DNA of 54,324 bases from a virus, in IMG/VR virus record IMGVR_UViG_3300037486_000437, positions 1-54,324 of that record; one strand, written 5' to 3'. Made by a program: the position numbers and the translations under genes. The number at the start of each line of letters is the position of its first letter. Positions within the stretch are counted from its first letter, which is position 1. Below the pieces are notes generated by a model. The model worked only from the letters and a program-made list of their open reading frames with translations, did no database searches and was not told the origin of the DNA. This document shows positions 1 through 54,324 of this stretch, one piece after another.

Positions 1-127
1 GGCGGCTGCGTCACCCGCCGCGCAAATGCCAGCGCCTCATCGCTCGTAAAATCCCGCAGCTCGATCGCGCCGGCGGGCAACAAAATACGCGCCGGCTCCA
101 ACACCAGCGCGTCCAAATCCAACCGCG
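1..127. repeat. Terminal direct repeat (left copy)
   Basis: Bases 1-127 are identical to bases 54198-54324. A single exact 127-base overlap is what an assembler leaves at the ends of a circular contig whose largest k-mer was 127. The tail chaperone gene reads through the join with an intact frame, which supports true circularity. It could instead be a physical terminal repeat, but the length and exactness favour an assembly overlap. Confidence 0.9.
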
Positions 128-149
128 TGAGCTTGTCTTCCTGTACCAT
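1..149 (-). CDS. Tail assembly chaperone (G-like), N-terminal part across the contig junction
   Basis: This is the beginning of the gene that continues at 54324-53603. An ATG at 149-147 is preceded by AGGGAG about eight bases upstream, and the first residues are MVQEDKLTR followed by LDLDALVLEPARIL, which joins in frame to the protein read at the other end of the window. The full product is 247 residues. It lies directly downstream of the tail tube gene, the usual place for the lambda G-type chaperone. The TTG seen inside the window at 54319 is therefore not the real start. Confidence 0.75.
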   Translation of the reverse strand, partial: MVQEDKLTRLDLDALVLEPARILLPAGAIELRDFTSDEALAFARRVTQP

Positions 150-189
150 CGTAGTGGTATCTCCCTGTTAGGTTTTGCCAACGCAGGAG

Positions 190-247
190 CTGCCCCCTGC
201 CCCCTGACCCCTGACCCCTGACCCCTGACGCCTGCCCCCTGATCCCT
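190..247. repeat. Heptanucleotide repeat array
   Basis: Tandem 7-mers of the form CTGACCC with variants CTGCCCC, CTGACGC and CTGATCC, read on the plus strand. It fills the gap between the tail tube gene and the tail chaperone and just touches the tube stop codon. It belongs to the dispersed family found at many positions in this genome. Confidence 0.9.
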
Positions 248-766
248 ATTTCTGCAGCATCAACTGCCACGCCCGCTGCTTGGGATCCGCCACGACCTGG
301 TAGGCCTTCAGCACCAGCTCGTATTCCGACTCGGCCCCGTCGGCCAGGTTCAACGTTAGCCCGTTGTCGGCCAACGTGTTGAACAGCTTGATCAGGATCG
401 TCTTGGCGTCGATGGTGGTGCCGACCCAGATCACATCTTTGTGCAGGGAGACACCCAGCACCGCCCCGCCCACATTCGGCCGCAGCGTATACTCGGATGA
501 AGCATCCGAGGTCTGCGTGAGATCCGGCAGCGCCCACACCAGCTTGGTCATCGCCAATTCCTTCAGCGTCAGGGTCAGCGTTGCCGTCTCGCTCGTCACG
601 ATCCCCGTACCGGCGATGGGTCCCAACGTACCGCCCAACTCCGGCCAGTAGATCTCCTGTTCGACCTTGAACTCACCCTCTTTGCTGGTCGCGCCTACGT
701 CGGTGCCGCCGATCAGGGCGGTGCCGACGCCGAGCGCCAGCTTCTGCAGAGTGGTTGCCGAAACAC

Positions 767-770
<4 letters not shown>
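246..770 (-). CDS. Major tail tube protein (predicted)
   Basis: A 174-residue protein with many Thr, Ser, Gly and beta-prone stretches (for example TATLTLTLKELAMTKL), of the usual size for a siphovirus tail tube subunit. It would polymerise into the tube through which DNA passes. Its place is diagnostic: it precedes the G/GT-type chaperones and the tape measure gene across the circular junction. Its ATG at 770 overlaps the TGA of the upstream glycosyltransferase (ATGA), so it is translated in coupling with a gene unrelated to tails. No motif identifies it by itself, and the call rests on size, composition and gene order. Confidence 0.65.
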
Positions 771-1843
<1,073 letters not shown>

Positions 1844-1845
<2 letters not shown>

Positions 1846-2548
1846 AGCGCACCGGATGCTCCACCCACGTCTGCGGGTCCGCCCACACCCGGAAGCCCTG
1901 ACTGCGCGCCGCCGCGCACAGCCCCCGATCCACCTGCTCCGGCGTGTAGCGCACCGTACCATCCCGCAGCACGTCCGCCGCGATCAGCGCCGTGCCGCCG
2001 ACCGTCGCCATCTCCAGCAATTCCAGCCCGCAGAACTCCGCCGTGCGCCAGGCCGGGAAGGGCGGCAGGTCGGCGCCGTGCCGGCTGAAGGCCCAGATGT
2101 CGTAAAAGATGTTGTCCCGGAACGTCAGCGGCGCCACGATGGCCACCTGGTGCGCCACCAGCCGGCGCAGCAGCAGCGGGCTGAAGTGGATATCCACCGG
2201 CAACATCAGCACATAGTCCGACCAGGCGTAATCCACGGCATCGAGCGCCGTGTTGAACACCGCCGCCAGCACCGCAAAGCGCCCGGCGTTGACCACCGAG
2301 CCGTAGTGCGGCGTGCCCGTGTGACAGTGCACGATGCGCCGCCGGGCGTCGCTGGCCGCCCAGGCGTCCAGCAGCACGGCCGTGTAATCGACCGAATCGC
2401 CCTCGCACACCACGCAGCGCAGATCCTCGGCCGGCCAGTCCAGCGCCGCCAACTGCGCCCAGTAGCCCGCCAGCAGCCCCGCCGCATCGCGTGCCGGCGT
2501 GCAGATCGTCACGTGCGGACTCCGGCCCCCCGTCCCGCTCACGCGCAT
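1844..2548 (-). CDS. GT-A glycosyltransferase-like protein
   Basis: A 234-residue protein with the N-terminal VTICTPARDAA strand-turn typical of family 2 nucleotide-sugar enzymes and a PVDIHF segment near residue 120 in place of the usual DxD metal site. VGGTALIAADVL near residue 185 matches the acceptor-side strand seen in Anp1/GT2-type enzymes. It lies in a three-gene sugar cassette with a GT-B enzyme and a hexapeptide acyltransferase, and overlaps the acyltransferase by ten bases. The likely role is transfer of a sugar to a virion or host glycan. The exact family within GT-A is uncertain. Confidence 0.65.
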
Positions 2549-3015
2549 ACCTCCAGGTACGCCTGGCGCTCCCCCAGGCTGCCCCAGCGCCGCACCATGC
2601 GCGCCGGATTGCCCACCACCACCGTCAGCGGCGGGACATCGTCCACCACCACCGCCCCGGCCCCGATGAGCGCCCCCTGCCCCACGCGCACCCCCGGCAG
2701 CAGCACCGCGCCGTTGCCAATGCTCACATCGTCGCCGATCTGCACCGGCTCCAGAGACACCGGCCCACCGACGACCGGATACCGATCATTACAAATCAGC
2801 ACGCCGTGCCCGATGAACACCCGGTCGCCGATCTGCGTCCCGCCGCCGAGCATGGCGTGCGTGCACACATGACAGCCGGCGCCGAGCACCGCCCCGCGCT
2901 GGATCTCCGTGAACGGCCCCACCGTCGTACCGGCCCCGAGCGTACAGCCGTACAAATTCACCAGCTCAGGGTGATGCACCACCACCCCCGGCCCCAGCGC
3001 GCAATCCTCAATCAT
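2539..3015 (-). CDS. Left-handed beta-helix (hexapeptide) acyltransferase
   Basis: A 158-residue protein built from hexapeptide repeats ([LIV]-G-x-x-x-x), for example LGAGTTVGPF, IGDRVFIGHGV and IGDDVSIGNGAVLLPG, ending with the conserved VVVGNPARMVR found in WbbJ/LpxA-like O- and N-acetyltransferases. Members work as trimers and transfer an acetyl or similar group to a sugar. The ATG at 3015 was chosen because the frame upstream only mirrors the neighbouring gene; AGGAGG from the heptanucleotide repeat lies upstream. It probably decorates the glycan made by the two adjacent glycosyltransferases. Confidence 0.85.
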   Translation of the reverse strand: MIEDCALGPGVVVHHPELVNLYGCTLGAGTTVGPFTEIQRGAVLGAGCHVCTHAMLGGGTQIGDRVFIGHGVLICNDRYPVVGGPVSLEPVQIGDDVSIGNGAVLLPGVRVGQGALIGAGAVVVDDVPPLTVVVGNPARMVRRWGSLGERQAYLEVCA

Positions 3016-3021
3016 GCCCCT

Positions 3022-3058
3022 CTGCCTCCTGTCCCCTGCCCCCTGACCCCTGCCCCCC
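3022..3058. repeat. Heptanucleotide repeat array
   Basis: Tandem CTGTCCC, CTGCCCC and CTGACCC units filling the gap between the tail completion gene and the acyltransferase gene. Confidence 0.85.
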
Positions 3059-3059
3059 G

Positions 3060-3485
3060 TCAAATCACCCGATCCACCCAGCGCAGCCGAAAGCCCAGCA
3101 GGCAGCGATACCAACCCGTCTCCGGCTCGCGCACATCCATCGGCCCGGTCGTCTGCCAGCAGTGCGCCAGGCGGCCTGTACCGCCCGTTACAGTGACATC
3201 CAGCGGCCCGAGGCCGCTCAGTGCCACCCGCACCGTGCGCGCCAGCGCCCGTGCGCTCGCCGGCGTCGGCCCGTAGCAGTGCAGCCATACGTCCGTGTCG
3301 AACAGCGCCGCCAGCGCATCGGCCGGCCCGCCATCCTCGAGCACCAGGATCGCCTGCGTCGCGCCCCGGTAGGTGTCCGGCAGCCCCGGCGGCCCGTACA
3401 GCCGCGTACTGGTCAGCGCCGCCACCGTCGAGCGCCCGGCCAGCAGCGCCAGCGTCGCCTCCAACGTGTCCAGCCCCGTGGTCAT
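3060..3485 (-). CDS. Tail completion/terminator protein (DUF3168-like)
   Basis: A 141-residue protein. Its start (LDTLEATLALLAGRSTVAAL), the central DVWLHCYGPTPASARALA helix and a C-terminal WYRCLLGFRLRW strand fit the lambda gpU/SPP1 gp17 tail-terminator family, which caps the tail tube. It follows the HK97 gp10-like gene with a TGA-G-ATG junction and precedes the sugar cassette and tail tube, the normal order of siphovirus connector genes. Assigned by position and overall pattern. Confidence 0.65.
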   Translation of the reverse strand: MTTGLDTLEATLALLAGRSTVAALTSTRLYGPPGLPDTYRGATQAILVLEDGGPADALAALFDTDVWLHCYGPTPASARALARTVRVALSGLGPLDVTVTGGTGRLAHCWQTTGPMDVREPETGWYRCLLGFRLRWVDRVI

Positions 3486-3486
3486 C

Positions 3487-3981
3487 TCACAGCCCCTCCG
3501 GGATGCCCGGCTTGAACGTCGCGAATGAACGCATGAGCAGGTTCACCCGCCGGCCGGTATAGCCACCCGTGAAGAAAGCCCGACTCGTCGAGCGGGCAAT
3601 CTCCGCCATGTGCTGATTCGCCAACTTGGCCGCCGGCTCCAGCCACGGATAGCGCCAGAAGTTACCCGCCGGGCTGGTCCAGCCCACTTCCAAGTACGTG
3701 CCGTAATCCACATCGGTATAGACCTGCACCGTCTTGAGAAAGCCCTGCTCGACCCGCCTTGTCATAATACTGCGCGCCAGTTTGCCGGTGTCCCAGTGCT
3801 CCGGAAAGGGCGGTGGGCGATGCGGATGCGGCCCCGGTCCTTTGCCCGGCGTCACGTTGAGGATGGCGTACTTCTGCGCCAGCGCGCCCAACTGCTCGGC
3901 GAACGCCCACGCAAAGCCATCGCCCATCGCCTGCACCTCGCGCGTCCGCATGTTGACCTCCACCTTCGCTGTCATGCGCAT
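3487..3981 (-). CDS. HK97 gp10-like neck/tail component
   Basis: A 164-residue protein with an N-terminal helix, a TGKLARSIMTRR segment, VYTDVDYGTYLEVGW near residues 90-105 and a C-terminal helix beginning PWLEPAAKLANQHMAEI. The combination of [TS]GxLRxSI, Y[AG]xxxExG and RPxL-type elements is characteristic of the HK97-gp10 family that joins head to tail. GGGAG lies ahead of the ATG at 3981; an internal ATG at 3975 is possible. It is followed immediately by the tail-terminator gene. Confidence 0.75.
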   Translation of the reverse strand: MRMTAKVEVNMRTREVQAMGDGFAWAFAEQLGALAQKYAILNVTPGKGPGPHPHRPPPFPEHWDTGKLARSIMTRRVEQGFLKTVQVYTDVDYGTYLEVGWTSPAGNFWRYPWLEPAAKLANQHMAEIARSTSRAFFTGGYTGRRVNLLMRSFATFKPGIPEGL

Positions 3982-4223
3982 GGCGTCTTCTCCCGTTCTC
4001 CCACTCTCGTCCCCGCCTTGCCGGCGGCCAGTTGCCCAGACCGACCGCCGGGCTTCAAGGAGGGAGCGGACCTATGTCGTCAGTCCGTCCAGACAGCCGC
4101 CATCTATGACAACCCTCGTTTGATCTGTTCTGATCTCAGTTTCCCCATCATAGATCGCGGCTCGCTGCGCGCACTGACCCCTGACCCCTGACCCCTGCCT
4201 CCTGCCCCCTGCCCCCTGTCGCC
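3982..4223. other. Non-coding spacer with a long inverted repeat
   Basis: About 240 bases without a convincing gene in an otherwise tightly packed operon. It contains AGCCGCCATCTATGA at 4095-4109 and its inverted partner TCATAGATCGCGGCT at 4148-4162 (14 of 15 pairs), which could form a stem with a loop of about 38 bases in RNA, followed by a heptanucleotide array. It may be a processing or attenuation element, or the remnant of an insertion. There is no U-run, so it is not an obvious terminator. Confidence 0.5.
4173..4222. repeat. Heptanucleotide repeat array
   Basis: Seven consecutive CTGACCC/CTGCCTC/CTGCCCC units immediately downstream of the head-closure gene stop codon. Confidence 0.9.
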
Positions 4224-4628
4224 TCACGCCGTCACCGCCGCCCGCAGCAGGCTCAGCTCCAACAGCCGGCCCAGACTCCCGCCGGCGTCGGTCACATGCT
4301 GGATATCGAACGGCCCGGCGTCGATGGTCGTGCCGTCCGCCCGTTTGACCGTCGTCACCCGGTACTCGGCGCTCGCGCCATACGTCGCCAGCTCGCTGCG
4401 CCAGGCCAGGAAGAGCGTATAGTACAGCACCGGCGCGCCTTCGTTCTGCCGGTTGACCTCCTCGCCGCCATACCCGCCGCGCGCGGGCTGCGCATCCAGC
4501 CGGCAGGCGACCCCCGTCGTCGCAGCCGCCCACGTCGTCGTGCCGTGGCCATAGCCGGCCGCGCTGCCCGCGCCCTCGGTGCGCTTTTGCAGCGTGCAGG
4601 TGTGGATCAACAGACTCGTAATGCTCAC
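4224..4628 (-). CDS. Head closure/stopper-like connector protein
   Basis: A 134-residue protein beginning near TSLLIHTCTLQKRTEGAG, the pattern of SPP1 gp16-type head-closure proteins: a short strand, HTCTLxR, then a Gly/Tyr/Thr-rich loop. A GTG at 4628 was preferred because CAGGAG, part of the repeat array just upstream, lies eight bases before it and because sequence further upstream is antisense-like. It lies between the connector adaptor and the HK97 gp10-like protein, matching the canonical order of neck genes. Confidence 0.6.
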   Translation of the reverse strand: MSITSLLIHTCTLQKRTEGAGSAAGYGHGTTTWAAATTGVACRLDAQPARGGYGGEEVNRQNEGAPVLYYTLFLAWRSELATYGASAEYRVTTVKRADGTTIDAGPFDIQHVTDAGGSLGRLLELSLLRAAVTA

Positions 4629-4630
4629 CG

Positions 4631-4655
4631 ACTCCTGCCCCCTGACCCCTGTCTC
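4631..4655. repeat. Short heptanucleotide repeat array
   Basis: About three CTGCCCC/CTGACCC/CTGTCTC units between two connector genes. On the minus strand they contain the CAGGAG that serves as ribosome-binding site for the GTG at 4628. Confidence 0.8.
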
Positions 4656-5025
4656 ACTCCGCCCAGAAGCTCGCCGCCTGCTTGCCCACATTCGCCAACA
4701 GCCCGGACGTATCCAGCAGCTTGACCTGCTGGCCGTAGAACGTCGCATCCAGCCCCAGCCCCGTCTGGCCCTGATACGTCACGGAGTAGGACCCCAGCGC
4801 CTCCTGCTGCGCCCGCATATCCCGCGTGCTCAGCAGATGCGCCGCCAGCCACATCTCGATATCTTCCAGCACATCGCTCGCCAGCCCGGCTGTTGCCAGC
4901 GTCGCCGACACCAGCCGGCTGGCCGAATTGATGAACGCATTCACCTGCGCCTCGGTGAGCGTCGTCTGGATGATCTCGCTCACCTCGGCATACGTTGTCC
5001 GCGCTGTACTGATCAGCGTCGCCAT
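4654..5025 (-). CDS. Head-tail connector adaptor protein (gp6/gp15-like)
   Basis: A 123-residue, mainly helical protein: MATLISTARTTYAEVSEIIQ, then LTEAQVNAFINSASRLV, a second helical pair with MWLAAHLLSTRD, and a C-terminal Gly-rich strand with TYQGQTGLGLDATFYG. Helical bundles of this length after the capsid genes are typical of the adaptor that sits on the portal. The ATG at 5025 is preferred because upstream codons overlap the next gene with atypical composition. Confidence 0.6.
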   Translation of the reverse strand: MATLISTARTTYAEVSEIIQTTLTEAQVNAFINSASRLVSATLATAGLASDVLEDIEMWLAAHLLSTRDMRAQQEALGSYSVTYQGQTGLGLDATFYGQQVKLLDTSGLLANVGKQAASFWAE

Positions 5026-5041
5026 ACGTCCACCTCGTTCG

Positions 5042-5605
5042 TTATGCCGGCTTAGCGGCCGCCACTTCCAACGCCGTGACCTTCGCCAGCAACACATCCA
5101 CCGCGCCGGCCAGCTTGCCGACCTGCGTCAGGAGATCCACGGTCGCCACACTGGCGCCGGTTTGCATGGCGCCCTGCGCCACCCCCGCCGTGCCCTGGCT
5201 GGCCGCCGAAGTGCCCGGCACCGCCGCCACCGCGGCGTCGATGGCCTTCTTCGCCGCGTTGTCGATCTGATTCGCCACCTGCGCGCCCATTGAGTTCTGC
5301 GAAATCTGCGCCGTCAACGCCCCGGCCAGCACCAGGTTCTGCAGCGCCGCCGCGGCATCCGTGCCGCGGGCCGACGCCAGCGCACCGGCATTGCCGATGA
5401 TCGCGCTGACCGTGGCCGCATCCTGCGCCAACCGGTTGACAATCTGCTGGTTCTGCTCGACCTGCTTCAGCGAGAACGCCTTCCACGCATCGTTGAACTC
5501 CTGCTCGCGCTTGACATCGTTCTGCATCGCTTCCCACATCGCATCGACCTTCGCCATCCAGGCATTGGTCATTTGCTGTTGGCTCTGTTCCTCTGGAGTT
5601 GGCAT
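5042..5605 (-). CDS. Helical virion-associated protein of unknown function
   Basis: A 187-residue protein with an N-terminal charged helix rich in Gln, Trp and Met (residues 1-55), then Ala-rich helices and a C-terminal LTQVGKLAGAVDVLLAKV helix. No known family is evident. AGGAGGACAGG precedes the ATG at 5605, a strong ribosome-binding site. Its position between the head genes and the connector suggests a minor virion or head-completion protein, but that is inference. Confidence 0.55.
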   Translation of the reverse strand: MPTPEEQSQQQMTNAWMAKVDAMWEAMQNDVKREQEFNDAWKAFSLKQVEQNQQIVNRLAQDAATVSAIIGNAGALASARGTDAAAALQNLVLAGALTAQISQNSMGAQVANQIDNAAKKAIDAAVAAVPGTSAASQGTAGVAQGAMQTGASVATVDLLTQVGKLAGAVDVLLAKVTALEVAAAKPA

Positions 5606-5614
5606 CCTGTCCTC

Positions 5615-5908
5615 CTACTGGACTGATCGCTTAACCTTGCGCTTGCTCGCGCCGCCCACCTGCGGCGCCGGCTTGGCGGCCGCAATCTCGACCGCTGCTG
5701 ACTCCTGACCCCTGACTCCTGACTCCTGATACCATCCCGATGGTGTTCCGGGACTCCTGACTCCTGACTCCTGCGGCCCATCCGGCAACCGCAGCAGCTT
5801 GTCGGCGAAGCCCGCCGCCGCCGCCTCGCCCAGCTCCACCACGGCGCCCGGCCCATACTGCCGCTGGGCGCCGTGGTTGCAACCTGGCCGCACCTGGTAC
5901 AGTGGCAT
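5615..5908 (-). CDS. Small head-region protein interrupted by heptad repeat
   Basis: A 97-residue protein. Residues 1-45 (with YGPGAVVELGEAAAAGFADK) resemble the small phage proteins that follow the capsid and read Y.pG..VeL.e..A..fa..L. Residues 46-70 are encoded by a heptanucleotide array (QESGVR units), split by a foreign-looking PGTPSGWY segment. The C-terminus is basic (SKRKVKRSVQ). The repeat array has plainly expanded inside the gene without breaking the frame. Function unknown. Confidence 0.5.
   Translation of the reverse strand: MPLYQVRPGCNHGAQRQYGPGAVVELGEAAAAGFADKLLRLPDGPQESGVRSPGTPSGWYQESGVRGQESAAVEIAAAKPAPQVGGASKRKVKRSVQ
5698..5775. repeat. Heptanucleotide repeat array inside a gene
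   Basis: CTGACTC and CTGACCC units in two blocks separated by about 25 unrelated bases. It is read in frame by the small head-region gene as QESGVR-type peptides. Confidence 0.9.
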
Positions 5909-5923
5909 ACGCCACCTCCCGCT

Positions 5924-6943
5924 CTAGGTCTTGGCCGCCACGACCAGCAGGCCGGTATTCCCGCCGCCGGTCAGCGCGCCGTTCGCTAGGTAGAGCACGC
6001 CCCGGTCGTTCGTGTCCCAGTCCGTCGCACCGAGACAGAAGCAATCCTTGAGTAGGATGTAGTTCGTCTCAGCCGTCATCGAAGCCGGGATCGTGAAGAC
6101 CTCGGTCATGGTATACGTGCGGCAGGAGTTGATGAATAGGCAATCTTTGAAGATCGTCCAGCGCCCGATGCCGTCGTTATCCACGATCTCGACCAGCTTG
6201 ACCCCGGCATGGCCGGCGTAGAGCTGGAAGATGCAGTCCTCGAAGATGTTGCGCGAGGCCGCGCCGTCGAACAGCAGCGCCGCCATACCCGTTGCCGCCA
6301 CCGTCGTATCCACGCCGATCGTGCAGTTAGCGAAACGGTTCTCGCTGCCGCCGTCGATCAGCAGGCTGGCCCCGCCGTCGATGGCCTGTGTCGCATGGCC
6401 GCCGCCGGCGAAGTGCACCCGGTTGAAGTAGTTGCGGCTCCCGGTCACGCTGACGTTGATCAGCGTGCTGGCGTCATCTTGCCCCTGCCAGATCATGACA
6501 TTGGAGATGATGCAGCCGTAGCCGCTGAAGGTGAAGAACGGCGACATATCGTTGCTGCCGCTGTCCACCGCGCCGCACAGGATGCGCGTGCGTGAGGCGA
6601 TGCCGGTCGGCGCGCCCAGCCCGATCAGATGCGTCAGGTTCTTGCTCCAGGCAAGCGCCGTCAGCTCCGCCGTGCCGGCCGCCGCCGCCAACACGCACAC
6701 CACGTCGTTCTTGCCCGTGGTCGTCTTGGCATAGGCCGCCGTGACGGTCTTCAGCGGCAGCGTCCAGGCCGCGCCGTCGTTGGTGTCCGCGCCGTTGGTG
6801 CCGTCCACGAAGTACCAGGTGCCGCCGGGCGGGATCATGCTGGCCGCCGAGGCCAGCGTGGCGTCGATCAGGTCGCTGTTCTGATCCTGCGGATCGGCGC
6901 TCAAGAACTGCGCCTTGAGCACCGCCGGGGTTTTGACAGTCAT
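5924..6943 (-). CDS. Right-handed beta-helix virion protein
   Basis: A 339-residue protein with rungs of the pectate-lyase-like fold: repeated short strands with stacked Asn, Phe and Ile (for example GCIISNVMIWQG, GSRNYFNRVHFAG, SENRFANCTIGV, SRNIFEDCIFQL). It opens with a helical segment and a GGTWYFVDGTNGADTNDG entry similar to parallel beta-helix repeat proteins. It lies directly after the major capsid gene, so a head decoration or fibre role is likely; such folds often bind or cleave polysaccharide. No catalytic residues can be assigned. Confidence 0.7.
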   Translation of the reverse strand: MTVKTPAVLKAQFLSADPQDQNSDLIDATLASAASMIPPGGTWYFVDGTNGADTNDGAAWTLPLKTVTAAYAKTTTGKNDVVCVLAAAAGTAELTALAWSKNLTHLIGLGAPTGIASRTRILCGAVDSGSNDMSPFFTFSGYGCIISNVMIWQGQDDASTLINVSVTGSRNYFNRVHFAGGGHATQAIDGGASLLIDGGSENRFANCTIGVDTTVAATGMAALLFDGAASRNIFEDCIFQLYAGHAGVKLVEIVDNDGIGRWTIFKDCLFINSCRTYTMTEVFTIPASMTAETNYILLKDCFCLGATDWDTNDRGVLYLANGALTGGGNTGLLVVAAKT

Positions 6944-6961
6944 GGTTGCAGCTCCTTCCAG

Positions 6962-7990
6962 CTATGCGCCGGTGGCGTGCACCACGCCGCTCTTGCCGTC
7001 GTAGTCGGCCTTCACGCGCGGCGTACCGACCGCCATGACCTTGAAGTGGCTGGTCATGCCGTCGCCGGAGGCCCACTCCAACGTCTGGAGCGCCAGCGCC
7101 TCGGCCCAGTCGATCACGTTGCGGCTCAGCTCGAACAGCACCACCTCGCCGGCCTGCAACGTCGCGCACATCTGCACTTCGGCGATGTTGGCCAACGCCT
7201 GGATGCGCTGCAGGGCAGTCTGCCCGCTGCCATCGGTGTAGAACGCCAGCGCCGCCTGGTTGTACTGCGTCGGATAGACCAGGATGCCGAACGGCCCATA
7301 GAAGCCGTCGGCATTGGCCGCGTTGAGCATGCCGGCGATGGTCGGGGTCACATTCGAGATCGTGCCCCAGTCGCCGCCGCCGTAGTTGGCCGCGGTGTCG
7401 GTGTTGCGGTTGGCGTGGCTGGTCAGGCCGGCGATGCTATCGCCGTTCAGCGAGATCGAAGTCGAGCCGTCGATGATCAGGCTTTCGATCATCTCGGCCA
7501 CCACCCGGCCCGCCTCGGCCCCGGCCGTCACGTCGATGGAATCGCCCAGTCGGCGGCTGGCTTCCAGATGCCGGGCGCCGATGCTGAACTCCTTGAAAAT
7601 GACCGGCACCGGCACGCCCTTCAGGAGGTACTCAGGCAGATCGTTCTCGCCCTTGCCCTGGCCCGTCAGGTTGACGGTCGCGGCGGTCATGGCGCTAGAG
7701 ACGTTCCACTGGCTCACCAGCGACCCCAGCCCGCCCAAGCGCGCGGTCAGCCCGCGCCGGCGCAGCAGATCCAGCGCCGTCAGCCGCGTCTTCGCCGCGC
7801 TCACCACCGCGGCGTCCAGCTCCTCCCACTCCAGCTTGCGCAAGAGCGAGTTGACCGTCAGACCGCGCGGCGTCAGGATCTTGGCCTCGCCGGTTTTGGC
7901 GTTGATGATGGGCCGGCCGCCGCCATAGACGGCAGCCAACCCAGCCTGCGAATTGATACTCAGAATATCGGCGTTCATGCGCTCGCTCAT
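6962..7990 (-). CDS. Major capsid protein (HK97 fold, encapsulin-like)
   Basis: A 342-residue protein. Key segments are VPVPVIFKEFSIGARHLEAS (about residues 125-145) and AGRVVAEMIESLIIDG, followed by a loop with ANRNTD; these match the encapsulin/linocin-like branch of HK97-fold capsid proteins, with the spine helix and P-domain. It starts with an ATGA overlap from the decoration protein gene and is preceded by the protease/scaffold gene, the normal order of a head module. It builds the icosahedral shell. Confidence 0.85.
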   Translation of the reverse strand: MSERMNADILSINSQAGLAAVYGGGRPIINAKTGEAKILTPRGLTVNSLLRKLEWEELDAAVVSAAKTRLTALDLLRRRGLTARLGGLGSLVSQWNVSSAMTAATVNLTGQGKGENDLPEYLLKGVPVPVIFKEFSIGARHLEASRRLGDSIDVTAGAEAGRVVAEMIESLIIDGSTSISLNGDSIAGLTSHANRNTDTAANYGGGDWGTISNVTPTIAGMLNAANADGFYGPFGILVYPTQYNQAALAFYTDGSGQTALQRIQALANIAEVQMCATLQAGEVVLFELSRNVIDWAEALALQTLEWASGDGMTSHFKVMAVGTPRVKADYDGKSGVVHATGA

Positions 7991-8445
7991 GCGACCCTCA
8001 CCTTCAGCCGTGCCTGGCTGCCCGTGGTGTTGTTCAGATCCTCATCGGCGTAGGCGATAATCGCCCCCGCCGCCGGGGTAATCTGCAAGCCGCCTGCGCC
8101 ATCCGAGGTCAAGGCCAGGCCCTTCGTGGCGTTGTTGCCGGTTTCCAGAAACGCATAAATCTGATCGCCCGGCTGGGCCCACACGAAGCGCACCGTCTCA
8201 TCGGCGGCATAGGCATGGTCGATGGCCGCCTCGGTCGTGGTCGGCTTGTAGAACGGATTCTCGACCGCGAACATCGGCGCCCCTGGCGCGTCGTCATTGG
8301 CGTGCAGGATCAGCTTACCGGACGACCACTCGATCAGATGCCCCGGCTTGATCGTCGCCGGCGTGGCGAGGCCCTCCATGACCGGGCGCGCGGCGCCCTC
8401 CTCGTTGGTCTGTAGCACAATCACGTGCGGTGTTGAGCTTGCCAT
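7987..8445 (-). CDS. Capsid decoration or head-stabilising protein
   Basis: A 152-residue protein starting MASSTPHVIVLQTNEEGAA, with PGHLIEWSSGKLILHA and a late QARLKV strand. Small beta-rich proteins of this pattern, placed between the scaffold/protease and the major capsid gene, are typical decoration proteins. Its ATG shares one base with the TGA of the protease gene (TGATG), and it overlaps the capsid ATG by four bases, so the three are made in coupling. Confidence 0.65.
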   Translation of the reverse strand: MASSTPHVIVLQTNEEGAARPVMEGLATPATIKPGHLIEWSSGKLILHANDDAPGAPMFAVENPFYKPTTTEAAIDHAYAADETVRFVWAQPGDQIYAFLETGNNATKGLALTSDGAGGLQITPAAGAIIAYADEDLNNTTGSQARLKVRVA

Positions 8446-9689
8446 CACTTCACCTCCGGTGCCGCAAGCACCTGCCACTCATTGTCCACCACGCTGCCGC
8501 GCGGCCCACCGCGGCCCGCATAGTTCGCGGCCGGCGCATCCGCCGGCCGCAGCGCGTCCGCCAGCTTGCGCAGCGTCGCCGTCGGCCAGCCGGCCAGCTC
8601 CTCGGGCGTAAACGTCGCCCGCCCGTTGGCCTGCAATTCGGCCAGCAGCCCCGCCCGCTCCGCATCCTGGTTGGTCTTCAGCCCCACCAGCGCCTCACGC
8701 AGCGCGGCCGCCCCGCCGAACTCCGTCACCATCGCCGCCAACTGGCCAGCCAGTGCGTTGACGGCTGGCTCCTCTGCCTGGACCGCAACCGCAGCCTCGC
8801 CTACCACAGCAGGCGCAACCTCAGCCTCGGCCTTTGCCTCGTCCATAACCTTACCTCCTGATCCAAGTGGCCCCGCCGCCTCGGCCGGCGTACTAGAGCC
8901 TATCGCCACCGAGCCGGCTGCGTTGGCCGTGGTACGGGCCACGCCTGGCGCAACGTCTCGATTGCTCCCATCGTCTGACTCCTGACTCCTGTCCCCTGAC
9001 TCCTGACTCCTGACCCCTGACCCCTGACCCCCGTCCCCTGCCTCCTGATCCCTGGCCCCTGACTCCTCATTCACCCGCGGCGCGCCGCAGCCATCCTCCC
9101 AACTACACGCGCCCTTGCTATGCGGCAGCAGCGCCAGATGATCGGGCCGCAGATTGCGCGCAATGCCCACATACGGCTTGCCGGCCAGCTCGCCCGGCGC
9201 GCTCTCGAAATCCCGGAAATAGGCCGTGCTCACCTCCACCGGCCCGCCCGCCTCCAGCAGCTCCAGCAGCCCGCCGTAGCCCATCGCCGTCATCTTGGCG
9301 CTGTCCAGCCACATCTCGCCGCGCAATTTGCCGTCAGGCCCCTGTACCGCCCCGTACAGCCGCCCCGCCAGCGTCCGCTCCAACACCGCCGGCGTGCGGG
9401 CCGAGATCGGCATCCCGCGCTCCCTGGGGTGCTCGATGGGGATCGGCACGTCGTTCCACAGCAGCACGCTGGCCGCCACCTCAGTTGCCGGCACCAGCTC
9501 GTCATTGAGCACGCCCGGATTCAGCGCCACCACCGGCACGACGAGGCGCTCCCGGCCATCCAGCATCTCCCGGCGCACGCAGCACGTCGCCTCCGCCAGG
9601 TTGATGCGCAGCTCGCCGGCGTGCCCTGGCGTGTCAGCCTGCCCCAGGCGTTGCGCTATGTCAAGCGTCGTGGTCGTCGTGTCGTCCAT
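8445..9689 (-). CDS. Prohead protease/scaffold (DUF2213-like)
   Basis: A 414-residue protein. Residues about 1-195 match the DUF2213 phage protease: PVVALNPGVLNDELVPATEV, IPIEHPRERG with its histidine, then VEVSTAYFRD and YVGIARNLRPDHLALLP, ending in a Cys-containing GACSWEDGCG. The C-terminal third is acidic and Ala-rich, like scaffold. A heptanucleotide array encoding QESGDR-type repeats (about residues 215-250) separates the two. It would cleave and guide capsid assembly. The ATG at 9689 has GAGG upstream; 9698 is an alternative. Confidence 0.75.
   Translation of the reverse strand: MDDTTTTTLDIAQRLGQADTPGHAGELRINLAEATCCVRREMLDGRERLVVPVVALNPGVLNDELVPATEVAASVLLWNDVPIPIEHPRERGMPISARTPAVLERTLAGRLYGAVQGPDGKLRGEMWLDSAKMTAMGYGGLLELLEAGGPVEVSTAYFRDFESAPGELAGKPYVGIARNLRPDHLALLPHSKGACSWEDGCGAPRVNEESGARDQEAGDGGQGSGVRSQESGDRSQESDDGSNRDVAPGVARTTANAAGSVAIGSSTPAEAAGPLGSGGKVMDEAKAEAEVAPAVVGEAAVAVQAEEPAVNALAGQLAAMVTEFGGAAALREALVGLKTNQDAERAGLLAELQANGRATFTPEELAGWPTATLRKLADALRPADAPAANYAGRGGPRGSVVDNEWQVLAAPEVK
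8975..9067. repeat. Heptanucleotide repeat array inside the protease/scaffold gene
   Basis: About 13 CTGACTC, CTGTCCC, CTGACCC and CTGCCTC units read in frame as a GQGSGVRSQESGDRSQ-type linker between the protease and scaffold parts. Confidence 0.9.
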
Positions 9690-9737
9690 CGGCCTCATCC
9701 TCGCCGGCAAAACCGACACATTGTCGGCTTTGCCCCC

Positions 9738-9953
9738 TCAGCCCTCAATCTCCCGCAACTTGCGCGCCCGCTTCGCCTGCACCGTGGCCTGCGTCGTGAA
9801 CGCCGCAAACACCACCGCCAGCAGCGCCGACAACGCGGCCCACAGCTCCACCGGGAAGCCCGGATAGAACAGGAAGAGCAGCGTTTGTACGACCATCAAA
9901 ATTGCCGTCCAGAACTTAGGATCATGCACCAGGATCGCCAGTGTCTCGCTCAC
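9738..9953 (-). CDS. Holin-like small membrane protein
   Basis: A 71-residue protein with two membrane segments (about FWTAILMVVQTLLFLFY and LWAALSALLAVVFAAF), a short turn and a charged C-terminus (QAKRARKLREIEG), the general plan of class II holins. The GTG start at 9953 has GGAGGTAG upstream. It follows a gene with a wall- or glycan-binding-like domain, so a lysis role is plausible. Its place inside the head gene run, far from the genome end, is unusual, and no catalytic endolysin lies beside it. Confidence 0.5.
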   Translation of the reverse strand: MSETLAILVHDPKFWTAILMVVQTLLFLFYPGFPVELWAALSALLAVVFAAFTTQATVQAKRARKLREIEG

Positions 9954-9965
9954 ACCTACCTCCTA

Positions 9966-10577
9966 CTATGCCCCCAGATGCTCAGCCAGCCGGCCCACCT
10001 GCGCCGCCAGCCCGTTGATCGCCGCAATCACGCCCGTCAGATCGCTGCCGCCTGGCTCTGGCTCCGGGTCAGGGTCAGGATCGGGGTCTGGTGTAACCGC
10101 CCCCTCGACAATCTGGAACGTCAGCCGCCCAGGACAGGCATGATCGGTGCCGCCCAGCCAGCCCAAGCCGGTGACAGCGTCGGACGGGAACGACGGCGAA
10201 AGCACCCAGAACTCATACGGCCCGCTTTCGTGGATCACGCCGCCGGCGCCGTAGGGGAAACCGATGTCCCCATTGCCGTTGGTTTTCTCGACAATCGCCC
10301 TGGCATGGTAGACGGATTGCAGGCCCACGCCCACGAGGGAGGTTGACCGCTCATCCGCTTCGGCGCCGGGCCACCACTGCGCCACCGGCTGGCCAGCCTG
10401 CGGCGCGCCGTTGGGATCGCGCACGTTGACGATGAACACGGCCGGGCCAATCGTCTCGTCCACCCGCACGAGGCGGAAAGCTGTCCCGACTGGTGCGTCC
10501 ATCATGCCACACTTGTACTTGGCGGTGAGCCAGGCCCAATCCCGTTGGGCGCCAGTGTAGTCAAAGACCTGTACCAT
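9966..10577 (-). CDS. Beta-sandwich domain protein with acidic linker
   Basis: A 203-residue protein. Residues 1-155 form a beta-rich domain (GTAFRLVRVDETIGPAVFIV, then NVRDPNGAPQAGQPVAQWWPG, GPYEFWVLSPSFPSD and WLGGTDHACPGRLTFQ) that resembles the accessory domain attached to some Chloroflexota and phage wall-acting proteins. An Asp-Pro/Glu-Pro linker follows, then a C-terminal helix LTGVIAAINGLAAQVGRLAEHL likely to form a coiled coil. No catalytic residues are visible. It lies just ahead of the holin-like gene; it could be a lysis accessory or a virion spike. Confidence 0.5.
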   Translation of the reverse strand: MVQVFDYTGAQRDWAWLTAKYKCGMMDAPVGTAFRLVRVDETIGPAVFIVNVRDPNGAPQAGQPVAQWWPGAEADERSTSLVGVGLQSVYHARAIVEKTNGNGDIGFPYGAGGVIHESGPYEFWVLSPSFPSDAVTGLGWLGGTDHACPGRLTFQIVEGAVTPDPDPDPDPEPEPGGSDLTGVIAAINGLAAQVGRLAEHLGA

Positions 10578-10607
10578 GTAGCCTCCCTGCTGCTCCAGCC
10601 CCCCAGC

Positions 10608-11762
10608 CTATTCCAGCCAGCCCCGCAACGCCACCGACGCCGCCCCGGCATAGGTGGCCAGCGCCGACACTTTGATGTCCGTTTTCTGCGTCAGCTTCGT
10701 CGGTACGTCGAGTTCGACCATCTGGCTGCTATTCGAGCAAATGATCTCAGTGAACGGGTAGAAGATGTTCCCCGTGTTGAAGCCTGTCGCCGCTTCCATG
10801 TTGGCCCGCGTGTAGAGGCGGCAGTAGTGCGTAGAGTTGGTCTTGTAGCCATACGCTACCGCAAACTGCACCACATACAGCGTCTTGCCCGCCGGCACGG
10901 TGTAGGCCGCATTGCGCGCCCTGGTGAAGCCGGCTGAAATGTAGGAGTAGGTTACCGTCGGCGTCGTATCTGTCAGCGTTAGATTGCCGGTGGGCTTATT
11001 GCCGCTGCCCGTCGCAATCACCCGAAACGACTGGATGCGGTAGAGATCGCTCAGCGCCGTGCCCGCGGCGTTTTCGGTGTTGACACCCGTGTTGCCGTTC
11101 AGCACTACGAGGATGCTTTTGGTAGCATAGGCGCTGGTCAGATACTCAATTTTTACGGCGTGGGCGCCACTGTATTCCGATTTGTCGATGATGGTGTAGG
11201 CACGTCCCGCCGCGTTCTGATAGGGCGCGCCGCCCGCCGAGAAACCACCCGCCACCCCCAGCGTGCCCGTGGCTGCGTCCGCAATACTCGTGACATAGCC
11301 CCATTCGGGTGTCGTGCCTTTCGGATCGAGCAGGATGCAATCGCCTACTGCTACCGCCGTACCGCCGCCAAAATTCACATCGGCATCGTACAGGCTAATG
11401 GCCGTGCTGCCAGCATCCGCGATGATCGTCTGGTCAGCGCCCTCGACGTTGCCGAAGATCACCGTGCCGATGTCGCGTGTCGCATTGGCCGTGGCATAGC
11501 TCGACTTGACTTGCATCGCCATCGCTGCTGCCGGGAAGGCATAGACGCCCGTCGCGCTCCACAGATCGGCCTCCGTATCGGCCACCAGCGCGCCGTTGAA
11601 GCCGATCTTGCTCCACGCCGTATGCCCGCTGACGTTGCCCTCAGCAATGTCGTGCAGATACGACATGGCCGAGACGCGCGGCTTGTTGTTGACGTGCTTG
11701 ACGCCATACGGCACACCTAGCTCGTCAACGAAGCCACCGTAGTTGCGCGCTGCCCAGGTCAT
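10608..11762 (-). CDS. Virion structural protein
   Basis: A 384-residue protein with the N-terminal signature VSAMSYLHDIAEGNVSGHTAWSK, seen in phage structural proteins of head or neck modules, followed by Gly/Ala/Thr-rich beta repeats and a C-terminal strand-rich domain with YTVPAGKTLYVVQFAVAYG. The ATG at 11762 was chosen because residues further upstream are antisense-like and do not fit. It probably forms an appendage or decoration of the particle. Exact location unknown. Confidence 0.6.
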   Translation of the reverse strand: MTWAARNYGGFVDELGVPYGVKHVNNKPRVSAMSYLHDIAEGNVSGHTAWSKIGFNGALVADTEADLWSATGVYAFPAAAMAMQVKSSYATANATRDIGTVIFGNVEGADQTIIADAGSTAISLYDADVNFGGGTAVAVGDCILLDPKGTTPEWGYVTSIADAATGTLGVAGGFSAGGAPYQNAAGRAYTIIDKSEYSGAHAVKIEYLTSAYATKSILVVLNGNTGVNTENAAGTALSDLYRIQSFRVIATGSGNKPTGNLTLTDTTPTVTYSYISAGFTRARNAAYTVPAGKTLYVVQFAVAYGYKTNSTHYCRLYTRANMEAATGFNTGNIFYPFTEIICSNSSQMVELDVPTKLTQKTDIKVSALATYAGAASVALRGWLE

Positions 11763-11770
11763 TTTGCCCC

Positions 11771-12496
11771 CTATGCGCCGAAGCCGGAGCCGTCGCCAAT
11801 CGTCACCGCGCCCGTCGCATCCAGCGGCCACCACACGCAATGGAAGACCAGGCTGCCGCCCGTCAACGCCTCGCCGGCGACCTCATAGCCCACGTCAAGC
11901 CCGTTCGGCACGACATAATCCATGACCGTATTGGCGAACGTATCCGGCCCGCTCACCGGCGAGCTATCGAACCACAACTGCCCCGCCGTCAACGTCTGCG
12001 CGTTCTTGCCGGCGGCATCCGTGGTCGCAATGAAAGCGGCGTTGCTGCCCTCATAGCCGAAGGAGAGCGTCGCCAGGTCGACCGCATCTTGCAGCGTGCC
12101 CGTGCAGGTGATCCACATGCACAGCCGCACTGTGCCCGTGACGACGAACACCCGATGCGCCGCTACCGTATTCCAGGCTGGCAGCGTCATGTTGGCCGGG
12201 GTGGCGATGTAGCGTTGATGCCCCGTCGAGAGATCCTCGGCTAAGTTCTGGGTGTAGCGCAGCGCCTCCGCCAGGCTTACCCCGTTGCCCGCCGCCGCGC
12301 CCGTCGTCCACGTCACGATGCCATTGGCGCCGTACAGCGCATCGAGCAGAGTGGTGATGCTGCTTTGCAACGCCACGGCCCCGGCGCTCAGGTTGTCCAG
12401 ATAGCCGGCCCGCGCGGCCGTCAGTCGGGTCTCCAGATCGTCTACATTGGCATTCAGCGCCAGCGCGCTGGTAACCGCAGGATTGGTCAGCGGCAT
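11771..12496 (-). CDS. Virion fibre/spike-like structural protein
   Basis: A 241-residue protein with an N-terminal helix ending in RLTAARAGYLDNLSAGAV, a motif common at the start of phage spike and fibre domains, then a C-terminal beta domain (VFVVTGTVRLCMWI; VWWPLDATGAVTIGDGSGF). It lies one base after the preceding small structural gene. With the neighbours at 10.6 and 12.5 kb it forms a set of particle-surface proteins between the MuF-type gene and the protease. Confidence 0.6.
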   Translation of the reverse strand: MPLTNPAVTSALALNANVDDLETRLTAARAGYLDNLSAGAVALQSSITTLLDALYGANGIVTWTTGAAAGNGVSLAEALRYTQNLAEDLSTGHQRYIATPANMTLPAWNTVAAHRVFVVTGTVRLCMWITCTGTLQDAVDLATLSFGYEGSNAAFIATTDAAGKNAQTLTAGQLWFDSSPVSGPDTFANTVMDYVVPNGLDVGYEVAGEALTGGSLVFHCVWWPLDATGAVTIGDGSGFGA

Positions 12497-12497
12497 G

Positions 12498-12800
12498 TCA
12501 CACCCCCACCGTCACCAGCAGCTTCTTGCCGCCCGACGTACTGATACCCACCACCGCCGCCTGCGCAATGTTGCCCTGGCGCACGCTCATCTCGTAGCTG
12601 CCACCAGCCGCATTCAGCCGGATGCCGTCATTCAGCGCCGCCGCCGTGCCGTCGGCGCTCAAATACAGCGTCTCGTCGGAGTCGTTGATGAACAGCGCAT
12701 ACTGGCGCAACTCACTCGCCGCCAGCACCGCCGTCGAGGTGTTGCCCACCGTCACCGCCGTGTGCGCCAGCGTCAGCGCATCAGGAACCATCGTGCTCAT
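12498..12800 (-). CDS. Small beta-sandwich structural protein
   Basis: A 100-residue protein with STAVLAASELRQYALFINDS, LNDGIRLNAAGGSYEMS and a C-terminal KKLLVTVGV. This layout of a short beta-sandwich with an adjacent aromatic FIND[SA]D motif recurs in small phage virion proteins. The ATG at 12800 was chosen; upstream codons give no conserved pattern. Probably a decoration or fibre-base protein. Confidence 0.55.
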   Translation of the reverse strand: MSTMVPDALTLAHTAVTVGNTSTAVLAASELRQYALFINDSDETLYLSADGTAAALNDGIRLNAAGGSYEMSVRQGNIAQAAVVGISTSGGKKLLVTVGV

Positions 12801-12827
12801 ATGCTCCGCCTCCTCTGCCCCCAACTG

Positions 12828-13064
12828 CTATGCCGTCCGCTGGATGTACAGGTTGCTGCTCCAGCCCGCCGGCTCGCTTTTGCGTGCGAAACTCGTCACC
12901 AGATACCAACCGCCGTAGGCCGCCCACAGGATCAGCGGCTCATTAGCCTGCCATAACGCCACCGCCGCCGCCTGGATCTCCGGCTCAGCCCTGGCATACA
13001 GCGCCGTCGTCGTGACGCCGTGCCCCAGCCCCTCGCCCGTCCAGCCAGCCAATGGCTCGCTCAT
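12828..13064 (-). CDS. Small hypothetical protein after the MuF-type gene
   Basis: A 78-residue protein, start coupled by an ATGA overlap to the MuF-type head gene. It is Ala- and Trp-rich with a hydrophobic stretch (LILWAAYGGWYLVTSF) that could be a buried strand pair or a weak membrane segment. No family recognised. Coupling and intact frame argue that it is expressed. Confidence 0.5.
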   Translation of the reverse strand: MSEPLAGWTGEGLGHGVTTTALYARAEPEIQAAAVALWQANEPLILWAAYGGWYLVTSFARKSEPAGWSSNLYIQRTA

Positions 13065-13717
13065 CGGTACTCGATATCACACCGGCACGCCCCCCCGCAG
13101 GCCGTGTCACCCGCGCCCGGCACCGTGCCCAGGCTGCCGATCGGCACCCAGTTGCGCTTGCCCAGCACCGCGCAATCGTGACATTCGCGCTGGTCGCCGG
13201 AATCGTTCCAATGCTCCAGCGTGTACTCGCCGCTCGCCTTTTTGAGCAGCGCATCCTCCGCCCAGAAGCGGGAATACGCCTTGCCCACATACTGCGCCGC
13301 CCTGGCCCGCGCCTCCGCCGGCGATAACTTGCCATCGGCAATCTCTTGCGCGAAGCCGGCGAGGAACGCATACTCGCCGCGCAGGATCTGGCCGTTGCGG
13401 CCCCAGCTCGCCGGGTCCATCTGACGCCAGCCACCCCGGGCCAATGCGCTGCTCCCGTTGTACAGGTTCTTCAGATCCGTCATCATGGCCCGCTGGAACT
13501 CCGCCGCCGTGATGCGCCCCTCGACGGCATCTGCTGCCAGATCGCCCAGCCGCCGCGCCGTGCCGTCGTGGATCGCTCGCAAGTCGTCGACAATGCGCTG
13601 CCGGCTCACCAGTTTACCCAGCGCCCCCGTGGGCGTGACCTCCCGATAGCGCCCGCCGCCCCGCATCCGTTTGTCCCACACGTAGCCGGGCAGGGCTGGC
13701 GCAAGTGGGCTAGGCAT
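13061..13717 (-). CDS. Minor head protein (MuF/SPP1 gp7-like)
   Basis: A 218-residue protein whose C-terminus carries the MuF hallmark: EHWNDSGDQRECHDCAVLG followed by a GDTACGGACRCDIEYR end, with the metal-binding-like cysteines. The N-terminal two thirds are helical (for example AEFQRAMMTDLKNLY). Such proteins sit in the portal region and are ejected with DNA or help assembly. It follows portal and a small gene, and overlaps the next gene by four bases. Confidence 0.8.
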   Translation of the reverse strand: MPSPLAPALPGYVWDKRMRGGGRYREVTPTGALGKLVSRQRIVDDLRAIHDGTARRLGDLAADAVEGRITAAEFQRAMMTDLKNLYNGSSALARGGWRQMDPASWGRNGQILRGEYAFLAGFAQEIADGKLSPAEARARAAQYVGKAYSRFWAEDALLKKASGEYTLEHWNDSGDQRECHDCAVLGKRNWVPIGSLGTVPGAGDTACGGACRCDIEYR

Positions 13718-13986
13718 CGGCCTGACCCCTGACTCCTGACCCCTGATCCCTGTCCCGCTCGATCACTCTGGCATCGAGGATCCGCCGCATTGCCGTCGGC
13801 ACATCCGGCGACCAATACCACCACAGGCGCGCCGCCTCCTCATCGCCGGGTTGCGGATCAGCCAGCCAGCCGGCCTCCGCCGCCGGGATGATGCGCTGCT
13901 CGTCCCGCTCGCAGTCGGCCACAATGCGCTCCGCCACCGAAGGCTGGAAGCCCCGCAGAATCAACTGCGCAATGCGCGCCTCCCGC

Positions 13987-14000
<14 letters not shown>
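13710..14000 (-). CDS. Small hypothetical protein between portal and MuF-type gene
   Basis: A 96-residue protein with a basic N-terminal helix (ALPKREARIAQLILRG) and a central LWWYWSPDVPTAMRRILD segment. The final dozen residues (GSGVRGQADA) are encoded by a heptanucleotide array. It overlaps portal by 14 bases and the MuF gene by 8. No family recognised. Confidence 0.5.
13722..13755. repeat. Heptanucleotide repeat array
   Basis: CTGACCC, CTGACTC, CTGACCC, CTGATCC and CTGTCCC units forming the 3' end of the small gene before the MuF-type gene. Confidence 0.85.
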
Positions 14001-15686
<1,686 letters not shown>

Positions 15687-15690
<4 letters not shown>

Positions 15691-17375
15691 CGCCGCCCCC
15701 ACACGCCCGCCCGCTGCTCGTGCGCCAGGCTGGCCACCGTGCAATAATTCTCAGCGTGCGCCAGGTGATCGGCGCTCGCCTCCACGTAAGCCGCCACCTG
15801 CACGCCGCCCGGCCCTGCTTCGATCACCCGCACCGGCGCCTGCAAATGGCTGTAGTAGTCGCGCAGGTCGCGCGCATCGGCCGGCAGCGTGTTGCTGCCA
15901 TCGCTGAAGCGGCTGTAGGTCAGATCGAGCGTGCGCGTGCGATCCAGGTTCACGACCCCGTTCGCATCATCCCACGTCGCCGGCTCGCTCTTCTTCGTGC
16001 CGAGCGCCTGATTGACGTAGTACGCCAGCCAGACCTGGCCCTTGGGCAATGTGGCCTGAAACTCACGTGCCTTGGTCGTCTCCGGCAGCGCATCAATCAC
16101 CGTGCGCCCCACGTTGCAGCGCACCAACAGCCGGCCCAGCTCATCCCAGGTATCCACCAGCCCGGCCCAGATCTGGCGCAGCTCGCCGCGCGCATCCGCC
16201 GGCGCCCGCACCACCACGTGCAGCACCCGGCCCACATCCACGCCGGCCACCGCCTTCACGCCGGCCAGCGGCCCATGCGCATACTCCCGGCGGCAGGCGT
16301 CCAGCACCTCGGCCGTCAACTGCCCGCCCTTCGGCGTGTAAGGCTCGCCAAGATCCTGGTTATACGCCTCCCGGCGTTTGGTCTCGTCGGTGGTGGCCAG
16401 CGCCTCAACCAGGTCGCGCACCTGCGCCGTCGGGCTGAACAGCTTCGTCAGGTGGAAGCCGGCAATCGCCCGCTCCGGGTAGGTCGCCACCCACTCGCCC
16501 GGCCCCAACCGCTCCAGCGCACGCTCGCACTGGCGACACGCCGCCCACGCCTCAGCCGGCCCGCCGTGCCAGCGCACCGGCCGCCCCAGCGCATCCCACT
16601 CCAGCACCACATTCTGGATGCTGAGCGGCTGCCGCTCACTGCAGTGCGTACAGCGCACGTGCCACGCGCGCTGGTCGCTCTCCTGCCACGCCGCATGGAT
16701 GCCCTGATTGGTGTACGTCGGCGTACTGATGCGGCGCTCCTGCGCCAGCCGGCTGTGCCCCAGGCGCTTGACCGCGATGCTGGGCGCGCGGGGGTCCATC
16801 TCATCGACCTCGTCGAGGATCAGCACGTCGGCGTCGATGCTCTTGAGTTGCGGCGCCATGCCCGTCGGCGAGATCTGCGCCCCCCGCAAATACAGGAAGC
16901 GGTTACGCACCCGCTTGAGCGTCACCCGATCCGCCCCCCGTTTACCGTCCACGCCGCGCGCATCCACCACGATGCCGGCCAAGTAGGGACTCGCTTCGAT
17001 GGCCGGCCCGATGCGCGCCGAGGAGAAGTCCGAGACGTGGGTGTCGGTGGGGAAGACGTAGAGCACCGTCGCCGCCAGCATATCGGCCGCGTGCAGCGCG
17101 TAGCTCACGGCGTACTCGCTGGCCCCCATCTGGCTGGCCTTGTAGACCACCAGGCGCTGCGCTGTGCAGCGGTAGATGCCCTCCAGGAACGGATGCCGCG
17201 CAAAATCCAGCGGCATTTCCGGTTTCAGGAAGGCCCGGTAGCGTTGCGTCCAGGCGAGCAGATCGAGGCTGCGGGCGGTGCGTGGCGCGCCTGTGCGCGC
17301 AAAGTGGAAGGGCCCGGTTTCCACCAGTGCCCACTTGCGCAAGCCTGCGCCTGTCGTCGCCGTCGCACTATGCAT
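15687..17375 (-). CDS. terL: Terminase large subunit (GpA-like)
   Basis: A 562-residue packaging ATPase and nuclease of the lambda GpA type. The Walker A variant YKASQMGASE lies near residue 80, Walker B VLILDEVDEMD near 185, followed by a motif III-like ISTPTY. A zinc-binding pair (CTHC and CRQC) lies at about 240-290. The nuclease strand GVDVGRVLHVVV is near residue 370. It cuts concatemeric DNA and drives it into the procapsid through the portal. It overlaps the small subunit gene by eight bases and portal by four. Confidence 0.9.
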
Positions 17376-17778
17376 GATCTTCCGGTCCCGGATCCGGCGG
17401 CGCTGTCGCTTCCAGCAGCCGGATCGTCTTATCCGCCAACACGCCGTGCAGCACGGCCGCCTCGCTGGCCGGCTGTTTCTTCAGCCAGTCTTTGTCGCCG
17501 AAGACCTCGACCTGCGTCTTCAGCGTGCGCAGCGCCGCCTGCAGGTACTGCATCAGCAGCGCCCCGACTTCGGCGTGTTCCGCCGTATCTGCCGCAGCCC
17601 TTTTTGCGTCGCGTGGGGTCGCGACGGTCGCGACCTCTGGCGACCGCTTCTTCCACGACGAAACGGTGCCCTTGGGCAGGTGATACTCGCGCGCCACCGA
17701 CGAGACTGACTGCCCCGTCAGCAGGGCCGCCATCACGGCCGCCTTCATCTCCGCGCTATACCCGCCGTCTTTCGCCAT
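17368..17778 (-). CDS. terS: Terminase small subunit
   Basis: A 136-residue protein with an N-terminal helix-turn-helix (SAEMKAAVMAALLTGQSV, then SSVAREYHLPKGTVSSWKK, residues 8-45) that would bind the packaging site. A helical oligomerisation part follows, with AALRTLKTQVEVFGDKDWL. Size and position directly before the large subunit are typical. Start ATG at 17778. Confidence 0.85.
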   Translation of the reverse strand: MAKDGGYSAEMKAAVMAALLTGQSVSSVAREYHLPKGTVSSWKKRSPEVATVATPRDAKRAAADTAEHAEVGALLMQYLQAALRTLKTQVEVFGDKDWLKKQPASEAAVLHGVLADKTIRLLEATAPPDPGPEDHA

Positions 17779-17804
17779 GTCAGCAAGCCTCTGCTCCCCC
17801 CCAT

Positions 17805-18590
17805 CTACCCATGAAACTCCAAGAACTCCGCCACCTCAGCCGGCAGCCGGGCCCGGCAATCGCGATACGCTTCCCGCGGCGTCACGCCGCAGCCGATGCC
17901 CAGCCAGAAGATCTTCGCCGCCAGCGCCGCATAATCGTGGCGGATCGGCTCCCGGAACGTCACCACCGCGGGCACGACGCCCAGCAGATCCCCCACCAGA
18001 TCGCTGTCGCAGCCGGCGATCATCGCCACCTGCACCCCGTTCATCACGCCGGAAAGCTGCTCGCCGGTGATCGGGCCATCCTCGAAGAGCACCGCCGGCG
18101 TCCCCTCGGCGCTGGCGTGCACGCTGAAATGTAAACACTGGATCGGCCGGCGGTCCGCGCGGTAGCGATTCATAATCGCCGCGAAACGGGTGAACTTCGC
18201 CGGCAGGCAGCGCGTAACCAGCAGCCCGCACTCGTTCTCCACCTCGCGCAACGCCGCCAGGTCCGCCCGCAGCTCCGGGTCACTGCCCACCACCGCCAGC
18301 AGCACCCGCTCCGGCCCGGCCTTCTCCTCGCGCCTAGTAACCGTCGCCTCCAGGAAGCGGATGCGCTCCACGGCCACCGCCAGCTGCTGCTGCAGCGCCG
18401 TGATCTCGTTGGCGTCGCGCACGTGGTCGGCCATCAGCCGATCCACGATCGCCTCCAGCTCCTTGATGCGCTGCACCGTGTTGGAATCCTTCTGCGGCAG
18501 CCGGCCGGTCACCGCCATAAACGCCACCAGGGTGATCAGCGCAAACGCCATCAGCAGCGAGCCGGTGTTCAGCAGGCTGCTCTCAATCAT
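17805..18590 (-). CDS. Membrane-anchored coiled-coil protein with CHAT-like (caspase-fold) domain
   Basis: A 261-residue protein in three parts. Residues 12-30 are a membrane segment (LLMAFALITLVAFMAVTG). Residues 38-90 are a heptad-rich coiled coil. Residues 95-255 resemble the CHAT domain: CLHFSVHAS (His158) matches the HFSGHG motif and IAGCDSDLVGDLL (Cys194, then Asp-Ser) matches the xACxS motif, followed by VVTFREPI and the late helices. CHAT proteins are caspase-related peptidases or their inactive relatives. The start at 18590 overlaps the four-helix membrane gene by eight bases. Between lysis-like and terminase genes, its role is unknown; immunity, exclusion or lysis control are possible. 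Confidence 0.65.
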   Translation of the reverse strand: MIESSLLNTGSLLMAFALITLVAFMAVTGRLPQKDSNTVQRIKELEAIVDRLMADHVRDANEITALQQQLAVAVERIRFLEATVTRREEKAGPERVLLAVVGSDPELRADLAALREVENECGLLVTRCLPAKFTRFAAIMNRYRADRRPIQCLHFSVHASAEGTPAVLFEDGPITGEQLSGVMNGVQVAMIAGCDSDLVGDLLGVVPAVVTFREPIRHDYAALAAKIFWLGIGCGVTPREAYRDCRARLPAEVAEFLEFHG

Positions 18591-18954
18591 GGCGGGTAAA
18601 GGTCTCGCCCAGCAACCCATAGGCCAGCCAGGCCTCCAACAATGCCGTCACGCCCCACGCCCCCACATCCCAGGCCATACCCGCCAACAACAGCGCACTC
18701 AGGGCCGCCACCAACCGGCCCCCCAGGTGCAACCGCCGGCGCAGCGTGGCCGCCAGCGCCAGCCCCAGCAGCAACAGCAGCCAGCCATATTGCTCGGCGC
18801 TCAACGCCGTCGCCAGCAGCGCCGAGCGATACAGCCCCAGCCGGCCCAGCGCCATGATCAGCATGACGCCGGCCAGCACCTTGCGTGCGCCGCTGCCGTC
18901 AGGCGGCTGCACCACCCGCCACAACCAGTGGCCCCCGCGTTGGATCTGTTGCAT
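18583..18954 (-). CDS. Four-helix membrane protein, first gene of the late run
   Basis: A 123-residue protein with four predicted membrane segments (about VLAGVMLIMALGRLGLY, YGWLLLLLGLALAATL, LVAALSALLLAGMAWDV and VTALLEAWLAYGLL). GGAG lies seven bases ahead of the ATG at 18954. It is the first gene after the leader with promoter and terminator, and is coupled to the CHAT-like gene. It could be a holin or the membrane partner of the CHAT-like protein; no family motif decides this. Confidence 0.65.
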   Translation of the reverse strand: MQQIQRGGHWLWRVVQPPDGSGARKVLAGVMLIMALGRLGLYRSALLATALSAEQYGWLLLLLGLALAATLRRRLHLGGRLVAALSALLLAGMAWDVGAWGVTALLEAWLAYGLLGETFTRHD

Positions 18955-18992
18955 CACCTGCTCCCGCGCACGGCGGCCGCCCGCCACCCAAC

Positions 18993-19034
18993 AAAAAAGC
19001 GCAGCCGCCCCTCGTGAGAGGAACGACCGCGCTG
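18993..19034 (-). terminator. Intrinsic terminator in the late leader
   Basis: On the minus strand AGCGCGGTCGTTCCTC pairs with GAGGGGCGGCTGCGCT (allowing G-U) around a TCAC loop, followed by six T residues. It lies about 75 bases downstream of a promoter and before the first late gene, so late transcription would need readthrough or antitermination. It may equally end the early transcript. Confidence 0.75.
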
Positions 19035-19139
19035 CTTACGCTGACGGTCTGGGCGCCAGCCCCCGACCCTACCGGAGGCGCACGCCACTTGCTATATGCT
19101 GCTATTACAACTTGATTATGTACATCATACCACAGCTTG
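19035..19139. other. Late leader region
   Basis: No gene. It holds the predicted transcription start and a G/C-rich stretch able to form a small hairpin (CTGGCGCCCAG on the minus strand) ahead of the terminator. A site for an antitermination factor would be expected here if the lambda-like reading is right. Confidence 0.4.
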
Positions 19140-19143
19140 TCAA
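19115..19143 (-). promoter_or_regulatory. Probable late promoter
   Basis: Minus strand TTGACA (19143-19138), 17-base spacer, CATAAT (19120-19115). It overlaps the stop codon of the last early gene. The predicted RNA would start near 19108 and meet the intrinsic terminator about 110 bases later. Confidence 0.6.
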
Positions 19144-19373
19144 GCCCGCCTATTGGCGCGCGTCGTGAGACCCTCGAAGACCTCCAGCAGGCGGGGCGTG
19201 ATCTGCTCGCCGGCGAAACTCAGCACCACCTCGCCCTTGCCCGCCGCCTCGATCTGCGCCGCCTTTTGACATAACCACAGCACCATCGCCGCCGCCCGGC
19301 CCGTGACGTGGTACGTCTGACCGTCACTGCACACCACGTCCGCGCGCAGCGGTGGTGCCGGCAGGGGTTGCAT
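19140..19373 (-). CDS. Small conserved-looking hypothetical protein
   Basis: A 77-residue protein: an N-terminal strand pair (VVCSDGQTYHVTG), then a long helix (RAAAMVLWLCQKAAQIEAAG) and a C-terminal strand-helix (EVVLSFAGEQITPRLLEVF). This small alpha-beta plan looks like a genuine fold, but no family is recognised. Its ATG at 19373 follows the TGA of the preceding small ORF by one base. Last gene before the late promoter, where lambda-like phages place antitermination regulators. Confidence 0.55.
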   Translation of the reverse strand: MQPLPAPPLRADVVCSDGQTYHVTGRAAAMVLWLCQKAAQIEAAGKGEVVLSFAGEQITPRLLEVFEGLTTRANRRA

Positions 19374-19374
19374 C

Positions 19375-19524
19375 TCAATCCCCCGGCTGACCGGGGGACT
19401 GCCGCACGCGCGGCAGATACAGCCGGCCGGAGGCTGGCAGTATCGCCGGCGCGCCTGGTGCGTTTGCCTCGCTAGTGGCCTCCTCGTGAGGGGCGTCTAC
19501 AACGACACGGTTAGCAGCCGGCAT
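19375..19524 (-). CDS. Small hypothetical protein ending in YLPRV-type segment
   Basis: A 49-residue ORF from ATG 19524 (a longer form from 19578 is possible but overlaps its neighbour by 68 bases). It ends RLYLPRVRQSPGQPGD. Its TGA is one base ahead of the next ATG, the spacing seen throughout this operon, which is the main support. No clear ribosome-binding site. Confidence 0.3.
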   Translation of the reverse strand: MPAANRVVVDAPHEEATSEANAPGAPAILPASGRLYLPRVRQSPGQPGD

Positions 19525-19813
19525 TGGGGGCAGTGCCGGCTGCGTCGCGTTCCCGAGCCAACCCCAGCATATCCGCATCCGCTCCTCCTACTATTTCTCC
19601 CGCGTCCAGCTCGCGCACGATCGGCCAGCCGTGGCCCATATCGATGACGATCTCCTGCGTTAGCGTGGCCTGGCAGCCCAGCCGGCGCAACTCGGCCTCC
19701 AGGTTCCCGACGCGCTCCATCAGCACTGCCACCCGGTCCACCAGCTCGCAGTGCTCGGCGAGCAGGGCGTTATAGCCGTCCCGTTCGAGGCAATGCCGGT
19801 GTTGGTCGCTCAT
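19511..19813 (-). CDS. Small coiled-coil hypothetical protein
   Basis: A 100-residue protein. Residues about 18-50 form a leucine-rich coiled coil (LVDRVAVLMERVGNLEAELRR), followed by EIVIDMGHGWPIVRELDAG. The ATG at 19813 overlaps the previous stop (ATGA). No family recognised; likely a dimeric early protein. Confidence 0.55.
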   Translation of the reverse strand: MSDQHRHCLERDGYNALLAEHCELVDRVAVLMERVGNLEAELRRLGCQATLTQEIVIDMGHGWPIVRELDAGEIVGGADADMLGLARERDAAGTAPNAGC

Positions 19814-20262
19814 AGCAGCTCCTTCAGCCAACCCAGCCAGCCCGGCTCACGCGCCGCCGGCCGGCCCCGCCGGGCGTCCGATTGATCCGCCCACGCCGGC
19901 GGCGGCGCACTGACCACCAGCTCGCCGGCCGTGGCCCCCTTGAGCTTCGTCTTGCACCCCGGCTGCTGCCAGCACGCGCCGGCCGCCGCCAGGTCAAGAT
20001 ACCGCTGCGCCCACACCTGATTCTTGGGATTGAGCAGCGCGCCGATGCGCTGGTAGCCCAGCCGCAGCAACAGATACTCGCACCAGGCGGCATAGTCGTC
20101 GCTGACGCTGACCTCGATGCGCATGTACTGCCGGTCCACCTCGCGCACCGCCACGCGCAACCCCGCCCGCGCGGCGCCGTACGCGCCGAGTTGCTGCTCG
20201 ACCTTGGTCAGCCAGTCCCGCGCGGGCGAGCACAGCGGCGCCGCGACGACGGTGGTCTTCAT
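19810..20262 (-). CDS. Hypothetical early protein
   Basis: A 150-residue protein with an alpha-beta N-terminal half (DWLTKVEQQLGAYGAARAGL, then VAVREVDRQYMRIEVSVSDDY and AAWCEYLLLRLGYQRIGALL), then a basic, Trp-containing tail ending EPGWLGWLKELL, possibly amphipathic. ATGA overlaps at both ends place it in a coupled run of membrane and small proteins. Function unknown. Confidence 0.55.
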   Translation of the reverse strand: MKTTVVAAPLCSPARDWLTKVEQQLGAYGAARAGLRVAVREVDRQYMRIEVSVSDDYAAWCEYLLLRLGYQRIGALLNPKNQVWAQRYLDLAAAGACWQQPGCKTKLKGATAGELVVSAPPPAWADQSDARRGRPAAREPGWLGWLKELL

Positions 20263-20564
20263 AGTCGCCGTCCTCCTCCCGTGACGAAGCGCCAACCGAG
20301 AGCCGCCACGACGATGACTAGGCCGCTCGCCAGTAGCAGCAAGCCGATGGTCAGTGCTATGTCGCCGCCCGCGTCAGGGCGCGGATACACGCCCTGCTGA
20401 ATCGTCTGGTTGCCACTGTTGATCACAAAGAACCCGATAACGTGGCTTTCCTGGCGGGCTGTTTGCGTGATCGGCGGTGTTTTTACTTCGACGCCCCCAA
20501 AGAACAGCGGCGCCATAGCGAAGAACACCGCGACTGCCAATGCGATAAGTAGTGCGCGTTGCAT
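20259..20564 (-). CDS. Two-helix membrane protein
   Basis: A 101-residue protein with an N-terminal membrane segment (ALLIALAVAVFFAMAPLFF), an external loop of about 45 residues with VIGFFVINSGNQTIQQG, and a second segment (IALTIGLLLLASGLVIVVAAL) before a short basic end. Topology suggests the loop is outside the cell. It lies beside the FtsK-like ATPase and another small membrane protein, suggesting an envelope-associated early complex. No family recognised. Confidence 0.6.
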   Translation of the reverse strand: MQRALLIALAVAVFFAMAPLFFGGVEVKTPPITQTARQESHVIGFFVINSGNQTIQQGVYPRPDAGGDIALTIGLLLLASGLVIVVAALGWRFVTGGGRRL

Positions 20565-20601
20565 GGTCAAGCTCCTCGCTGTGCGCGTTGCACCAGCACG
20601 A

Positions 20602-20871
20602 TCATGGTTGCCTCCGGGCTGGCAGTTGCAGCGGTTGTGGCTCGGCAACGACGTGCACGTACACGGTGGGTAGTCGGTGCAGCGTGGGGTCTGGCGGACG
20701 TTGTGCACGCTGCACCAACGCCACCAATAGGAGGCTGACGGGCACGCTGGCCGCCACGCCCACCGCCACGCCTAGCACAACCGCCATATCATCGACCGTC
20801 AACGTGTTACCAAGCAGCAGCGCCAGCGCGCAGCCGCAGCCGAAGCCAAATGCCATTATGCTGGTCTTCAT
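20602..20871 (-). CDS. Small membrane protein coupled to the FtsK-like gene
   Basis: An 89-residue protein with two membrane segments (IMAFGFGCGCALALLLG and MAVVLGVAVGVAASVPVSLLLVALV) and a Pro/Gln-rich cytoplasmic tail. Its ATG overlaps the stop of the FtsK-like ATPase (ATGA), so the two are likely made together and may interact. Function unknown. Confidence 0.6.
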   Translation of the reverse strand: MKTSIMAFGFGCGCALALLLGNTLTVDDMAVVLGVAVGVAASVPVSLLLVALVQRAQRPPDPTLHRLPTVYVHVVAEPQPLQLPARRQP

Positions 20872-22376
20872 GCCTGTACCTCCAGATATTGCCGGCGATG
20901 CTGCTGGCGTTGCGCCTCCCGCCGCGCCAACACCACCGCCTTTATGGCCTTCCAGTGCGCGCCGCCGTCCTCCTGATCCGGGAACATCAACTTCTGGACC
21001 GCCGTATAGTTCGGCTTCTCCAGACCGTCCCAGACCTCCCATACGCGCTGCTCGAACGCCTCATCGATGGCCAGCGTATAGTCCCTACTGCCTACTGGCC
21101 TACGCCCTACGCCGGCGGGGTCCCATACCCCCCCCTCAGCGTCAGTAGGCAGTAGGGGTAGGGCCGCAGACGCCGTTGCCCCATCCGGCTGATCAGCCGC
21201 CCCCAGCCCGTCCGCCTCGGCATCCGCCGCCAATTGCAGCGGCGCCTGATAGATGCTCGACAGCCTAACCTGCGGCACTTTGACCAGCGGGAACGTGCAC
21301 CACGCGCCGTGGCGCAAACTGTAAAAGCGCCCCTGGGGCGCGCCGTTGAGCTCGCGCCGCAGCGCCTCGTTCGTGATCGCAAACGCCGCCGCCACCCAAT
21401 CGTGCGAATTGCCGATCAACACATCGGCGTTATCGTTGAGCGTCTTGGGCATTATTTTGCGGTCGCCGGTCTGCGTCAGAAACACGCTCGCCACCAGCAT
21501 ATTGCGCCCATAATTGACGATCGCCTTGATCGCCGTCTCGAAGCGGCTGGCCATCGCCGCGTCCATCTCGTCAAACACGCTCTGCGCCTCATCCATCACA
21601 AACATCAACGGCCGCAAATCGGACGCCTGCGCATTCACGAATTTATGCTGGGCCAGATAGGCGTCCCGGCGCAGCAGCTCGGCGTGCACCGCTTCCGCCG
21701 CCGCCAGGATCCCATCCGTCGTGTTGGCGGACAGGATGCCCGGCCAGCGGTGCGCCACCAGCGAGCAGATCACAAACTCGGCGCCAGGTAGCTCCTGGCG
21801 CGCCACGCCCAGCAGCGCATGACCCAAATTCGTCTTGCCGCACCCGCTGCGCCCTACGATCAGCCGCACCGGGTAGTTGGCGAGATCCGGCTTCAGCACC
21901 TCATAGGGCACCAGCTCGACGTTGACGCTGGGCGCCGGGAGTTGTAGTGGGTCGTCTGGCGGCCGGGTCAGTTGCTTGTATGTCGCCGCCGGCAGCCGTT
22001 GCGGCCCCGAGACGCCCGCCTTGACCACATGCGCCTGGTGATTGCCCACCGGCGCATGCACCTTCACGCCGATCGTGCCGGGGAACACGCCGTCCCGGTC
22101 ATTGACCAGCAGCGGATGGCGGATGCTCAGCCCCGCGATGCCCAAGCTCACGCCGATGATGACGATCAGGCCCCCCACGCCGGCGCCCTGGATCCACAGC
22201 CGCTTAGTCTGCGTCCAATCAGGCGCCAGCGCCGCGCGCTCGGCGTCGTTGAGCTGCGCGCCGAACTCCCGGCTGCGCACGGCCGGCGGATCGAAGTGGT
22301 TGATCAGGATCACCACCAGCAAAACGCTCGCCACCCCGGCCACCACCAGCGCCACGATCCGCGTGCCTGTACCCAT
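20868..22376 (-). CDS. Membrane-anchored FtsK/HerA-type P-loop ATPase
   Basis: A 502-residue protein. Two N-terminal membrane helices (about 6-25 and 65-83) are followed by a motor domain with Walker A GRSGCGKT (175-182) and Walker B LMFVMDEAQ (257-265), then a VFLTQTGD segment near 315 resembling the sensor strand of FtsK/HerA proteins. Such motors move DNA or pump it across membranes. The C-terminus ends in a basic helix. A role in prophage partition, DNA entry or replication positioning is possible. It is flanked by small membrane proteins with overlapping start and stop codons. An envelope-anchored motor is unusual for a siphovirus. Confidence 0.75.
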   Translation of the reverse strand: MGTGTRIVALVVAGVASVLLVVILINHFDPPAVRSREFGAQLNDAERAALAPDWTQTKRLWIQGAGVGGLIVIIGVSLGIAGLSIRHPLLVNDRDGVFPGTIGVKVHAPVGNHQAHVVKAGVSGPQRLPAATYKQLTRPPDDPLQLPAPSVNVELVPYEVLKPDLANYPVRLIVGRSGCGKTNLGHALLGVARQELPGAEFVICSLVAHRWPGILSANTTDGILAAAEAVHAELLRRDAYLAQHKFVNAQASDLRPLMFVMDEAQSVFDEMDAAMASRFETAIKAIVNYGRNMLVASVFLTQTGDRKIMPKTLNDNADVLIGNSHDWVAAAFAITNEALRRELNGAPQGRFYSLRHGAWCTFPLVKVPQVRLSSIYQAPLQLAADAEADGLGAADQPDGATASAALPLLPTDAEGGVWDPAGVGRRPVGSRDYTLAIDEAFEQRVWEVWDGLEKPNYTAVQKLMFPDQEDGGAHWKAIKAVVLARREAQRQQHRRQYLEVQA

Positions 22377-22377
22377 C

Positions 22378-22746
22378 TCAGCGCTCCCACGCCAGCCGAT
22401 ACGCCCGCGCGGCGTTGTCGTCTGGCGCAGCGTCAACCCAGGCCGCCGCGGCCGAAACCGCCCAGTCCGCCGCGGCCGGAACCGCCAAGTCCGCCGCGGC
22501 CGGAACCGCAACCTCTTTGCCCCGCGCCTGGTACGCCGGCACGGTCGGCGCCCGAGTGGGCGCCGGGTCGCTGGGCACGGCTTTGGGCGGCAACGCGCGC
22601 CAGTAATGGCCGATGGCCGGCAGGATCACCATGCGCGACCACAGATAGCTATTGAGCAACACGCCGCCGACGCAGATCGCCTTCACCCACCACAGCGTCT
22701 CGCCGGGCACCGGCCCGTAACTCGCCCAACCTGGCCACGGATACAT
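22378..22746 (-). CDS. Single-span membrane protein with Ala-rich repeats
   Basis: A 122-residue protein with one membrane segment (WVKAICVGGVLLNSYLW, then SRMVILPAIG) and a tail containing near-tandem repeats (AAADLAVPAAADWAVSAAAA) of about nine residues. The ATG shares a base with the stop of the nucleotidyltransferase gene (TGATG), and its TGA is one base ahead of the FtsK-like ATG. Probably part of the same envelope-associated unit. Confidence 0.55.
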   Translation of the reverse strand: MYPWPGWASYGPVPGETLWWVKAICVGGVLLNSYLWSRMVILPAIGHYWRALPPKAVPSDPAPTRAPTVPAYQARGKEVAVPAAADLAVPAAADWAVSAAAAWVDAAPDDNAARAYRLAWER

Positions 22747-23342
22747 CACGGCACCACCTCTCCCGCCAACGGCGCCCGGCGCGTAGCCTGCTGCCACCAA
22801 CGCCCCGCCACCCGCGCCTGCGGTTCCAGCCACGCCAGCCCCAGCGCCGCGAACACATCCCGCTCCTCTGGCGTCTCTAACATGCCCCCGTCCGGCCGCC
22901 ACACCCGGCCCTCCCGAATCAACAGCGTATCCGGCCGCGCCCCCCCCTGCCGGCACGCCGTCACCAGCCAATGGGAGAAATCTGCGGAACCCGTCCTGAG
23001 CGCCAATTGCACCCCCCACGTCTCCGGCTTTACCAGGAACAGATCCACCGGCAGCCCCCGAAACGCAAACTGCTTGAACCGCGGCCCGTCCTTCGTGCGC
23101 ACCCCCCCCAGCTCGCGCAGCGCCACGTCCACCAGGTCCACCGGCCGGCCGCTCGGCTCGCCGAACAGATCGAGCTCCCACGCCAGCCTGGGGATGCACA
23201 CGATCTCGAGATCGCCGACCGTCGCCGCCTGCCGGCGCAGACTGCCCGCGATCTGCAGCCGCTCACAGGCCGGCCGCAACCGTTCGCACAACTCCACAGC
23301 TACCGCCTGGGCGGCCGTATAGGCTATCGGCACCTTGCTCAT
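22746..23342 (-). CDS. Pol-beta-type (family X) nucleotidyltransferase
   Basis: A 198-residue protein with the nucleotidyltransferase core: IAGSLRRQAATVGDLEIV (about 32-49) holds the GS-x-RR and GD-x-E/D metal site, and VDLFLV near residue 105 supplies the third carboxylate. Residues 115-150 with FSHWLVTACRQGG match the family X palm end. The 8-kDa helix-hairpin-helix lyase domain and a PHP exonuclease are missing, so it is a stripped-down form. It may act in phage DNA repair or in nucleotidylation of another target. Overlaps neighbours by one and four bases. Confidence 0.75.
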   Translation of the reverse strand: MSKVPIAYTAAQAVAVELCERLRPACERLQIAGSLRRQAATVGDLEIVCIPRLAWELDLFGEPSGRPVDLVDVALRELGGVRTKDGPRFKQFAFRGLPVDLFLVKPETWGVQLALRTGSADFSHWLVTACRQGGARPDTLLIREGRVWRPDGGMLETPEERDVFAALGLAWLEPQARVAGRWWQQATRRAPLAGEVVP

Positions 23343-23971
23343 CTCAGCTCCTCCGCTGCTACCGCCTGCTCCCGCCTGGCCTGCGCCAGCAGCCGCTCCA
23401 ACTGCGCAATACGCCGGCCCGGCTCCCGGTCGAGCCAGGGCCGGAAGTGCGGCGTCCGTGGCCGGCTGGGCGCCGTACTGGCCCGTACAGCGCCCGTGCT
23501 GAGCTGCCCCTGCTCCGCCACCACGCCAACACTGCCGTTCAGCCGCAGCGTCACCGCCGGCACATCCGCGCCCACCAGCACCACCCGGTTGACGATCTCG
23601 GCGCCCACTCGGTAGACCGCGGCGTCTGCATGGACCCCCGCCGCCACCGCCTCGGCCACCGTGGGCGGCAACGGCGGCAGCGCCGGCCCGCCATTGCGGC
23701 TGGCCCAGGCCCGCAGCTCGTCCTTGCGCGCCCGGCTCAGCACCACGCCGTTAGCCGGATCCGCATAGCGCCCCCACCAGGCGATGCTCACCGTGGCGTC
23801 GCCGCCCAACGCCTGCCTGATCTCCCGCAAGCTCCGCCCCGCCGCCAGCCGCTGGTAGATCTGCCGATATTCCGCATCCGAGATATCGGATGCTTCGGCC
23901 AGCGCCGTCACAAGCGCCACGGCCGGCTGCTCCGCTGTGTAAGCGGTGACTATCTGCAATGTTTTGCTCAT
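23339..23971 (-). CDS. Putative DNA-binding early protein
   Basis: A 210-residue protein. AEYRQIYQRLAAGRSLREIRQALGG (about 35-60) looks like a helix-turn-helix, followed by VSIAWWGRYADPANG and ELRAWASRNGGPALP, a pattern found in hypothetical phage early proteins. The C-terminal 35 residues form a basic coiled coil (RIAQLERLLAQARREQAV). The ATG at 23971 has GGAG seven bases upstream; 23983 is possible. A regulatory role is inferred from the HTH-like part only. Confidence 0.5.
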   Translation of the reverse strand: MSKTLQIVTAYTAEQPAVALVTALAEASDISDAEYRQIYQRLAAGRSLREIRQALGGDATVSIAWWGRYADPANGVVLSRARKDELRAWASRNGGPALPPLPPTVAEAVAAGVHADAAVYRVGAEIVNRVVLVGADVPAVTLRLNGSVGVVAEQGQLSTGAVRASTAPSRPRTPHFRPWLDREPGRRIAQLERLLAQARREQAVAAEELR

Positions 23972-24002
23972 CGGATACTCCATCTGCTCGCCCGGTGGCG
24001 AG

Positions 24003-24233
24003 TCAAGTGGACGCCACGGTGACAACTTCAACGTTGACCTTGTCATCAACGAAACTGCGCGTCACCATTCGCAAATTCCCATCGATCAGGGCAAACTCAA
24101 ATGAGACAATTTCACCTTCACCAAACGCTATTTGAATATTGCTCCGATCAAAGTATACTACGGTCGGCACTTCATATCCCTTGCCTTCCAGCGTGATTTT
24201 GACTCTCTCTAGCGGGATTATTGCGCTGATCAT
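24003..24233 (-). CDS. Small AT-richer hypothetical protein next to an attC-like hairpin
   Basis: A 76-residue beta-rich protein (VKITLEGKGYEVPTVVYFD, then GEIVSFEFALIDGNLRMVTR). Base composition is distinctly less G+C-rich than its neighbours, suggesting separate origin. It starts about 25 bases after a GTTAGGC box that ends a hairpin element at 24259-24296, the spacing seen for integron cassette genes, but no matching downstream site is visible. Function unknown. Confidence 0.5.
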   Translation of the reverse strand: MISAIIPLERVKITLEGKGYEVPTVVYFDRSNIQIAFGEGEIVSFEFALIDGNLRMVTRSFVDDKVNVEVVTVAST

Positions 24234-24258
24234 TATTTTCCATCCTCACCGGCAGTCC

Positions 24259-24296
24259 GGCCTAACTTGTATTTATGCGGAATCCTTCCGCCTAAC
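24259..24296. repeat. Dispersed hairpin element with GTTRRRY-like boxes (copy 1)
   Basis: CTAACTTGTATTTATGCGG followed by AATCCTTCCGC; GCGGAA and TTCCGC form a hairpin. The same CTAACTTGTATTTATGCGG block occurs at 46158. On the minus strand the element ends in GTTAGGC, matching the integron core consensus GTTRRRY, and a second GTTAGGC lies at the other side (24296-24290). It may be a shortened or decayed recombination site. About 110 more bases up to the next gene show nothing clear. Confidence 0.45.
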
Positions 24297-24410
24297 ACGC
24301 CCCACGGGCGGCGATTGCTGTGATAGGCCGTCCCTGCCTACACCGGGATCGCTTGAGAACGGTTGCGGTGCAGGCAGAGCGGCTTTTAGCAAAGCGGGTT
24401 CTGCAGCCCG

Positions 24411-25445
24411 CTAGTTGCCACTAACAAAAAACGGTAGATACAGCCCCCATACGGCTGGCGGTAACTCGCGATACTCGATACGGTAGTCACGGCATCCCGT
24501 GATGCTTCCCGACGCGTACACCTCGGCCATCACGTCGCCATCCTCCGAGATGTCGTCCCAGACGACGGGGAGCTTGCCGTTACCGATGCTGTCGAATTTC
24601 ACCCACTCCCCGGCGCTGTCCTGCCGGTAGAGCAGGATTACAGGATACACCCCGCTCGCGCCAATGGCCGTCAGCGTCCGTGTGTAGCGCGGCGTATGCA
24701 CGAGGTGGAAGACATCGACGATATCGGTGGTCATAATCTGCGAATCGTCCAGCGGTACACCGGGATACAGCGGCGTAGCCGTGCTGGCCGTGTCGTTAGG
24801 TTCTCGCGCTGAGCCAGCGCATAGGTCACGGCTCGCCAGCGGGCGCGCACCCGTGACGGTGCCGCCAACTCCGCCGTCAGCCTGCCACGCGATTGACGCG
24901 CCCTCGTGGACGCCACGATAGACGATGCCGAACATGCGCACCGACTCCGAGCCGGTCGGAGCCAGTTTGAGCGCCGCGCCCGCGGTGGCCCAGATCATCG
25001 GCCCGTTGACCTCCGTAACGTTGGCGGTATCAGTCCACAGCGTGATCTCCGGCGCGGCGCTGCTGTGAAGCGCGTATAGAAAACCGGAGTAGAGCGTCCC
25101 GTCAACGTCGAACACGTTCGGGCCGGAGAGATGCTCTAGCGTAGGCGTCACTACTGGCGTCGGCCAGGCGACGGGGCGGAGGCTGATGCTGCTACTCGCC
25201 CTCAACGAGCGGAGCCCGACCGCGTTCGGCGGTTGGGTGGGCGTCGGCGTCGCAGCCGGCGTCGGCTTCGGCGTCGGCGTGCAGTCCGGTATCGTTATGC
25301 CGGTCTGTACGTTTGCTTGGGTGGACGCTTCCGACACGGACGCTCCGATACGATCATGTGACGGCGGGGCTGACCAGAGCTCCGCCGTTATCGGTGCTGG
25401 TGTCGCCGCCAGCAGCGCGAGAACGAGAACGATTGCCGTAATCAT
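24411..25445 (-). CDS. Secreted Chloroflexota-style protein (prophage cargo candidate)
   Basis: A 344-residue protein with a signal peptide (MITAIVLVLALLAATPAPITA), a Thr/Pro linker (TPTPKPTPAATPTPTQPP near 55-72), a beta domain, and a second domain with EPNDTASTATPLYPGVPLDD and VDVFHLVHTPRYTRTLTAIG, the style of bacterial pre-peptidase C-terminal domains. It ends WGLYLPFFVSGN, like the YLP-hydrophobic tail of many exported Chloroflexota proteins. It starts with an ATGA overlap from the initiator gene. It would act outside the cell or on its surface, perhaps altering the lysogen. Odd cargo for an early operon. Confidence 0.7.
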   Translation of the reverse strand: MITAIVLVLALLAATPAPITAELWSAPPSHDRIGASVSEASTQANVQTGITIPDCTPTPKPTPAATPTPTQPPNAVGLRSLRASSSISLRPVAWPTPVVTPTLEHLSGPNVFDVDGTLYSGFLYALHSSAAPEITLWTDTANVTEVNGPMIWATAGAALKLAPTGSESVRMFGIVYRGVHEGASIAWQADGGVGGTVTGARPLASRDLCAGSAREPNDTASTATPLYPGVPLDDSQIMTTDIVDVFHLVHTPRYTRTLTAIGASGVYPVILLYRQDSAGEWVKFDSIGNGKLPVVWDDISEDGDVMAEVYASGSITGCRDYRIEYRELPPAVWGLYLPFFVSGN

Positions 25446-26236
25446 GTATCCTCTCCCTCTGACTCCTGATCCCTGTCCTCTGACTCCTGATCCCTGTCCT
25501 CTGACTCCTGATCCCTGTCCTCTGACTCCTGGCTCCGCAACCGCTGCACCCGCCAGTAGTCCTGGGTGTAATTCCCCAGATCCACATTCTCCGGCGCCGG
25601 CTCGTTGCGGCTGAGTTTCGCCGTCACAAATGCGCCCGGATTGTTGATCCCCTTGGCCGTCGCGCAATAGCGCGTCCAGGAGATGATCTCGATTTCCACC
25701 TCCGCCGGCGACAGCCCGTGCTCGTGCTCCGGGTCGGAGCCTAGCGCCGTCGCCACCGCCGCCTGGGCCCGCTCCCGCCGGCACCCCGTGCGCTGCACCA
25801 GGATCTCGGCGAGGCGCACGACCTCCGGGGCAAATTGGAGGTTTTTTTCCTCCAAATCGCCCCGGGGTAGTAGTAGTAGTTTAACCTTAACCTCTTCAGG
25901 AGAATGGTTAATTAAACTACTACTACTACTGTGAAATTGGAGGTTTTTTTCCTCCAAATCGCTGCCTGCGGCAAGCTGATCCGGCGTGAATAGCGGCAAC
26001 TGCACCGCCACGGCCGTCAGCCGCCACTGACCATAACCGCCGGGCGATTCCGCCAGCCGGATGCCGTCCGCCGCCAACGTGCGCAACGCCCGCCGCACCG
26101 TGGTGCGCTCGATCCCCGTGATCTCAGAGATTTCCAGCACCCCGGCCGGCCGCCGCAGCCAACGCAGCGCCAGCAAACACGCCAACGGCGCGCCCTTCAC
26201 CACCCGCAAAAAAACCGGCAGCGTCCAGGTGTCCAT
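25442..26236 (-). CDS. Replication initiator-like winged-helix protein with embedded origin
   Basis: A 264-residue protein. Residues about 30-75 are a winged helix (VLEISEITGIERTTVRRALRTL, then GGYGQWRLTAVAV). Residues 92-135 are encoded by the origin-like DNA and so contain DLEEKNLQF twice. Residues 136-225 are a helical domain (PEVVRLAEILVQRTG; EVEIEIISWTRYCATAKGI). The tail is a seven-residue repeat (SQESEDRDQ) from a heptanucleotide array. A DNA-binding initiator gene holding the origin in its middle parallels lambda O. It lies in the early operon next to a conserved replication-region gene. No similarity to O itself is claimed. Confidence 0.6.
   Translation of the reverse strand: MDTWTLPVFLRVVKGAPLACLLALRWLRRPAGVLEISEITGIERTTVRRALRTLAADGIRLAESPGGYGQWRLTAVAVQLPLFTPDQLAAGSDLEEKNLQFHSSSSSLINHSPEEVKVKLLLLPRGDLEEKNLQFAPEVVRLAEILVQRTGCRRERAQAAVATALGSDPEHEHGLSPAEVEIEIISWTRYCATAKGINNPGAFVTAKLSRNEPAPENVDLGNYTQDYWRVQRLRSQESEDRDQESEDRDQESEDRDQESEGEDT
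25458..25532. repeat. Higher-order heptanucleotide array (21-bp period)
   Basis: Three near-perfect copies of a 21-base unit made of CTGACTC, CTGATCC and CTGTCCT, encoding the SQESEDRDQ-type tail of the initiator. The triplet order shows recent expansion of a 21-base block. Confidence 0.9.
25832..25962. other. Candidate replication origin inside the initiator gene
   Basis: Two identical 29-base repeats (25832-25860 and 25934-25962), each a TTGGAGG-T7-CCTCCAA palindrome, flank an 18-base inverted repeat (25867-25884 and 25912-25929, made of GTAGTAGTAG and TTTAA) around an A/T-rich core with TTAATTAAA. The whole 131 bases are nearly mirror-symmetric and far more A/T-rich than the genome. Iterated sites plus an unwinding-prone core inside an initiator gene is the architecture of lambdoid origins. 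Confidence 0.7.
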
Positions 26237-26587
26237 CTATGCCTCGCCCTGCTCCGGCTGATTTTCGGAAGCCGCCGCCTGCGGCGCTGCGCTGATGCGA
26301 ATCGGCAGCGTCTCACGCCCCGCTACCCGCATCGGCAGCGCTTCCAGCGTGATCGTCTTGCCCCGACACTGGCTCACATCATCGCCAAACAGCGCCCGCA
26401 ATGCGCGCTGATTCGTGGGACTGAGCACCAGGCCCTTTTGCTTGCCGACGAAATACGCGACAGGTTTCTGCTCCACCTGTCCCTGGCCGTGCAGCTCCTC
26501 GACTACAATCTCCCGAATCACCACGATGACCTTCCGGCCGCCGAGGTGCTCGCCCTTCAGGTAGTGCTCAAAATCACTCCACTTCAT
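26237..26587 (-). CDS. Conserved phage replication-region protein
   Basis: A 116-residue protein: KWSDFEHYLKGEHLGGRKV, then EQKPVAYFVGKQKGLVLSPT and NQRALRALFGDDVSQCRGK, ending with ALPMRVAGRETLPIRI. This pattern (Pxxxf-x-K-x-LILNxTNxxxL) recurs in small proteins next to replication and recombination genes of many phages and looks like an OB- or beta-barrel fold. Its function is not established. Start ATG at 26587 overlaps the previous stop; its own stop abuts the initiator ATG. Confidence 0.6.
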   Translation of the reverse strand: MKWSDFEHYLKGEHLGGRKVIVVIREIVVEELHGQGQVEQKPVAYFVGKQKGLVLSPTNQRALRALFGDDVSQCRGKTITLEALPMRVAGRETLPIRISAAPQAAASENQPEQGEA

Positions 26588-27021
26588 CGCACCGCCTCCT
26601 CCGCCAGATCAAACTCGGCAAAGTCGAAACCCGCCTGGCACATCAGCAGCTCCTCGTCGAGCTCCTGCACGCCGCCCGCCAGCGCCTGCAGCAGGATGTC
26701 GAGCTGATCGCGCAGCGTCAGCACATCCACCTCGCACATGCGCCGATCGAGCGCACACGTCAGCGCCAGCTCCTCCGCCGCCTGCAACGCCGGCGCTGCC
26801 GCCACGGCCAGCGCCAACGCCCGCTTTTGCGCCGTCTTATTCGGGCCGAGGCCCTTCTCGCCGCCGGCCGCCTCGACCGCCCCCTGCTCGAGCAGCGCTC
26901 GCTGCGCCACCAACGCCCGCTCGGCCTTGACCGACGCCATGACCGCCCGCGCCAGATCCGCCCGCGCCTCCGCCAGGCTCGCCGCCACCCGCAACGCCGC
27001 CGTCATCAACTTCACCGTCAT
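26584..27021 (-). CDS. Helical early protein of unknown function
   Basis: A 145-residue, almost wholly helical protein with heptad character (AASLAEARADLARAVMASV), a GPNKTAQKRALALAV segment like the N-K-x-A-x-R motif of small phage proteins next to recombination genes, and an acidic end. ATGA overlaps at both ends. Probably a dimeric accessory protein; no enzyme motif is visible. Confidence 0.5.
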   Translation of the reverse strand: MTVKLMTAALRVAASLAEARADLARAVMASVKAERALVAQRALLEQGAVEAAGGEKGLGPNKTAQKRALALAVAAAPALQAAEELALTCALDRRMCEVDVLTLRDQLDILLQALAGGVQELDEELLMCQAGFDFAEFDLAEEAVR

Positions 27022-27347
27022 CGTGCTACCTCCATCCCGATCGTCAGCGTGTAGACCCCCGCCCACCGGCCCTTGTACCGCGTGGTACGCACCATAGACG
27101 GCGTGCAAAACAGCACCAGGTCATAATCGTCCATCCATGCCTTCAGCGCCCCTAGATCGCCGCCTGACACATGCGGCAGCGCCCCCGCATGGTCGGTGTA
27201 CACGATGCGGTCCAGCGGCGTCGGCTCGTAGTCGCGCAACGCCTGCAGCGGGTCATAACCCGGCCAGCGGAACTCGACCTGCGCCACCGGCTTTAGCCGG
27301 CGGATTTGTCTATTGACCCGTGGGGGATCCTGTGCTATAGTAGCCAT
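27018..27347 (-). CDS. Hypothetical early protein
   Basis: A 109-residue protein of alpha-beta type (PVAQVEFRWPGYDPLQALRD; DLGALKAWMDDYDLVLFCTP; WAGVYTLTIGMEV). The ATG at 27347 is preceded by AGGGAGAGAG. It overlaps the next gene by four bases. Its 5' end lies under a promoter-like sequence on the opposite strand. No family recognised. Confidence 0.5.
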   Translation of the reverse strand: MATIAQDPPRVNRQIRRLKPVAQVEFRWPGYDPLQALRDYEPTPLDRIVYTDHAGALPHVSGGDLGALKAWMDDYDLVLFCTPSMVRTTRYKGRWAGVYTLTIGMEVAR

Positions 27348-27421
27348 GTTGTGCTCTCTCCCTGACGCCCCACCCAGGGCGTCCACCCGAGGCCCACCCG
27401 CTGCAAACGAGTGGGCTTCTT
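27313..27421 (+). ncRNA. Candidate small RNA opposite the early operon
   Basis: On the plus strand TTGACC (27313-27318), a 17-base spacer and TATAGT (27336-27341) make a promoter-like pair. The RNA would begin near 27348 and run through two hairpins, GACGCCC/GGGCGTC and GCCCAC/GTGGGC, the second followed by TTCTTTC. That gives about 70 nt, antisense to the leader of the gene starting at 27347. The poor U-run and lack of expression data keep this tentative. Confidence 0.35.
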
Positions 27422-27622
27422 TCATGCCGGTGGGCCGGCAGTCCGTTTCCGTTGCCGACCTGTCCGCCGACAGGCCACCGCCGCGAGTAGCGGCGCCCAA
27501 TCCGCCGCCTCCAGCTCCGCCAGCTCAGCCGCCACCCGCTCCGGCCAGCGCCCCGGCCACATGCGCCGCGCCCGCCCCTCAACCAGATCCGCCAACACCC
27601 CGAGCTGCATCGTCGTCGCCAT
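27422..27622 (-). CDS. Small basic early protein
   Basis: A 66-residue protein (MATTMQLGVLADLVEGRARR; WPERVAAELAELEAADWAP) with a very basic end (CRRTGRQRKRTAGPP). Start at 27622 lies four bases after the previous stop. Helical, possibly nucleic-acid binding. No family recognised. Confidence 0.45.
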   Translation of the reverse strand: MATTMQLGVLADLVEGRARRMWPGRWPERVAAELAELEAADWAPLLAAVACRRTGRQRKRTAGPPA

Positions 27623-27626
27623 CGGC

Positions 27627-27851
27627 CTACCTCTGCGCGTCCGCGTCCAGCGGCTCCGCCGCATCCGCTGCGCCATACGCCACGCAGCCCTCGCCAGCCG
27701 GCACATACCACTGCTCCACCGGCGCCTGATACGCGCCGGGCACGCTCGCCGCGGCCGTCGCGAGTGCCTGCTGCCGCTTCAGCTCGCCCTCGAAGCGCGC
27801 CAGCGCCGCCCGCAGACTCTGCACCGCCGCCAACATCTCACTGACCTGCAT
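27627..27851 (-). CDS. Small coiled-coil early protein
   Basis: A 74-residue protein with an N-terminal coiled coil (VSEMLAAVQSLRAALARFEG) and a C-terminal segment VEQWYVPAGEGCVAYG. Start ATG at 27851 overlaps the previous gene by 14 bases, with GGAGG upstream. Function unknown. Confidence 0.45.
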   Translation of the reverse strand: MQVSEMLAAVQSLRAALARFEGELKRQQALATAAASVPGAYQAPVEQWYVPAGEGCVAYGAADAAEPLDADAQR

Positions 27852-28065
27852 CGCCGGCCTCCGCCTCCCGCACCAGCGCGTCCACCGTCCAGCCCTGCCG
27901 CGCCCACGGGTAGCGGCTCGCCTCGGTGCCATCAAACAGCAGCGCATCGCACGCATGTACCTCATACAGCCCCGGCCGCGCCACCTCGTGATAGCACTCG
28001 ACCGGCGGGAACGCGAGCCCCGTCGCAGACTGTTCGTCCGCCAGCCGTGAAAGAGTAGTCTTCAT
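27838..28065 (-). CDS. Small early protein
   Basis: A 75-residue protein (MKTTLSRLADEQSATGLAFP; ECYHEVARPGLYEVHACDALLF; YPWARQGWTVDALVREAEA). The start overlaps the stop of the large upstream gene (ATGA). The mix of Cys, His and aromatic residues suggests a compact fold, but no family is recognised. Confidence 0.5.
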   Translation of the reverse strand: MKTTLSRLADEQSATGLAFPPVECYHEVARPGLYEVHACDALLFDGTEASRYPWARQGWTVDALVREAEAGDAGQ

Positions 28066-29615
28066 ACCGCCTCCAACAACTGCACCAGTTTCTCGGCTGC
28101 ATGGAGCAGCTCCACCAGCGCTCCCGTAGCGCTCGGATCGTCCTCCGCCTCGTATTCCGGCAGGCTTGCCGCATACGTCAGCAACCCGTCCCGCAACTCC
28201 ACCGCGTCCGCCCGTGCGCGCCGCAGCACCCCCAGCAGCCGCGCGCTCTCGGCGATCTCCGCCCTGTTCGGCCCTGGGCGCAGCGTGCTGCCGCCACCCG
28301 GCACAATCGTCATGGCCTCGGCCACCTTCCCGGCCGCCACTTTGGCCGACACCCGCCCCGGCGCGCCCGTTTCCCCGTTCCCCCGTTCTGCATTCTGCAT
28401 TCTTTCTTCTGCGTTCGGCTCCTCCTCCCCCAGCAACACCCGCACCGCCGCGAGCAACTCCCGCTGCGTCTCCGTGCTCACCACGGCGCCGTCGCCGGCG
28501 AACTTGCGCAGCGAGGCCCACAACGGCGCCCCGCCGTTCTGGCGCCGATGCGCCACCGCGTACAGAACGGTACGCCTACCGTCGGCGTCGTCCGCCAGCT
28601 CCGCATTCTCCACCAGCGCCGCCAGCCACGCCTCCACCGTCGCCACCAGCCCGCTCCCGTCCCCTGACCCCTGACCCCCGCCTCCTGACCCCTGACCCCT
28701 GACCCCTGACCCCTGACTCCCGCTCGCCCGCGCCTTCTCCGCACACTCCGGGCCGTAGCCCTTCGCCACCGAATCCGGGTCATCCAGCACCCGGTTACAA
28801 ATCCTGCAGCGCGTCTCCCGCCCCGTCCCCTCCGCCCGGCCCCGCTCCGGCTCCGGTCGCTCGGCCGGCTCTGCCTCGTCCTCTACCTCCTGACCCCTGA
28901 CCCCTGACTCCTGCTCCCCGTCCCCTGCCTCCTGTCTCCTGACCCCTGACCCCTGCTCCGCTGCCACCACCGCACACGCCTTCTTCAGGTCCCCCAGCAG
29001 CCCGCGCAGGCCCATGCTCTTGGCGTACTCCCCCAGCAGCAGCAGCCGATCCCGCCCCACGTCGTTCTGCAGCGCGATCTGCGCCAGGATGTGCACCCGC
29101 ACACTCGCCCCGAACTGCCCCAGCCACGACCGCACCGCCCCCTGGAGCTGCGCCGGCGTGGCGAACGCGTTCGGGTCCGCCGGCGTGCCGCCGATCGGCT
29201 TGTGTTGCAGGATCACCGTCTTGGCCGTGCTCACGCCGATCTTCTCGCCGGCCGCCGCCCGCTCGAGCGCTTCCTGCCGCGCTTCGTCGGGCGTGCCAGG
29301 GGAGGCGAGGAGGTAGGCCGCCGTCGTTGCGATATCCAACTGCGCGACATGTTGCACACTTGAGAACACGGAGTGGAGTTCGATTACCTTGTAGACCGTG
29401 CGGCGTCCGAGTTGCTTGGCATCAATCCAGCCATCGAAGCCGCCTCGTTTGTTGTGCCGGAGCATATCTCGAATCTCGGCGAACTTGCCTCCGGCATCAA
29501 TCATGTTGACGAGGCCTTGGCGCATGAGACCTTGCGCTTCCGAAAAGCGTTGCTCGATGACGATTCGCTGCTCGCTATCGTCGTACTCAAATGGTTTGAG
29601 AATATCTGTAGCCAT
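28062..29615 (-). CDS. Multidomain early protein: DUF3102-like helical part and zinc-binding DUF6011-like part
   Basis: A 517-residue protein. Residues about 20-130 resemble DUF3102/KorB-like proteins (GLVNMIDAGGKFAEIRDMLR, then FDGWIDAKQLGRRTVYKVIE, with an HTH-like end). A Cys cluster CRICNRVLDDPDSVAKGYGPECA (about 265-290, split here as CRIC then GYGPEC) matches the small zinc-binding DUF6011. Two heptanucleotide arrays encode QESGVRGQ-type linkers around it. A C-terminal helical part follows. GAGGAGG precedes the ATG at 29615; a GTG at 29621 overlaps the Cro-like stop. Likely an early DNA-binding or regulatory protein. Confidence 0.6.
   Translation of the reverse strand: MATDILKPFEYDDSEQRIVIEQRFSEAQGLMRQGLVNMIDAGGKFAEIRDMLRHNKRGGFDGWIDAKQLGRRTVYKVIELHSVFSSVQHVAQLDIATTAAYLLASPGTPDEARQEALERAAAGEKIGVSTAKTVILQHKPIGGTPADPNAFATPAQLQGAVRSWLGQFGASVRVHILAQIALQNDVGRDRLLLLGEYAKSMGLRGLLGDLKKACAVVAAEQGSGVRRQEAGDGEQESGVRGQEVEDEAEPAERPEPERGRAEGTGRETRCRICNRVLDDPDSVAKGYGPECAEKARASGSQGSGVRGQGSGGGGQGSGDGSGLVATVEAWLAALVENAELADDADGRRTVLYAVAHRRQNGGAPLWASLRKFAGDGAVVSTETQRELLAAVRVLLGEEEPNAEERMQNAERGNGETGAPGRVSAKVAAGKVAEAMTIVPGGGSTLRPGPNRAEIAESARLLGVLRRARADAVELRDGLLTYAASLPEYEAEDDPSATGALVELLHAAEKLVQLLEAV
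28659..28721. repeat. Heptanucleotide repeat array
   Basis: Nine units of CTGACCC with CTGACTC and a degenerate start, read in frame as SGVRGQGSGGGGQGSG in the DUF6011-containing gene. Confidence 0.9.
28886..28957. repeat. Heptanucleotide repeat array
   Basis: About ten units (CTGACCC, CTGACTC, CTGCTCC, CTGCCTC, CTGTCTC) in the same gene, upstream of the zinc-binding part in the protein. Confidence 0.9.
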
Positions 29616-29617
29616 CG

Positions 29618-29851
29618 TCACGCCTCCTCGACCGCCTCGACAACCGCCGGCTGCTCACTCAGTTCGCCAAACACCGCTTGCGTCTCTTCCGGCCCGAAGG
29701 CCAGGAAGAAGGCTCCGATAAAATTCTCGTTGATCTCGCGCTTGCCACTGAGCATCAACGAGACCAGGGCCTGGCTAACATTCATCTGCCGCGCCAGCTC
29801 TACCTGACTCATCCGGTCGCGTTGCTCCATCCACTCTTGCAGCCGTTTCAT
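29618..29851 (-). CDS. Cro-like XRE helix-turn-helix regulator
   Basis: A 77-residue protein that is little more than an XRE domain: MSQVELARQMNVSQALVSLM, then LSGKREINENFIGAFFLAFG. It is the first gene of the early operon, starting at ATG 29851 with a strong AGGAGGAAGG site. It is divergent from the larger repressor, the arrangement of lambda-type Cro. It would bind the operators in the 114-base control region and turn down the repressor or early promoter. Confidence 0.85.
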   Translation of the reverse strand: MKRLQEWMEQRDRMSQVELARQMNVSQALVSLMLSGKREINENFIGAFFLAFGPEETQAVFGELSEQPAVVEAVEEA

Positions 29852-29884
29852 CCTTCCTCCTGTCAACCATTATCAACTGTATGG

Positions 29885-29913
29885 AGTATAGCATAACTCT
29901 TTACGATTGTCAA
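29885..29913 (-). promoter_or_regulatory. Early (pR-like) promoter
   Basis: Minus strand TTGACA (29913-29908), exactly 17 bases, TATACT (29890-29885) with an extended TGC just upstream. ATTGTCAAT at 29906-29914 is a near-palindrome over the -35 box, and TTTACGA occurs twice about two helical turns apart (29901 and 29923), both possible operators. It drives the Cro-like gene and the early operon. Confidence 0.8.
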
Positions 29914-29964
29914 TACGGAAATTTACGAATATAAAGAAATGTTCGCGCCAGTGTGGACAAGGCG

Positions 29965-29980
29965 TGATATAATCGAGGTC
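29965..29980 (+). promoter_or_regulatory. Repressor promoter with extended -10, leaderless transcript
   Basis: TGATATAAT (29965-29973) is a consensus extended -10 with no -35 at the proper distance. The GTG at 29981 begins seven bases after it, so the predicted RNA would start at or next to the start codon, as for lambda cI from pRM. Confidence 0.6.
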
Positions 29981-30565
29981 GTGAACGAAGGCGTGCGGAG
30001 AGACCGGCTTGAGGCACTGATGGCGGCGCGTGGCTATGGCCCGGGTGAACTGGCCTACCAGGCGGGCGTCAGCTATAACTACATCTACAAGATCCGGCTA
30101 GGGCAGGCGCCCCATATTTCAGCCGCCCAGGTCGCCAAGCTGGCCGCCGCGCTGCGCACCAGTCCCGGCTATCTCATGGGTTCGACCGACGATCCGGCGC
30201 CACAACCGGTGCCCTCGACGCAACTTGTCGTCAACGAAGATCGAGCAGATTACGCGCCCCTCACCCGCGAGGTCGCGCAACTGGCCGCACGCCTCAACCG
30301 CCTGCCGGCCGGCGCCCGCGCCAAGATCATCGCCGCCTTTGCGGCTGTGGTGGAGCTGACCGAAGGTCAACCCCTCGCCGTAGCTGAGGCGCTCAACGCA
30401 CCGGCGGGGGAGGATCAGGCCGCGACCGACGCGCGTCTGGCCGATCAGCGCCGGCGGCTCTTTCGTCTGTTGGATCAGTTGACGGACGAGGAAGTAGAGG
30501 AGTGGACCCGCCGCATTCAGGCCGCAGCCGCCGCAGAACAACGCGCAGCAGCTCAGACAGGATAG
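29981..30565 (+). CDS. XRE-family repressor (CI-like)
   Basis: A 194-residue protein from GTG 29981 (an ATG at 29939 would lie upstream of the predicted promoter). Residues about 8-65 are the DNA-binding domain (LMAARGYGPGELAYQAG, then VSYNYIYKIRLGQ and LAAALRTSPGYLMG). The C-terminal part is helical and acidic, with LPAGARAKIIAAFAAVVEL and a final coiled coil. There is no S24/LexA-type peptidase domain, so RecA-stimulated self-cleavage is not expected; induction must work differently. It would hold the early promoter shut in the lysogen. Confidence 0.85.
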   Translation: MNEGVRRDRLEALMAARGYGPGELAYQAGVSYNYIYKIRLGQAPHISAAQVAKLAAALRTSPGYLMGSTDDPAPQPVPSTQLVVNEDRADYAPLTREVAQLAARLNRLPAGARAKIIAAFAAVVELTEGQPLAVAEALNAPAGEDQAATDARLADQRRRLFRLLDQLTDEEVEEWTRRIQAAAAAEQRAAAQTG

Positions 30566-30641
30566 ACTCGCGCCGCGCCGCCGAGAGTTCCTCGAAAGCG
30601 TCGGCAGCGATCTCGTAGTCCAGCTTGCGTTTGGCGGTCAT
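30393..30641 (-). CDS. Small protein behind an SOS-like box; antirepressor candidate
   Basis: An 82-residue ORF. Residues 1-42 (MTAKRKLDYEIAADAFEELS; ARRESILSELLRVVLRRLRP) look like a real helical protein. The rest is Pro/Arg-rich and lies antisense to the repressor 3' end, so the natural product may be shorter. Support comes mainly from upstream: a TTGACG-17-TACAAT promoter with a GAAC-N4-GTTC box at its start site. LexA-controlled small antirepressors are known in other temperate phages; here that is inference. Confidence 0.45.
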   Translation of the reverse strand: MTAKRKLDYEIAADAFEELSAARRESILSELLRVVLRRLRPECGGSTPLLPRPSTDPTDERAAGADRPDARRSRPDPPPPVR

Positions 30642-30662
30642 GGCGGCTTCAGTGGGCGCAAT

Positions 30663-30706
30663 AGAACAACTGTTCGTATTGTACCAGTCGTTACAGCCAT
30701 CGTCAA
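30663..30706 (-). promoter_or_regulatory. Promoter with overlapping SOS-like (LexA) box
   Basis: Minus strand TTGACG (30706-30701), 17 bases, TACAAT (30683-30678). CGAACAGTTGTTCT (30676-30663) begins one base after the -10 and is close to the CGAAC-N4-GTTCG box used by LexA of Bacillus and many non-proteobacteria. A repressor bound there would block the start site. Confidence 0.6.
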
Positions 30707-30731
30707 TATCACGAGCTAGGAGCTTCGCATC

Positions 30732-31520
30732 GTGACCACCACCCCAACGCCTCCCGTGGCCGCGCCATCTGCCAGACCCGGCTTCCTGCGCCGCCTGCGT
30801 GCCTGGCGCATCCCCATCGGTAAGCGCGCCTTGCCCGGCGTGCTGGCGATCCTCATCGGCAGCCTGCTCTGCTGTTGCTGCTCATTCGCCGGCCTGCTCT
30901 GGATCCCGTTGCCGGCCACCGCCACGCCCACGCCCGTAGGGGCGCAGCACGCTGTGCCCCCTGCGTCGCCAACGCCAGTGCCATCGGCCACGCCGGCGCC
31001 ATCGGCCACGCCGGCGCCGACCGTCACGTTGCCCACGGCGATGCTGCCGCCCACGCCAGCGCCCACGGCCACTGTACGGCCTGTTACAGCCACACCAGCT
31101 CCGACAGCCACACCCACGGCCACGCCAGCGCCCACGGCGACGGTGCAACCTACCAGCACACTGCCGCCCACGGCAACGTTGCCGCCCACGGCCACCGTGC
31201 GGCCCACGGCCACCGCTACGCCCGGCCCCACAGCGCCGCCCGTCGTCAGCTACGTGCCGCTGGCGGGCCGCCTGTTTAACGGCGTCGTGATCTACTTCGG
31301 GCGGGGTGAGCAAAAGGCGCTGGGCTTCACGGCGCTCGGCGGCTCAGCGAAATGCGCCACCATGCCAAGCGGCAAGGGCGTGCTCGTGCGCTATCCCAAC
31401 GGCCGCGAGGAGTGGAAGGACCGTGACGCCCTGATCCTGGCCGATCTCTACTTCATCCGCGCCGACGATCCCAACCGGGATAGCTTCCTATGGTCGGGCA
31501 ATCTGCCGGGGTGTCCCTGA
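30732..31520 (+). CDS. Membrane-anchored protein with Pro/Thr stalk (lysogenic gene candidate)
   Basis: A 262-residue protein with a short cytoplasmic N-terminus, one membrane segment (VLAILIGSLLCCCCSFAGLL, about 37-56), a stalk of about 110 residues of PTAT/PTPA repeats, and a C-terminal domain of about 80 residues (GRLFNGVVIYFGRGEQKALG; GKGVLVRYPNGREEWKDRD). AGGAG lies nine bases ahead of the GTG. Such stalks are abundant in Chloroflexota surface proteins. It lies between repressor and integrase on the lysogenic strand, so expression from the prophage is likely; superinfection exclusion or surface change is a reasonable guess. Confidence 0.65.
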   Translation: MTTTPTPPVAAPSARPGFLRRLRAWRIPIGKRALPGVLAILIGSLLCCCCSFAGLLWIPLPATATPTPVGAQHAVPPASPTPVPSATPAPSATPAPTVTLPTAMLPPTPAPTATVRPVTATPAPTATPTATPAPTATVQPTSTLPPTATLPPTATVRPTATATPGPTAPPVVSYVPLAGRLFNGVVIYFGRGEQKALGFTALGGSAKCATMPSGKGVLVRYPNGREEWKDRDALILADLYFIRADDPNRDSFLWSGNLPGCP

Positions 31521-31535
31521 TTGCGCGCGCAATCA
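31518..31535. repeat. Perfect 18-bp palindrome at a stop codon
   Basis: TGATTGCG-CGCAATCA, perfectly self-complementary around CG, overlapping the TGA of the membrane protein gene. It could end transcription weakly (no U-run) or bind a dimeric protein. Confidence 0.6.
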
Positions 31536-31733
31536 GCGCCGCCACAGCAACGCCCGCTCGACATAAAAAGACAGCCCGCACCATGATCGGTGCAGGCTGT
31601 AGGTGAGCCGCCGGGAGTTCCTCCGCCGGATCCGTACTCGGTGAGCGGCATCCGGGCGCCGAAGGCCATCGACTGATGGTCCGGCTGGCTCAGGGCTGCG
31701 TCGGCGCTGACGCCGGTTTGTGGGTGGGTCCAT
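31533..31733 (-). CDS. Small Arg-rich ORF beside the integrase
   Basis: A 66-residue, very basic ORF (starts MDPPTNRRQRRRSPEPAG; ends GLSFYVERALLWRR). AAAGGAG lies six bases ahead of the ATG at 31733, and a TTGACG-17-TAGTAT promoter lies about 35 bases further up. The intrinsic terminator at 31565-31600 falls inside the ORF, which argues either for a short regulatory RNA or for a truncated message. Small basic proteins beside integrases can be excision factors, but nothing in the sequence proves that here. Confidence 0.3.
   Translation of the reverse strand: MDPPTNRRQRRRSPEPAGPSVDGLRRPDAAHRVRIRRRNSRRLTYSLHRSWCGLSFYVERALLWRR
31565..31600 (-). terminator. Intrinsic terminator, minus strand
   Basis: Minus strand ACAGCCTGCACC pairs with GGTGCGGGCTGT (one mismatch) around a GATCAT loop and is followed by CTTTTTAT. 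It would stop transcripts from the promoter at 31773-31801 and any leftward readthrough from the tail operon. Confidence 0.75.
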
Positions 31734-31772
31734 GCGCACTCCTTTCGTCTGGGCTACTCTGGACTAGCCCCT

Positions 31773-31801
31773 ATACTACTGCAAACGCACCGTTACGTCA
31801 A
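31773..31801 (-). promoter_or_regulatory. Promoter for a short leftward transcript
   Basis: Minus strand TTGACG (31801-31796), 17 bases, TAGTAT (31778-31773). With the terminator at 31565 it defines a transcript of about 200 nt opposite the integrase promoter region. Confidence 0.45.
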
Positions 31802-31826
31802 GTGATACGTGTTCACACTATAGACA

Positions 31827-31858
31827 TTATGTCGTTATGGGGTCTTGACTCGACATAA
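31827..31858. other. Candidate attP core or integrase operator
   Basis: TTATGTCG and CGACATAA are perfect inverted 8-mers separated by 16 bases, just upstream of the serine integrase. Serine integrases recognise inverted half-sites near their own gene. The arms are short for attP, so an operator is equally possible. Confidence 0.3.
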
Positions 31859-31908
31859 GGGAGCGGGCCGGCTGGGTACTGGCCCGCGCAGGGGAGAGAA
31901 CAACACAC

Positions 31909-33510
31909 ATGCCACGCCGCAAACGCTCGGCCGCGGCCGCGGCGCGCCGGCCACTCAGCGCCGGCGCCGCCATCTACGTCTACGCGCGCGACTCCGGCGG
32001 CGCCCGCCAGGAAGCGAGCGTCGGCGATCAGCTCGCCGATCTGCGCGCCCATGCCGCCGCGCAAGGCTGGGTCATTCTGGCTGAGTTCAACGACGCCGCC
32101 CGCTCCGGCACCGCCACCGCCCACCGTGACGCCTTCCTGGCCATGATCGAACGCTGCCACGAGCACCCGCCGCCCGTACAAGCCGTGCTCGTCTGGCATC
32201 CCGCCCGCTTTGGCCGCGACGAACTCGACCGCCAATACTTTCGCTCCGACCTGCGTCGCCGCGGCATCGAGCTGCTCTCGCTCACCGAAGCCGTGCCCGA
32301 AGGCCCCTTCGCCACCATCATCGAATCGGTGCTCGATCTCAAAGATCGGCTGTTTGTCGATGACATGAGCCGCCAGGTGCGCCGGGGCCTGCGCGCCCTG
32401 GTCGCCGCGGGCTACGCCCCCGGCGGCACGCCGCCTACCGGTTACGTCGCCGAGCGTGTCCAGCGCGGTACGCACCGCGACGGCACCCCGCGCATGGCGG
32501 CGCGCTGGCTGCCGGATCCCGAAGTAGCGCCGCGCGTCAGCGAGGCGTTTCGGCTGCTCGCCGCCGGCCGCACCTATCAGGAGATCGCCGCCATCTGCCG
32601 GCTGCCGCTGCACAGCAAAGCCAGCTATTGGAGCATGTTCCGTAACCGCACCTATCTGGGCATCCTGAAGTTGGGTGAGGAAGAGTTTCCCGACGCGCTG
32701 CCGGCGCTGGTGGACCCCGCCACCTGGGCCGCCTGTCAGGCGCAAATGGGCGACCGCCGCGCGGCCGCCGCCAAAGCGAGGCGCACCGTGAGTGACTACC
32801 TGCTCTCCGGACTGCTCTACTGTAGCCAGTGCGGCAGTCCCCTGATCGGCCAGACCGACCACCGCAACGAGGCCCGAGGCGGCCACGGCTGGCGCAACTA
32901 CCGCTGCAACGGCGTGCTCCCTGATGGCAGCCATTGCCCGGCGCGCCGCGTCGGCGCCGACCGCATTGAGCGCGCCGTGGTCAACCTGGTGCTCGATCAG
33001 GTGCTCACCCCGGCCACGATGCGCGAACTGTTGGCCGAACTGCGCCGCCGCCTGACCGCCGACGATCTCGCTGGCCGGCTGGCGCGCCTGGTCACGGCGC
33101 GCAAACGCCTCGCCACGCAGATCGCCCGGCTGTTGGATAGTCTGGAACAGGGCGGCGGGCCACAGGTGCAGGCCCGGCTCACGCAACGACAAGGGGAATT
33201 GGCGGCGCTGACTGCCGAACATGCCGCGCTGGCGCGCCGGCAACAGATCACGCAACTAGAGATCACCGAGGAAGATCTACAGGCCGTGCTGCTGGCCATT
33301 CGCAGCCAACTGCAGGCGGAGGACATACCGGCGGCACGCGCCGCGCTCGCCTCGTTCGTCGCACGTGTCGTCGTCAATACCGAGCGGGGGGAGGCGGCCG
33401 CCACCAACTTCGAGCTGCAATTCCACCCGCCCGCGGCGGTGTTACAGGTCTACGGGGAGGTGCCCCCAAGGGGCTACCGACTGCTAACCTGTCTCAGCGC
33501 CCCCTACTGA
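31909..33510 (+). CDS. int: Large serine recombinase (phage integrase)
   Basis: A 533-residue serine integrase. The catalytic domain (20-165) has YARDSGGARQEASVGDQ with the nucleophile predicted at Ser29, and WHPARFGRDELDRQYF with the arginines of the active site. The recombinase domain (180-290) is followed by a zinc ribbon with CSQC near 305 and YRCNG...C near 335. A long coiled coil (375-440) and a C-terminal strand region complete it. It would insert the phage genome into a host attB without cofactors. GGGGAG is about 14 bases ahead of the ATG. The usual YxRVSS reads YARDSG here. Confidence 0.92.
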   Translation: MPRRKRSAAAAARRPLSAGAAIYVYARDSGGARQEASVGDQLADLRAHAAAQGWVILAEFNDAARSGTATAHRDAFLAMIERCHEHPPPVQAVLVWHPARFGRDELDRQYFRSDLRRRGIELLSLTEAVPEGPFATIIESVLDLKDRLFVDDMSRQVRRGLRALVAAGYAPGGTPPTGYVAERVQRGTHRDGTPRMAARWLPDPEVAPRVSEAFRLLAAGRTYQEIAAICRLPLHSKASYWSMFRNRTYLGILKLGEEEFPDALPALVDPATWAACQAQMGDRRAAAAKARRTVSDYLLSGLLYCSQCGSPLIGQTDHRNEARGGHGWRNYRCNGVLPDGSHCPARRVGADRIERAVVNLVLDQVLTPATMRELLAELRRRLTADDLAGRLARLVTARKRLATQIARLLDSLEQGGGPQVQARLTQRQGELAALTAEHAALARRQQITQLEITEEDLQAVLLAIRSQLQAEDIPAARAALASFVARVVVNTERGEAAATNFELQFHPPAAVLQVYGEVPPRGYRLLTCLSAPY

Positions 33511-33699
33511 CTGCGGCGCCGGTAGATCCTGCGCGTCAGCCCGCCGCCACGCCGCCGCCAGACGCAACTGATCCGGGCAGAAGGTGCAAATCCGGCGGAG
33601 CACCATGCGGCCATCTTCCGCGATCCAAGCCTCGGCCACTTTGCCGCAGCCTGGCGGCGCCTGCTGCGCAAATGCACAGATGCGTAATGTAGTTGACAT
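33484..33699 (-). CDS. Small Cys-containing protein, end of the tail operon
   Basis: A 71-residue protein (MSTTLRICAFAQQAPPGCGK; AEDGRMVLRRICTFCPDQL) with four cysteines at spacings that could bind zinc. It overlaps the integrase end by 27 bases on the opposite strand. It is the last leftward gene after the tail fibre run. Function unknown. Confidence 0.45.
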   Translation of the reverse strand: MSTTLRICAFAQQAPPGCGKVAEAWIAEDGRMVLRRICTFCPDQLRLAAAWRRADAQDLPAPQSVGGAETG

Positions 33700-33720
33700 C
33701 ACCCCATCCGTTTGCAGGCG

Positions 33721-33918
33721 CTACGGCTGTTGCTCCGGCGGCCCGTCCCCTGCGGCGCCACGCGCGGGCGGCTGGAGTGGCAGCGCGTCAACCTGCCGCT
33801 CCAGCCCCGCGCTCAGCTCCGCCACGCGCGCATAGATGCGCCGCATGTCACCCACGCTGCGGGCTGCCGGCGCGGTGAATGTACCATCGGCGTAAAGTGT
33901 AAAAAGTGCCTCGCTCAT
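33721..33918 (-). CDS. Small hypothetical tail-end protein
   Basis: A 65-residue protein: LFTLYADGTFTAPAARSVGD, a helix (MRRIYARVAELSAGLERQV) and a Pro-rich end. The ATGA overlap with the preceding gene and its place after the tail fibre suggest a minor tail or chaperone function. Confidence 0.5.
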   Translation of the reverse strand: MSEALFTLYADGTFTAPAARSVGDMRRIYARVAELSAGLERQVDALPLQPPARGAAGDGPPEQQP

Positions 33919-34268
33919 GCTGTGCTCCCCAGTGGAATCCCAAACGTGCCCGGCGATGCCGCCTCAATCGCCTGCATCGTCGCGACAATGCCCGCCGCCG
34001 CCTCGCGCAGCGCGGTGATGTAGGGTGCGATAGGTGCCAGCAGCGCGCCGTGGTAGACGAGCAGTTCGGCATCCGCCAGCGGCCCGCCCTCAGCCAGCGC
34101 CAAGTCGAAGGCCGCGTACACTTCCAGCGCCTTGACCAGGTTGGGGTACACCCCGCCGCCCATCACGCTGCGCACGAGGTCACGCTGCCGGATGTACTCG
34201 ACAAACAGGCGTTCGTCTACCTCGTTGCTGATGACAAATCCGCCATCTGGTGCCCTGCTTTTGCTCAT
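33915..34268 (-). CDS. Small protein after the tail fibre
   Basis: A 117-residue helical protein (SNEVDERLFVEYIRQRDLV; NLVKALEVYAAFDLALAEGG; LREAAAGIVATMQAIEAA). AGGAG lies eight bases ahead of the ATG at 34268. Position right after the receptor-binding-type gene suggests a fibre assembly factor or tail accessory; no family recognised. Confidence 0.55.
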   Translation of the reverse strand: MSKSRAPDGGFVISNEVDERLFVEYIRQRDLVRSVMGGGVYPNLVKALEVYAAFDLALAEGGPLADAELLVYHGALLAPIAPYITALREAAAGIVATMQAIEAASPGTFGIPLGSTA

Positions 34269-34276
34269 GGTTGCTC

Positions 34277-37200
34277 CTAACTCTGTTTGACTAGCCCCAG
34301 GTTTTGCAGCGCGCTGATGACGTTGTCCACTGTCGCACCGGCCCCCGTCGCCAGCACTGCGCGCGCCACCGCCGTCACGCCGTAGAAGCCGATGTAGGAC
34401 GTGCTCGCCCCGATTATTACATCGCCGCCGTTGGGATTGAGCTTCAGCGGTCGATAGACTGAGAGGTCGTTTGGCTTCTGCGCCTGAATCCATGCGGGAT
34501 ACGATGTCCCGCCGTCATTGATGATGCCGAAATTGAGTTCGCTGCCAGCCCACGTGCGATCCGTGTAGCCGACGCGCAACATACCATTACGCGTTGTACC
34601 GGACGTAGCTGGCGCATTCAGCGCGCCGCCTGCGTCGAGCGGCAATACTGGCGTGCCATTGACACCGACGCGATTGTTCGTCGTGTCCACGGTGACAATC
34701 GCCGTGCCGCTGGCGTTGCCGAGTTGCAGCGCCGTGGTGCTGTCGGATGCGGGACGGATGGCGCCGCCAGCCATAGTGTAGTTTCCCGATGTATCGAAAG
34801 TATGTTTAGTAACAAGGTTGAATTCAAGGGTTGCCGCGTCCGGCGTAGCTCCAGATGTTGACAGCGATAGTCTTGCCTGGACTCCAGCGTTACCATTTGC
34901 TTGCAACCTGACATAAGCCTTTTTGGCTGATGTTATAGGAACTGATGAGTCTAAAGATACAATTGCATCTGCTGTAGCGTGATATACGCTTACCGAAATC
35001 TCTCTACCCGATGTACTCGTCCATGCCGAAGTTCCCGAAAAGATATTGGTGCCATCCGTAAATCTATAACCAGAAGTGGGCACAAAGCTCGAATCGGCGG
35101 TGAATGTAATCCCATCCGCATCCAGTTTAACATCCCCGCCGCCCGCGTACAGCCGGCCATCCGTGCCGAAGTACACCTGCGCCACGTGCGTGTTGTAGGT
35201 TGCCAGACGCCCGATATCGCCGTCACGCCAGATTTTGAGGCCCGTTTCAGGCCACGTCGCATCACCGTCATGGCCGGTCTGATACGTGCCCTGGTAGATG
35301 CCGCCCGCCGCGCCGATGCTCAGGAAGCCGCTCATGTTCAGCGCGCCGGTGTCCACCACAATCGCCGCCAGGCTCGCCACATAGATTTTGTCGGCGGTGA
35401 CGCTGCCCGGCTCTAGCTCGGACGGAAACGGCTTCCAGGCGCTTGGCGTGTCGGACTGCTCGACCTGCACATGATCGATGTAGAGCGAGCCTTGCACTGC
35501 CGCGCCGCTAGTGATGCTGATAAATAGTCCGCCGATGGCTTCAACGCTGGCACCCCAGGCGACGCGTGCAACGTAACGCTGCCATGCCGCAGTAAGATTC
35601 GGCCGCGCGATCCAGGTTTCCGATGCTGGCGCTGTATTCCAGTAGAGCGCCATGCTCGTTCCAATCGCCGTGCCCACCGCCGCGGCCCACCACGATACGA
35701 CATAGGTCGTATTAGCCAGCCAGTTGCCCTGCACACCGCCGCTAATGACGCTGGTTGTGTATACGCCTTTTACCGTTGTGTTATTGACGGCCCAGGTCAC
35801 GCTCTGATAGTTGCGACCATCGACGCCACCCGCAACGTGCACATCGTAAGCCGTGAACGGTTCCAACGCGACTGAGTTGTTATAGCCCGCCCAACCCGTC
35901 GCCCACCCGGTCGTGCCGCTCTCTACCTGCATGGTGCTATTCAGCAGCAGATTGGCCCCGCCCGCCGTGATGATCAACTTCTCCGCGGCCACCGTGCCTG
36001 GCGACAAATATGTGCCGTCCAAGACGCTGCCCACGCCGGGCGTCAGGGCCCCCGTGATCGTGACCCCCGTCGCCGTCAGCGCACCCGTAGCCGAGACCCG
36101 GAACGGCGCGGCCGCCTTAACGCTGCCGCCGATGTTCAAGGCCCCATCCGTGGCGTCGTTGAGCCACAGTTTGTTGGTGGAGCCGACCACGATGCTACCC
36201 TGCGTTACCGTGATGCCCAAGGCGTCAATGGTCACGCCGCTGGCCTTGATTTTGCCGTCCGAATCCAGATATGCCTGTAGCGCCCCGCTGTTCGTGCCCA
36301 ACCATTTGCCCGTGCGCGTCGCCGGATCGTACAGCCCCACCCAGCCCGTCGCATTGCCGTAATCGCTGGGCGAGGTGAAGTGCGTCGCCGGGTCGATCAA
36401 CTCGATGCGATTGCGCACCCGCACGATGCCCACCTCGCCCTGCACGATCGGCGCGCTCGTGGCGCCGGCCCCGTCACCGCCGACCGCCGCCGATAGGCTA
36501 TCATTCTGCCCGCCGAAATTCACCGTCGCCCGGATGCCGAACTCGCCGGGCGTCAGGCTCATCGTCACCTTGCGCACCGGGTAGTCGCCCACCAGCCCCA
36601 GCGCCGCAAAGCTGACCGAAACTTGCTGCCCCGCCCGGATGCCGAACCGCTCCACCGTAGCTGTGCCCGAGACGCTGCCATAGGCGTACTGCTCCAGCAG
36701 CGCATCCGCCAGGTTCTGCGCATCCGCCAGCGCCGTAATGCTTGAATCAGAGACCTCTTTGTCGAACCACAGATTGCCGTAGGCGGTATAGCTGGCATTG
36801 CTCTGCGCCGTGGCGACCACCGCCGTGTCGCTGCGATAGACCACCACAATTGCCGCTGACCCGGCCGGTGGGCTGGCATCCGGGAAACGGAGCGTGCCGG
36901 CGCTGTAGTTGACCAGCACATCATAGCCGCCGCCGAAGCTGTCATACCAGTCCACGCCGTGGCTCTGCAGCGTGCCGGCGACGGTGATGCGCACGATGTC
37001 CCGGAGCGGCTGCGTGGTCAGCGTGAAGAGCACCGTGCTGCCGTCGCCCGTGAACGTGTCCGTGATCTCCGCCGAGGGCGCCGTGCCGCCGCGCACCGTG
37101 ATGCGATTGTAGATCAGGCTGGCGTCCCGGCTCAGCGCCGGCAACCCCAGCACCGGAAAGTCACTCGACCAGTCGGCGGTCGTCACCAGCGCCAACCCAA

Positions 37201-40200
37201 ACGGCGCTACGTCGGCGCTGGCCGCCCGGAAATACAATTTCTTATCCGCCCGGATCTGCCATTCCCAGTCCGTGCCGGCGTCCTCCGCAGCCAGCGCCTT
37301 CAGGCGCTCCAGCACGCTGGTGAGCTGCTCGCCGTTGGCCGTGAAGGTCGTCAGCGTCGGCCCGGCCGAGACATACGTCGCGGTGTTGAACTCCGTCAGG
37401 CCCGCGGCCGTGAAAGCGTCGGCGATGATGTCCTCGGCCGTGGTGTTGGTCCAGGTGCCCCGGATCAGCGGCGCCCGCCCCAGCCGTGTGCTGTAGCTCT
37501 CGCAGGTCAGCGCCCAGGCGCGATGGTTGCCATTCGCCACCAGCGTCGGCTGCGCCTTGACGACATAGCCGCCGAACTGCGCTACGCCGTCGATCTTGAA
37601 GATCACCACCTGCCACTCCGCCGCCGTGAAGGCGTTGCTCACGTCCTCGATCGTGAAGCGCAGCGTATCCACCTGGCTGCCGGCCACATCCACCCATTGC
37701 AGGCTGCCCCGCTGCAGCAGCGTGATGCGCTCCGTACCGGCGACGGTCAGCGAGAACGTCAACACCTGACTGCTGACAGGCACCGACGGCGAGACCGACG
37801 CCGACGGGCTGCGGCTGCTGGACGGGCTGCGCGAGCTTGACGGTGAGCGCGACGGTGAGCGCGACGGGCTGGTCGATGGTGAAATTGAGCTTGACGGTGA
37901 GCGCGACGGTGAAATCGAGCTTGACGGTGAGCGCGACGGTGAAATCGAGCTTGACGGTGAGCGCGACGGTGAAATCGACGGGCTGGTCGATGGTGAAATT
38001 GAGCTTGACGGCGAGCGCGACGGTGAAGTCGAGCTTGACGGGCTGGTCGAGCTCGACGGTGAGCGCGACGGCGAAATTGAGCTCGACGGTGAAACTGACG
38101 GTGACTCGCTCGCCGACGGGCTGGTCGATGGTGAAATTGAGCTTGACGGTGACTCGCTCGCCGACGGGCTGGTCGATGGTGAGCTTGAGCTTGACGGGCT
38201 AGTCGATGGTGAAACTGAGCTTGACGGTGACTCGCTCGCCGACGGGCTGGTCGACGGTGAAACTGAGCTTGACGGTGACTCGCTCGCCGACGGGCTGGTC
38301 GATGGTGAAATTGAGCTTGACGGGCTGGTCGATGGTGAAACTGAGCTTGACGGTGACTCGCTCGCCGACGGGCTGGTCGATGGTGAAACTGAGCTTGACG
38401 GTGACTCGCTCGCCGACGGGCTGGTCGATGGTGAAACTGAGCTTGACGGTGACTCGCTCGCCGACGGGCTGGTCGATGGTGAAATTGAGCTTGACGGTGA
38501 CTCGCTCGCCGACGGGCTGGTCGATGGTGAAATTGAGCTTGACGGGCTGGTCGATGGTGAAATTGAGCTTGACGGCAATTGCGACGGTGAAACTGAGCTT
38601 GACGGTGACTCGCTCGCCGACGGGCTGGTCGATGGTGAGCTTGAGCTTGACGGTGACTCGCTCGCCGACGGGCTGGTCGATGGTGAAATTGAGCTTGACG
38701 GTGACTCGCTCGCCGACGGGCTGGTCGACGGTGAAACTGAGCTTGAAGGTGAGCGCGACGGTGAAATCGACGGGCTGGTCGACGGTGAAACTGAGCTTGA
38801 AGGTGAGCGGCTCGGTGAAATCGACGGGCTGGTCGACGGTGAAACTGAGCTTGAAGGTGAGCGGCTCGGTGAAATTGACGGGCTGGTCGATGGTGAAATT
38901 GAGCTTGACGGTGACTCGCTCGGTGAAATTGACGGGCTGGTCGATGGTGAAACTGAGCTTGACGGTGACTCGCTCGGTGAAATTGACGGGCTGGTCGATG
39001 GTGAAACTGAGCTTGACGGTGACTCGCTCGGTGAAATTGACGGGCTGGTCGATGGTGAAATTGAGCTTGAAGGTGAGCGCGACGGTGAAATCGACGGGCT
39101 GGTCGACGGTGAAACTGAGCTTGACGGTGACTCGCTCGGTGAAATTGACGGGCTGGTCGATGGTGAAACTGAGCTTGACGGCGACCGGCTCGGTGAAATT
39201 GACGGGCTGGTCGATGGTGAAACTGAGCTTGACGGCGACCGGCTCGGTGAAATTGACGGGCTGGCCGATGGACTGGCCGATGGCGACACACTACTCGATG
39301 GTTCCACCGCCGCGTGCGTGATCGCCAGTAGCGGCCGATAGCCCGCCGTGTCATTGTCTTGCGTGCAGATGTAGATATATTCGGCGCCCGTCGGGGTGGT
39401 GCCAGCTTTGTCGCGAGACGAGCGCAGTCCATAGTATGTGTTGCCGGTTTTACTCGGCCAGGCGGTCGCGAGATTGCCAGAGGTGTATTGCGTATCGGTG
39501 CTGATGCCGCTCGTGCTGCGCCAAATGTTGTCGTCGGCGGCGGCGGATAGGCAGTTGTCGTAAGCCGCCTCCTGGTTGCCTGAGCTAAGCGGGTTCTGCG
39601 CCGACCAATCCTGTTTGACAATCTGGACGTTGAAATCGGTATCGGACACGTCAGTGGCGCAGGTCAGTTTGAGATTGACCTGCGAGATGACATCGGTGTC
39701 TGGAATGGCGCTGGTGCTGAAAACCAGCAGTCCGCGATAGACCCCATAGTATCCGATATAGGTTTGTCCTACGGCTGCGGAGGTGTAGTAGTTATCATAG
39801 GAAAGGCAGTCGCTACGCGCGGTAGAATAGATAAGATCGTGGTTGTATATATACGCATCGGCGCTGCCCGCCGCGTAGTCGGGATCAATCGTCACCGGGT
39901 AGACAGCATCGGCCAGCCAACTGACCGGCACGCCAGTGTAGAGATACTGGATGTTGCCGACCGTGCGCGCATAGCGTTTGCACTCAGCGCGGCTGCCTGG
40001 CCCCACACGGCTATCGTGCGCGCTTGGCGGCGGGAAACGCATCCCGGAGGTCTCAAATTCGTCCAGCCAGCCGTCCGGGAAACTGCTGCCCGTGATCTGC
40101 GTTTCGAGCACCAGCCAGTCAGACAGCTTGACGCCGGGGATGCTGGGCTTCTCGGCAATGACGATTTCCTCTCGCAAACCCTTCTCAGTCAGCGTCAACA

Positions 40201-40597
40201 CGCGCTTCCAAATGCCGTTCTCTGCAATGATCTGGTTGCCGGAAACATGGCCGAGCGGGATCGTGCGATAGCCGACAAAGGTCTTGGTAGCTGGCGTGAG
40301 GATGCCGACGCGCGTCGAGCGGTGGCTATGGTTCTGGCCGACGATGCGCACCGCCCCGTCGAGGCCGATGCGTGTCGCCAGCCCCGGCGCGCCGTACTCG
40401 GTGCCGATGACCTGGAGCGCAGTATCGAGCGGCTGCCACACGCCGTTCGTGTCCTGCCAGTGCGCCGGACTGCCGACGAAATGCGTGATGCGCTCGGTCG
40501 CGCTCAACGCCGCGGTGATGCCGTAGCGATGGCGCGTGAGCACCTTCCCGGCCAGGTCGGGATTGCGTTCGAGAAAGTCAGCCGCCCAATTTGCCAT
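34277..40597 (-). CDS. Giant tail hub/fibre protein with mucin-like Ser/Pro repeat
   Basis: A 2,106-residue protein. Residues 1-430 include YPVTIDPDYAAGSADAY and a DNRLRE/CBM96-like beta domain. Residues about 431-932 are a Ser/Pro repeat built of SPSxSPS units. Residues 945-1350 look like a baseplate hub (FTIEDVSNAFTAAEWQVVIF; LSRDASLIYNRITVRGG; TVERFGIRAGQQVSVSF). Then come a fibre part with GKIKASGVTIDALGITVTQG, a jelly-roll-like domain near 1560-1700 (QGSLYIDHVQVEQSDTPSAW) and a C-terminal LQNLGLVKQS end. It would link the tail tip to the cell surface. It is preceded by a coupled 43-residue gene and a glycosylation cluster. Confidence 0.75.
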   Translation of the reverse strand: MANWAADFLERNPDLAGKVLTRHRYGITAALSATERITHFVGSPAHWQDTNGVWQPLDTALQVIGTEYGAPGLATRIGLDGAVRIVGQNHSHRSTRVGILTPATKTFVGYRTIPLGHVSGNQIIAENGIWKRVLTLTEKGLREEIVIAEKPSIPGVKLSDWLVLETQITGSSFPDGWLDEFETSGMRFPPPSAHDSRVGPGSRAECKRYARTVGNIQYLYTGVPVSWLADAVYPVTIDPDYAAGSADAYIYNHDLIYSTARSDCLSYDNYYTSAAVGQTYIGYYGVYRGLLVFSTSAIPDTDVISQVNLKLTCATDVSDTDFNVQIVKQDWSAQNPLSSGNQEAAYDNCLSAAADDNIWRSTSGISTDTQYTSGNLATAWPSKTGNTYYGLRSSRDKAGTTPTGAEYIYICTQDNDTAGYRPLLAITHAAVEPSSSVSPSASPSASPSISPSRSPSSSVSPSTSPSISPSRSPSSSVSPSTSPSISPSESPSSSVSPSTSPSISPSRSPSSSISPSTSPSISPSESPSSSVSPSTSPSISPSESPSSSVSPSTSPSISPSESPSSSISPSTSPSISPSRSPSSSVSPSTSPSISPSRSPSSSVSPSTSPSISPSRSPSSSVSPSTSPSASESPSSSISPSTSPSASESPSSSSSPSTSPSASESPSSSVSPSQLPSSSISPSTSPSSSISPSTSPSASESPSSSISPSTSPSASESPSSSVSPSTSPSASESPSSSVSPSTSPSASESPSSSVSPSTSPSSSISPSTSPSASESPSSSVSPSTSPSASESPSSSVSPSTSPSSSSSPSTSPSASESPSSSISPSTSPSASESPSVSPSSSISPSRSPSSSTSPSSSTSPSRSPSSSISPSTSPSISPSRSPSSSISPSRSPSSSISPSRSPSSSISPSTSPSRSPSRSPSSSRSPSSSRSPSASVSPSVPVSSQVLTFSLTVAGTERITLLQRGSLQWVDVAGSQVDTLRFTIEDVSNAFTAAEWQVVIFKIDGVAQFGGYVVKAQPTLVANGNHRAWALTCESYSTRLGRAPLIRGTWTNTTAEDIIADAFTAAGLTEFNTATYVSAGPTLTTFTANGEQLTSVLERLKALAAEDAGTDWEWQIRADKKLYFRAASADVAPFGLALVTTADWSSDFPVLGLPALSRDASLIYNRITVRGGTAPSAEITDTFTGDGSTVLFTLTTQPLRDIVRITVAGTLQSHGVDWYDSFGGGYDVLVNYSAGTLRFPDASPPAGSAAIVVVYRSDTAVVATAQSNASYTAYGNLWFDKEVSDSSITALADAQNLADALLEQYAYGSVSGTATVERFGIRAGQQVSVSFAALGLVGDYPVRKVTMSLTPGEFGIRATVNFGGQNDSLSAAVGGDGAGATSAPIVQGEVGIVRVRNRIELIDPATHFTSPSDYGNATGWVGLYDPATRTGKWLGTNSGALQAYLDSDGKIKASGVTIDALGITVTQGSIVVGSTNKLWLNDATDGALNIGGSVKAAAPFRVSATGALTATGVTITGALTPGVGSVLDGTYLSPGTVAAEKLIITAGGANLLLNSTMQVESGTTGWATGWAGYNNSVALEPFTAYDVHVAGGVDGRNYQSVTWAVNNTTVKGVYTTSVISGGVQGNWLANTTYVVSWWAAAVGTAIGTSMALYWNTAPASETWIARPNLTAAWQRYVARVAWGASVEAIGGLFISITSGAAVQGSLYIDHVQVEQSDTPSAWKPFPSELEPGSVTADKIYVASLAAIVVDTGALNMSGFLSIGAAGGIYQGTYQTGHDGDATWPETGLKIWRDGDIGRLATYNTHVAQVYFGTDGRLYAGGGDVKLDADGITFTADSSFVPTSGYRFTDGTNIFSGTSAWTSTSGREISVSVYHATADAIVSLDSSVPITSAKKAYVRLQANGNAGVQARLSLSTSGATPDAATLEFNLVTKHTFDTSGNYTMAGGAIRPASDSTTALQLGNASGTAIVTVDTTNNRVGVNGTPVLPLDAGGALNAPATSGTTRNGMLRVGYTDRTWAGSELNFGIINDGGTSYPAWIQAQKPNDLSVYRPLKLNPNGGDVIIGASTSYIGFYGVTAVARAVLATGAGATVDNVISALQNLGLVKQS
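37800..39305 (-). repeat. Coding Ser/Pro repeat region of the tail protein
   Basis: About 1.5 kb of imperfect tandem repeats with units of 12 to 30 bases that encode SPSTSPSISPSRSPSS-type sequence. The minus-strand frame is the true one: it joins two folded regions without a stop. Repeated long blocks show recent duplication, so the length probably varies between relatives. Confidence 0.9.
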
Positions 40598-40600
40598 ACA

Positions 40601-40732
40601 TCACCTAACTTCGACTACGCATATACGCGCCTGCGTTGTCCATCCACTGACTGCCGGTGCCCAGTCCGACAGCCAGTGGATGGAGGATAGAGCTACCGTC
40701 AAGCCGCCGTCGCCGTCAAAGTACTGTTTCAT
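40601..40732 (-). CDS. Small coupled gene upstream of the giant tail protein
   Basis: A 43-residue ORF (MKQYFDGDGGLTVALSSIHW; WTTQARICVVEVR). Its ATG overlaps the TGA of the glycosyltransferase (ATGA), and its TGA is three bases ahead of the tail protein ATG, so it fits the coupled reading of this operon. An 11-bp inverted repeat sits in its middle. Too short for a family call. Confidence 0.45.
   Translation of the reverse strand: MKQYFDGDGGLTVALSSIHWLSDWAPAVSGWTTQARICVVEVR
40639..40684. repeat. Inverted repeat upstream of the tail protein gene
   Basis: TCCATCCACTG (40639-40649) and CAGTGGATGGA (40674-40684) are perfect inverted partners around a 24-base loop. In RNA this hairpin lies about 40 bases ahead of the giant tail protein start and may tune its translation. 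Confidence 0.55.
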
Positions 40733-42390
40733 GCGGCCCGCAGCGGCGCCAGCAGCTCCGCCAGTTGCGGCCAGCCGGGCACGTGCGCGCTGTCCGCCAC
40801 GTGCCAGTATTTCGGTTGACGGATGAAACGCTCCGTGCTGAAGCGCTTCGTCGTCAGGTTGCCCCGGTGCGCCAGATCCACATTCGGCGCGGCCGGCTGG
40901 AAGACCTCGAAATCGTACCAGTTCTGCCACTTCACCCGGCCGTGCGTCATCGGCTCGAAGCCCATCCAATAGCCGAAGTTTTTTTGCTCGATCAGTGCAT
41001 TGCGCTCCCGGAAGTGCGTCAACAGCGGCGCCCGATACGCCACCAGCCCTGCCAGCGGCGTCAGGTCGTAATGCACCGCCAGCCCGTCACTCAGGCGCAC
41101 CTGCCACCAGTGGCCGTTGTACCAGAACGTCTGGCTATCCGGCGGCGTGAATTGGAAGTGCTCCGGCGCATACAGCACGTCGTGCTCACAGAAGAAGATC
41201 ACATCCTCGGTCATGGCCGCCAGCCCCGCCTCGATCTGCCGGAACAGCGTGCGATAGCCCCGCTCCTCCGCCAGTACGATGTTGCGCCCGAAGTCCGTCG
41301 GCTTCAGCGTTACGGACGTGATCGGCAGCCCCGCCGCCGCGATGTACCCCCGGCACAAGCGGGCCAGCCGCATGTTGAGCGCGTTGTCGGTGTAGTAGAG
41401 GATGCCTTTCGTCGGCTCGCCCACAGCCATGACCGCCGGCGCTGCCTCAGCCTCAACCTCAACCTTAGCCTCAGTCTTAGCCTCGCCGGTCTCCGCTGGC
41501 GTCGTCACCCAACCCGGCGGCTGAAACTTGTCGATCAGCCACTGGAATGGATAGATTGCGCCGGGCCAGCCGTCACGCTGGAAGAGCGCTCGGGACCGCT
41601 CCCGATTCTCATCTACCTCGCGCTGCGGCAGCTCATAGGGAAAGCCGAAATCGCCGCCCTGCGTCCTGAAAAGATGGGCATACCAGGTCCTCCGGTTCAC
41701 CAGCACCCGGCCTCCGCTCAGCCACGTCTTACACGCCACTTCGACGCCCTGCTGCCCCCACGAATGGAACTCCTCCGAACAGATGTCCAACGCCCAATAC
41801 TTCGCCCGTGTCACCATGAAACAACTGCCCTGGATGCTCAGCGTCTCGGTCAGGTCGCCGGCTTGCACCCGCCCGAACTCGTTCCAGTATTGGAAGTGCA
41901 ACGTCTCATCGAAGCGGTACGCTGTGCTTTGCGGATTGCGCTTGGGGATCCACACCACATCCTGCACCGTCGCCGCCCCGCACTCCGTGCACGGTCCGCT
42001 CGGCCCCTGGTAGCGGCGGTGGCCGGCCGGGCAGACCCAGTCGAAGGCGTGCAGGTTGCGCATCACCGGCACCATCGTTATGTCGTCCTGCATCAGCGCC
42101 AACAGCTTGCGGTCAAAGCCCTGCTCGAAGGCGCAATGCGCATCGACCTTCATCACGTACCGCGCTGTGGTCAGCCGGCAGAGCTGGTTCGTCATCGCCC
42201 GTTGCCCGATGGACTCCGCCACGTGCAGCAGCGTCACCCGAGGATGATCCTCGATCGGCGGCTCGGCCCAGGCGCCGTCGAGGCCGGCCAGGATCTCGGT
42301 ATCGGCCTCGCTGTGCTCCAAAATGTCTTGGATCGTGCGCGCCAGGAATTGTTCGTTGCGTGCGGGGATCAGAATTGCAAGCTCACTCAT
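40729..42390 (-). CDS. Bifunctional glycosyltransferase (GalNAc-transferase-like plus second GT-A-like domain)
   Basis: A 553-residue protein. Residues 1-300 resemble polypeptide GalNAc-transferases (GT27): ILIPARNEQFLARTIQDIL, the metal site MKVDAHCAFEQGFD with its D-x-H, and VEVACKTWLSGGRVLVN near 250, matching the E...W.GG strand. A Glu/Ala-rich linker (about 315-340) leads to a second domain (ILYYTDNALNMRLARLC; VIFFCEHDVLYAPEHF) related to the protein at 43643-44347. It has a Cys4-like insert (CPAGH...CTECGA) near 140. The first domain could start O-glycans on Ser or Thr. ATG 42390 overlaps the preceding stop. Confidence 0.7.
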   Translation of the reverse strand: MSELAILIPARNEQFLARTIQDILEHSEADTEILAGLDGAWAEPPIEDHPRVTLLHVAESIGQRAMTNQLCRLTTARYVMKVDAHCAFEQGFDRKLLALMQDDITMVPVMRNLHAFDWVCPAGHRRYQGPSGPCTECGAATVQDVVWIPKRNPQSTAYRFDETLHFQYWNEFGRVQAGDLTETLSIQGSCFMVTRAKYWALDICSEEFHSWGQQGVEVACKTWLSGGRVLVNRRTWYAHLFRTQGGDFGFPYELPQREVDENRERSRALFQRDGWPGAIYPFQWLIDKFQPPGWVTTPAETGEAKTEAKVEVEAEAAPAVMAVGEPTKGILYYTDNALNMRLARLCRGYIAAAGLPITSVTLKPTDFGRNIVLAEERGYRTLFRQIEAGLAAMTEDVIFFCEHDVLYAPEHFQFTPPDSQTFWYNGHWWQVRLSDGLAVHYDLTPLAGLVAYRAPLLTHFRERNALIEQKNFGYWMGFEPMTHGRVKWQNWYDFEVFQPAAPNVDLAHRGNLTTKRFSTERFIRQPKYWHVADSAHVPGWPQLAELLAPLRAA

Positions 42391-43165
42391 AGCTCGCCTC
42401 GCTGCCCAATGACGACACCGGGAACGCGCCCGGCACCAGCTCATCCCCCTTCTGCGCCCGCTCCGCCCGCTGGTGCAGATCGTGAAATAACCCGAATGGG
42501 TTAAGCGCGCCGTTGACGTTGAACCGCCCCAGTGGGAACAGATAGATGTCCGGCCCGGTGTGCAGCGTCTCGCCCCGGTGCGCTTTGTTCCACTTGGCGT
42601 TGAAATAGCAATCATCCCCCTGCCGGCTGGCCGGGTGATAGCCCCGCTCGCACGTCGCCCGGTCATAGCCGCCCAGCGCCAGGAAGTCGCGTCGCGGCAT
42701 GGCCCAGGTGTTGCCGTGCACCGAAGCGTCCAGCCTCTCCCCCACATAGCCCCACTCCGCCAGCGTCGCCCGCTCCTGCCGCAAAGCGCCCTGCGCGTCC
42801 AGGATGCCGATCTGCCGGCGGAAGATCATTTTAGGACCCTGATAATTGCACGCCGCCTCGATGGCCGCCCGACTCAAGATGTGGTCGATGTCCGTCATCA
42901 GCAGAAGCTCGCCGCGCGCCGCCTCCGCCCCCAGGTTGCGCGCTAAGCCCTGCGTCCACGCCAACTGGTTGCCGGTGTGCAGCACGCGCAGCCCCGGCAG
43001 CCGGTAATCCCGCACGTCGAGCGCCGGGCGGCTGCCGTCGTCCACGAAGATGAATTCCACGTCGGCGTCCAGGCCCATGCGCGCCAACCACAGCGCCTGG
43101 CGCCGCACGATCTCGTGGCTGTTGTAGATCGCAATCACCACCGAAAGCAACGGCTCACCGTACAT
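42383..43165 (-). CDS. GT2-family glycosyltransferase
   Basis: A 260-residue GT-A enzyme: LSVVIAIYNSHEIVRRQALW, FIFVDDGSRPALD near 38 and LLLMTDIDHIL near 88 (metal-binding Asp residues), then QGDDCYFNAKWNKA near 190 where the catalytic base is expected. It would add a sugar from a nucleotide donor. It overlaps both neighbours and lies in the 40.7-47.1 kb cluster. Confidence 0.85.
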   Translation of the reverse strand: MYGEPLLSVVIAIYNSHEIVRRQALWLARMGLDADVEFIFVDDGSRPALDVRDYRLPGLRVLHTGNQLAWTQGLARNLGAEAARGELLLMTDIDHILSRAAIEAACNYQGPKMIFRRQIGILDAQGALRQERATLAEWGYVGERLDASVHGNTWAMPRRDFLALGGYDRATCERGYHPASRQGDDCYFNAKWNKAHRGETLHTGPDIYLFPLGRFNVNGALNPFGLFHDLHQRAERAQKGDELVPGAFPVSSLGSEASYE

Positions 43166-43646
43166 CGGCCAGCTCCCGGAAATTGCTCACCACGCTCGAG
43201 CTCGGATACAGCCCCGTGTAATCGTAGCGGTATTTGAACAGCGGCCAGATCCGGCTATACCCGTATTGCGCATCCCACGCCGGCTCGGTGTCGTGGATCA
43301 CGATCAGATCGGCCAGATAACGCAGCCGGGCGATCTCCACCGGCCGGCGCCGATTCGGGCTATGATCGACGAACGCCAGGCCCCAGTGATACTCAGTCAG
43401 ATCCACCGCGTCCCACGCTTCGCACTTGCGGATGTGATGATACTCGCTCTGCCAGCGTTGCGCCCGCTCGCACCAGCCACCCCGGCTCTCATACGAATAC
43501 ACGTGCCGCTGGCTGACCGTCGCCAGCCAGTGCAGCAGCAGCGTCGAAAAGTAGCCCGTGCCCAGCTCCAGCACCGGCCCCTGGCTTTTGTCGAAACAGC
43601 GCGTCAGCAGCGGGATATGGCTCGCCACCATCACGCCATCGGTCAC
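43155..43646 (-). CDS. Class I SAM-dependent methyltransferase (sugar or surface modifying)
   Basis: A 163-residue protein starting MTDGVMVASHIPLLTRC from a GTG that overlaps the previous stop (GTGA). Motif I is VLELGTGYFSTLLLHWL (near 25), and HWGLAFVDHSPNRRRPVEI near 90 resembles the post-II acidic loop, followed by ADLIVIHDTEP. Among glycosyltransferases it probably methylates a sugar. It is shorter than most members but has the complete core. Confidence 0.7.
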   Translation of the reverse strand: MTDGVMVASHIPLLTRCFDKSQGPVLELGTGYFSTLLLHWLATVSQRHVYSYESRGGWCERAQRWQSEYHHIRKCEAWDAVDLTEYHWGLAFVDHSPNRRRPVEIARLRYLADLIVIHDTEPAWDAQYGYSRIWPLFKYRYDYTGLYPSSSVVSNFRELADVR

Positions 43647-44347
43647 ATGCTCAGCGGGGTCTGCCACAATGCCTCCATCTGGGCCGCCGTGCCCCAATAC
43701 GGAATCTCGGTCGCCTGAAACGCCCCGAGCTGCTTGCGGTTGCCGGTATACTGGTAGCCGATGGCCGCCTCGTGAAACACCACCACATGCGGCTCCGGCG
43801 CCTCGAACGCGACCAGCCGCCGCGGTGTCACGCCCAGGCGCTGCTCGTGCCGCCCCACCTCGCTCCAGTGCCCCAGGTTGATCTGCGCAGCGTCCGGGTA
43901 TTTGGCGAAACGCTCCTCCAGCGCCGCCTGCAGCAGCGCCGTCGGCGCAATGCCGCCCGTGGTTGGCCACTTGACCGCCGGATGGTTGAAGCACGCCGGC
44001 CACCACGTGAACCAGGCCCACTTGTGCATGTCGTAGCCGATGGCGTCGGCCGGCGGCCGCCAGCAGGTGAAGTGGCTCGGCGGATACAGGATGTCATCCT
44101 CCGCCAGCGCCACGTATGGCGTGCGCACCGCCCGCACGCCGATCAACTGCTGCCGATAGATGTTGATGTACTGCTGCCCGATCTCGCCGACGCAGATGTT
44201 CTCGCCGAAGCCCGGCAGCGGCTTCTGTGACACGCTCACCAGCGGCAGATCGCCAATGGCCCCCAAGAGCTTCTGGCGCACCAGCGCCCCGAACGGCTCT
44301 CGGATCACGTTGGCCGTGTAGTAAAGCACCGTGAGATCAGGCGTCAT
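43643..44347 (-). CDS. Glycosyltransferase-like protein, paralogue of the C-terminal domain at 40.7 kb
   Basis: A 234-residue protein (TVLYYTANVIREPFGALVRQ; YVALAEDDILYPPSHF near 95). The LYYT...N start and EDD/EHD-x-LY-P-HF motif are shared with the C-terminal half of the bifunctional enzyme, so the two are related by duplication or fusion. The acidic pair in AEDD may hold the donor metal. It starts 15 bases after the attC-like site at 44362 and was probably adjacent to the gene at 46217 before cassette insertion. Confidence 0.65.
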   Translation of the reverse strand: MTPDLTVLYYTANVIREPFGALVRQKLLGAIGDLPLVSVSQKPLPGFGENICVGEIGQQYINIYRQQLIGVRAVRTPYVALAEDDILYPPSHFTCWRPPADAIGYDMHKWAWFTWWPACFNHPAVKWPTTGGIAPTALLQAALEERFAKYPDAAQINLGHWSEVGRHEQRLGVTPRRLVAFEAPEPHVVVFHEAAIGYQYTGNRKQLGAFQATEIPYWGTAAQMEALWQTPLSM

Positions 44348-44361
44348 CTACCCATTTCTCC

Positions 44362-44481
44362 ATCTAACGTCTGAAATAAGCTGCCCGTCACACTTCCAGC
44401 AATACGGGCTGCGGCCCATCCGGGGAATCAACTTCGCTACGGGCTGCCCCTGTTCGGGTCAGCTTCATTTCTTGGTTATCC
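44362..44481 (-). repeat. attC-like integron recombination site 1
   Basis: A 120-base element. In gene orientation it runs GGATAAC (R''), GAAATGAAGCTGACCCG, a variable loop, CGGGCAGCTTATTTC, GTTAGAT (R'). The two arms pair except for two unpaired bases on one side, the signature of attC extrahelical bases, and R' fits GTTRRRY. R'' GGATAAC is the exact complement of the GTTATCC that starts this cassette at site 2. Confidence 0.75.
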
Positions 44482-45212
44482 GTCAGAGGAGGTTGGAGCC
44501 GAGCCTTCCGGCACCGTTCCTCAGCAATCTCGAAGTAATCCCGCCTGAGTTCGATCCCCGTCCCGCTGCGTCCCGTCTTGATGCAGGCGACCAGCGTCGT
44601 GCCGCTGCCCATTGTGTTGTCAAGCACGGCGTCGCCTTCGTTCGTGTACGTGCGAAGCAGGTATTCCAGCAGGGCGACCGGCTTCTGTGTTGGATGTTCG
44701 GGAATCATGACCGTCGAAAACGGAACTATTGAAGTCGGGTAGTAGTCGGCGTTTTCGGTGGTTTGACGATCCGCAAACTTTCCGTAAACTTGGGCGGGGC
44801 CAGTCCTGGCCCCGCCCCGGCTGTGCAGCGTGCCCCGTTTCATCACCGGGTTGTAGGTGTGTCCATTGGGTGCGAACACGCAAATATCCTCATGCTTCTT
44901 CAATGGCTTACGCTTGCAATCCAGATGGCCCGTGGCCCGTGACTTCTCCCAAACCCAAACATACTTGAACCACGCCAGGTTACTGCATACCAGTAGGCTG
45001 GTGAACGGCTGCGAGCCGAACAGCACGATAGCGCCCCTGGGCTTGATCAGCCGCTTGTACTCCGCCCATAGCGGCTCGAATGGGATGACCACATCCCAGG
45101 AGCACGCCGTCGTGCCGTAGGGCAAGTCAGCACAGATCATGTCAAAGCTCGCGCTCGGCAAGGTTGGCATGACTTGCAGACAATTCCCATGAATCAGTGT
45201 CTCGTTACTCAC
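44388..45212 (-). CDS. DNA methyltransferase (beta class, DPPY-type) in an integron-like cassette
   Basis: A 274-residue adenine- or N4-cytosine-type DNA methyltransferase. Motif IV is ADLPYGTTACSWD (near 33-45), and motif I is DNTMGSGTTLVACIKTGR near 205-220, so the order is that of the beta class. The last 27 or so residues (EMKLTRTGAARSEVDSPDG) are read from the attC-like site. The GTG at 45212 lies 18 bases inside the cassette boundary, with AGAGG ahead. It probably protects phage DNA from host restriction. Target site not predictable. Confidence 0.85.
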   Translation of the reverse strand: MSNETLIHGNCLQVMPTLPSASFDMICADLPYGTTACSWDVVIPFEPLWAEYKRLIKPRGAIVLFGSQPFTSLLVCSNLAWFKYVWVWEKSRATGHLDCKRKPLKKHEDICVFAPNGHTYNPVMKRGTLHSRGGARTGPAQVYGKFADRQTTENADYYPTSIVPFSTVMIPEHPTQKPVALLEYLLRTYTNEGDAVLDNTMGSGTTLVACIKTGRSGTGIELRRDYFEIAEERCRKARLQPPLTDNQEMKLTRTGAARSEVDSPDGPQPVLLEV

Positions 45213-45224
45213 GTTGCCTCTGCC

Positions 45225-45344
45225 GGATAACGGTTGAAATAAGCTGCCCGTCACCCAACCGGCAAGACGAACAGCGGCCCATCCGGGGAGTCAACTTCGC
45301 TGCGAGAGAACCCACTTCGGGTCAGCTTCATTTCGTTGTTAGAT
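45225..45344 (-). repeat. attC-like integron recombination site 2
   Basis: Also exactly 120 bases: ATCTAAC (R''), GAAATGAAGCTGACCCG, loop, CGGGCAGCTTATTTC, GTTATCC (R'). Loop and arms are about 75-80% identical to site 1, as expected for sites from one array. R'' CGATCTAA is the complement of TTAGATCG at 46148-46141, the start of the upstream cassette. Confidence 0.75.
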
Positions 45345-46132
45345 CGGAGCGGCAATTGAAGCGCAGTTCCAGCAATACGACCCCTGGCATTCTCGAAGAA
45401 CCTGCGATTGATTTCGCACCCGATGAAATCCCTGCCAGTGCGAACGGCTGCAACTCCGGTAGACCCCGACCCCATGAAACAATCCAGCACAACGGGAATC
45501 CTGGCGCCATCTTTCAGGCAAGTGAACATCTGGATAAGACGCTGCGGTATCTCGACCGGGAACGCTGCCGGATGCCCGTTCTGCCGGGCGGGAACGTTCC
45601 ACCAAACGTCTTTGGTCTCATCCAGGAAGGGCACGTCCTTCGTGCCCCGCCTGCCCGTGCCGTTGTCGTAGTAGTATCTGCTTTTGCTGTGAAGTAGGAT
45701 CATTTCACAGGTTGGGCGAACATAGATATTGTTATCAGACCCCATGGCGTAGGACGTTGCTATCGGCCCGGTATCCTCTTTGCCCTTTACCCAGACAATC
45801 GCTTCTCGTGGCAAGAATCCAAGTCGCTCACACATAAGCTCGACCCGAACGGCGATCTTTTCAACCCGTCTCCCGATCTGTTCGATGGAGTCACGGCGTA
45901 ACCGAACCTCCTTCGGAACATTGATGGCAATGACCCCGCCGTCTCGCAGAAGGCGATAGCTCAGCGTCAAGAATCGCTCCATCTCGGCGTAGTAGGTCGG
46001 CCAGTCGGTGTCATCGGAAAGCTCTCCGTAGTCCATGCCAACGTTGTAGCGCGGCGATGTTACGATCAGGTCGACGCTGGCTTCTGGCAGGCGTGCCATG
46101 ACATCGAAAGCATCCTCGTTGTACAGTGTCAC
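45251..46132 (-). CDS. DNA methyltransferase (beta class) in an integron-like cassette
   Basis: A 293-residue protein starting MTLYNEDAFDVMARLPEASV. Motif IV is IVTSPRYNVGMDYG (SPRYN in place of SPPYN), and motif I is LDCFMGSGSTGVAAVRTGRD near 235. A middle region with AFPVEIPQRLIQMF is typical of N4-cytosine/N6-adenine enzymes. The C-terminus (EMKLTRSGFSRSEVDSPDG) is encoded by the attC-like site and nearly repeats that of the next enzyme. A GTG at 46141 is possible but overlaps the cassette boundary. Unlike its neighbours it has moderate G+C, consistent with transfer. Confidence 0.85.
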   Translation of the reverse strand: MTLYNEDAFDVMARLPEASVDLIVTSPRYNVGMDYGELSDDTDWPTYYAEMERFLTLSYRLLRDGGVIAINVPKEVRLRRDSIEQIGRRVEKIAVRVELMCERLGFLPREAIVWVKGKEDTGPIATSYAMGSDNNIYVRPTCEMILLHSKSRYYYDNGTGRRGTKDVPFLDETKDVWWNVPARQNGHPAAFPVEIPQRLIQMFTCLKDGARIPVVLDCFMGSGSTGVAAVRTGRDFIGCEINRRFFENARGRIAGTALQLPLRSNNEMKLTRSGFSRSEVDSPDGPLFVLPVG

Positions 46133-46154
46133 GTTACCCACGATCTAAGCTCCG

Positions 46155-46192
46155 GTCTAACTTGTATTTATGCGGAATGGATTCCGCATAAA
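46155..46192. repeat. Dispersed hairpin element with GTTRRRY-like box (copy 2)
   Basis: TTTATGCGGAAT and ATTCCGCATAAA (46167-46192) form a perfect 12-bp hairpin, preceded on the plus strand by GTCTAACTTGTA. On the minus strand the element ends with GTTAGAC. The CTAACTTGTATTTATGCGG block is shared with 24263. It lies just outside the methyltransferase cassettes. Confidence 0.6.
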
Positions 46193-46216
46193 CGCCCGTA
46201 GAGCGTCAAAAGCGGA

Positions 46217-47077
46217 TCAGCCATACAGCCTCCGCTCCCAGTCGTCAGGCCAGCCCGGTATCGGCCAGAAGCGCTCGATGAACTTCTCGAAGAACACCCG
46301 CCGCTCGTGCACCCACAGATTGTAGGCGTAGGCGTTGCAGGCGTGCACCGACGCATTGCTCATGTAGTAGCCCCGCCCGTACTTGGGCCCCTTGTGCAGG
46401 TGGGCATACCAGGTCAACTTGTTGGTCAGCACGCGCCCGCCGTGATACCAGGTGCTCAGCCCGATCTCCTCCGCCTCCTGGCCCCACCCGCTATACCCCT
46501 CGATCTGCATGAAGCCGCAACGCGCAAACCAGCTTTTCGCCATGAACCAGCAGCTTCCCTGGAAGTGCATCGTCTCGTCAATTGGGATCTCGGCCCGTTC
46601 GAGCGTGCGGGCGTCCCAGCGGAAGCCGTGCAGCCCCAGCGGATTGAACTTCAACGGAAACATGGTGTGCTCGTAGTCGATCGGCGGCCGGTCGTCGCTC
46701 TGCGTCTGCAGGCACCAGTTCTCGGCGTCCAGGCGATGCCGGCGGGGGATCATCACGCTGTCCGGCTCGTAGTTGTCCGCCAGCACCACGTCGAAGCCCT
46801 CCGCCACCAGGCAGTGCGCATCCAGCGCCATGATGTACGGCCCATCGGCCAGTTCGACCGCCCAATTGATGGCGTGGCGCTTCTGGGTGGTGCTCTGCGC
46901 CGGCAGGTGCAGATAGGTCAGCCGGGGATCGTCGATGACCTCCGCCGCCGGCAGCTCGTAGCCGTCGAGCATGGCGTACACGGCGATGTCGCCGCGCGCC
47001 TTGGCCAGCACATCGCGCAGTGTCGCCGTCAAAAACTGTTCGTTGCGACTGGGTACGATCACCGTCACCTGGCTCAT
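46217..47077 (-). CDS. Polypeptide GalNAc-transferase-like glycosyltransferase
   Basis: A 286-residue enzyme: VTVIVPSRNEQFLTATLRDV, the D-x-H metal motif in MALDAHCLVAEGFD (near 90-103), FQGSCWFMAKSWFARCGF near 180 and EEIGLSTWYHGGRVLTN near 215. These correspond to the DxH and E...W.GG motifs of GT27 enzymes that attach GalNAc to Ser or Thr. No lectin domain is present. ATG at 47077 follows the tape measure stop by one base, with GGAG upstream. Paralogue of the N-terminal half of the enzyme at 40.7 kb. Confidence 0.75.
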   Translation of the reverse strand: MSQVTVIVPSRNEQFLTATLRDVLAKARGDIAVYAMLDGYELPAAEVIDDPRLTYLHLPAQSTTQKRHAINWAVELADGPYIMALDAHCLVAEGFDVVLADNYEPDSVMIPRRHRLDAENWCLQTQSDDRPPIDYEHTMFPLKFNPLGLHGFRWDARTLERAEIPIDETMHFQGSCWFMAKSWFARCGFMQIEGYSGWGQEAEEIGLSTWYHGGRVLTNKLTWYAHLHKGPKYGRGYYMSNASVHACNAYAYNLWVHERRVFFEKFIERFWPIPGWPDDWERRLYG

Positions 47078-47078
47078 C

Positions 47079-50000
47079 TCACGCTCCAATTCTTATTTCG
47101 TAGGCGAGGGCAGATTTTAGCAATTCAAACTGCGCCGGGTCCAACGGCACGCCGCCGCCGGCTTGCCCCGTGAACTCCACCACCACCCGCCGCTCGCTCG
47201 TCACCGTGTAGCTGCCGCCCAGCAGCCCCGCCAGCCCCGGCTCCACCGCCAGCGCCAACTGGCGCGCTGCCGCCTGCACCTCGGCGGTCGCCCCCAACAG
47301 GCCCAGCGCCATGCCGTGCCCGATGGCGCTGCCCAGTCCCTCGCCCAGGCTCTCGGCATCCCCGCCGCCGCCCAGACCGCCGGCAATCGACTGCATGACC
47401 GCCGCCACATAATCCAGGAAGTCCTGGAACTGCGCCATGCTGGGCAGCCCGTGCTCGCCCAACGCCGTGAACAGATTCAGCGCCCGCTCCAGCACGCCGA
47501 ACACCTGTTCGAGCGCCGTCCCAAACTCCGCCGCCGTCGGGAGCCAACTTACGAGATCCTCCTGCGCCACGTATTCCCGCCAGGCGTGCAGCGTGCCCGA
47601 GATGCGTTCGATCAGATCCGCCATGCGAATCTTGAAGGTCAGCGCCGAGCTGGCCGCGCCGTCGGTGAGCTGCTTGACCACGCCCAACGCCGTGCCCAGC
47701 ATCCCGAACACCCCGCCGGCCGCCGTCGCAAACGCTGTAGTCGCCGCGGTAGCGGCCTGGACACCGGCGCCCGCCGCATAGGTCTGGATCAGGTTATACG
47801 CGTAGGTCACGGAGTCCAGGAAGCCCTGGATGCGGCTGTTGAGCACCGGGATATAGCTCTGCAGATCCTTGAAGACGCTGACCGCATTCGCCAGCCCGCC
47901 GAACAGCGCGCCCGCCGCCGTGCCGAAGAAGCCGGCCGCCTTGGCCGCCTCCTCGGTCAGATTGCCCGCCGCCCACGTCGCCAACTGCCCCACAAGCGCC
48001 TCAACATCGGCCATGAAGCGGCTCAGCGCGTCCTCGGTCGGTCCGACATACTCTACTACGCCGCGCAAGGCGGTCAGCGCACTGCCCAGCCCGTTGAACA
48101 AATGCGCCGTGGCTGCCCCGAAATCCTGCGCCGCTTTGACCAGCGCCTCGGTCAGGTTGCCCGCCGCCCAGGTCGCCAGCTGGCCCACCAGCCGGCCCAC
48201 ATCGGCCACGAAGGCATCGACCGCCAGCGCCGCCGGCGCCACATAATCTCCGAGCGCCGTCAACGCCTCGACGCCTGACTTGACGATGCCCAGCGCCGGC
48301 CCCGCCGCGGTCGCCAGCTTGGCTGCCGCCGCCAGCAGCTCGTCGGTGATCAGCGCGGAGGCCGTGCCGAGCAAATTCACCAGCCGCTTGATGAACGTCA
48401 CCAACTGCTGCAGGCTCTTGTCCACCGCATTGAGGCTGGCCAGCGGCACATAATCCTTGATTGCCACCAGCGCGTCGACGCCTGACTTGACGATGCCCAG
48501 CGCCGACCCCGCCGCCGCCAGCTTTTGCGCCGCGGTCAGCACGTCCTCGGTGATCATCGCGGAGGCCGTGCCGAGCAAATTCACCAGCCGCTTGATGAAC
48601 GTCACCAACTGTTGCAGGCTCACATCGACTGCGTTGAGGCTGGGCAGTGGCACGTATTCACGTACTGCGCCGATGGCGTCCAGCGCCGTTTTTACCAGCG
48701 CCAACGCCGGCCCGGCTGCATCCACCAGCCGCTTGGCCCCCGCCAGCACATCCAGCGCCAACGTGGCTCCGCATTGGCCCAACCAGTCGACGAGCACCCT
48801 GAGAAAACTCCCGATCTGCATGGTGTTGAGATGCAGGATGCCAAACGCCTGCGGACTCAGCCTAACATAAGCGCCGAGCGTCTCGATCATCCTTAGCGTC
48901 AACCAGATCACGTCCAACGCTGGCCCGGCAGCTTCCACCAACCGTTGCGCTGCCGCCAGCACACCCACCTTGAACGCGGCGCTGGCCTGCCCCAGCCAGT
49001 TGATGAGCAACGATAGGAAGTTGGCAATCTGGTTGGTGTTAAGATACAAAAGCAGAAACGCCTGCGGACTCAGTCGGACATACGCGCCTATGTCACCGAT
49101 CGCATCAATGGCCGTTTTGACCAGCGCCAACGCTGGCCCGACCGCTTCCACCAACCGTTGCGCAGCTTCGAGTAAACTCGCTGCCAATCTGGCCCCGTTC
49201 TGCCCCAGCCAGTTGATGAGCAACGATATGAAGTTGGCAATCTGGTTGGTGTTGAGATACAAAAGCAGAAACGCCTGCGGACTCAGTCGGACATACGCGC
49301 CTATGTCACCGATCGCATCCAGGGCGTCGCCGACGATCGCCAGCACCGGCCCCACGCTCTCCGCAAGCTGGATGGCTGCCGCGCGCAGTTCATCATCCAC
49401 CAACGCGGCCGCTTCGCCCACTACCGTTACCAGTTGAGCAATAAACGCGCCCACCCGCCGCAACTGCGCAATGTCAGGAATTACAAAGCCGCGCAGCAGG
49501 CGCTCGCTCAGGCTCAGCGCGCCGTCGATCGTCTCTAGCAGCGTCGGCACGGCCGCCAAGCCTTCGGCCAGCAGCCCCAGCACCCGCGCTAAATCCAGCG
49601 CATCCGTCAGTGCGGCGGGATCCAGCGTCCGATTCAGCTCCGCCAGCTTGCCGATGACCACTTTGAGCGCCTCGATCACGCGCGCGGCCCCCGCCTGCGT
49701 TTTGGCCAGCGCCGTGTCGTAGGCCGCCAGCGCCGTTACAGCGTCGAGCACCGGGACCAGGCTTTCGAGCATCTCGCCCAGCGGGGCCAGCACCGCCTTC
49801 GCACCCCCGAAGCCGTGCGCCGGATCCGCCGCCCAGCCGGATAGCTCGGCGAAGCCGCGCACGATGGCCTTAACGCTTTCGAGCAGCGGCGCAATTTTCG
49901 CCGCCAGGTTGGCCCGGGGTACAAATTCTGCCAGGGCATCCAGCCCCTCCAGGATGCCCTGCAGATCGGTCAGCATGTCGCTCAGTGGCTCCAGCACCGC

Positions 50001-53000
50001 CCTGGCACTGCCAAAGCCACTATTTGGCGCGGCCGCCCAGCCGGCCAGCGCCGCAAACTCCGCGATGATGGCCTGGATCGTATTGCTGATGCTGCCGAGC
50101 ACCGGCACGGCGCCCGCCGTCAGACCCAGCGCGAAGCCGGCCATCATGTCCTGGCCGATCTGCGCGAACACCTTCGACGGCGAGCTGATGCCCAAGATCT
50201 TGCGCGCCCACACCGGCAAGGCATCAAAAAGCTCTTGCGCCCGCCGCAGCAGATGGTCCTTCATGTCGATGATGCCCTGCGCCAGGCCGGCGATGATGTC
50301 GCGCCCGACGTTATAGAGCAGTTGCGTCGGGTTGGGGATCGCGTCTACGACCTGCTTTGCCACCGCCTTGATCGCCTTCTCGACCTCGCGCAACTCGGCG
50401 GCGATGCCATCGACAAAGCCCTTGATGGTATCCTGGCTGGCCTTGGTCAACTGCTTATCCCACGCCACGAGCTTGTCAACCTCGGCCATGACGCCGGTCC
50501 ACCAGTCGGCAATCGACTTGGCGGTCGCGGCTTTATTCTTATCGCGCTCCACCGCCCAGGCATCCAACATGCCCTGCCACCAGGTCTCCAGCGCCTTTGC
50601 CTGCGCCGCTTTGTTTTTGTCGCGCTCGACGGCCCACGCATCCAGGCCGTTCTGCCACATGGTTTGCAGCCGGGCCGCGGTCGCCTTGCCCCACTCGACG
50701 CTCTTTTTGTCGAACTCGCCCAGCACGGCCCACACCCAAACGCCGATCTGCTTGATCGTGTCGGCCGTCAACTGCTTGCCGCCCGTGTCCCACCAGGTCA
50801 CAAAGTTGTTCCACAGCTTGTCGCCGAGGCTCTTGAACTTGGCATCTGTGGTCACGGGCGAGGCCAACAGGGAGGTCAGCAGACTGCCCAGCCACGCAGC
50901 GATCTTGCCGATGGTATCGAGCGCCAACTGGCTGCCGCCGGTATCCCACCACTTGGCGAAGGTGCCCCACAGATCGCCGATGATCTTGCCCAGCAGGGCG
51001 ACCCAGGAGGGCAACTGCGCCGCCACGGTGCTGACCAGGTTGGCGATCCAACTGGCGATCTTGCCGATGGTATCGAGCACCAACTGCGCGCCGCCGGTAT
51101 CCCACCACGTTGCAAATACCTTCCAAAGCGCCCCAATGACATTGAGCAGCGTCTGCGACAGCGCCGGAAGCTGGGCGATCAGCGCCGTTACCAGCGTACC
51201 GATCCAACCCACGATCTTGCCGAGCACGTCGGTCGTCAACTGCGCGCCGCCCGTCTCCCACCACGCTGAGAACGCCGCCCACAGCCCGCCGATGGCGCTC
51301 TTGAGCTGCGCGATCCAGCCCGGCAGCGCCGTCCAGATCTGCCCGACCAACGCCACCAGCCACGCGCCGATCTGCCCCAACACGGTCGTCGCCAACGCCT
51401 GCCCGCTGGTCGCCCACCACGCCGTGATGCCGGCCCAAATGCGATTGATGGCGCCGCCGATCTGCGTCTGCCACGTCGGCCAGTTCGCCGTCACAAAGGC
51501 GCTCAAGTCGGTGAATGCCTGGCCGAGGTAGGCGATCAGCTTTTGCCCCACGGCCGGCCAGCCGCCGGTATCGAAAGCCGCCTTCAGCTCGTTGAACTTC
51601 TGCTGCACGCCCAACACCAGCGTGCCGATCGGCAGCACTGCCTCCGGTCCGAACGCTGAGCGGATCGCCAGCAGCAGCTCGCCGCGCTGGATGAAGCCGA
51701 TCACCTCCTGCGCCTGCGTGATGAACGTCGTCAGCGCCGTGCCGATGCCCTGCCCGAACGCGTGCACCCGCGCCAGGAATGCCGGGCTGCTGAACAAATC
51801 CACCATGCCGGTCGCCAGCGGCTTCAGCGCCTCGAAGACGCCCGTGAACAGCTCGCGCAGCCCGATCTTCTTGATGTCTTCCAGCGATGAGAGCAGCCCG
51901 GAGATGGTCTGCGTCTGCTTCTTGGCCGCGCCGCCGAAGTCGCTCTCCAGGCTCTCGACGATGGCCTTGATGGCCTTGTCGGCCGGGATCAGCCCCTGCT
52001 CGCGCATCCGCACGATTTCAGCCGTGCTCTTGCCGAACGCCTTGGCCAGGATCGCATCCACGTTGACGCCGACCTCGGTGAGCTGCATCACCTCCTGGCC
52101 GGCCAGCTTGCCGCGCGCCTGGATCTGCCCCAGCGCCAGGCTGATGCGCCTCATCGCCTCGCTGGTCTGCCCGCTGCCGGAAGCGTAGTCGATCATCGCC
52201 TGTGTCAGGCGCTTGGCGCTCACCACGTTGGCGTCCATGGAGTCGGCCACGAAGCCATAGCTCATGGCCATCCTGAAGGCCGCCGCCACGCCCTCCTGGT
52301 CGAAGGGACTGTTGATCGCCAGCAGCTCCGTCCAACGCACCAGCTCCTTGGCCTTGATAGCCGCCTCGCCCTGCACCTCCGCCAGCGTCTTGGTCAGTGT
52401 GGTGTTGGTCTGCGTGATGTCGACGACCTGGCCCTGCTTGCCGGCCAGCTTGGCGTATTCCGCCGTCGTCTCGCCCAGTTGCGCCCGCAGTTTCTCCATC
52501 TGCGCGGCGTGCGTCTTGACCGCCAGGCCCTCCTCGCCCCACTTGAGCGTCAGTTGGCGATGGCGTTCGGTCTCCTCTTGCAGCTTGGCCGCTTGCAGCT
52601 CCCGCTCGCGCCCCAGGTCGGCCAGCTTGGCCGTTTCCTGCTCGGTGAGCTGCACCCGCTGCTGGCCGATCTTGACCGTCTCGGTGACGGCGCTGGCGTT
52701 GCGCAGCTCGCGGGCGATCAGCGACTCCAGCGACATATTGAGCCGCTCGTAACTGCCGACCGCGCCCAGCGCCTCGCGCCCCAGGCTCACCACCGCCCCG
52801 GCGAGCTTCTCGATCCCCTGCACCAGCACGCCGCCGATGGCAAATTCTGCGATGCGCCCCAGGCTGCCCGTGATGTTGCCGATCGCGCCGCTCAGACCGG
52901 CGGTCGCGTTGCCCCAGTTGATGCCATGATACGCACCGGCTACTTTCTGCGCGTTGTCGTGCGCCGCACGCTCAACATCCCGCAGCCCGGTGTAGTAATC

Positions 53001-53051
53001 CATCGCATCCAGCCCGTAGCTGGCCATCAGTTTGGCGACTTCTAGGCTCAT
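47079..53051 (-). CDS. Tape measure protein
   Basis: A 1,990-residue protein. Residues about 255-395 carry the tape-measure domain (MSYGFVADSMDANVVSAKRL; LALGQIQARGKLAGQEVMQL; ADKAIKAIVESLE). Residues about 534-770 contain seven or eight repeats of W.DTGG.QL..D.IGKI..WI. Residues about 1,190-1,560 contain repeats such as AYVRLSPQAFLLLYLNTNQI and LQQLVTFIKRLVNLLGTASA. It is helical with hydrophobic stretches. It sets tail length and sits in the tube lumen. At about 0.15 nm per residue the tail would be near 300 nm. Confidence 0.92.
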   Translation of the reverse strand: MSLEVAKLMASYGLDAMDYYTGLRDVERAAHDNAQKVAGAYHGINWGNATAGLSGAIGNITGSLGRIAEFAIGGVLVQGIEKLAGAVVSLGREALGAVGSYERLNMSLESLIARELRNASAVTETVKIGQQRVQLTEQETAKLADLGRERELQAAKLQEETERHRQLTLKWGEEGLAVKTHAAQMEKLRAQLGETTAEYAKLAGKQGQVVDITQTNTTLTKTLAEVQGEAAIKAKELVRWTELLAINSPFDQEGVAAAFRMAMSYGFVADSMDANVVSAKRLTQAMIDYASGSGQTSEAMRRISLALGQIQARGKLAGQEVMQLTEVGVNVDAILAKAFGKSTAEIVRMREQGLIPADKAIKAIVESLESDFGGAAKKQTQTISGLLSSLEDIKKIGLRELFTGVFEALKPLATGMVDLFSSPAFLARVHAFGQGIGTALTTFITQAQEVIGFIQRGELLLAIRSAFGPEAVLPIGTLVLGVQQKFNELKAAFDTGGWPAVGQKLIAYLGQAFTDLSAFVTANWPTWQTQIGGAINRIWAGITAWWATSGQALATTVLGQIGAWLVALVGQIWTALPGWIAQLKSAIGGLWAAFSAWWETGGAQLTTDVLGKIVGWIGTLVTALIAQLPALSQTLLNVIGALWKVFATWWDTGGAQLVLDTIGKIASWIANLVSTVAAQLPSWVALLGKIIGDLWGTFAKWWDTGGSQLALDTIGKIAAWLGSLLTSLLASPVTTDAKFKSLGDKLWNNFVTWWDTGGKQLTADTIKQIGVWVWAVLGEFDKKSVEWGKATAARLQTMWQNGLDAWAVERDKNKAAQAKALETWWQGMLDAWAVERDKNKAATAKSIADWWTGVMAEVDKLVAWDKQLTKASQDTIKGFVDGIAAELREVEKAIKAVAKQVVDAIPNPTQLLYNVGRDIIAGLAQGIIDMKDHLLRRAQELFDALPVWARKILGISSPSKVFAQIGQDMMAGFALGLTAGAVPVLGSISNTIQAIIAEFAALAGWAAAPNSGFGSARAVLEPLSDMLTDLQGILEGLDALAEFVPRANLAAKIAPLLESVKAIVRGFAELSGWAADPAHGFGGAKAVLAPLGEMLESLVPVLDAVTALAAYDTALAKTQAGAARVIEALKVVIGKLAELNRTLDPAALTDALDLARVLGLLAEGLAAVPTLLETIDGALSLSERLLRGFVIPDIAQLRRVGAFIAQLVTVVGEAAALVDDELRAAAIQLAESVGPVLAIVGDALDAIGDIGAYVRLSPQAFLLLYLNTNQIANFISLLINWLGQNGARLAASLLEAAQRLVEAVGPALALVKTAIDAIGDIGAYVRLSPQAFLLLYLNTNQIANFLSLLINWLGQASAAFKVGVLAAAQRLVEAAGPALDVIWLTLRMIETLGAYVRLSPQAFGILHLNTMQIGSFLRVLVDWLGQCGATLALDVLAGAKRLVDAAGPALALVKTALDAIGAVREYVPLPSLNAVDVSLQQLVTFIKRLVNLLGTASAMITEDVLTAAQKLAAAGSALGIVKSGVDALVAIKDYVPLASLNAVDKSLQQLVTFIKRLVNLLGTASALITDELLAAAAKLATAAGPALGIVKSGVEALTALGDYVAPAALAVDAFVADVGRLVGQLATWAAGNLTEALVKAAQDFGAATAHLFNGLGSALTALRGVVEYVGPTEDALSRFMADVEALVGQLATWAAGNLTEEAAKAAGFFGTAAGALFGGLANAVSVFKDLQSYIPVLNSRIQGFLDSVTYAYNLIQTYAAGAGVQAATAATTAFATAAGGVFGMLGTALGVVKQLTDGAASSALTFKIRMADLIERISGTLHAWREYVAQEDLVSWLPTAAEFGTALEQVFGVLERALNLFTALGEHGLPSMAQFQDFLDYVAAVMQSIAGGLGGGGDAESLGEGLGSAIGHGMALGLLGATAEVQAAARQLALAVEPGLAGLLGGSYTVTSERRVVVEFTGQAGGGVPLDPAQFELLKSALAYEIRIGA

Positions 53052-53070
53052 CGCATCCTCACCCGCAGCA

Positions 53071-53104
53071 CAGGAGGCAGGCGTCAGGAATCAGGGGTCA
53101 GGCC
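53071..53104. repeat. Heptanucleotide array in inverted orientation
   Basis: CAGGAGGCAGGCGTCAGGA and ATCAGGGGTCAGG are the reverse complement of the family seen elsewhere. It is the only array in this orientation. It contains the stop codon of the Com-like gene and lies in the gap before the tape measure start. Confidence 0.8.
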
Positions 53105-53301
53105 CCGTCTGTCGTCTGTCGTCCATCGTCTGTCGTCCGCAACGGCACAATCACCCCGCAGCGGCTCTTGCGCGTGCAGCGCACGCTCACTGTCGCCGCG
53201 CCCGGCGCGCACGCCGCCCAGTCAAACACCGACCAGAAGAGCGTCCGCCCGCAGTGGGGACACGTCACCCGCCGCAATTCCGCAGAGACTATTGTCGTCA
53301 C
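53098..53301 (-). CDS. Com-like zinc-binding small protein
   Basis: A 67-residue protein from a GTG at 53301 that overlaps the previous TGA (GTGA). RVTCPHCGRTLFW (near 13-25) and VSVRCTRKSRCGVIVP (near 40-55) form a four-Cys zinc site of the Mu Com type; Com activates translation of the Mu mom gene. Here it lies between tail chaperone and tape measure, so control of translation of a neighbour is possible. The last 14 residues come from the TGTCGTC repeat. Confidence 0.6.
   Translation of the reverse strand: MTTIVSAELRRVTCPHCGRTLFWSVFDWAACAPGAATVSVRCTRKSRCGVIVPLRTTDDGRQTTDGA
53107..53138. repeat. TGTCGTC heptanucleotide array
   Basis: Four tandem units of TGTCGTC (one as CATCGTC) at the 3' end of the Com-like gene, encoding TTDDGRQTTDG. 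A second heptanucleotide family with a different sequence but the same period. Confidence 0.85.
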
Positions 53302-53645
53302 CCAGGCGTGCCCGTCCCCTGACTCCTGCCCCCTGACTCCTGCCCCCTGGCGCCCGCGATCTCCGCCGCCAACTGCTCCGGCGTCAACACGGTCACGTGC
53401 TTGGCCAGCGTCGGCGTCGCCATGAAACCCGCCAACCCGCTGCCCGCCGCGGCCGCCGTCCAGCCGGCCGCCTTGCTCAATTCCTTCGCCAGCCTCTCCG
53501 GCTCTTTGGCGTGCTGCGTCGTCAGCCATCGTAATTGTTCCTCAGCTTCCAGCGGCGCAATCTGGCTGGCATACGCCAACAGCCGCCGCCAGCGCGTGCG
53601 TCCTATCTCGCCGTCGCTCCAGCCGTAGCAGCGCGCGACTTTCGC
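53298..53645 (-). CDS. Tail chaperone T-like extension, made by -1 frameshift
   Basis: This frame has no good start codon of its own but continues the G-like chaperone after a shift at 53639-53645. It encodes VARCYGWSDGEIGRTRWRRL, then LAYASQIAPLEAEEQLRWL and a helical tail with an alanine-rich hydrophobic patch (AAAAGSGLAGFMA). The YGW...I....W..LL pattern is typical of GT-type extensions. About 115 codons would be added to the 247-residue protein. Its end (GARGQESGGRSQG) is repeat-derived. Confidence 0.65.
   Translation of the reverse strand, partial: AKVARCYGWSDGEIGRTRWRRLLAYASQIAPLEAEEQLRWLTTQHAKEPERLAKELSKAAGWTAAAAGSGLAGFMATPTLAKHVTVLTPEQLAAEIAGARGQESGGRSQGTGTPG
53314..53350. repeat. 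Heptanucleotide repeat array
   Basis: CTGACTC and CTGCCCC units forming the 3' end of the T-like chaperone extension. Confidence 0.85.
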
Positions 53646-54324
53646 GAGCGTGTAGGCGAGACTGCGCCCTGACTCCTGACCCCTGACCCCTGACTCCCGA
53701 CTCCCGACAAAGGGCTGGCCTGCAACTCGCGCAGCGCCTCCGTCATCGTCTCTTGCAGCAACGCATCCAGCGCCATGCGCACGCGCTGCCCCAACGCCAG
53801 GATCTCCGCCACCGTCGTGTCCGTCAGCGCGCTCGCCAGCAGCGCCGCCCCCAACTGCCGGACGACCTCAACTGACTCCTGATCCCTGCCCCCTGCCTCC
53901 TGCCCCCCGTCCCCGGCCGCCTCCGCCGCTTCCCGCAAGCGCAACGCCAACCCGAACGTCGCCAGCCGCAACGGATACAAGCCCCGCACCCGGCCGTGCA
54001 GCGTCACCTCCGCCAGCGCCGGCGGCGCCGGGGCCGTGAACGTCGGCGGCGCCATCGTCTGGAGCCAGCGCGCCAGCTCGAATACCTGCAGCAGCGTCAC
54101 CTGGTCGAGCTGCTGCCGCGCCGTCTCCGGCGCCACCGCCAGCTCCGCAATGCAATCGGCGATCCACAACGGCTGCGCCTCAGTCGTCCAGCCGGCCGGC
54201 GGCTGCGTCACCCGCCGCGCAAATGCCAGCGCCTCATCGCTCGTAAAATCCCGCAGCTCGATCGCGCCGGCGGGCAACAAAATACGCGCCGGCTCCAACA
54301 CCAGCGCGTCCAAATCCAACCGCG
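53603..54324 (-). CDS. Tail assembly chaperone (G-like), main part
   Basis: Continues from the start codon at 149 across the circular join. The 247-residue product is mainly helical: FTSDEALAFARRVTQPPAGW, LDQVTLLQVFELARWLQTM, LYPLRLATFGLALRLREA, and a C-terminal VRMALDALLQETMTEALREL. G-type chaperones coat the tape measure protein during tail assembly. Two repeat-derived inserts interrupt it. The last residues (SPTRSRKSRAATAGATAR) are read only when ribosomes do not shift at 53639-53645. The gene order tube, G, GT, tape measure supports the call. Confidence 0.7.
   Translation of the reverse strand, partial: RLDLDALVLEPARILLPAGAIELRDFTSDEALAFARRVTQPPAGWTTEAQPLWIADCIAELAVAPETARQQLDQVTLLQVFELARWLQTMAPPTFTAPAPPALAEVTLHGRVRGLYPLRLATFGLALRLREAAEAAGDGGQEAGGRDQESVEVVRQLGAALLASALTDTTVAEILALGQRVRMALDALLQETMTEALRELQASPLSGVGSQGSGVRSQGAVSPTRSRKSRAATAGATAR
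53639..53645 (-). promoter_or_regulatory. Predicted -1 ribosomal frameshift site
   Basis: Minus strand G-CGA-AAG in the frame of the G-like protein; slipping back one base gives GCG-AAA. It differs by one base from the lambda G/GT slippery site G-GGA-AAG, and lies where the two chaperone frames overlap (53603-53660). Confidence 0.6.
53666..53707. repeat. Heptanucleotide repeat array
   Basis: CTGACTC, CTGACCC and CCGACTC units just upstream of the predicted frameshift site, read in the G frame as GVGSQGSGVRSQG and also open in the T frame. Confidence 0.85.
53872..53914. repeat. Heptanucleotide repeat array
   Basis: CTGACTC, CTGATCC, CTGCCCC and CTGCCTC units inside the G-like chaperone gene, encoding GGQEAGGRDQES. 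Confidence 0.85.
54198..54324. repeat. Terminal direct repeat (right copy)
   Basis: Exact copy of bases 1-127. Removing one copy gives a 54,197-bp circle. It lies inside the 5' part of the tail chaperone gene, so it is coding sequence and not a separate element. Confidence 0.9.

Follow-up and report, generated by a model that had tools for sequence, protein, structure and literature searches.

In the O protein of phage lambda the domain that binds DNA is N-terminal, and a C-terminal domain is separate from it. The lambda origin is situated in the middle of gene O, where 19-bp inverted-repeat iterons (four in lambda and six in Stx phages) adjoin an AT-rich region (PMC7466680). Palindromic repeats within a helix-turn-helix replication gene are found also in Escherichia phage phiV10, Edwardsiella phage GF-2, Vibrio phage H20 and Acinetobacter phage Ab105-2phi. 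The basal unwinding system of bacteria consists, in this order, of a DnaA box, a spacer and a DnaA-trio (PMC8287927), and in B. subtilis the 5'-TnnT-3' repeats bound by DnaD lie across from the DnaA-trios, on the other strand (PMC10201434). Open-access literature on DnaA-trios in phages or prophages and on triplet repeats in phage origins gave no account of an element like the present one.

The element described here shares with the lambda origin its place in the middle of an initiator gene, putative palindromic initiator sites adjoining an AT-rich stretch, and a gene product whose predicted DNA-binding domain is N-terminal, with a C-terminal domain apart from it. It had originally been predicted that the element follows the lambda plan, and this is only partly right: it applies to the probable origin within an initiator gene; the arrangement itself is different, since lambda has tandem iterons on one side (PMC7466680), whereas here one palindrome stands on each side in two-fold symmetry and mirrored triplet arrays, which lambda does not have, lie between them. 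The O-like origins of the four phages named above also differ, having at least three tandem palindromic copies and no triplet arrays. The resemblance to a DnaA box with its DnaA-trio lies in the order of the parts, a double-strand initiator site, next to it a triplet array and then an AT-rich stretch (PMC8287927), but phage-specific palindromes stand in place of DnaA boxes and the arrays come in mirrored pairs. The DnaD recognition element of B. subtilis oriC likewise has 5'-TnnT-3' repeats on one strand, as in TAG/AGT arrays; it is, however, a single one-strand element, whereas the arrays here are mirrored and no DnaD domain was detected in the protein. On the comparisons given below, the element is probably a phage replication origin built into its initiator gene, and it is predicted to work like the lambda O-type origins, differing from them in symmetry and in the arrays. 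Sequence hardly ever reveals where the origin of an uncultured temperate phage lies.

The phage and its putative initiator gene

The window, that is the whole stretch of DNA analysed, comprises all 54,324 bases of the virus record IMGVR_UViG_3300037486_000437, has a GC content of 66% and carries a 127-bp direct terminal repeat (1-127 = 54198-54324). The record is regarded as a temperate tailed phage, a siphophage, because a terminase, a portal, a protease-like protein, a tape measure, a serine integrase and a Cro/CI-like regulator are encoded. The open reading frame with the element (P0001, Table 1) belongs to the early leftward block and lies beside a divergent regulator gene (29939-30565, plus strand), a position which favours the origin reading.

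The winged-helix character claimed for this gene at the outset is borne out by the HTH_IclR match. Pfam matches of P0001 are generic helix-turn-helix families only, none of them in the C-terminal domain, and a sequence search of the PDB returned generic winged-helix regulators only. There is no PHROGs family match, so that the label of initiator rests on the relatives of the protein. The window yielded no homologue of O or P.

Table 1. Coordinates of the putative initiator gene, its domains and the parts of the element
Feature	Position	Strand	Basis
Winged-helix initiator ORF P0001 (264 aa), holds the element	25442..26236	-	ORF and homologues
N-terminal helix-turn-helix, residues 21-58, proposed palindrome binder	26063..26176	-	HTH_IclR E 2.4e-5; palindrome sequence tracks N-terminal domain
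C-terminal domain, about residues 136-216, proposed helicase recruitment	25589..25831	-	aligned with L053 and L056
29-nt repeat AAATTGGAGGTTTTTTTCCTCCAAATCGC, gene-upstream copy; 21-nt palindrome 25937-25957	25934..25962		direct repeat, 100% identical
29-nt repeat AAATTGGAGGTTTTTTTCCTCCAAATCGC, gene-downstream copy; 21-nt palindrome 25835-25855	25832..25860		direct repeat, 100% identical
Triplet array, 18-nt inverted-repeat arm (GTAGTAGTAGTAGTTTAA on plus strand)	25867..25884		repeat search and synonymous shuffles
Triplet array, other 18-nt inverted-repeat arm (TTAAACTACTACTACTAC on plus strand)	25912..25929		repeat search and synonymous shuffles
AT-rich core of 27 nt separating the two arms, proposed site of unwinding	25885..25911		AT content

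The element within the reading frame

The two identical 29-nt repeats, the 18-nt inverted repeat and the AT-rich core were all located as the original prediction had described them. The palindromic character ascribed to the 29-nt repeats is confined to the inner 21 nt, where each holds the perfect palindrome TTGGAGG-T7-CCTCCAA (a 7-nt arm, a 7-nt A/T spacer and a 7-nt arm); the remainder of each repeat is not palindromic. On the coding strand the order is TTGGAGG-A7-CCTCCAA, GTAGTAGTAGTAGTTTAA, core, TTAAACTACTACTACTAC and again TTGGAGG-A7-CCTCCAA, the inverted repeat being built from AGT/ACT triplets. Only two repeat copies are present, one on either side of the AT-rich core, and tandem iterons on one side are absent. 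Among the 60-nt stretches of the phage, the one at the core ranks second in AT content (0.68, the mean being 0.34).

In 200 synonymous-codon shuffles of the reading frame the longest perfect inverted repeat reached at most 11 nt, against the 18 nt observed, and the palindrome-pair score did not exceed 18.3, against an observed 21.0, which is the maximum of the score. The placement in the middle of the gene was confirmed, the centre of the element (25897) lying 58 nt from the gene centre, and so was the doubling of the peptide DLEEKNLQF (residues 93-101 and 127-135), which is the trace that the doubled palindrome leaves in the protein. Direct repeats around an inverted repeat superficially resemble a MITE-like mobile palindromic insertion with a 29-nt target duplication. 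This explanation is already contradicted and can practically be dismissed, as neither the 29-nt repeat nor the 18-nt inverted repeat has a further copy in the 54-kb genome (shuffled sequence would be expected to give none), the repeats are themselves palindromes, and homologues with unrelated letters keep the layout at the same place.

Relatives and conservation of the layout

As a protein query P0001 alone gave no match in IMG/VR or in GenBank phages. When IMG/VR was searched with the inverted triplet arms, a homologue 47% identical to P0001 was obtained (L005), with the same layout and another palindrome (GAGGGGG-AAAATTT-CCCCCTC); protein searches next yielded L054, among phages with a related terminase, and L056. 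A wider arm pattern gave 28 stretches and the same pattern in reversed orientation 53, many of these in the same kind of gene. The reversed orientation was dropped as a negative control because it returned more initiator genes; it shows that the polarity of the arrays is variable. A profile search of all collected loci recovered the family with E values from 9e-83 to 6e-6, and seven family members were matched by BLAST with P0001 (E 9e-35 to 2e-5). No relative was found among named phages (queries L056, L089, L144 and P0001), among plasmids (queries L053 and L054) or in two scans of genome contigs.

In about 22 diverged homologues from uncultured phages the layout recurs at the corresponding place of the protein, written in other DNA letters. 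The recurrence of one layout with different letters in some 20 distantly related uncultured phages speaks for a genuine function and supplies a model of origin opening that can be tested. The 23 family members analysed, most of them partial metagenome contigs, were in the majority found through the triplet pattern. The pair of palindromes brackets a mirrored triplet array, and the distance between the copies is 82-105 nt in most of the 23 (76 nt in L141 and L142, and 117-133 in L147 and L064 by the coordinates used). The palindrome arms include TTGGAGG, GAGGGGG, GAAAGCG, GAGTCGG, AAAGCAC, GACTCCG, GGTCGCG, GAATCTC, AAACCGC and AAGTTTC. For 17 of the 23 the palindrome pair was not matched in any of 200 synonymous shuffles each, and for L084, L109 and L144 a match arose in 3, 2 and 10 of 200 shuffles, respectively; in L126, L141 and L142 the automatic palindrome score was not above the shuffles, though short 13-nt palindromes are visible there.

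Because most members had been found by the triplet search, which introduces a bias, seven members obtained by protein similarity only, with triplets unused, were examined (L054, L056, L141, L142, L144, L146 and L147). All seven have mirrored triplet arrays between the palindromes, composed of AGT/ACT in L056 and L146, TTA/TAA in L054, GAA/TTC in L147, and TTC/GAA with some CAA in L141, L142 and L144; by type these are AGT, AAT or AAG/AAC triplets.

Palindromes and the N-terminal domain

Similarity matrices were computed from 20 members (19 in the partial tests), and the Mantel p-values given here are not fully corrected for shared ancestry. Members with similar N-terminal domains tend to have similar palindromes (Spearman 0.45; partial Mantel 0.44 with the C-terminus given, p=0.0005), which does not hold for the C-terminal domain (partial Mantel 0.06, p=0.31). 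Two natural swaps are seen in the family. In the pair L090/L134 the C-terminal domain (0.75) and the inner array (0.72) are alike, with an N-terminal similarity of 0.09 and palindromes at the background level (0.48); in the pair L112/L144 the N-terminal domain (0.70) and the palindromes (0.95) are alike, and the C-terminal domain (0.16) and arrays (0.14) differ. There is strong comparative evidence for the predicted reading of the palindromes by the winged helix. Such natural swaps of the DNA-binding half against the array half allow separate tests of the site and of the putative unwinding track.

Links to replication

The 6.9 kb made up by 22 elements and the 100 nt around them contain six perfect DnaA boxes, against one in 226 kb elsewhere in the same loci, an enrichment of about 200-fold (Fisher p 5e-9). 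These six belong to L112, L144, L146 and L147; L126 has such a box in addition, which brings the homologues to five. Where DnaA boxes are present in relatives they are positioned outside the palindromes. The gene of L056 (2953-4143) encodes a winged-helix initiator with a C-terminal DnaA_N / DnaA domain I (PF11638, E 3.9e-8), a domain that scans of other family members did not show. DnaA domain I is an interaction hub which helps in helicase loading (PMC8287927).

The same inverted arrays recur in genes of other initiator types, namely in L080, which matches DnaB_2 (E 4.7e-22) and DnaD-like PHROGs, as well as in L087 and L111, with matches to replication-initiation and O-like PHROGs. The arm pattern is present at 63 distinct IMG/VR loci, of which 26 lie in initiator-like genes, a grouping made by hand and set against a chance share of 3%, which is our rough figure; the other 37 are mostly intergenic or in unrelated genes. 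Inverted GTA/TAC arms outside initiator genes are seen in L086, L098, L104, L117 and L094 and in contigs of the L063 and L066 types, some of them near-identical across contigs. One contig, IMGVR_UViG_3300021090_000057 (L130 and L108), has a second, CTA...TAG inverted array elsewhere in addition to its initiator element.

The palindromes could be operators for the transcription of their own gene or of early genes, acting for example as a roadblock, with the inner repeat incidental or a terminator-like hairpin and no origin at all. The N-terminal domain does resemble transcription regulators, and co-variation of the palindromes with it is what operators would also show. However, the sites lie in mid-gene in every member and never at a promoter, mirrored triplet arrays and DnaA boxes would not be expected, recognised replication initiators contain these arrays as well, and the homologue L056 has DnaA domain I, all of which makes operators improbable. 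Symmetric protein-binding sites around an AT-rich core occur also at partition, packaging and recombination sites. That the element is one of these and not an origin is nevertheless a very remote prospect, as the DnaA boxes, the DnaA domain I in homologues and the recurrence in O-like and DnaD-like genes point to replication, and the terminase and integrase genes are located away from the element.

The claim of the original prediction, an origin within the gene of its own initiator, is well supported, the support being comparative: homologues keep the layout with diverged letters, the palindromes co-vary with the N-terminal domain, DnaA boxes are enriched beside homologous elements, L056 carries DnaA domain I, and inverted triplet arrays recur in O-like and DnaD-like initiators. 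Some observations count against an origin. GC skew, which had been suggested as a check, has no turning point near 25.9 kb and proved uninformative; there is no DnaA box (with up to two mismatches) at 25600-26300; and no recognisable helicase or loader gene is present in the 54-kb window.

Possible role of the triplet arrays

It is quite possible that the arrays serve as triplet tracks. Their arms have a 3-nt period and AT-rich triplets and are situated between the predicted double-strand binding site and the core. Arrays of the CTA...TAG orientation have the published polarity of DnaA-trios, and many relatives have this consensus polarity; the opposite polarity is found in the window and in L005, L056, L061, L064, L079, L146 and L147. 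A DnaA-trio calls for three or more triplets that have A in the middle, on the strand which runs 3' to 5' away from the box. In the window 3'-CAT-5' is read four times inward, which fits the loose NAN rule (PMC8287927), whereas the consensus 3'-GAT-5' runs outward, away from the core, unlike in DnaA-trios. A strict DnaA-trio reading of the window was rejected on account of this reversed consensus polarity and the missing DnaA box (none within 16 bp of the array), and a strict DnaA-trio rule for the family on account of the GAA/TTC arrays and the mixed polarity.

That the arrays form hairpins is conceivable, with some doubt, since folding of 20 members showed arms able to pair in every one of them, though weakly in L141 and L142, and the strand of the window is well above shuffles in folding strength (z -8.6); against strict pairing, the triplets of L141 and L142 differ between the two sides without a matching change. 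A simple low-stability linker is a less likely role. From member to member the arrays vary in their letters as well as in their polarity, which makes any one interpretation of them weaker.

Pairing might also take place at the level of RNA, where mRNA hairpins formed by the palindromes and the inner repeat would control translation or stability. This is agreeable with the pairing of the inner arms and with the strand of the window folding far better than its shuffles (z -8.6, as DNA). It is very improbable all the same: the outer palindromes are near-identical within one phage (mean identity 86%) and unlike between phages (45%), a match which hairpins do not require, of the 27 mismatched arm pairs 16 are other than G-U, and the palindromes follow the DNA-binding domain.

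Proposed mode of action

We infer from these comparisons that replication starts at the element and that the arrays and the C-terminal domain take part in it. The N-terminal winged-helix domain would bind the two identical palindromes as a dimer, one per side, and the bound initiator would open the AT-rich core, possibly together with host DnaA in those relatives which have DnaA boxes. The mirrored triplet arrays may then hold the bubble open, either as single-strand tracks read in 3-nt steps, one per strand and DnaA-trio-like, or as hairpins on both strands. The C-terminal domain is proposed to bring in the host helicase, one on each strand, so that replication would proceed in both directions.

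A broader generalisation, which is somewhat unlikely as a whole, would be a widespread class of phage origins with a two-sided unwinding module, in which a winged-helix initiator replaces the DnaA box and the mirrored arrays are 3-nt-step tracks serving one helicase per strand. Such a module would have been joined to unrelated initiator families (the P0001 family, O-like and DnaD-like), its DNA-binding and array halves being exchanged independently. Should the arrays prove DnaA-trio-like, an unwinding device of chromosomes would have a phage counterpart in the form of a mirrored pair, which would bear on the loading of two helicases for bidirectional replication. The layout is recognised by symmetry and not by letters, and could therefore be used to locate origins and to name initiators which have no protein-family match.

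Other features of the window

Downstream of the initiator gene a 198-aa reading frame (22746-23342) matches the DNA polymerase beta thumb (PF14791, E 2e-7). The most AT-rich 60-nt stretch of the phage (0.72) is situated at 29884-29943, at the start of the regulator gene, and is a likely operator region. Short arrays of 7-nt units (CCCCTGA / CTCCTGA) are dispersed in and between genes, with 46 copies of a 46-nt window, at 183-256, 1788-1861, 4160-4233, 8961-9076, 25456-25531, 28651-28989, 53305-53379 and other places; the acidic tail EDRDQES of the initiator is encoded by one of them. Long tandem arrays with 48- and 54-nt periods occupy 37799-39362 within a 2106-aa reading frame (34277-40597, minus strand), and the GC skew flips locally there.

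Follow-up and report, generated by a model that had tools for sequence, protein, structure and literature searches.

How did two DNA methyltransferase genes come to lie between two glycosyltransferase-like genes of a tailed phage? The DNA analysed here (the window, the whole stretch at its full length) is the 54,324-base IMG/VR virus record IMGVR_UViG_3300037486_000437, possibly a fragment, and its genes for portal (13987-15744) and tape measure (47079-53051) proteins identify it as a tailed phage. The methyltransferase block occupies 44368-46148 (1,781 bp). On one side it is bordered by a GT1 glycosyltransferase gene (46217..47089, minus strand) that is kept in 15 viral relatives without cassettes, and on the other by a GT2-like gene (43643..44347, minus strand). 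The GC content within the block is 56-58%, against about 62-70% in its surroundings. Elsewhere the window encodes, at 34277-40597 on the minus strand, a predicted 2106-aa protein that contains a long repeat rich in SPS (SPSASPSISPS...).

The original prediction was that both methyltransferases are integron-type cassettes and that each ends in a 120-bp attC-like site. Because neither folding energy nor arm complementarity discriminated such sites, a covariance model built from unrelated attCs was adopted, trained solely on 15 attCs from plasmid-borne class 1 integron cassettes. At E<=10 this model matched the window at two places alone, attC A (44362..44481, minus strand; R'' GGATAAC, R' GTTAGAT; 31.0 bits, E 1.2e-5) and attC B (45225..45344, minus strand; R'' ATCTAAC, R' GTTATCC; 30.2 bits, E 1.8e-5), so that both 120-bp sites stood well above background in a check that had been set beforehand. 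A score combining a PWM with pairing, derived from the same training set, likewise ranked A and B first and second in the window (61.4 and 54.7), while the best of 60 Markov sequences reached 37.6. As a yardstick, phage TJE1, which according to the part of Qi et al. 2023 (PMC9892861) drawn on here carries attC sites among those assayed with IntI1, gave one match with the class 1 model at 23.7 bits, below both window sites; this comparison is a yardstick for the scores and no proof of activity of the window sites. In A and B the L''/L' pair holds an extrahelical base at the position it has in class 1 attCs; this base is a top-strand G, whereas in the class 1 sites used it is mostly C and in a few G.

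The finer structural claims stood in part. The outer boxes had been said to fit RYYYAAC and GTTRRRY, and two of the four do so in full (ATCTAAC and GTTAGAT); GGATAAC and GTTATCC deviate from YYY/RRR and retain the AAC/GTT core, which is present in all four boxes. The proposed folding of both 120-base sites departs from shuffled sequence for attC A (z -2.5), but attC B folds no better than its shuffles (z -0.7), and a pure arm-pairing scan of the window placed both sites at chance. For this reason, the evidence that these are attC sites is taken to be sequence together with structure, not the hairpin alone. An Rfam scan returned no match, and a DNA similarity search with attC B found none among annotated phages and plasmids. 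As a separate observation, the 5' halves of attC sites in the window (44362-44481 and 45225-45344), L109 (6635-6754) and L110 (873-994) encode, in the same frame, a common C-terminal tail (N-x-E-M/I-K-L-T/P-R ... SEVDS) at the ends of different proteins.

The cassette boundaries provide a second line of evidence. Cassette B (45231..46148, minus strand; 918 bp) and cassette A (44368..45230, minus strand; 863 bp) each carry their attC at the end, and each begins with bases complementary to its own R'', as had been predicted and as would be expected if the cassette DNA was once a circle: TTAGATCG in B is the reverse complement of its R'' over 8 nt, and TTATCCG in A over 7 nt (13 of 14 allowing one mismatch). 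Across 17 cassettes in five phage contigs, the start matched the cassette's own R'' over a mean of 7.9 nt versus 4.95 nt for mismatched pairs (permutation p 5e-6, with some dependence among cassettes of one phage). In three of these cassettes (G001-2, G002-1 and G003-2) the match covers 4 nt alone, perhaps through a missed attC or a rearranged cassette. Both methyltransferase genes are therefore genuine integron-type attC cassettes, as their attC scores and R''-matching starts attest, and with two attCs 863 bp apart and no integron integrase match the window array has the composition of a CALIN.

What do the cassettes encode? MTase B is an N6_N4_Mtase of 296 aa (45251..46141, minus strand; PF01555, E 1.2e-35), and MTase A belongs to the same family (44388..45212, minus strand; PF01555, E 3.4e-25). 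For MTase A, the longest-ORF start at 45254 falls within attC B, so translation more likely begins at the GTG at 45212, which belongs to cassette A. Motif IV of MTase B, a predicted enzyme, aligns as SPRY with SPPY of the closest solved relative, 2zie, so that its activity is uncertain from the sequence; that of MTase A reads DLPY, as it does in the L005 homologue, where the reference motif is (D/N/S)PP(Y/F/W). An anti-restriction role is plausible for these putative methyltransferases. A homologue of MTase A with 67% identity is itself a cassette in phage G003, and further homologues, in the viral contigs L005 (3498-4373) and L019 (1441-1499), are cassettes whose attC is of another type. The MTase A gene also contains a perfect 12-bp inverted repeat, GGGCGGGGCCAG/CTGGCCCCGCCC, at window positions 44792-44817.

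The attC family of the window recurs in three other viral contigs, G001 (33 kb), G002 (73 kb) and G003 (41.8 kb). G003 is probably complete, since it has portal and terminase genes and a 123-bp direct terminal repeat, and G002 encodes a terminase. G001 and G003 have 19 proteins in common and the window and G011, a relative considered below, have 42, while the window and G003 have little in common beyond the methyltransferases; from this pattern of sharing we recognise about three lineages. G003 (L110, L111, L112) was seen to have two cassette loci with four attCs detected by the model and a further two by arm pairing, and one of these loci starts with three methyltransferase-like cassettes. 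A search with the attC model through 50 methyltransferase-bearing viral records returned nothing, a result that is not trusted, as the search missed the attCs of L005 and L019 that were found directly.

Is the methyltransferase block an ancestral part of the GT1 neighbourhood? At the METHYLTRANSFERASE locus, relatives of GT1 are encoded by fifteen viral contigs, and 0 of the 15 carries such a methyltransferase at that position, so that the comparison with relatives gave no refutation of the cassette reading. In the two closest, G011 and G012 (93% aa identity in GT1), the alignment to the window ends at 46215-46222 and restarts at 43584-43643; both thus lack the two cassettes and, along with them, the GT2-like gene, which in the window starts 14 nt past attC A. 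Another contig, L075, has GT2 present and the cassettes absent. None of the GT1-locus relatives displays the precise sequence that preceded the insertion.

A conserved element precedes the arrays. Its consensus, TAnGCGGAA-N-TTCCGCnTAnAT-N(3-4)-G^TT, describes a hairpin and a G^TT upstream of the first cassette, and eight loci, spread over five phage contigs of about three lineages, have it immediately before a cassette array: twice in the window (W1 and W2), twice in G001, and in G002, G003 and G011, with a second G003 site that retains the 3' half. W1 (46161..46192, minus strand) consists of the hairpin TTTATGCGGAAT-CC-ATTCCGCATAAA (z -4.6) and a spacer, with its G^TT at 46161/46160, and W2 (24266..24295, minus strand), TTAGGCGGAAGGATTCCGCATAAATACAAG, has the same motif with its G^TT at 24266/24265. 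When 1.4 Mb of fetched DNA was scanned under relaxed criteria, all hits fell at these loci, except for self-matches of the palindrome on the reverse strand. Seven aligned sites have 22 invariant columns, and the hairpin is paired in 91% of cells versus 27-55% when slid. Two hairpin pairs show compensatory change; the covariation score and percentage paired were seldom reached by shuffles (8/500), and the number of pairs changed on both sides showed no excess over shuffles. In G001, G003 and G011 no base separates the site's G from the first cassette, and G002 has an indel there. A 16-nt match to the W1 region in L079 lies within coding sequence and was taken as chance.

Position and conservation lead us to read this element as an attI-like docking site. 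In attI1 the L box CCCTAAA is followed by ACAAAG^TTRRRY; the hairpin site likewise stands directly upstream of the first cassette and has a G^TT with an L-type box a few bases upstream, and its similarity to attI1 (CCCTAAA-ACAAAG^TT) is short. Unlike attI, it carries a conserved inverted repeat, has no adjoining integrase gene in the window, and is present in two copies each in the window, G001 and G003. The presence of W1 also bears on the insertion target, which the original prediction had placed at GAGC directly followed by TTAGATGG. The 1,781-bp block and the junction sequence are as it described; the target is probably secondary, with the conserved hairpin 12 nt upstream. The left junction of the block reads C^TT where G^TT is canonical, and the join lies 12 nt farther downstream than the G^TT of the hairpin itself, from which it follows that the insertion at W1 was no simple event at the site. 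W1 is separated from cassette B by 12 nt, TTAGACCGGAGC (46149..46160, minus strand), which look like cassette beginnings seen elsewhere (TTAGACCGGACTTCCGG in G003) and are a possible remnant of an earlier cassette that may have been lost at W1.

The second locus of the window bears on cassette turnover. Downstream of W2 a third, decayed cassette starts at 24265 and contains a 76-aa ORF (24003..24233, minus strand) with no match in PADLOC or Pfam. Alignment with an intact G003 attC reveals its own decayed attC (23975..24023, minus strand), in which the L'' side is kept, R'' is shortened to GTC-AC and R' is lost, and which the class 1 attC model missed. G011 aligns with window positions 24271-25244 at 74.7% identity; this alignment extends across the hairpin and breaks off behind it. 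Past the hairpin G011 carries at least two different cassettes (L123 17700-18345, minus strand), with intact attCs of 34.7 and 35.0 bits. Since homology runs through the hairpin and the cassettes differ, related phages differ in the cassettes that immediately follow one and the same site, and both the position of cassettes at this site and their turnover are thereby shown. Farther down in G011 (L123), at about 17500, the attC core recurs in truncated form.

Which enzyme could have moved these cassettes? As had been predicted, no integron integrase is encoded: the window, a contig perhaps incomplete, gave no match to TIGR02249 (integron integrase) or PF00589, and none of 14 related or array-bearing records had a match to the integron integrase model over the cut-off. 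Being metagenomic, the contigs could be incomplete, which leaves this absence unproven. PF00589 tyrosine recombinases were likewise absent from the window, G011, G012 and G002, whereas two are encoded by G001 and one by G003; of the G001 enzymes, the one that was scanned is XerD-like. An integron integrase of the host, acting in trans, would be the simplest reading. We consider it probable that the two cassette loci of the window are each headed by an attI-like site and that a host integrase acting in trans supplies them with cassettes. In this model, the hairpin, spacer and G^TT would form an attI-type docking site on an integrase-less phage genome; a large chromosomal integron of the host with this attC family would supply the integrase during infection; and that integrase, acting in trans, would place excised cassettes into the phage site. 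Helpful cassettes would be retained by the phage, among them methyltransferases that may protect its DNA against host restriction, and the attC sites would afterwards decay in the way seen at W2. The chances appear about even that, across several phage lineages, such an integrase-less integron platform repeatedly draws anti-restriction methyltransferases and other genes from the host integron during infection.

The hairpin need not have been a recombination site at all: it could be the inert left end of a ready-made block that arrived, hairpin and cassettes together, by homologous or illegitimate recombination from a host integron or another phage. The irregular left junction at W1 (C^TT, 12 nt off) would suit such an arrival, as would the fact that the segment absent at W1 in G011 and G012 takes in GT2 as well, and Vibrio phages with captured parts of chromosomal integrons are known. 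We nevertheless regard this reading as unlikely, in view of the W2 locus, where the window and G011 are homologous through the hairpin and diverge right after it, which argues that the W2 site was either pre-existing or precisely exchanged; moreover, about 35 bp are conserved while the upstream flanks vary between lineages. An alternative that keeps the hairpin active assigns it to a Xer-type tyrosine recombinase, either host XerC/XerD or the Xer-like enzymes of G001 and G003, in place of an integron integrase. The hairpin arm TTCCGCATAA presumably recalls the XerC half of dif, and the tyrosine recombinases of those two phages, with one XerD-like among them, are in keeping with this idea; attC architecture and cassette boundaries, on the other hand, are those of integron integrase substrates, and the window, G011 and G002 are without a tyrosine recombinase, which leaves a Xer-type mechanism improbable. 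The remaining proposal would remove integrons altogether by treating the 120-bp repeats as no more than the duplicated 3' ends of two related methyltransferase genes, and the membership of both in the N6_N4 family and their similar C-terminal tails speak for it. It is refuted by the recurrence of the repeat after unrelated genes, such as that for a 92-aa protein in G001, and in a small G002 cassette beside an RNA ligase cassette, together with recognition by the class 1 attC model and the match of cassette starts to R'', and we give it almost no credence.

How much of this is new? The original prediction described cassettes in a phage as an unusual route for acquiring such genes, a route that by now has a precedent: in the part of Qi et al. 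2023 (PMC9892861) drawn on here, virulent phages carry integrase-less attC clusters with N6_N4_Mtase and other methyltransferases as cassettes, five methyltransferases are counted among the phage cassettes, and IntI1 recombined 5 of the 6 phage attCs tested. An integrase-less array of methyltransferase attC cassettes in a phage is therefore already known in kind, and the arrays of that report, as described there, are like the window in having at least two attCs in one orientation, no integrase and methyltransferase cassettes. The same part of the report notes GTTRRRY at some borders and gives no common docking site, whereas here one hairpin-G^TT heads arrays in five contigs and the occupants differ between two relatives. 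TJE1, an example of Qi et al., has a different palindrome at that position. The new part is thus a docking-like site common to several phages with cassette exchange at it, of which the literature searched, with many subscription papers outside its coverage, holds no report. Phage integron cassettes were known until now, yet looked like accidental passengers; if the attI-like reading is true, the docking site would be a standing entry point for phages to the host gene pool, the way in which virulent phages gain counter-restriction genes would become testable, and the hairpin would be a ready marker for phages tied to integron-bearing hosts.

Two further known systems invite comparison. The attG sites, credited to Loot et al. 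2024, resemble the hairpin site in that cassettes are inserted outside an integron in a genome; attG sites have been described as divergent from classical att sites, whereas the hairpin site is conserved in sequence and structure. For sedentary chromosomal integrons, no matching host integron was found, as two strict attC patterns gave no match among GTDB species genomes, a result that says little about hosts. Within a single integron of this type attCs usually resemble one another, and attC A and attC B, with 82% identity across 114 bp, likewise look as though a single pool had supplied them.
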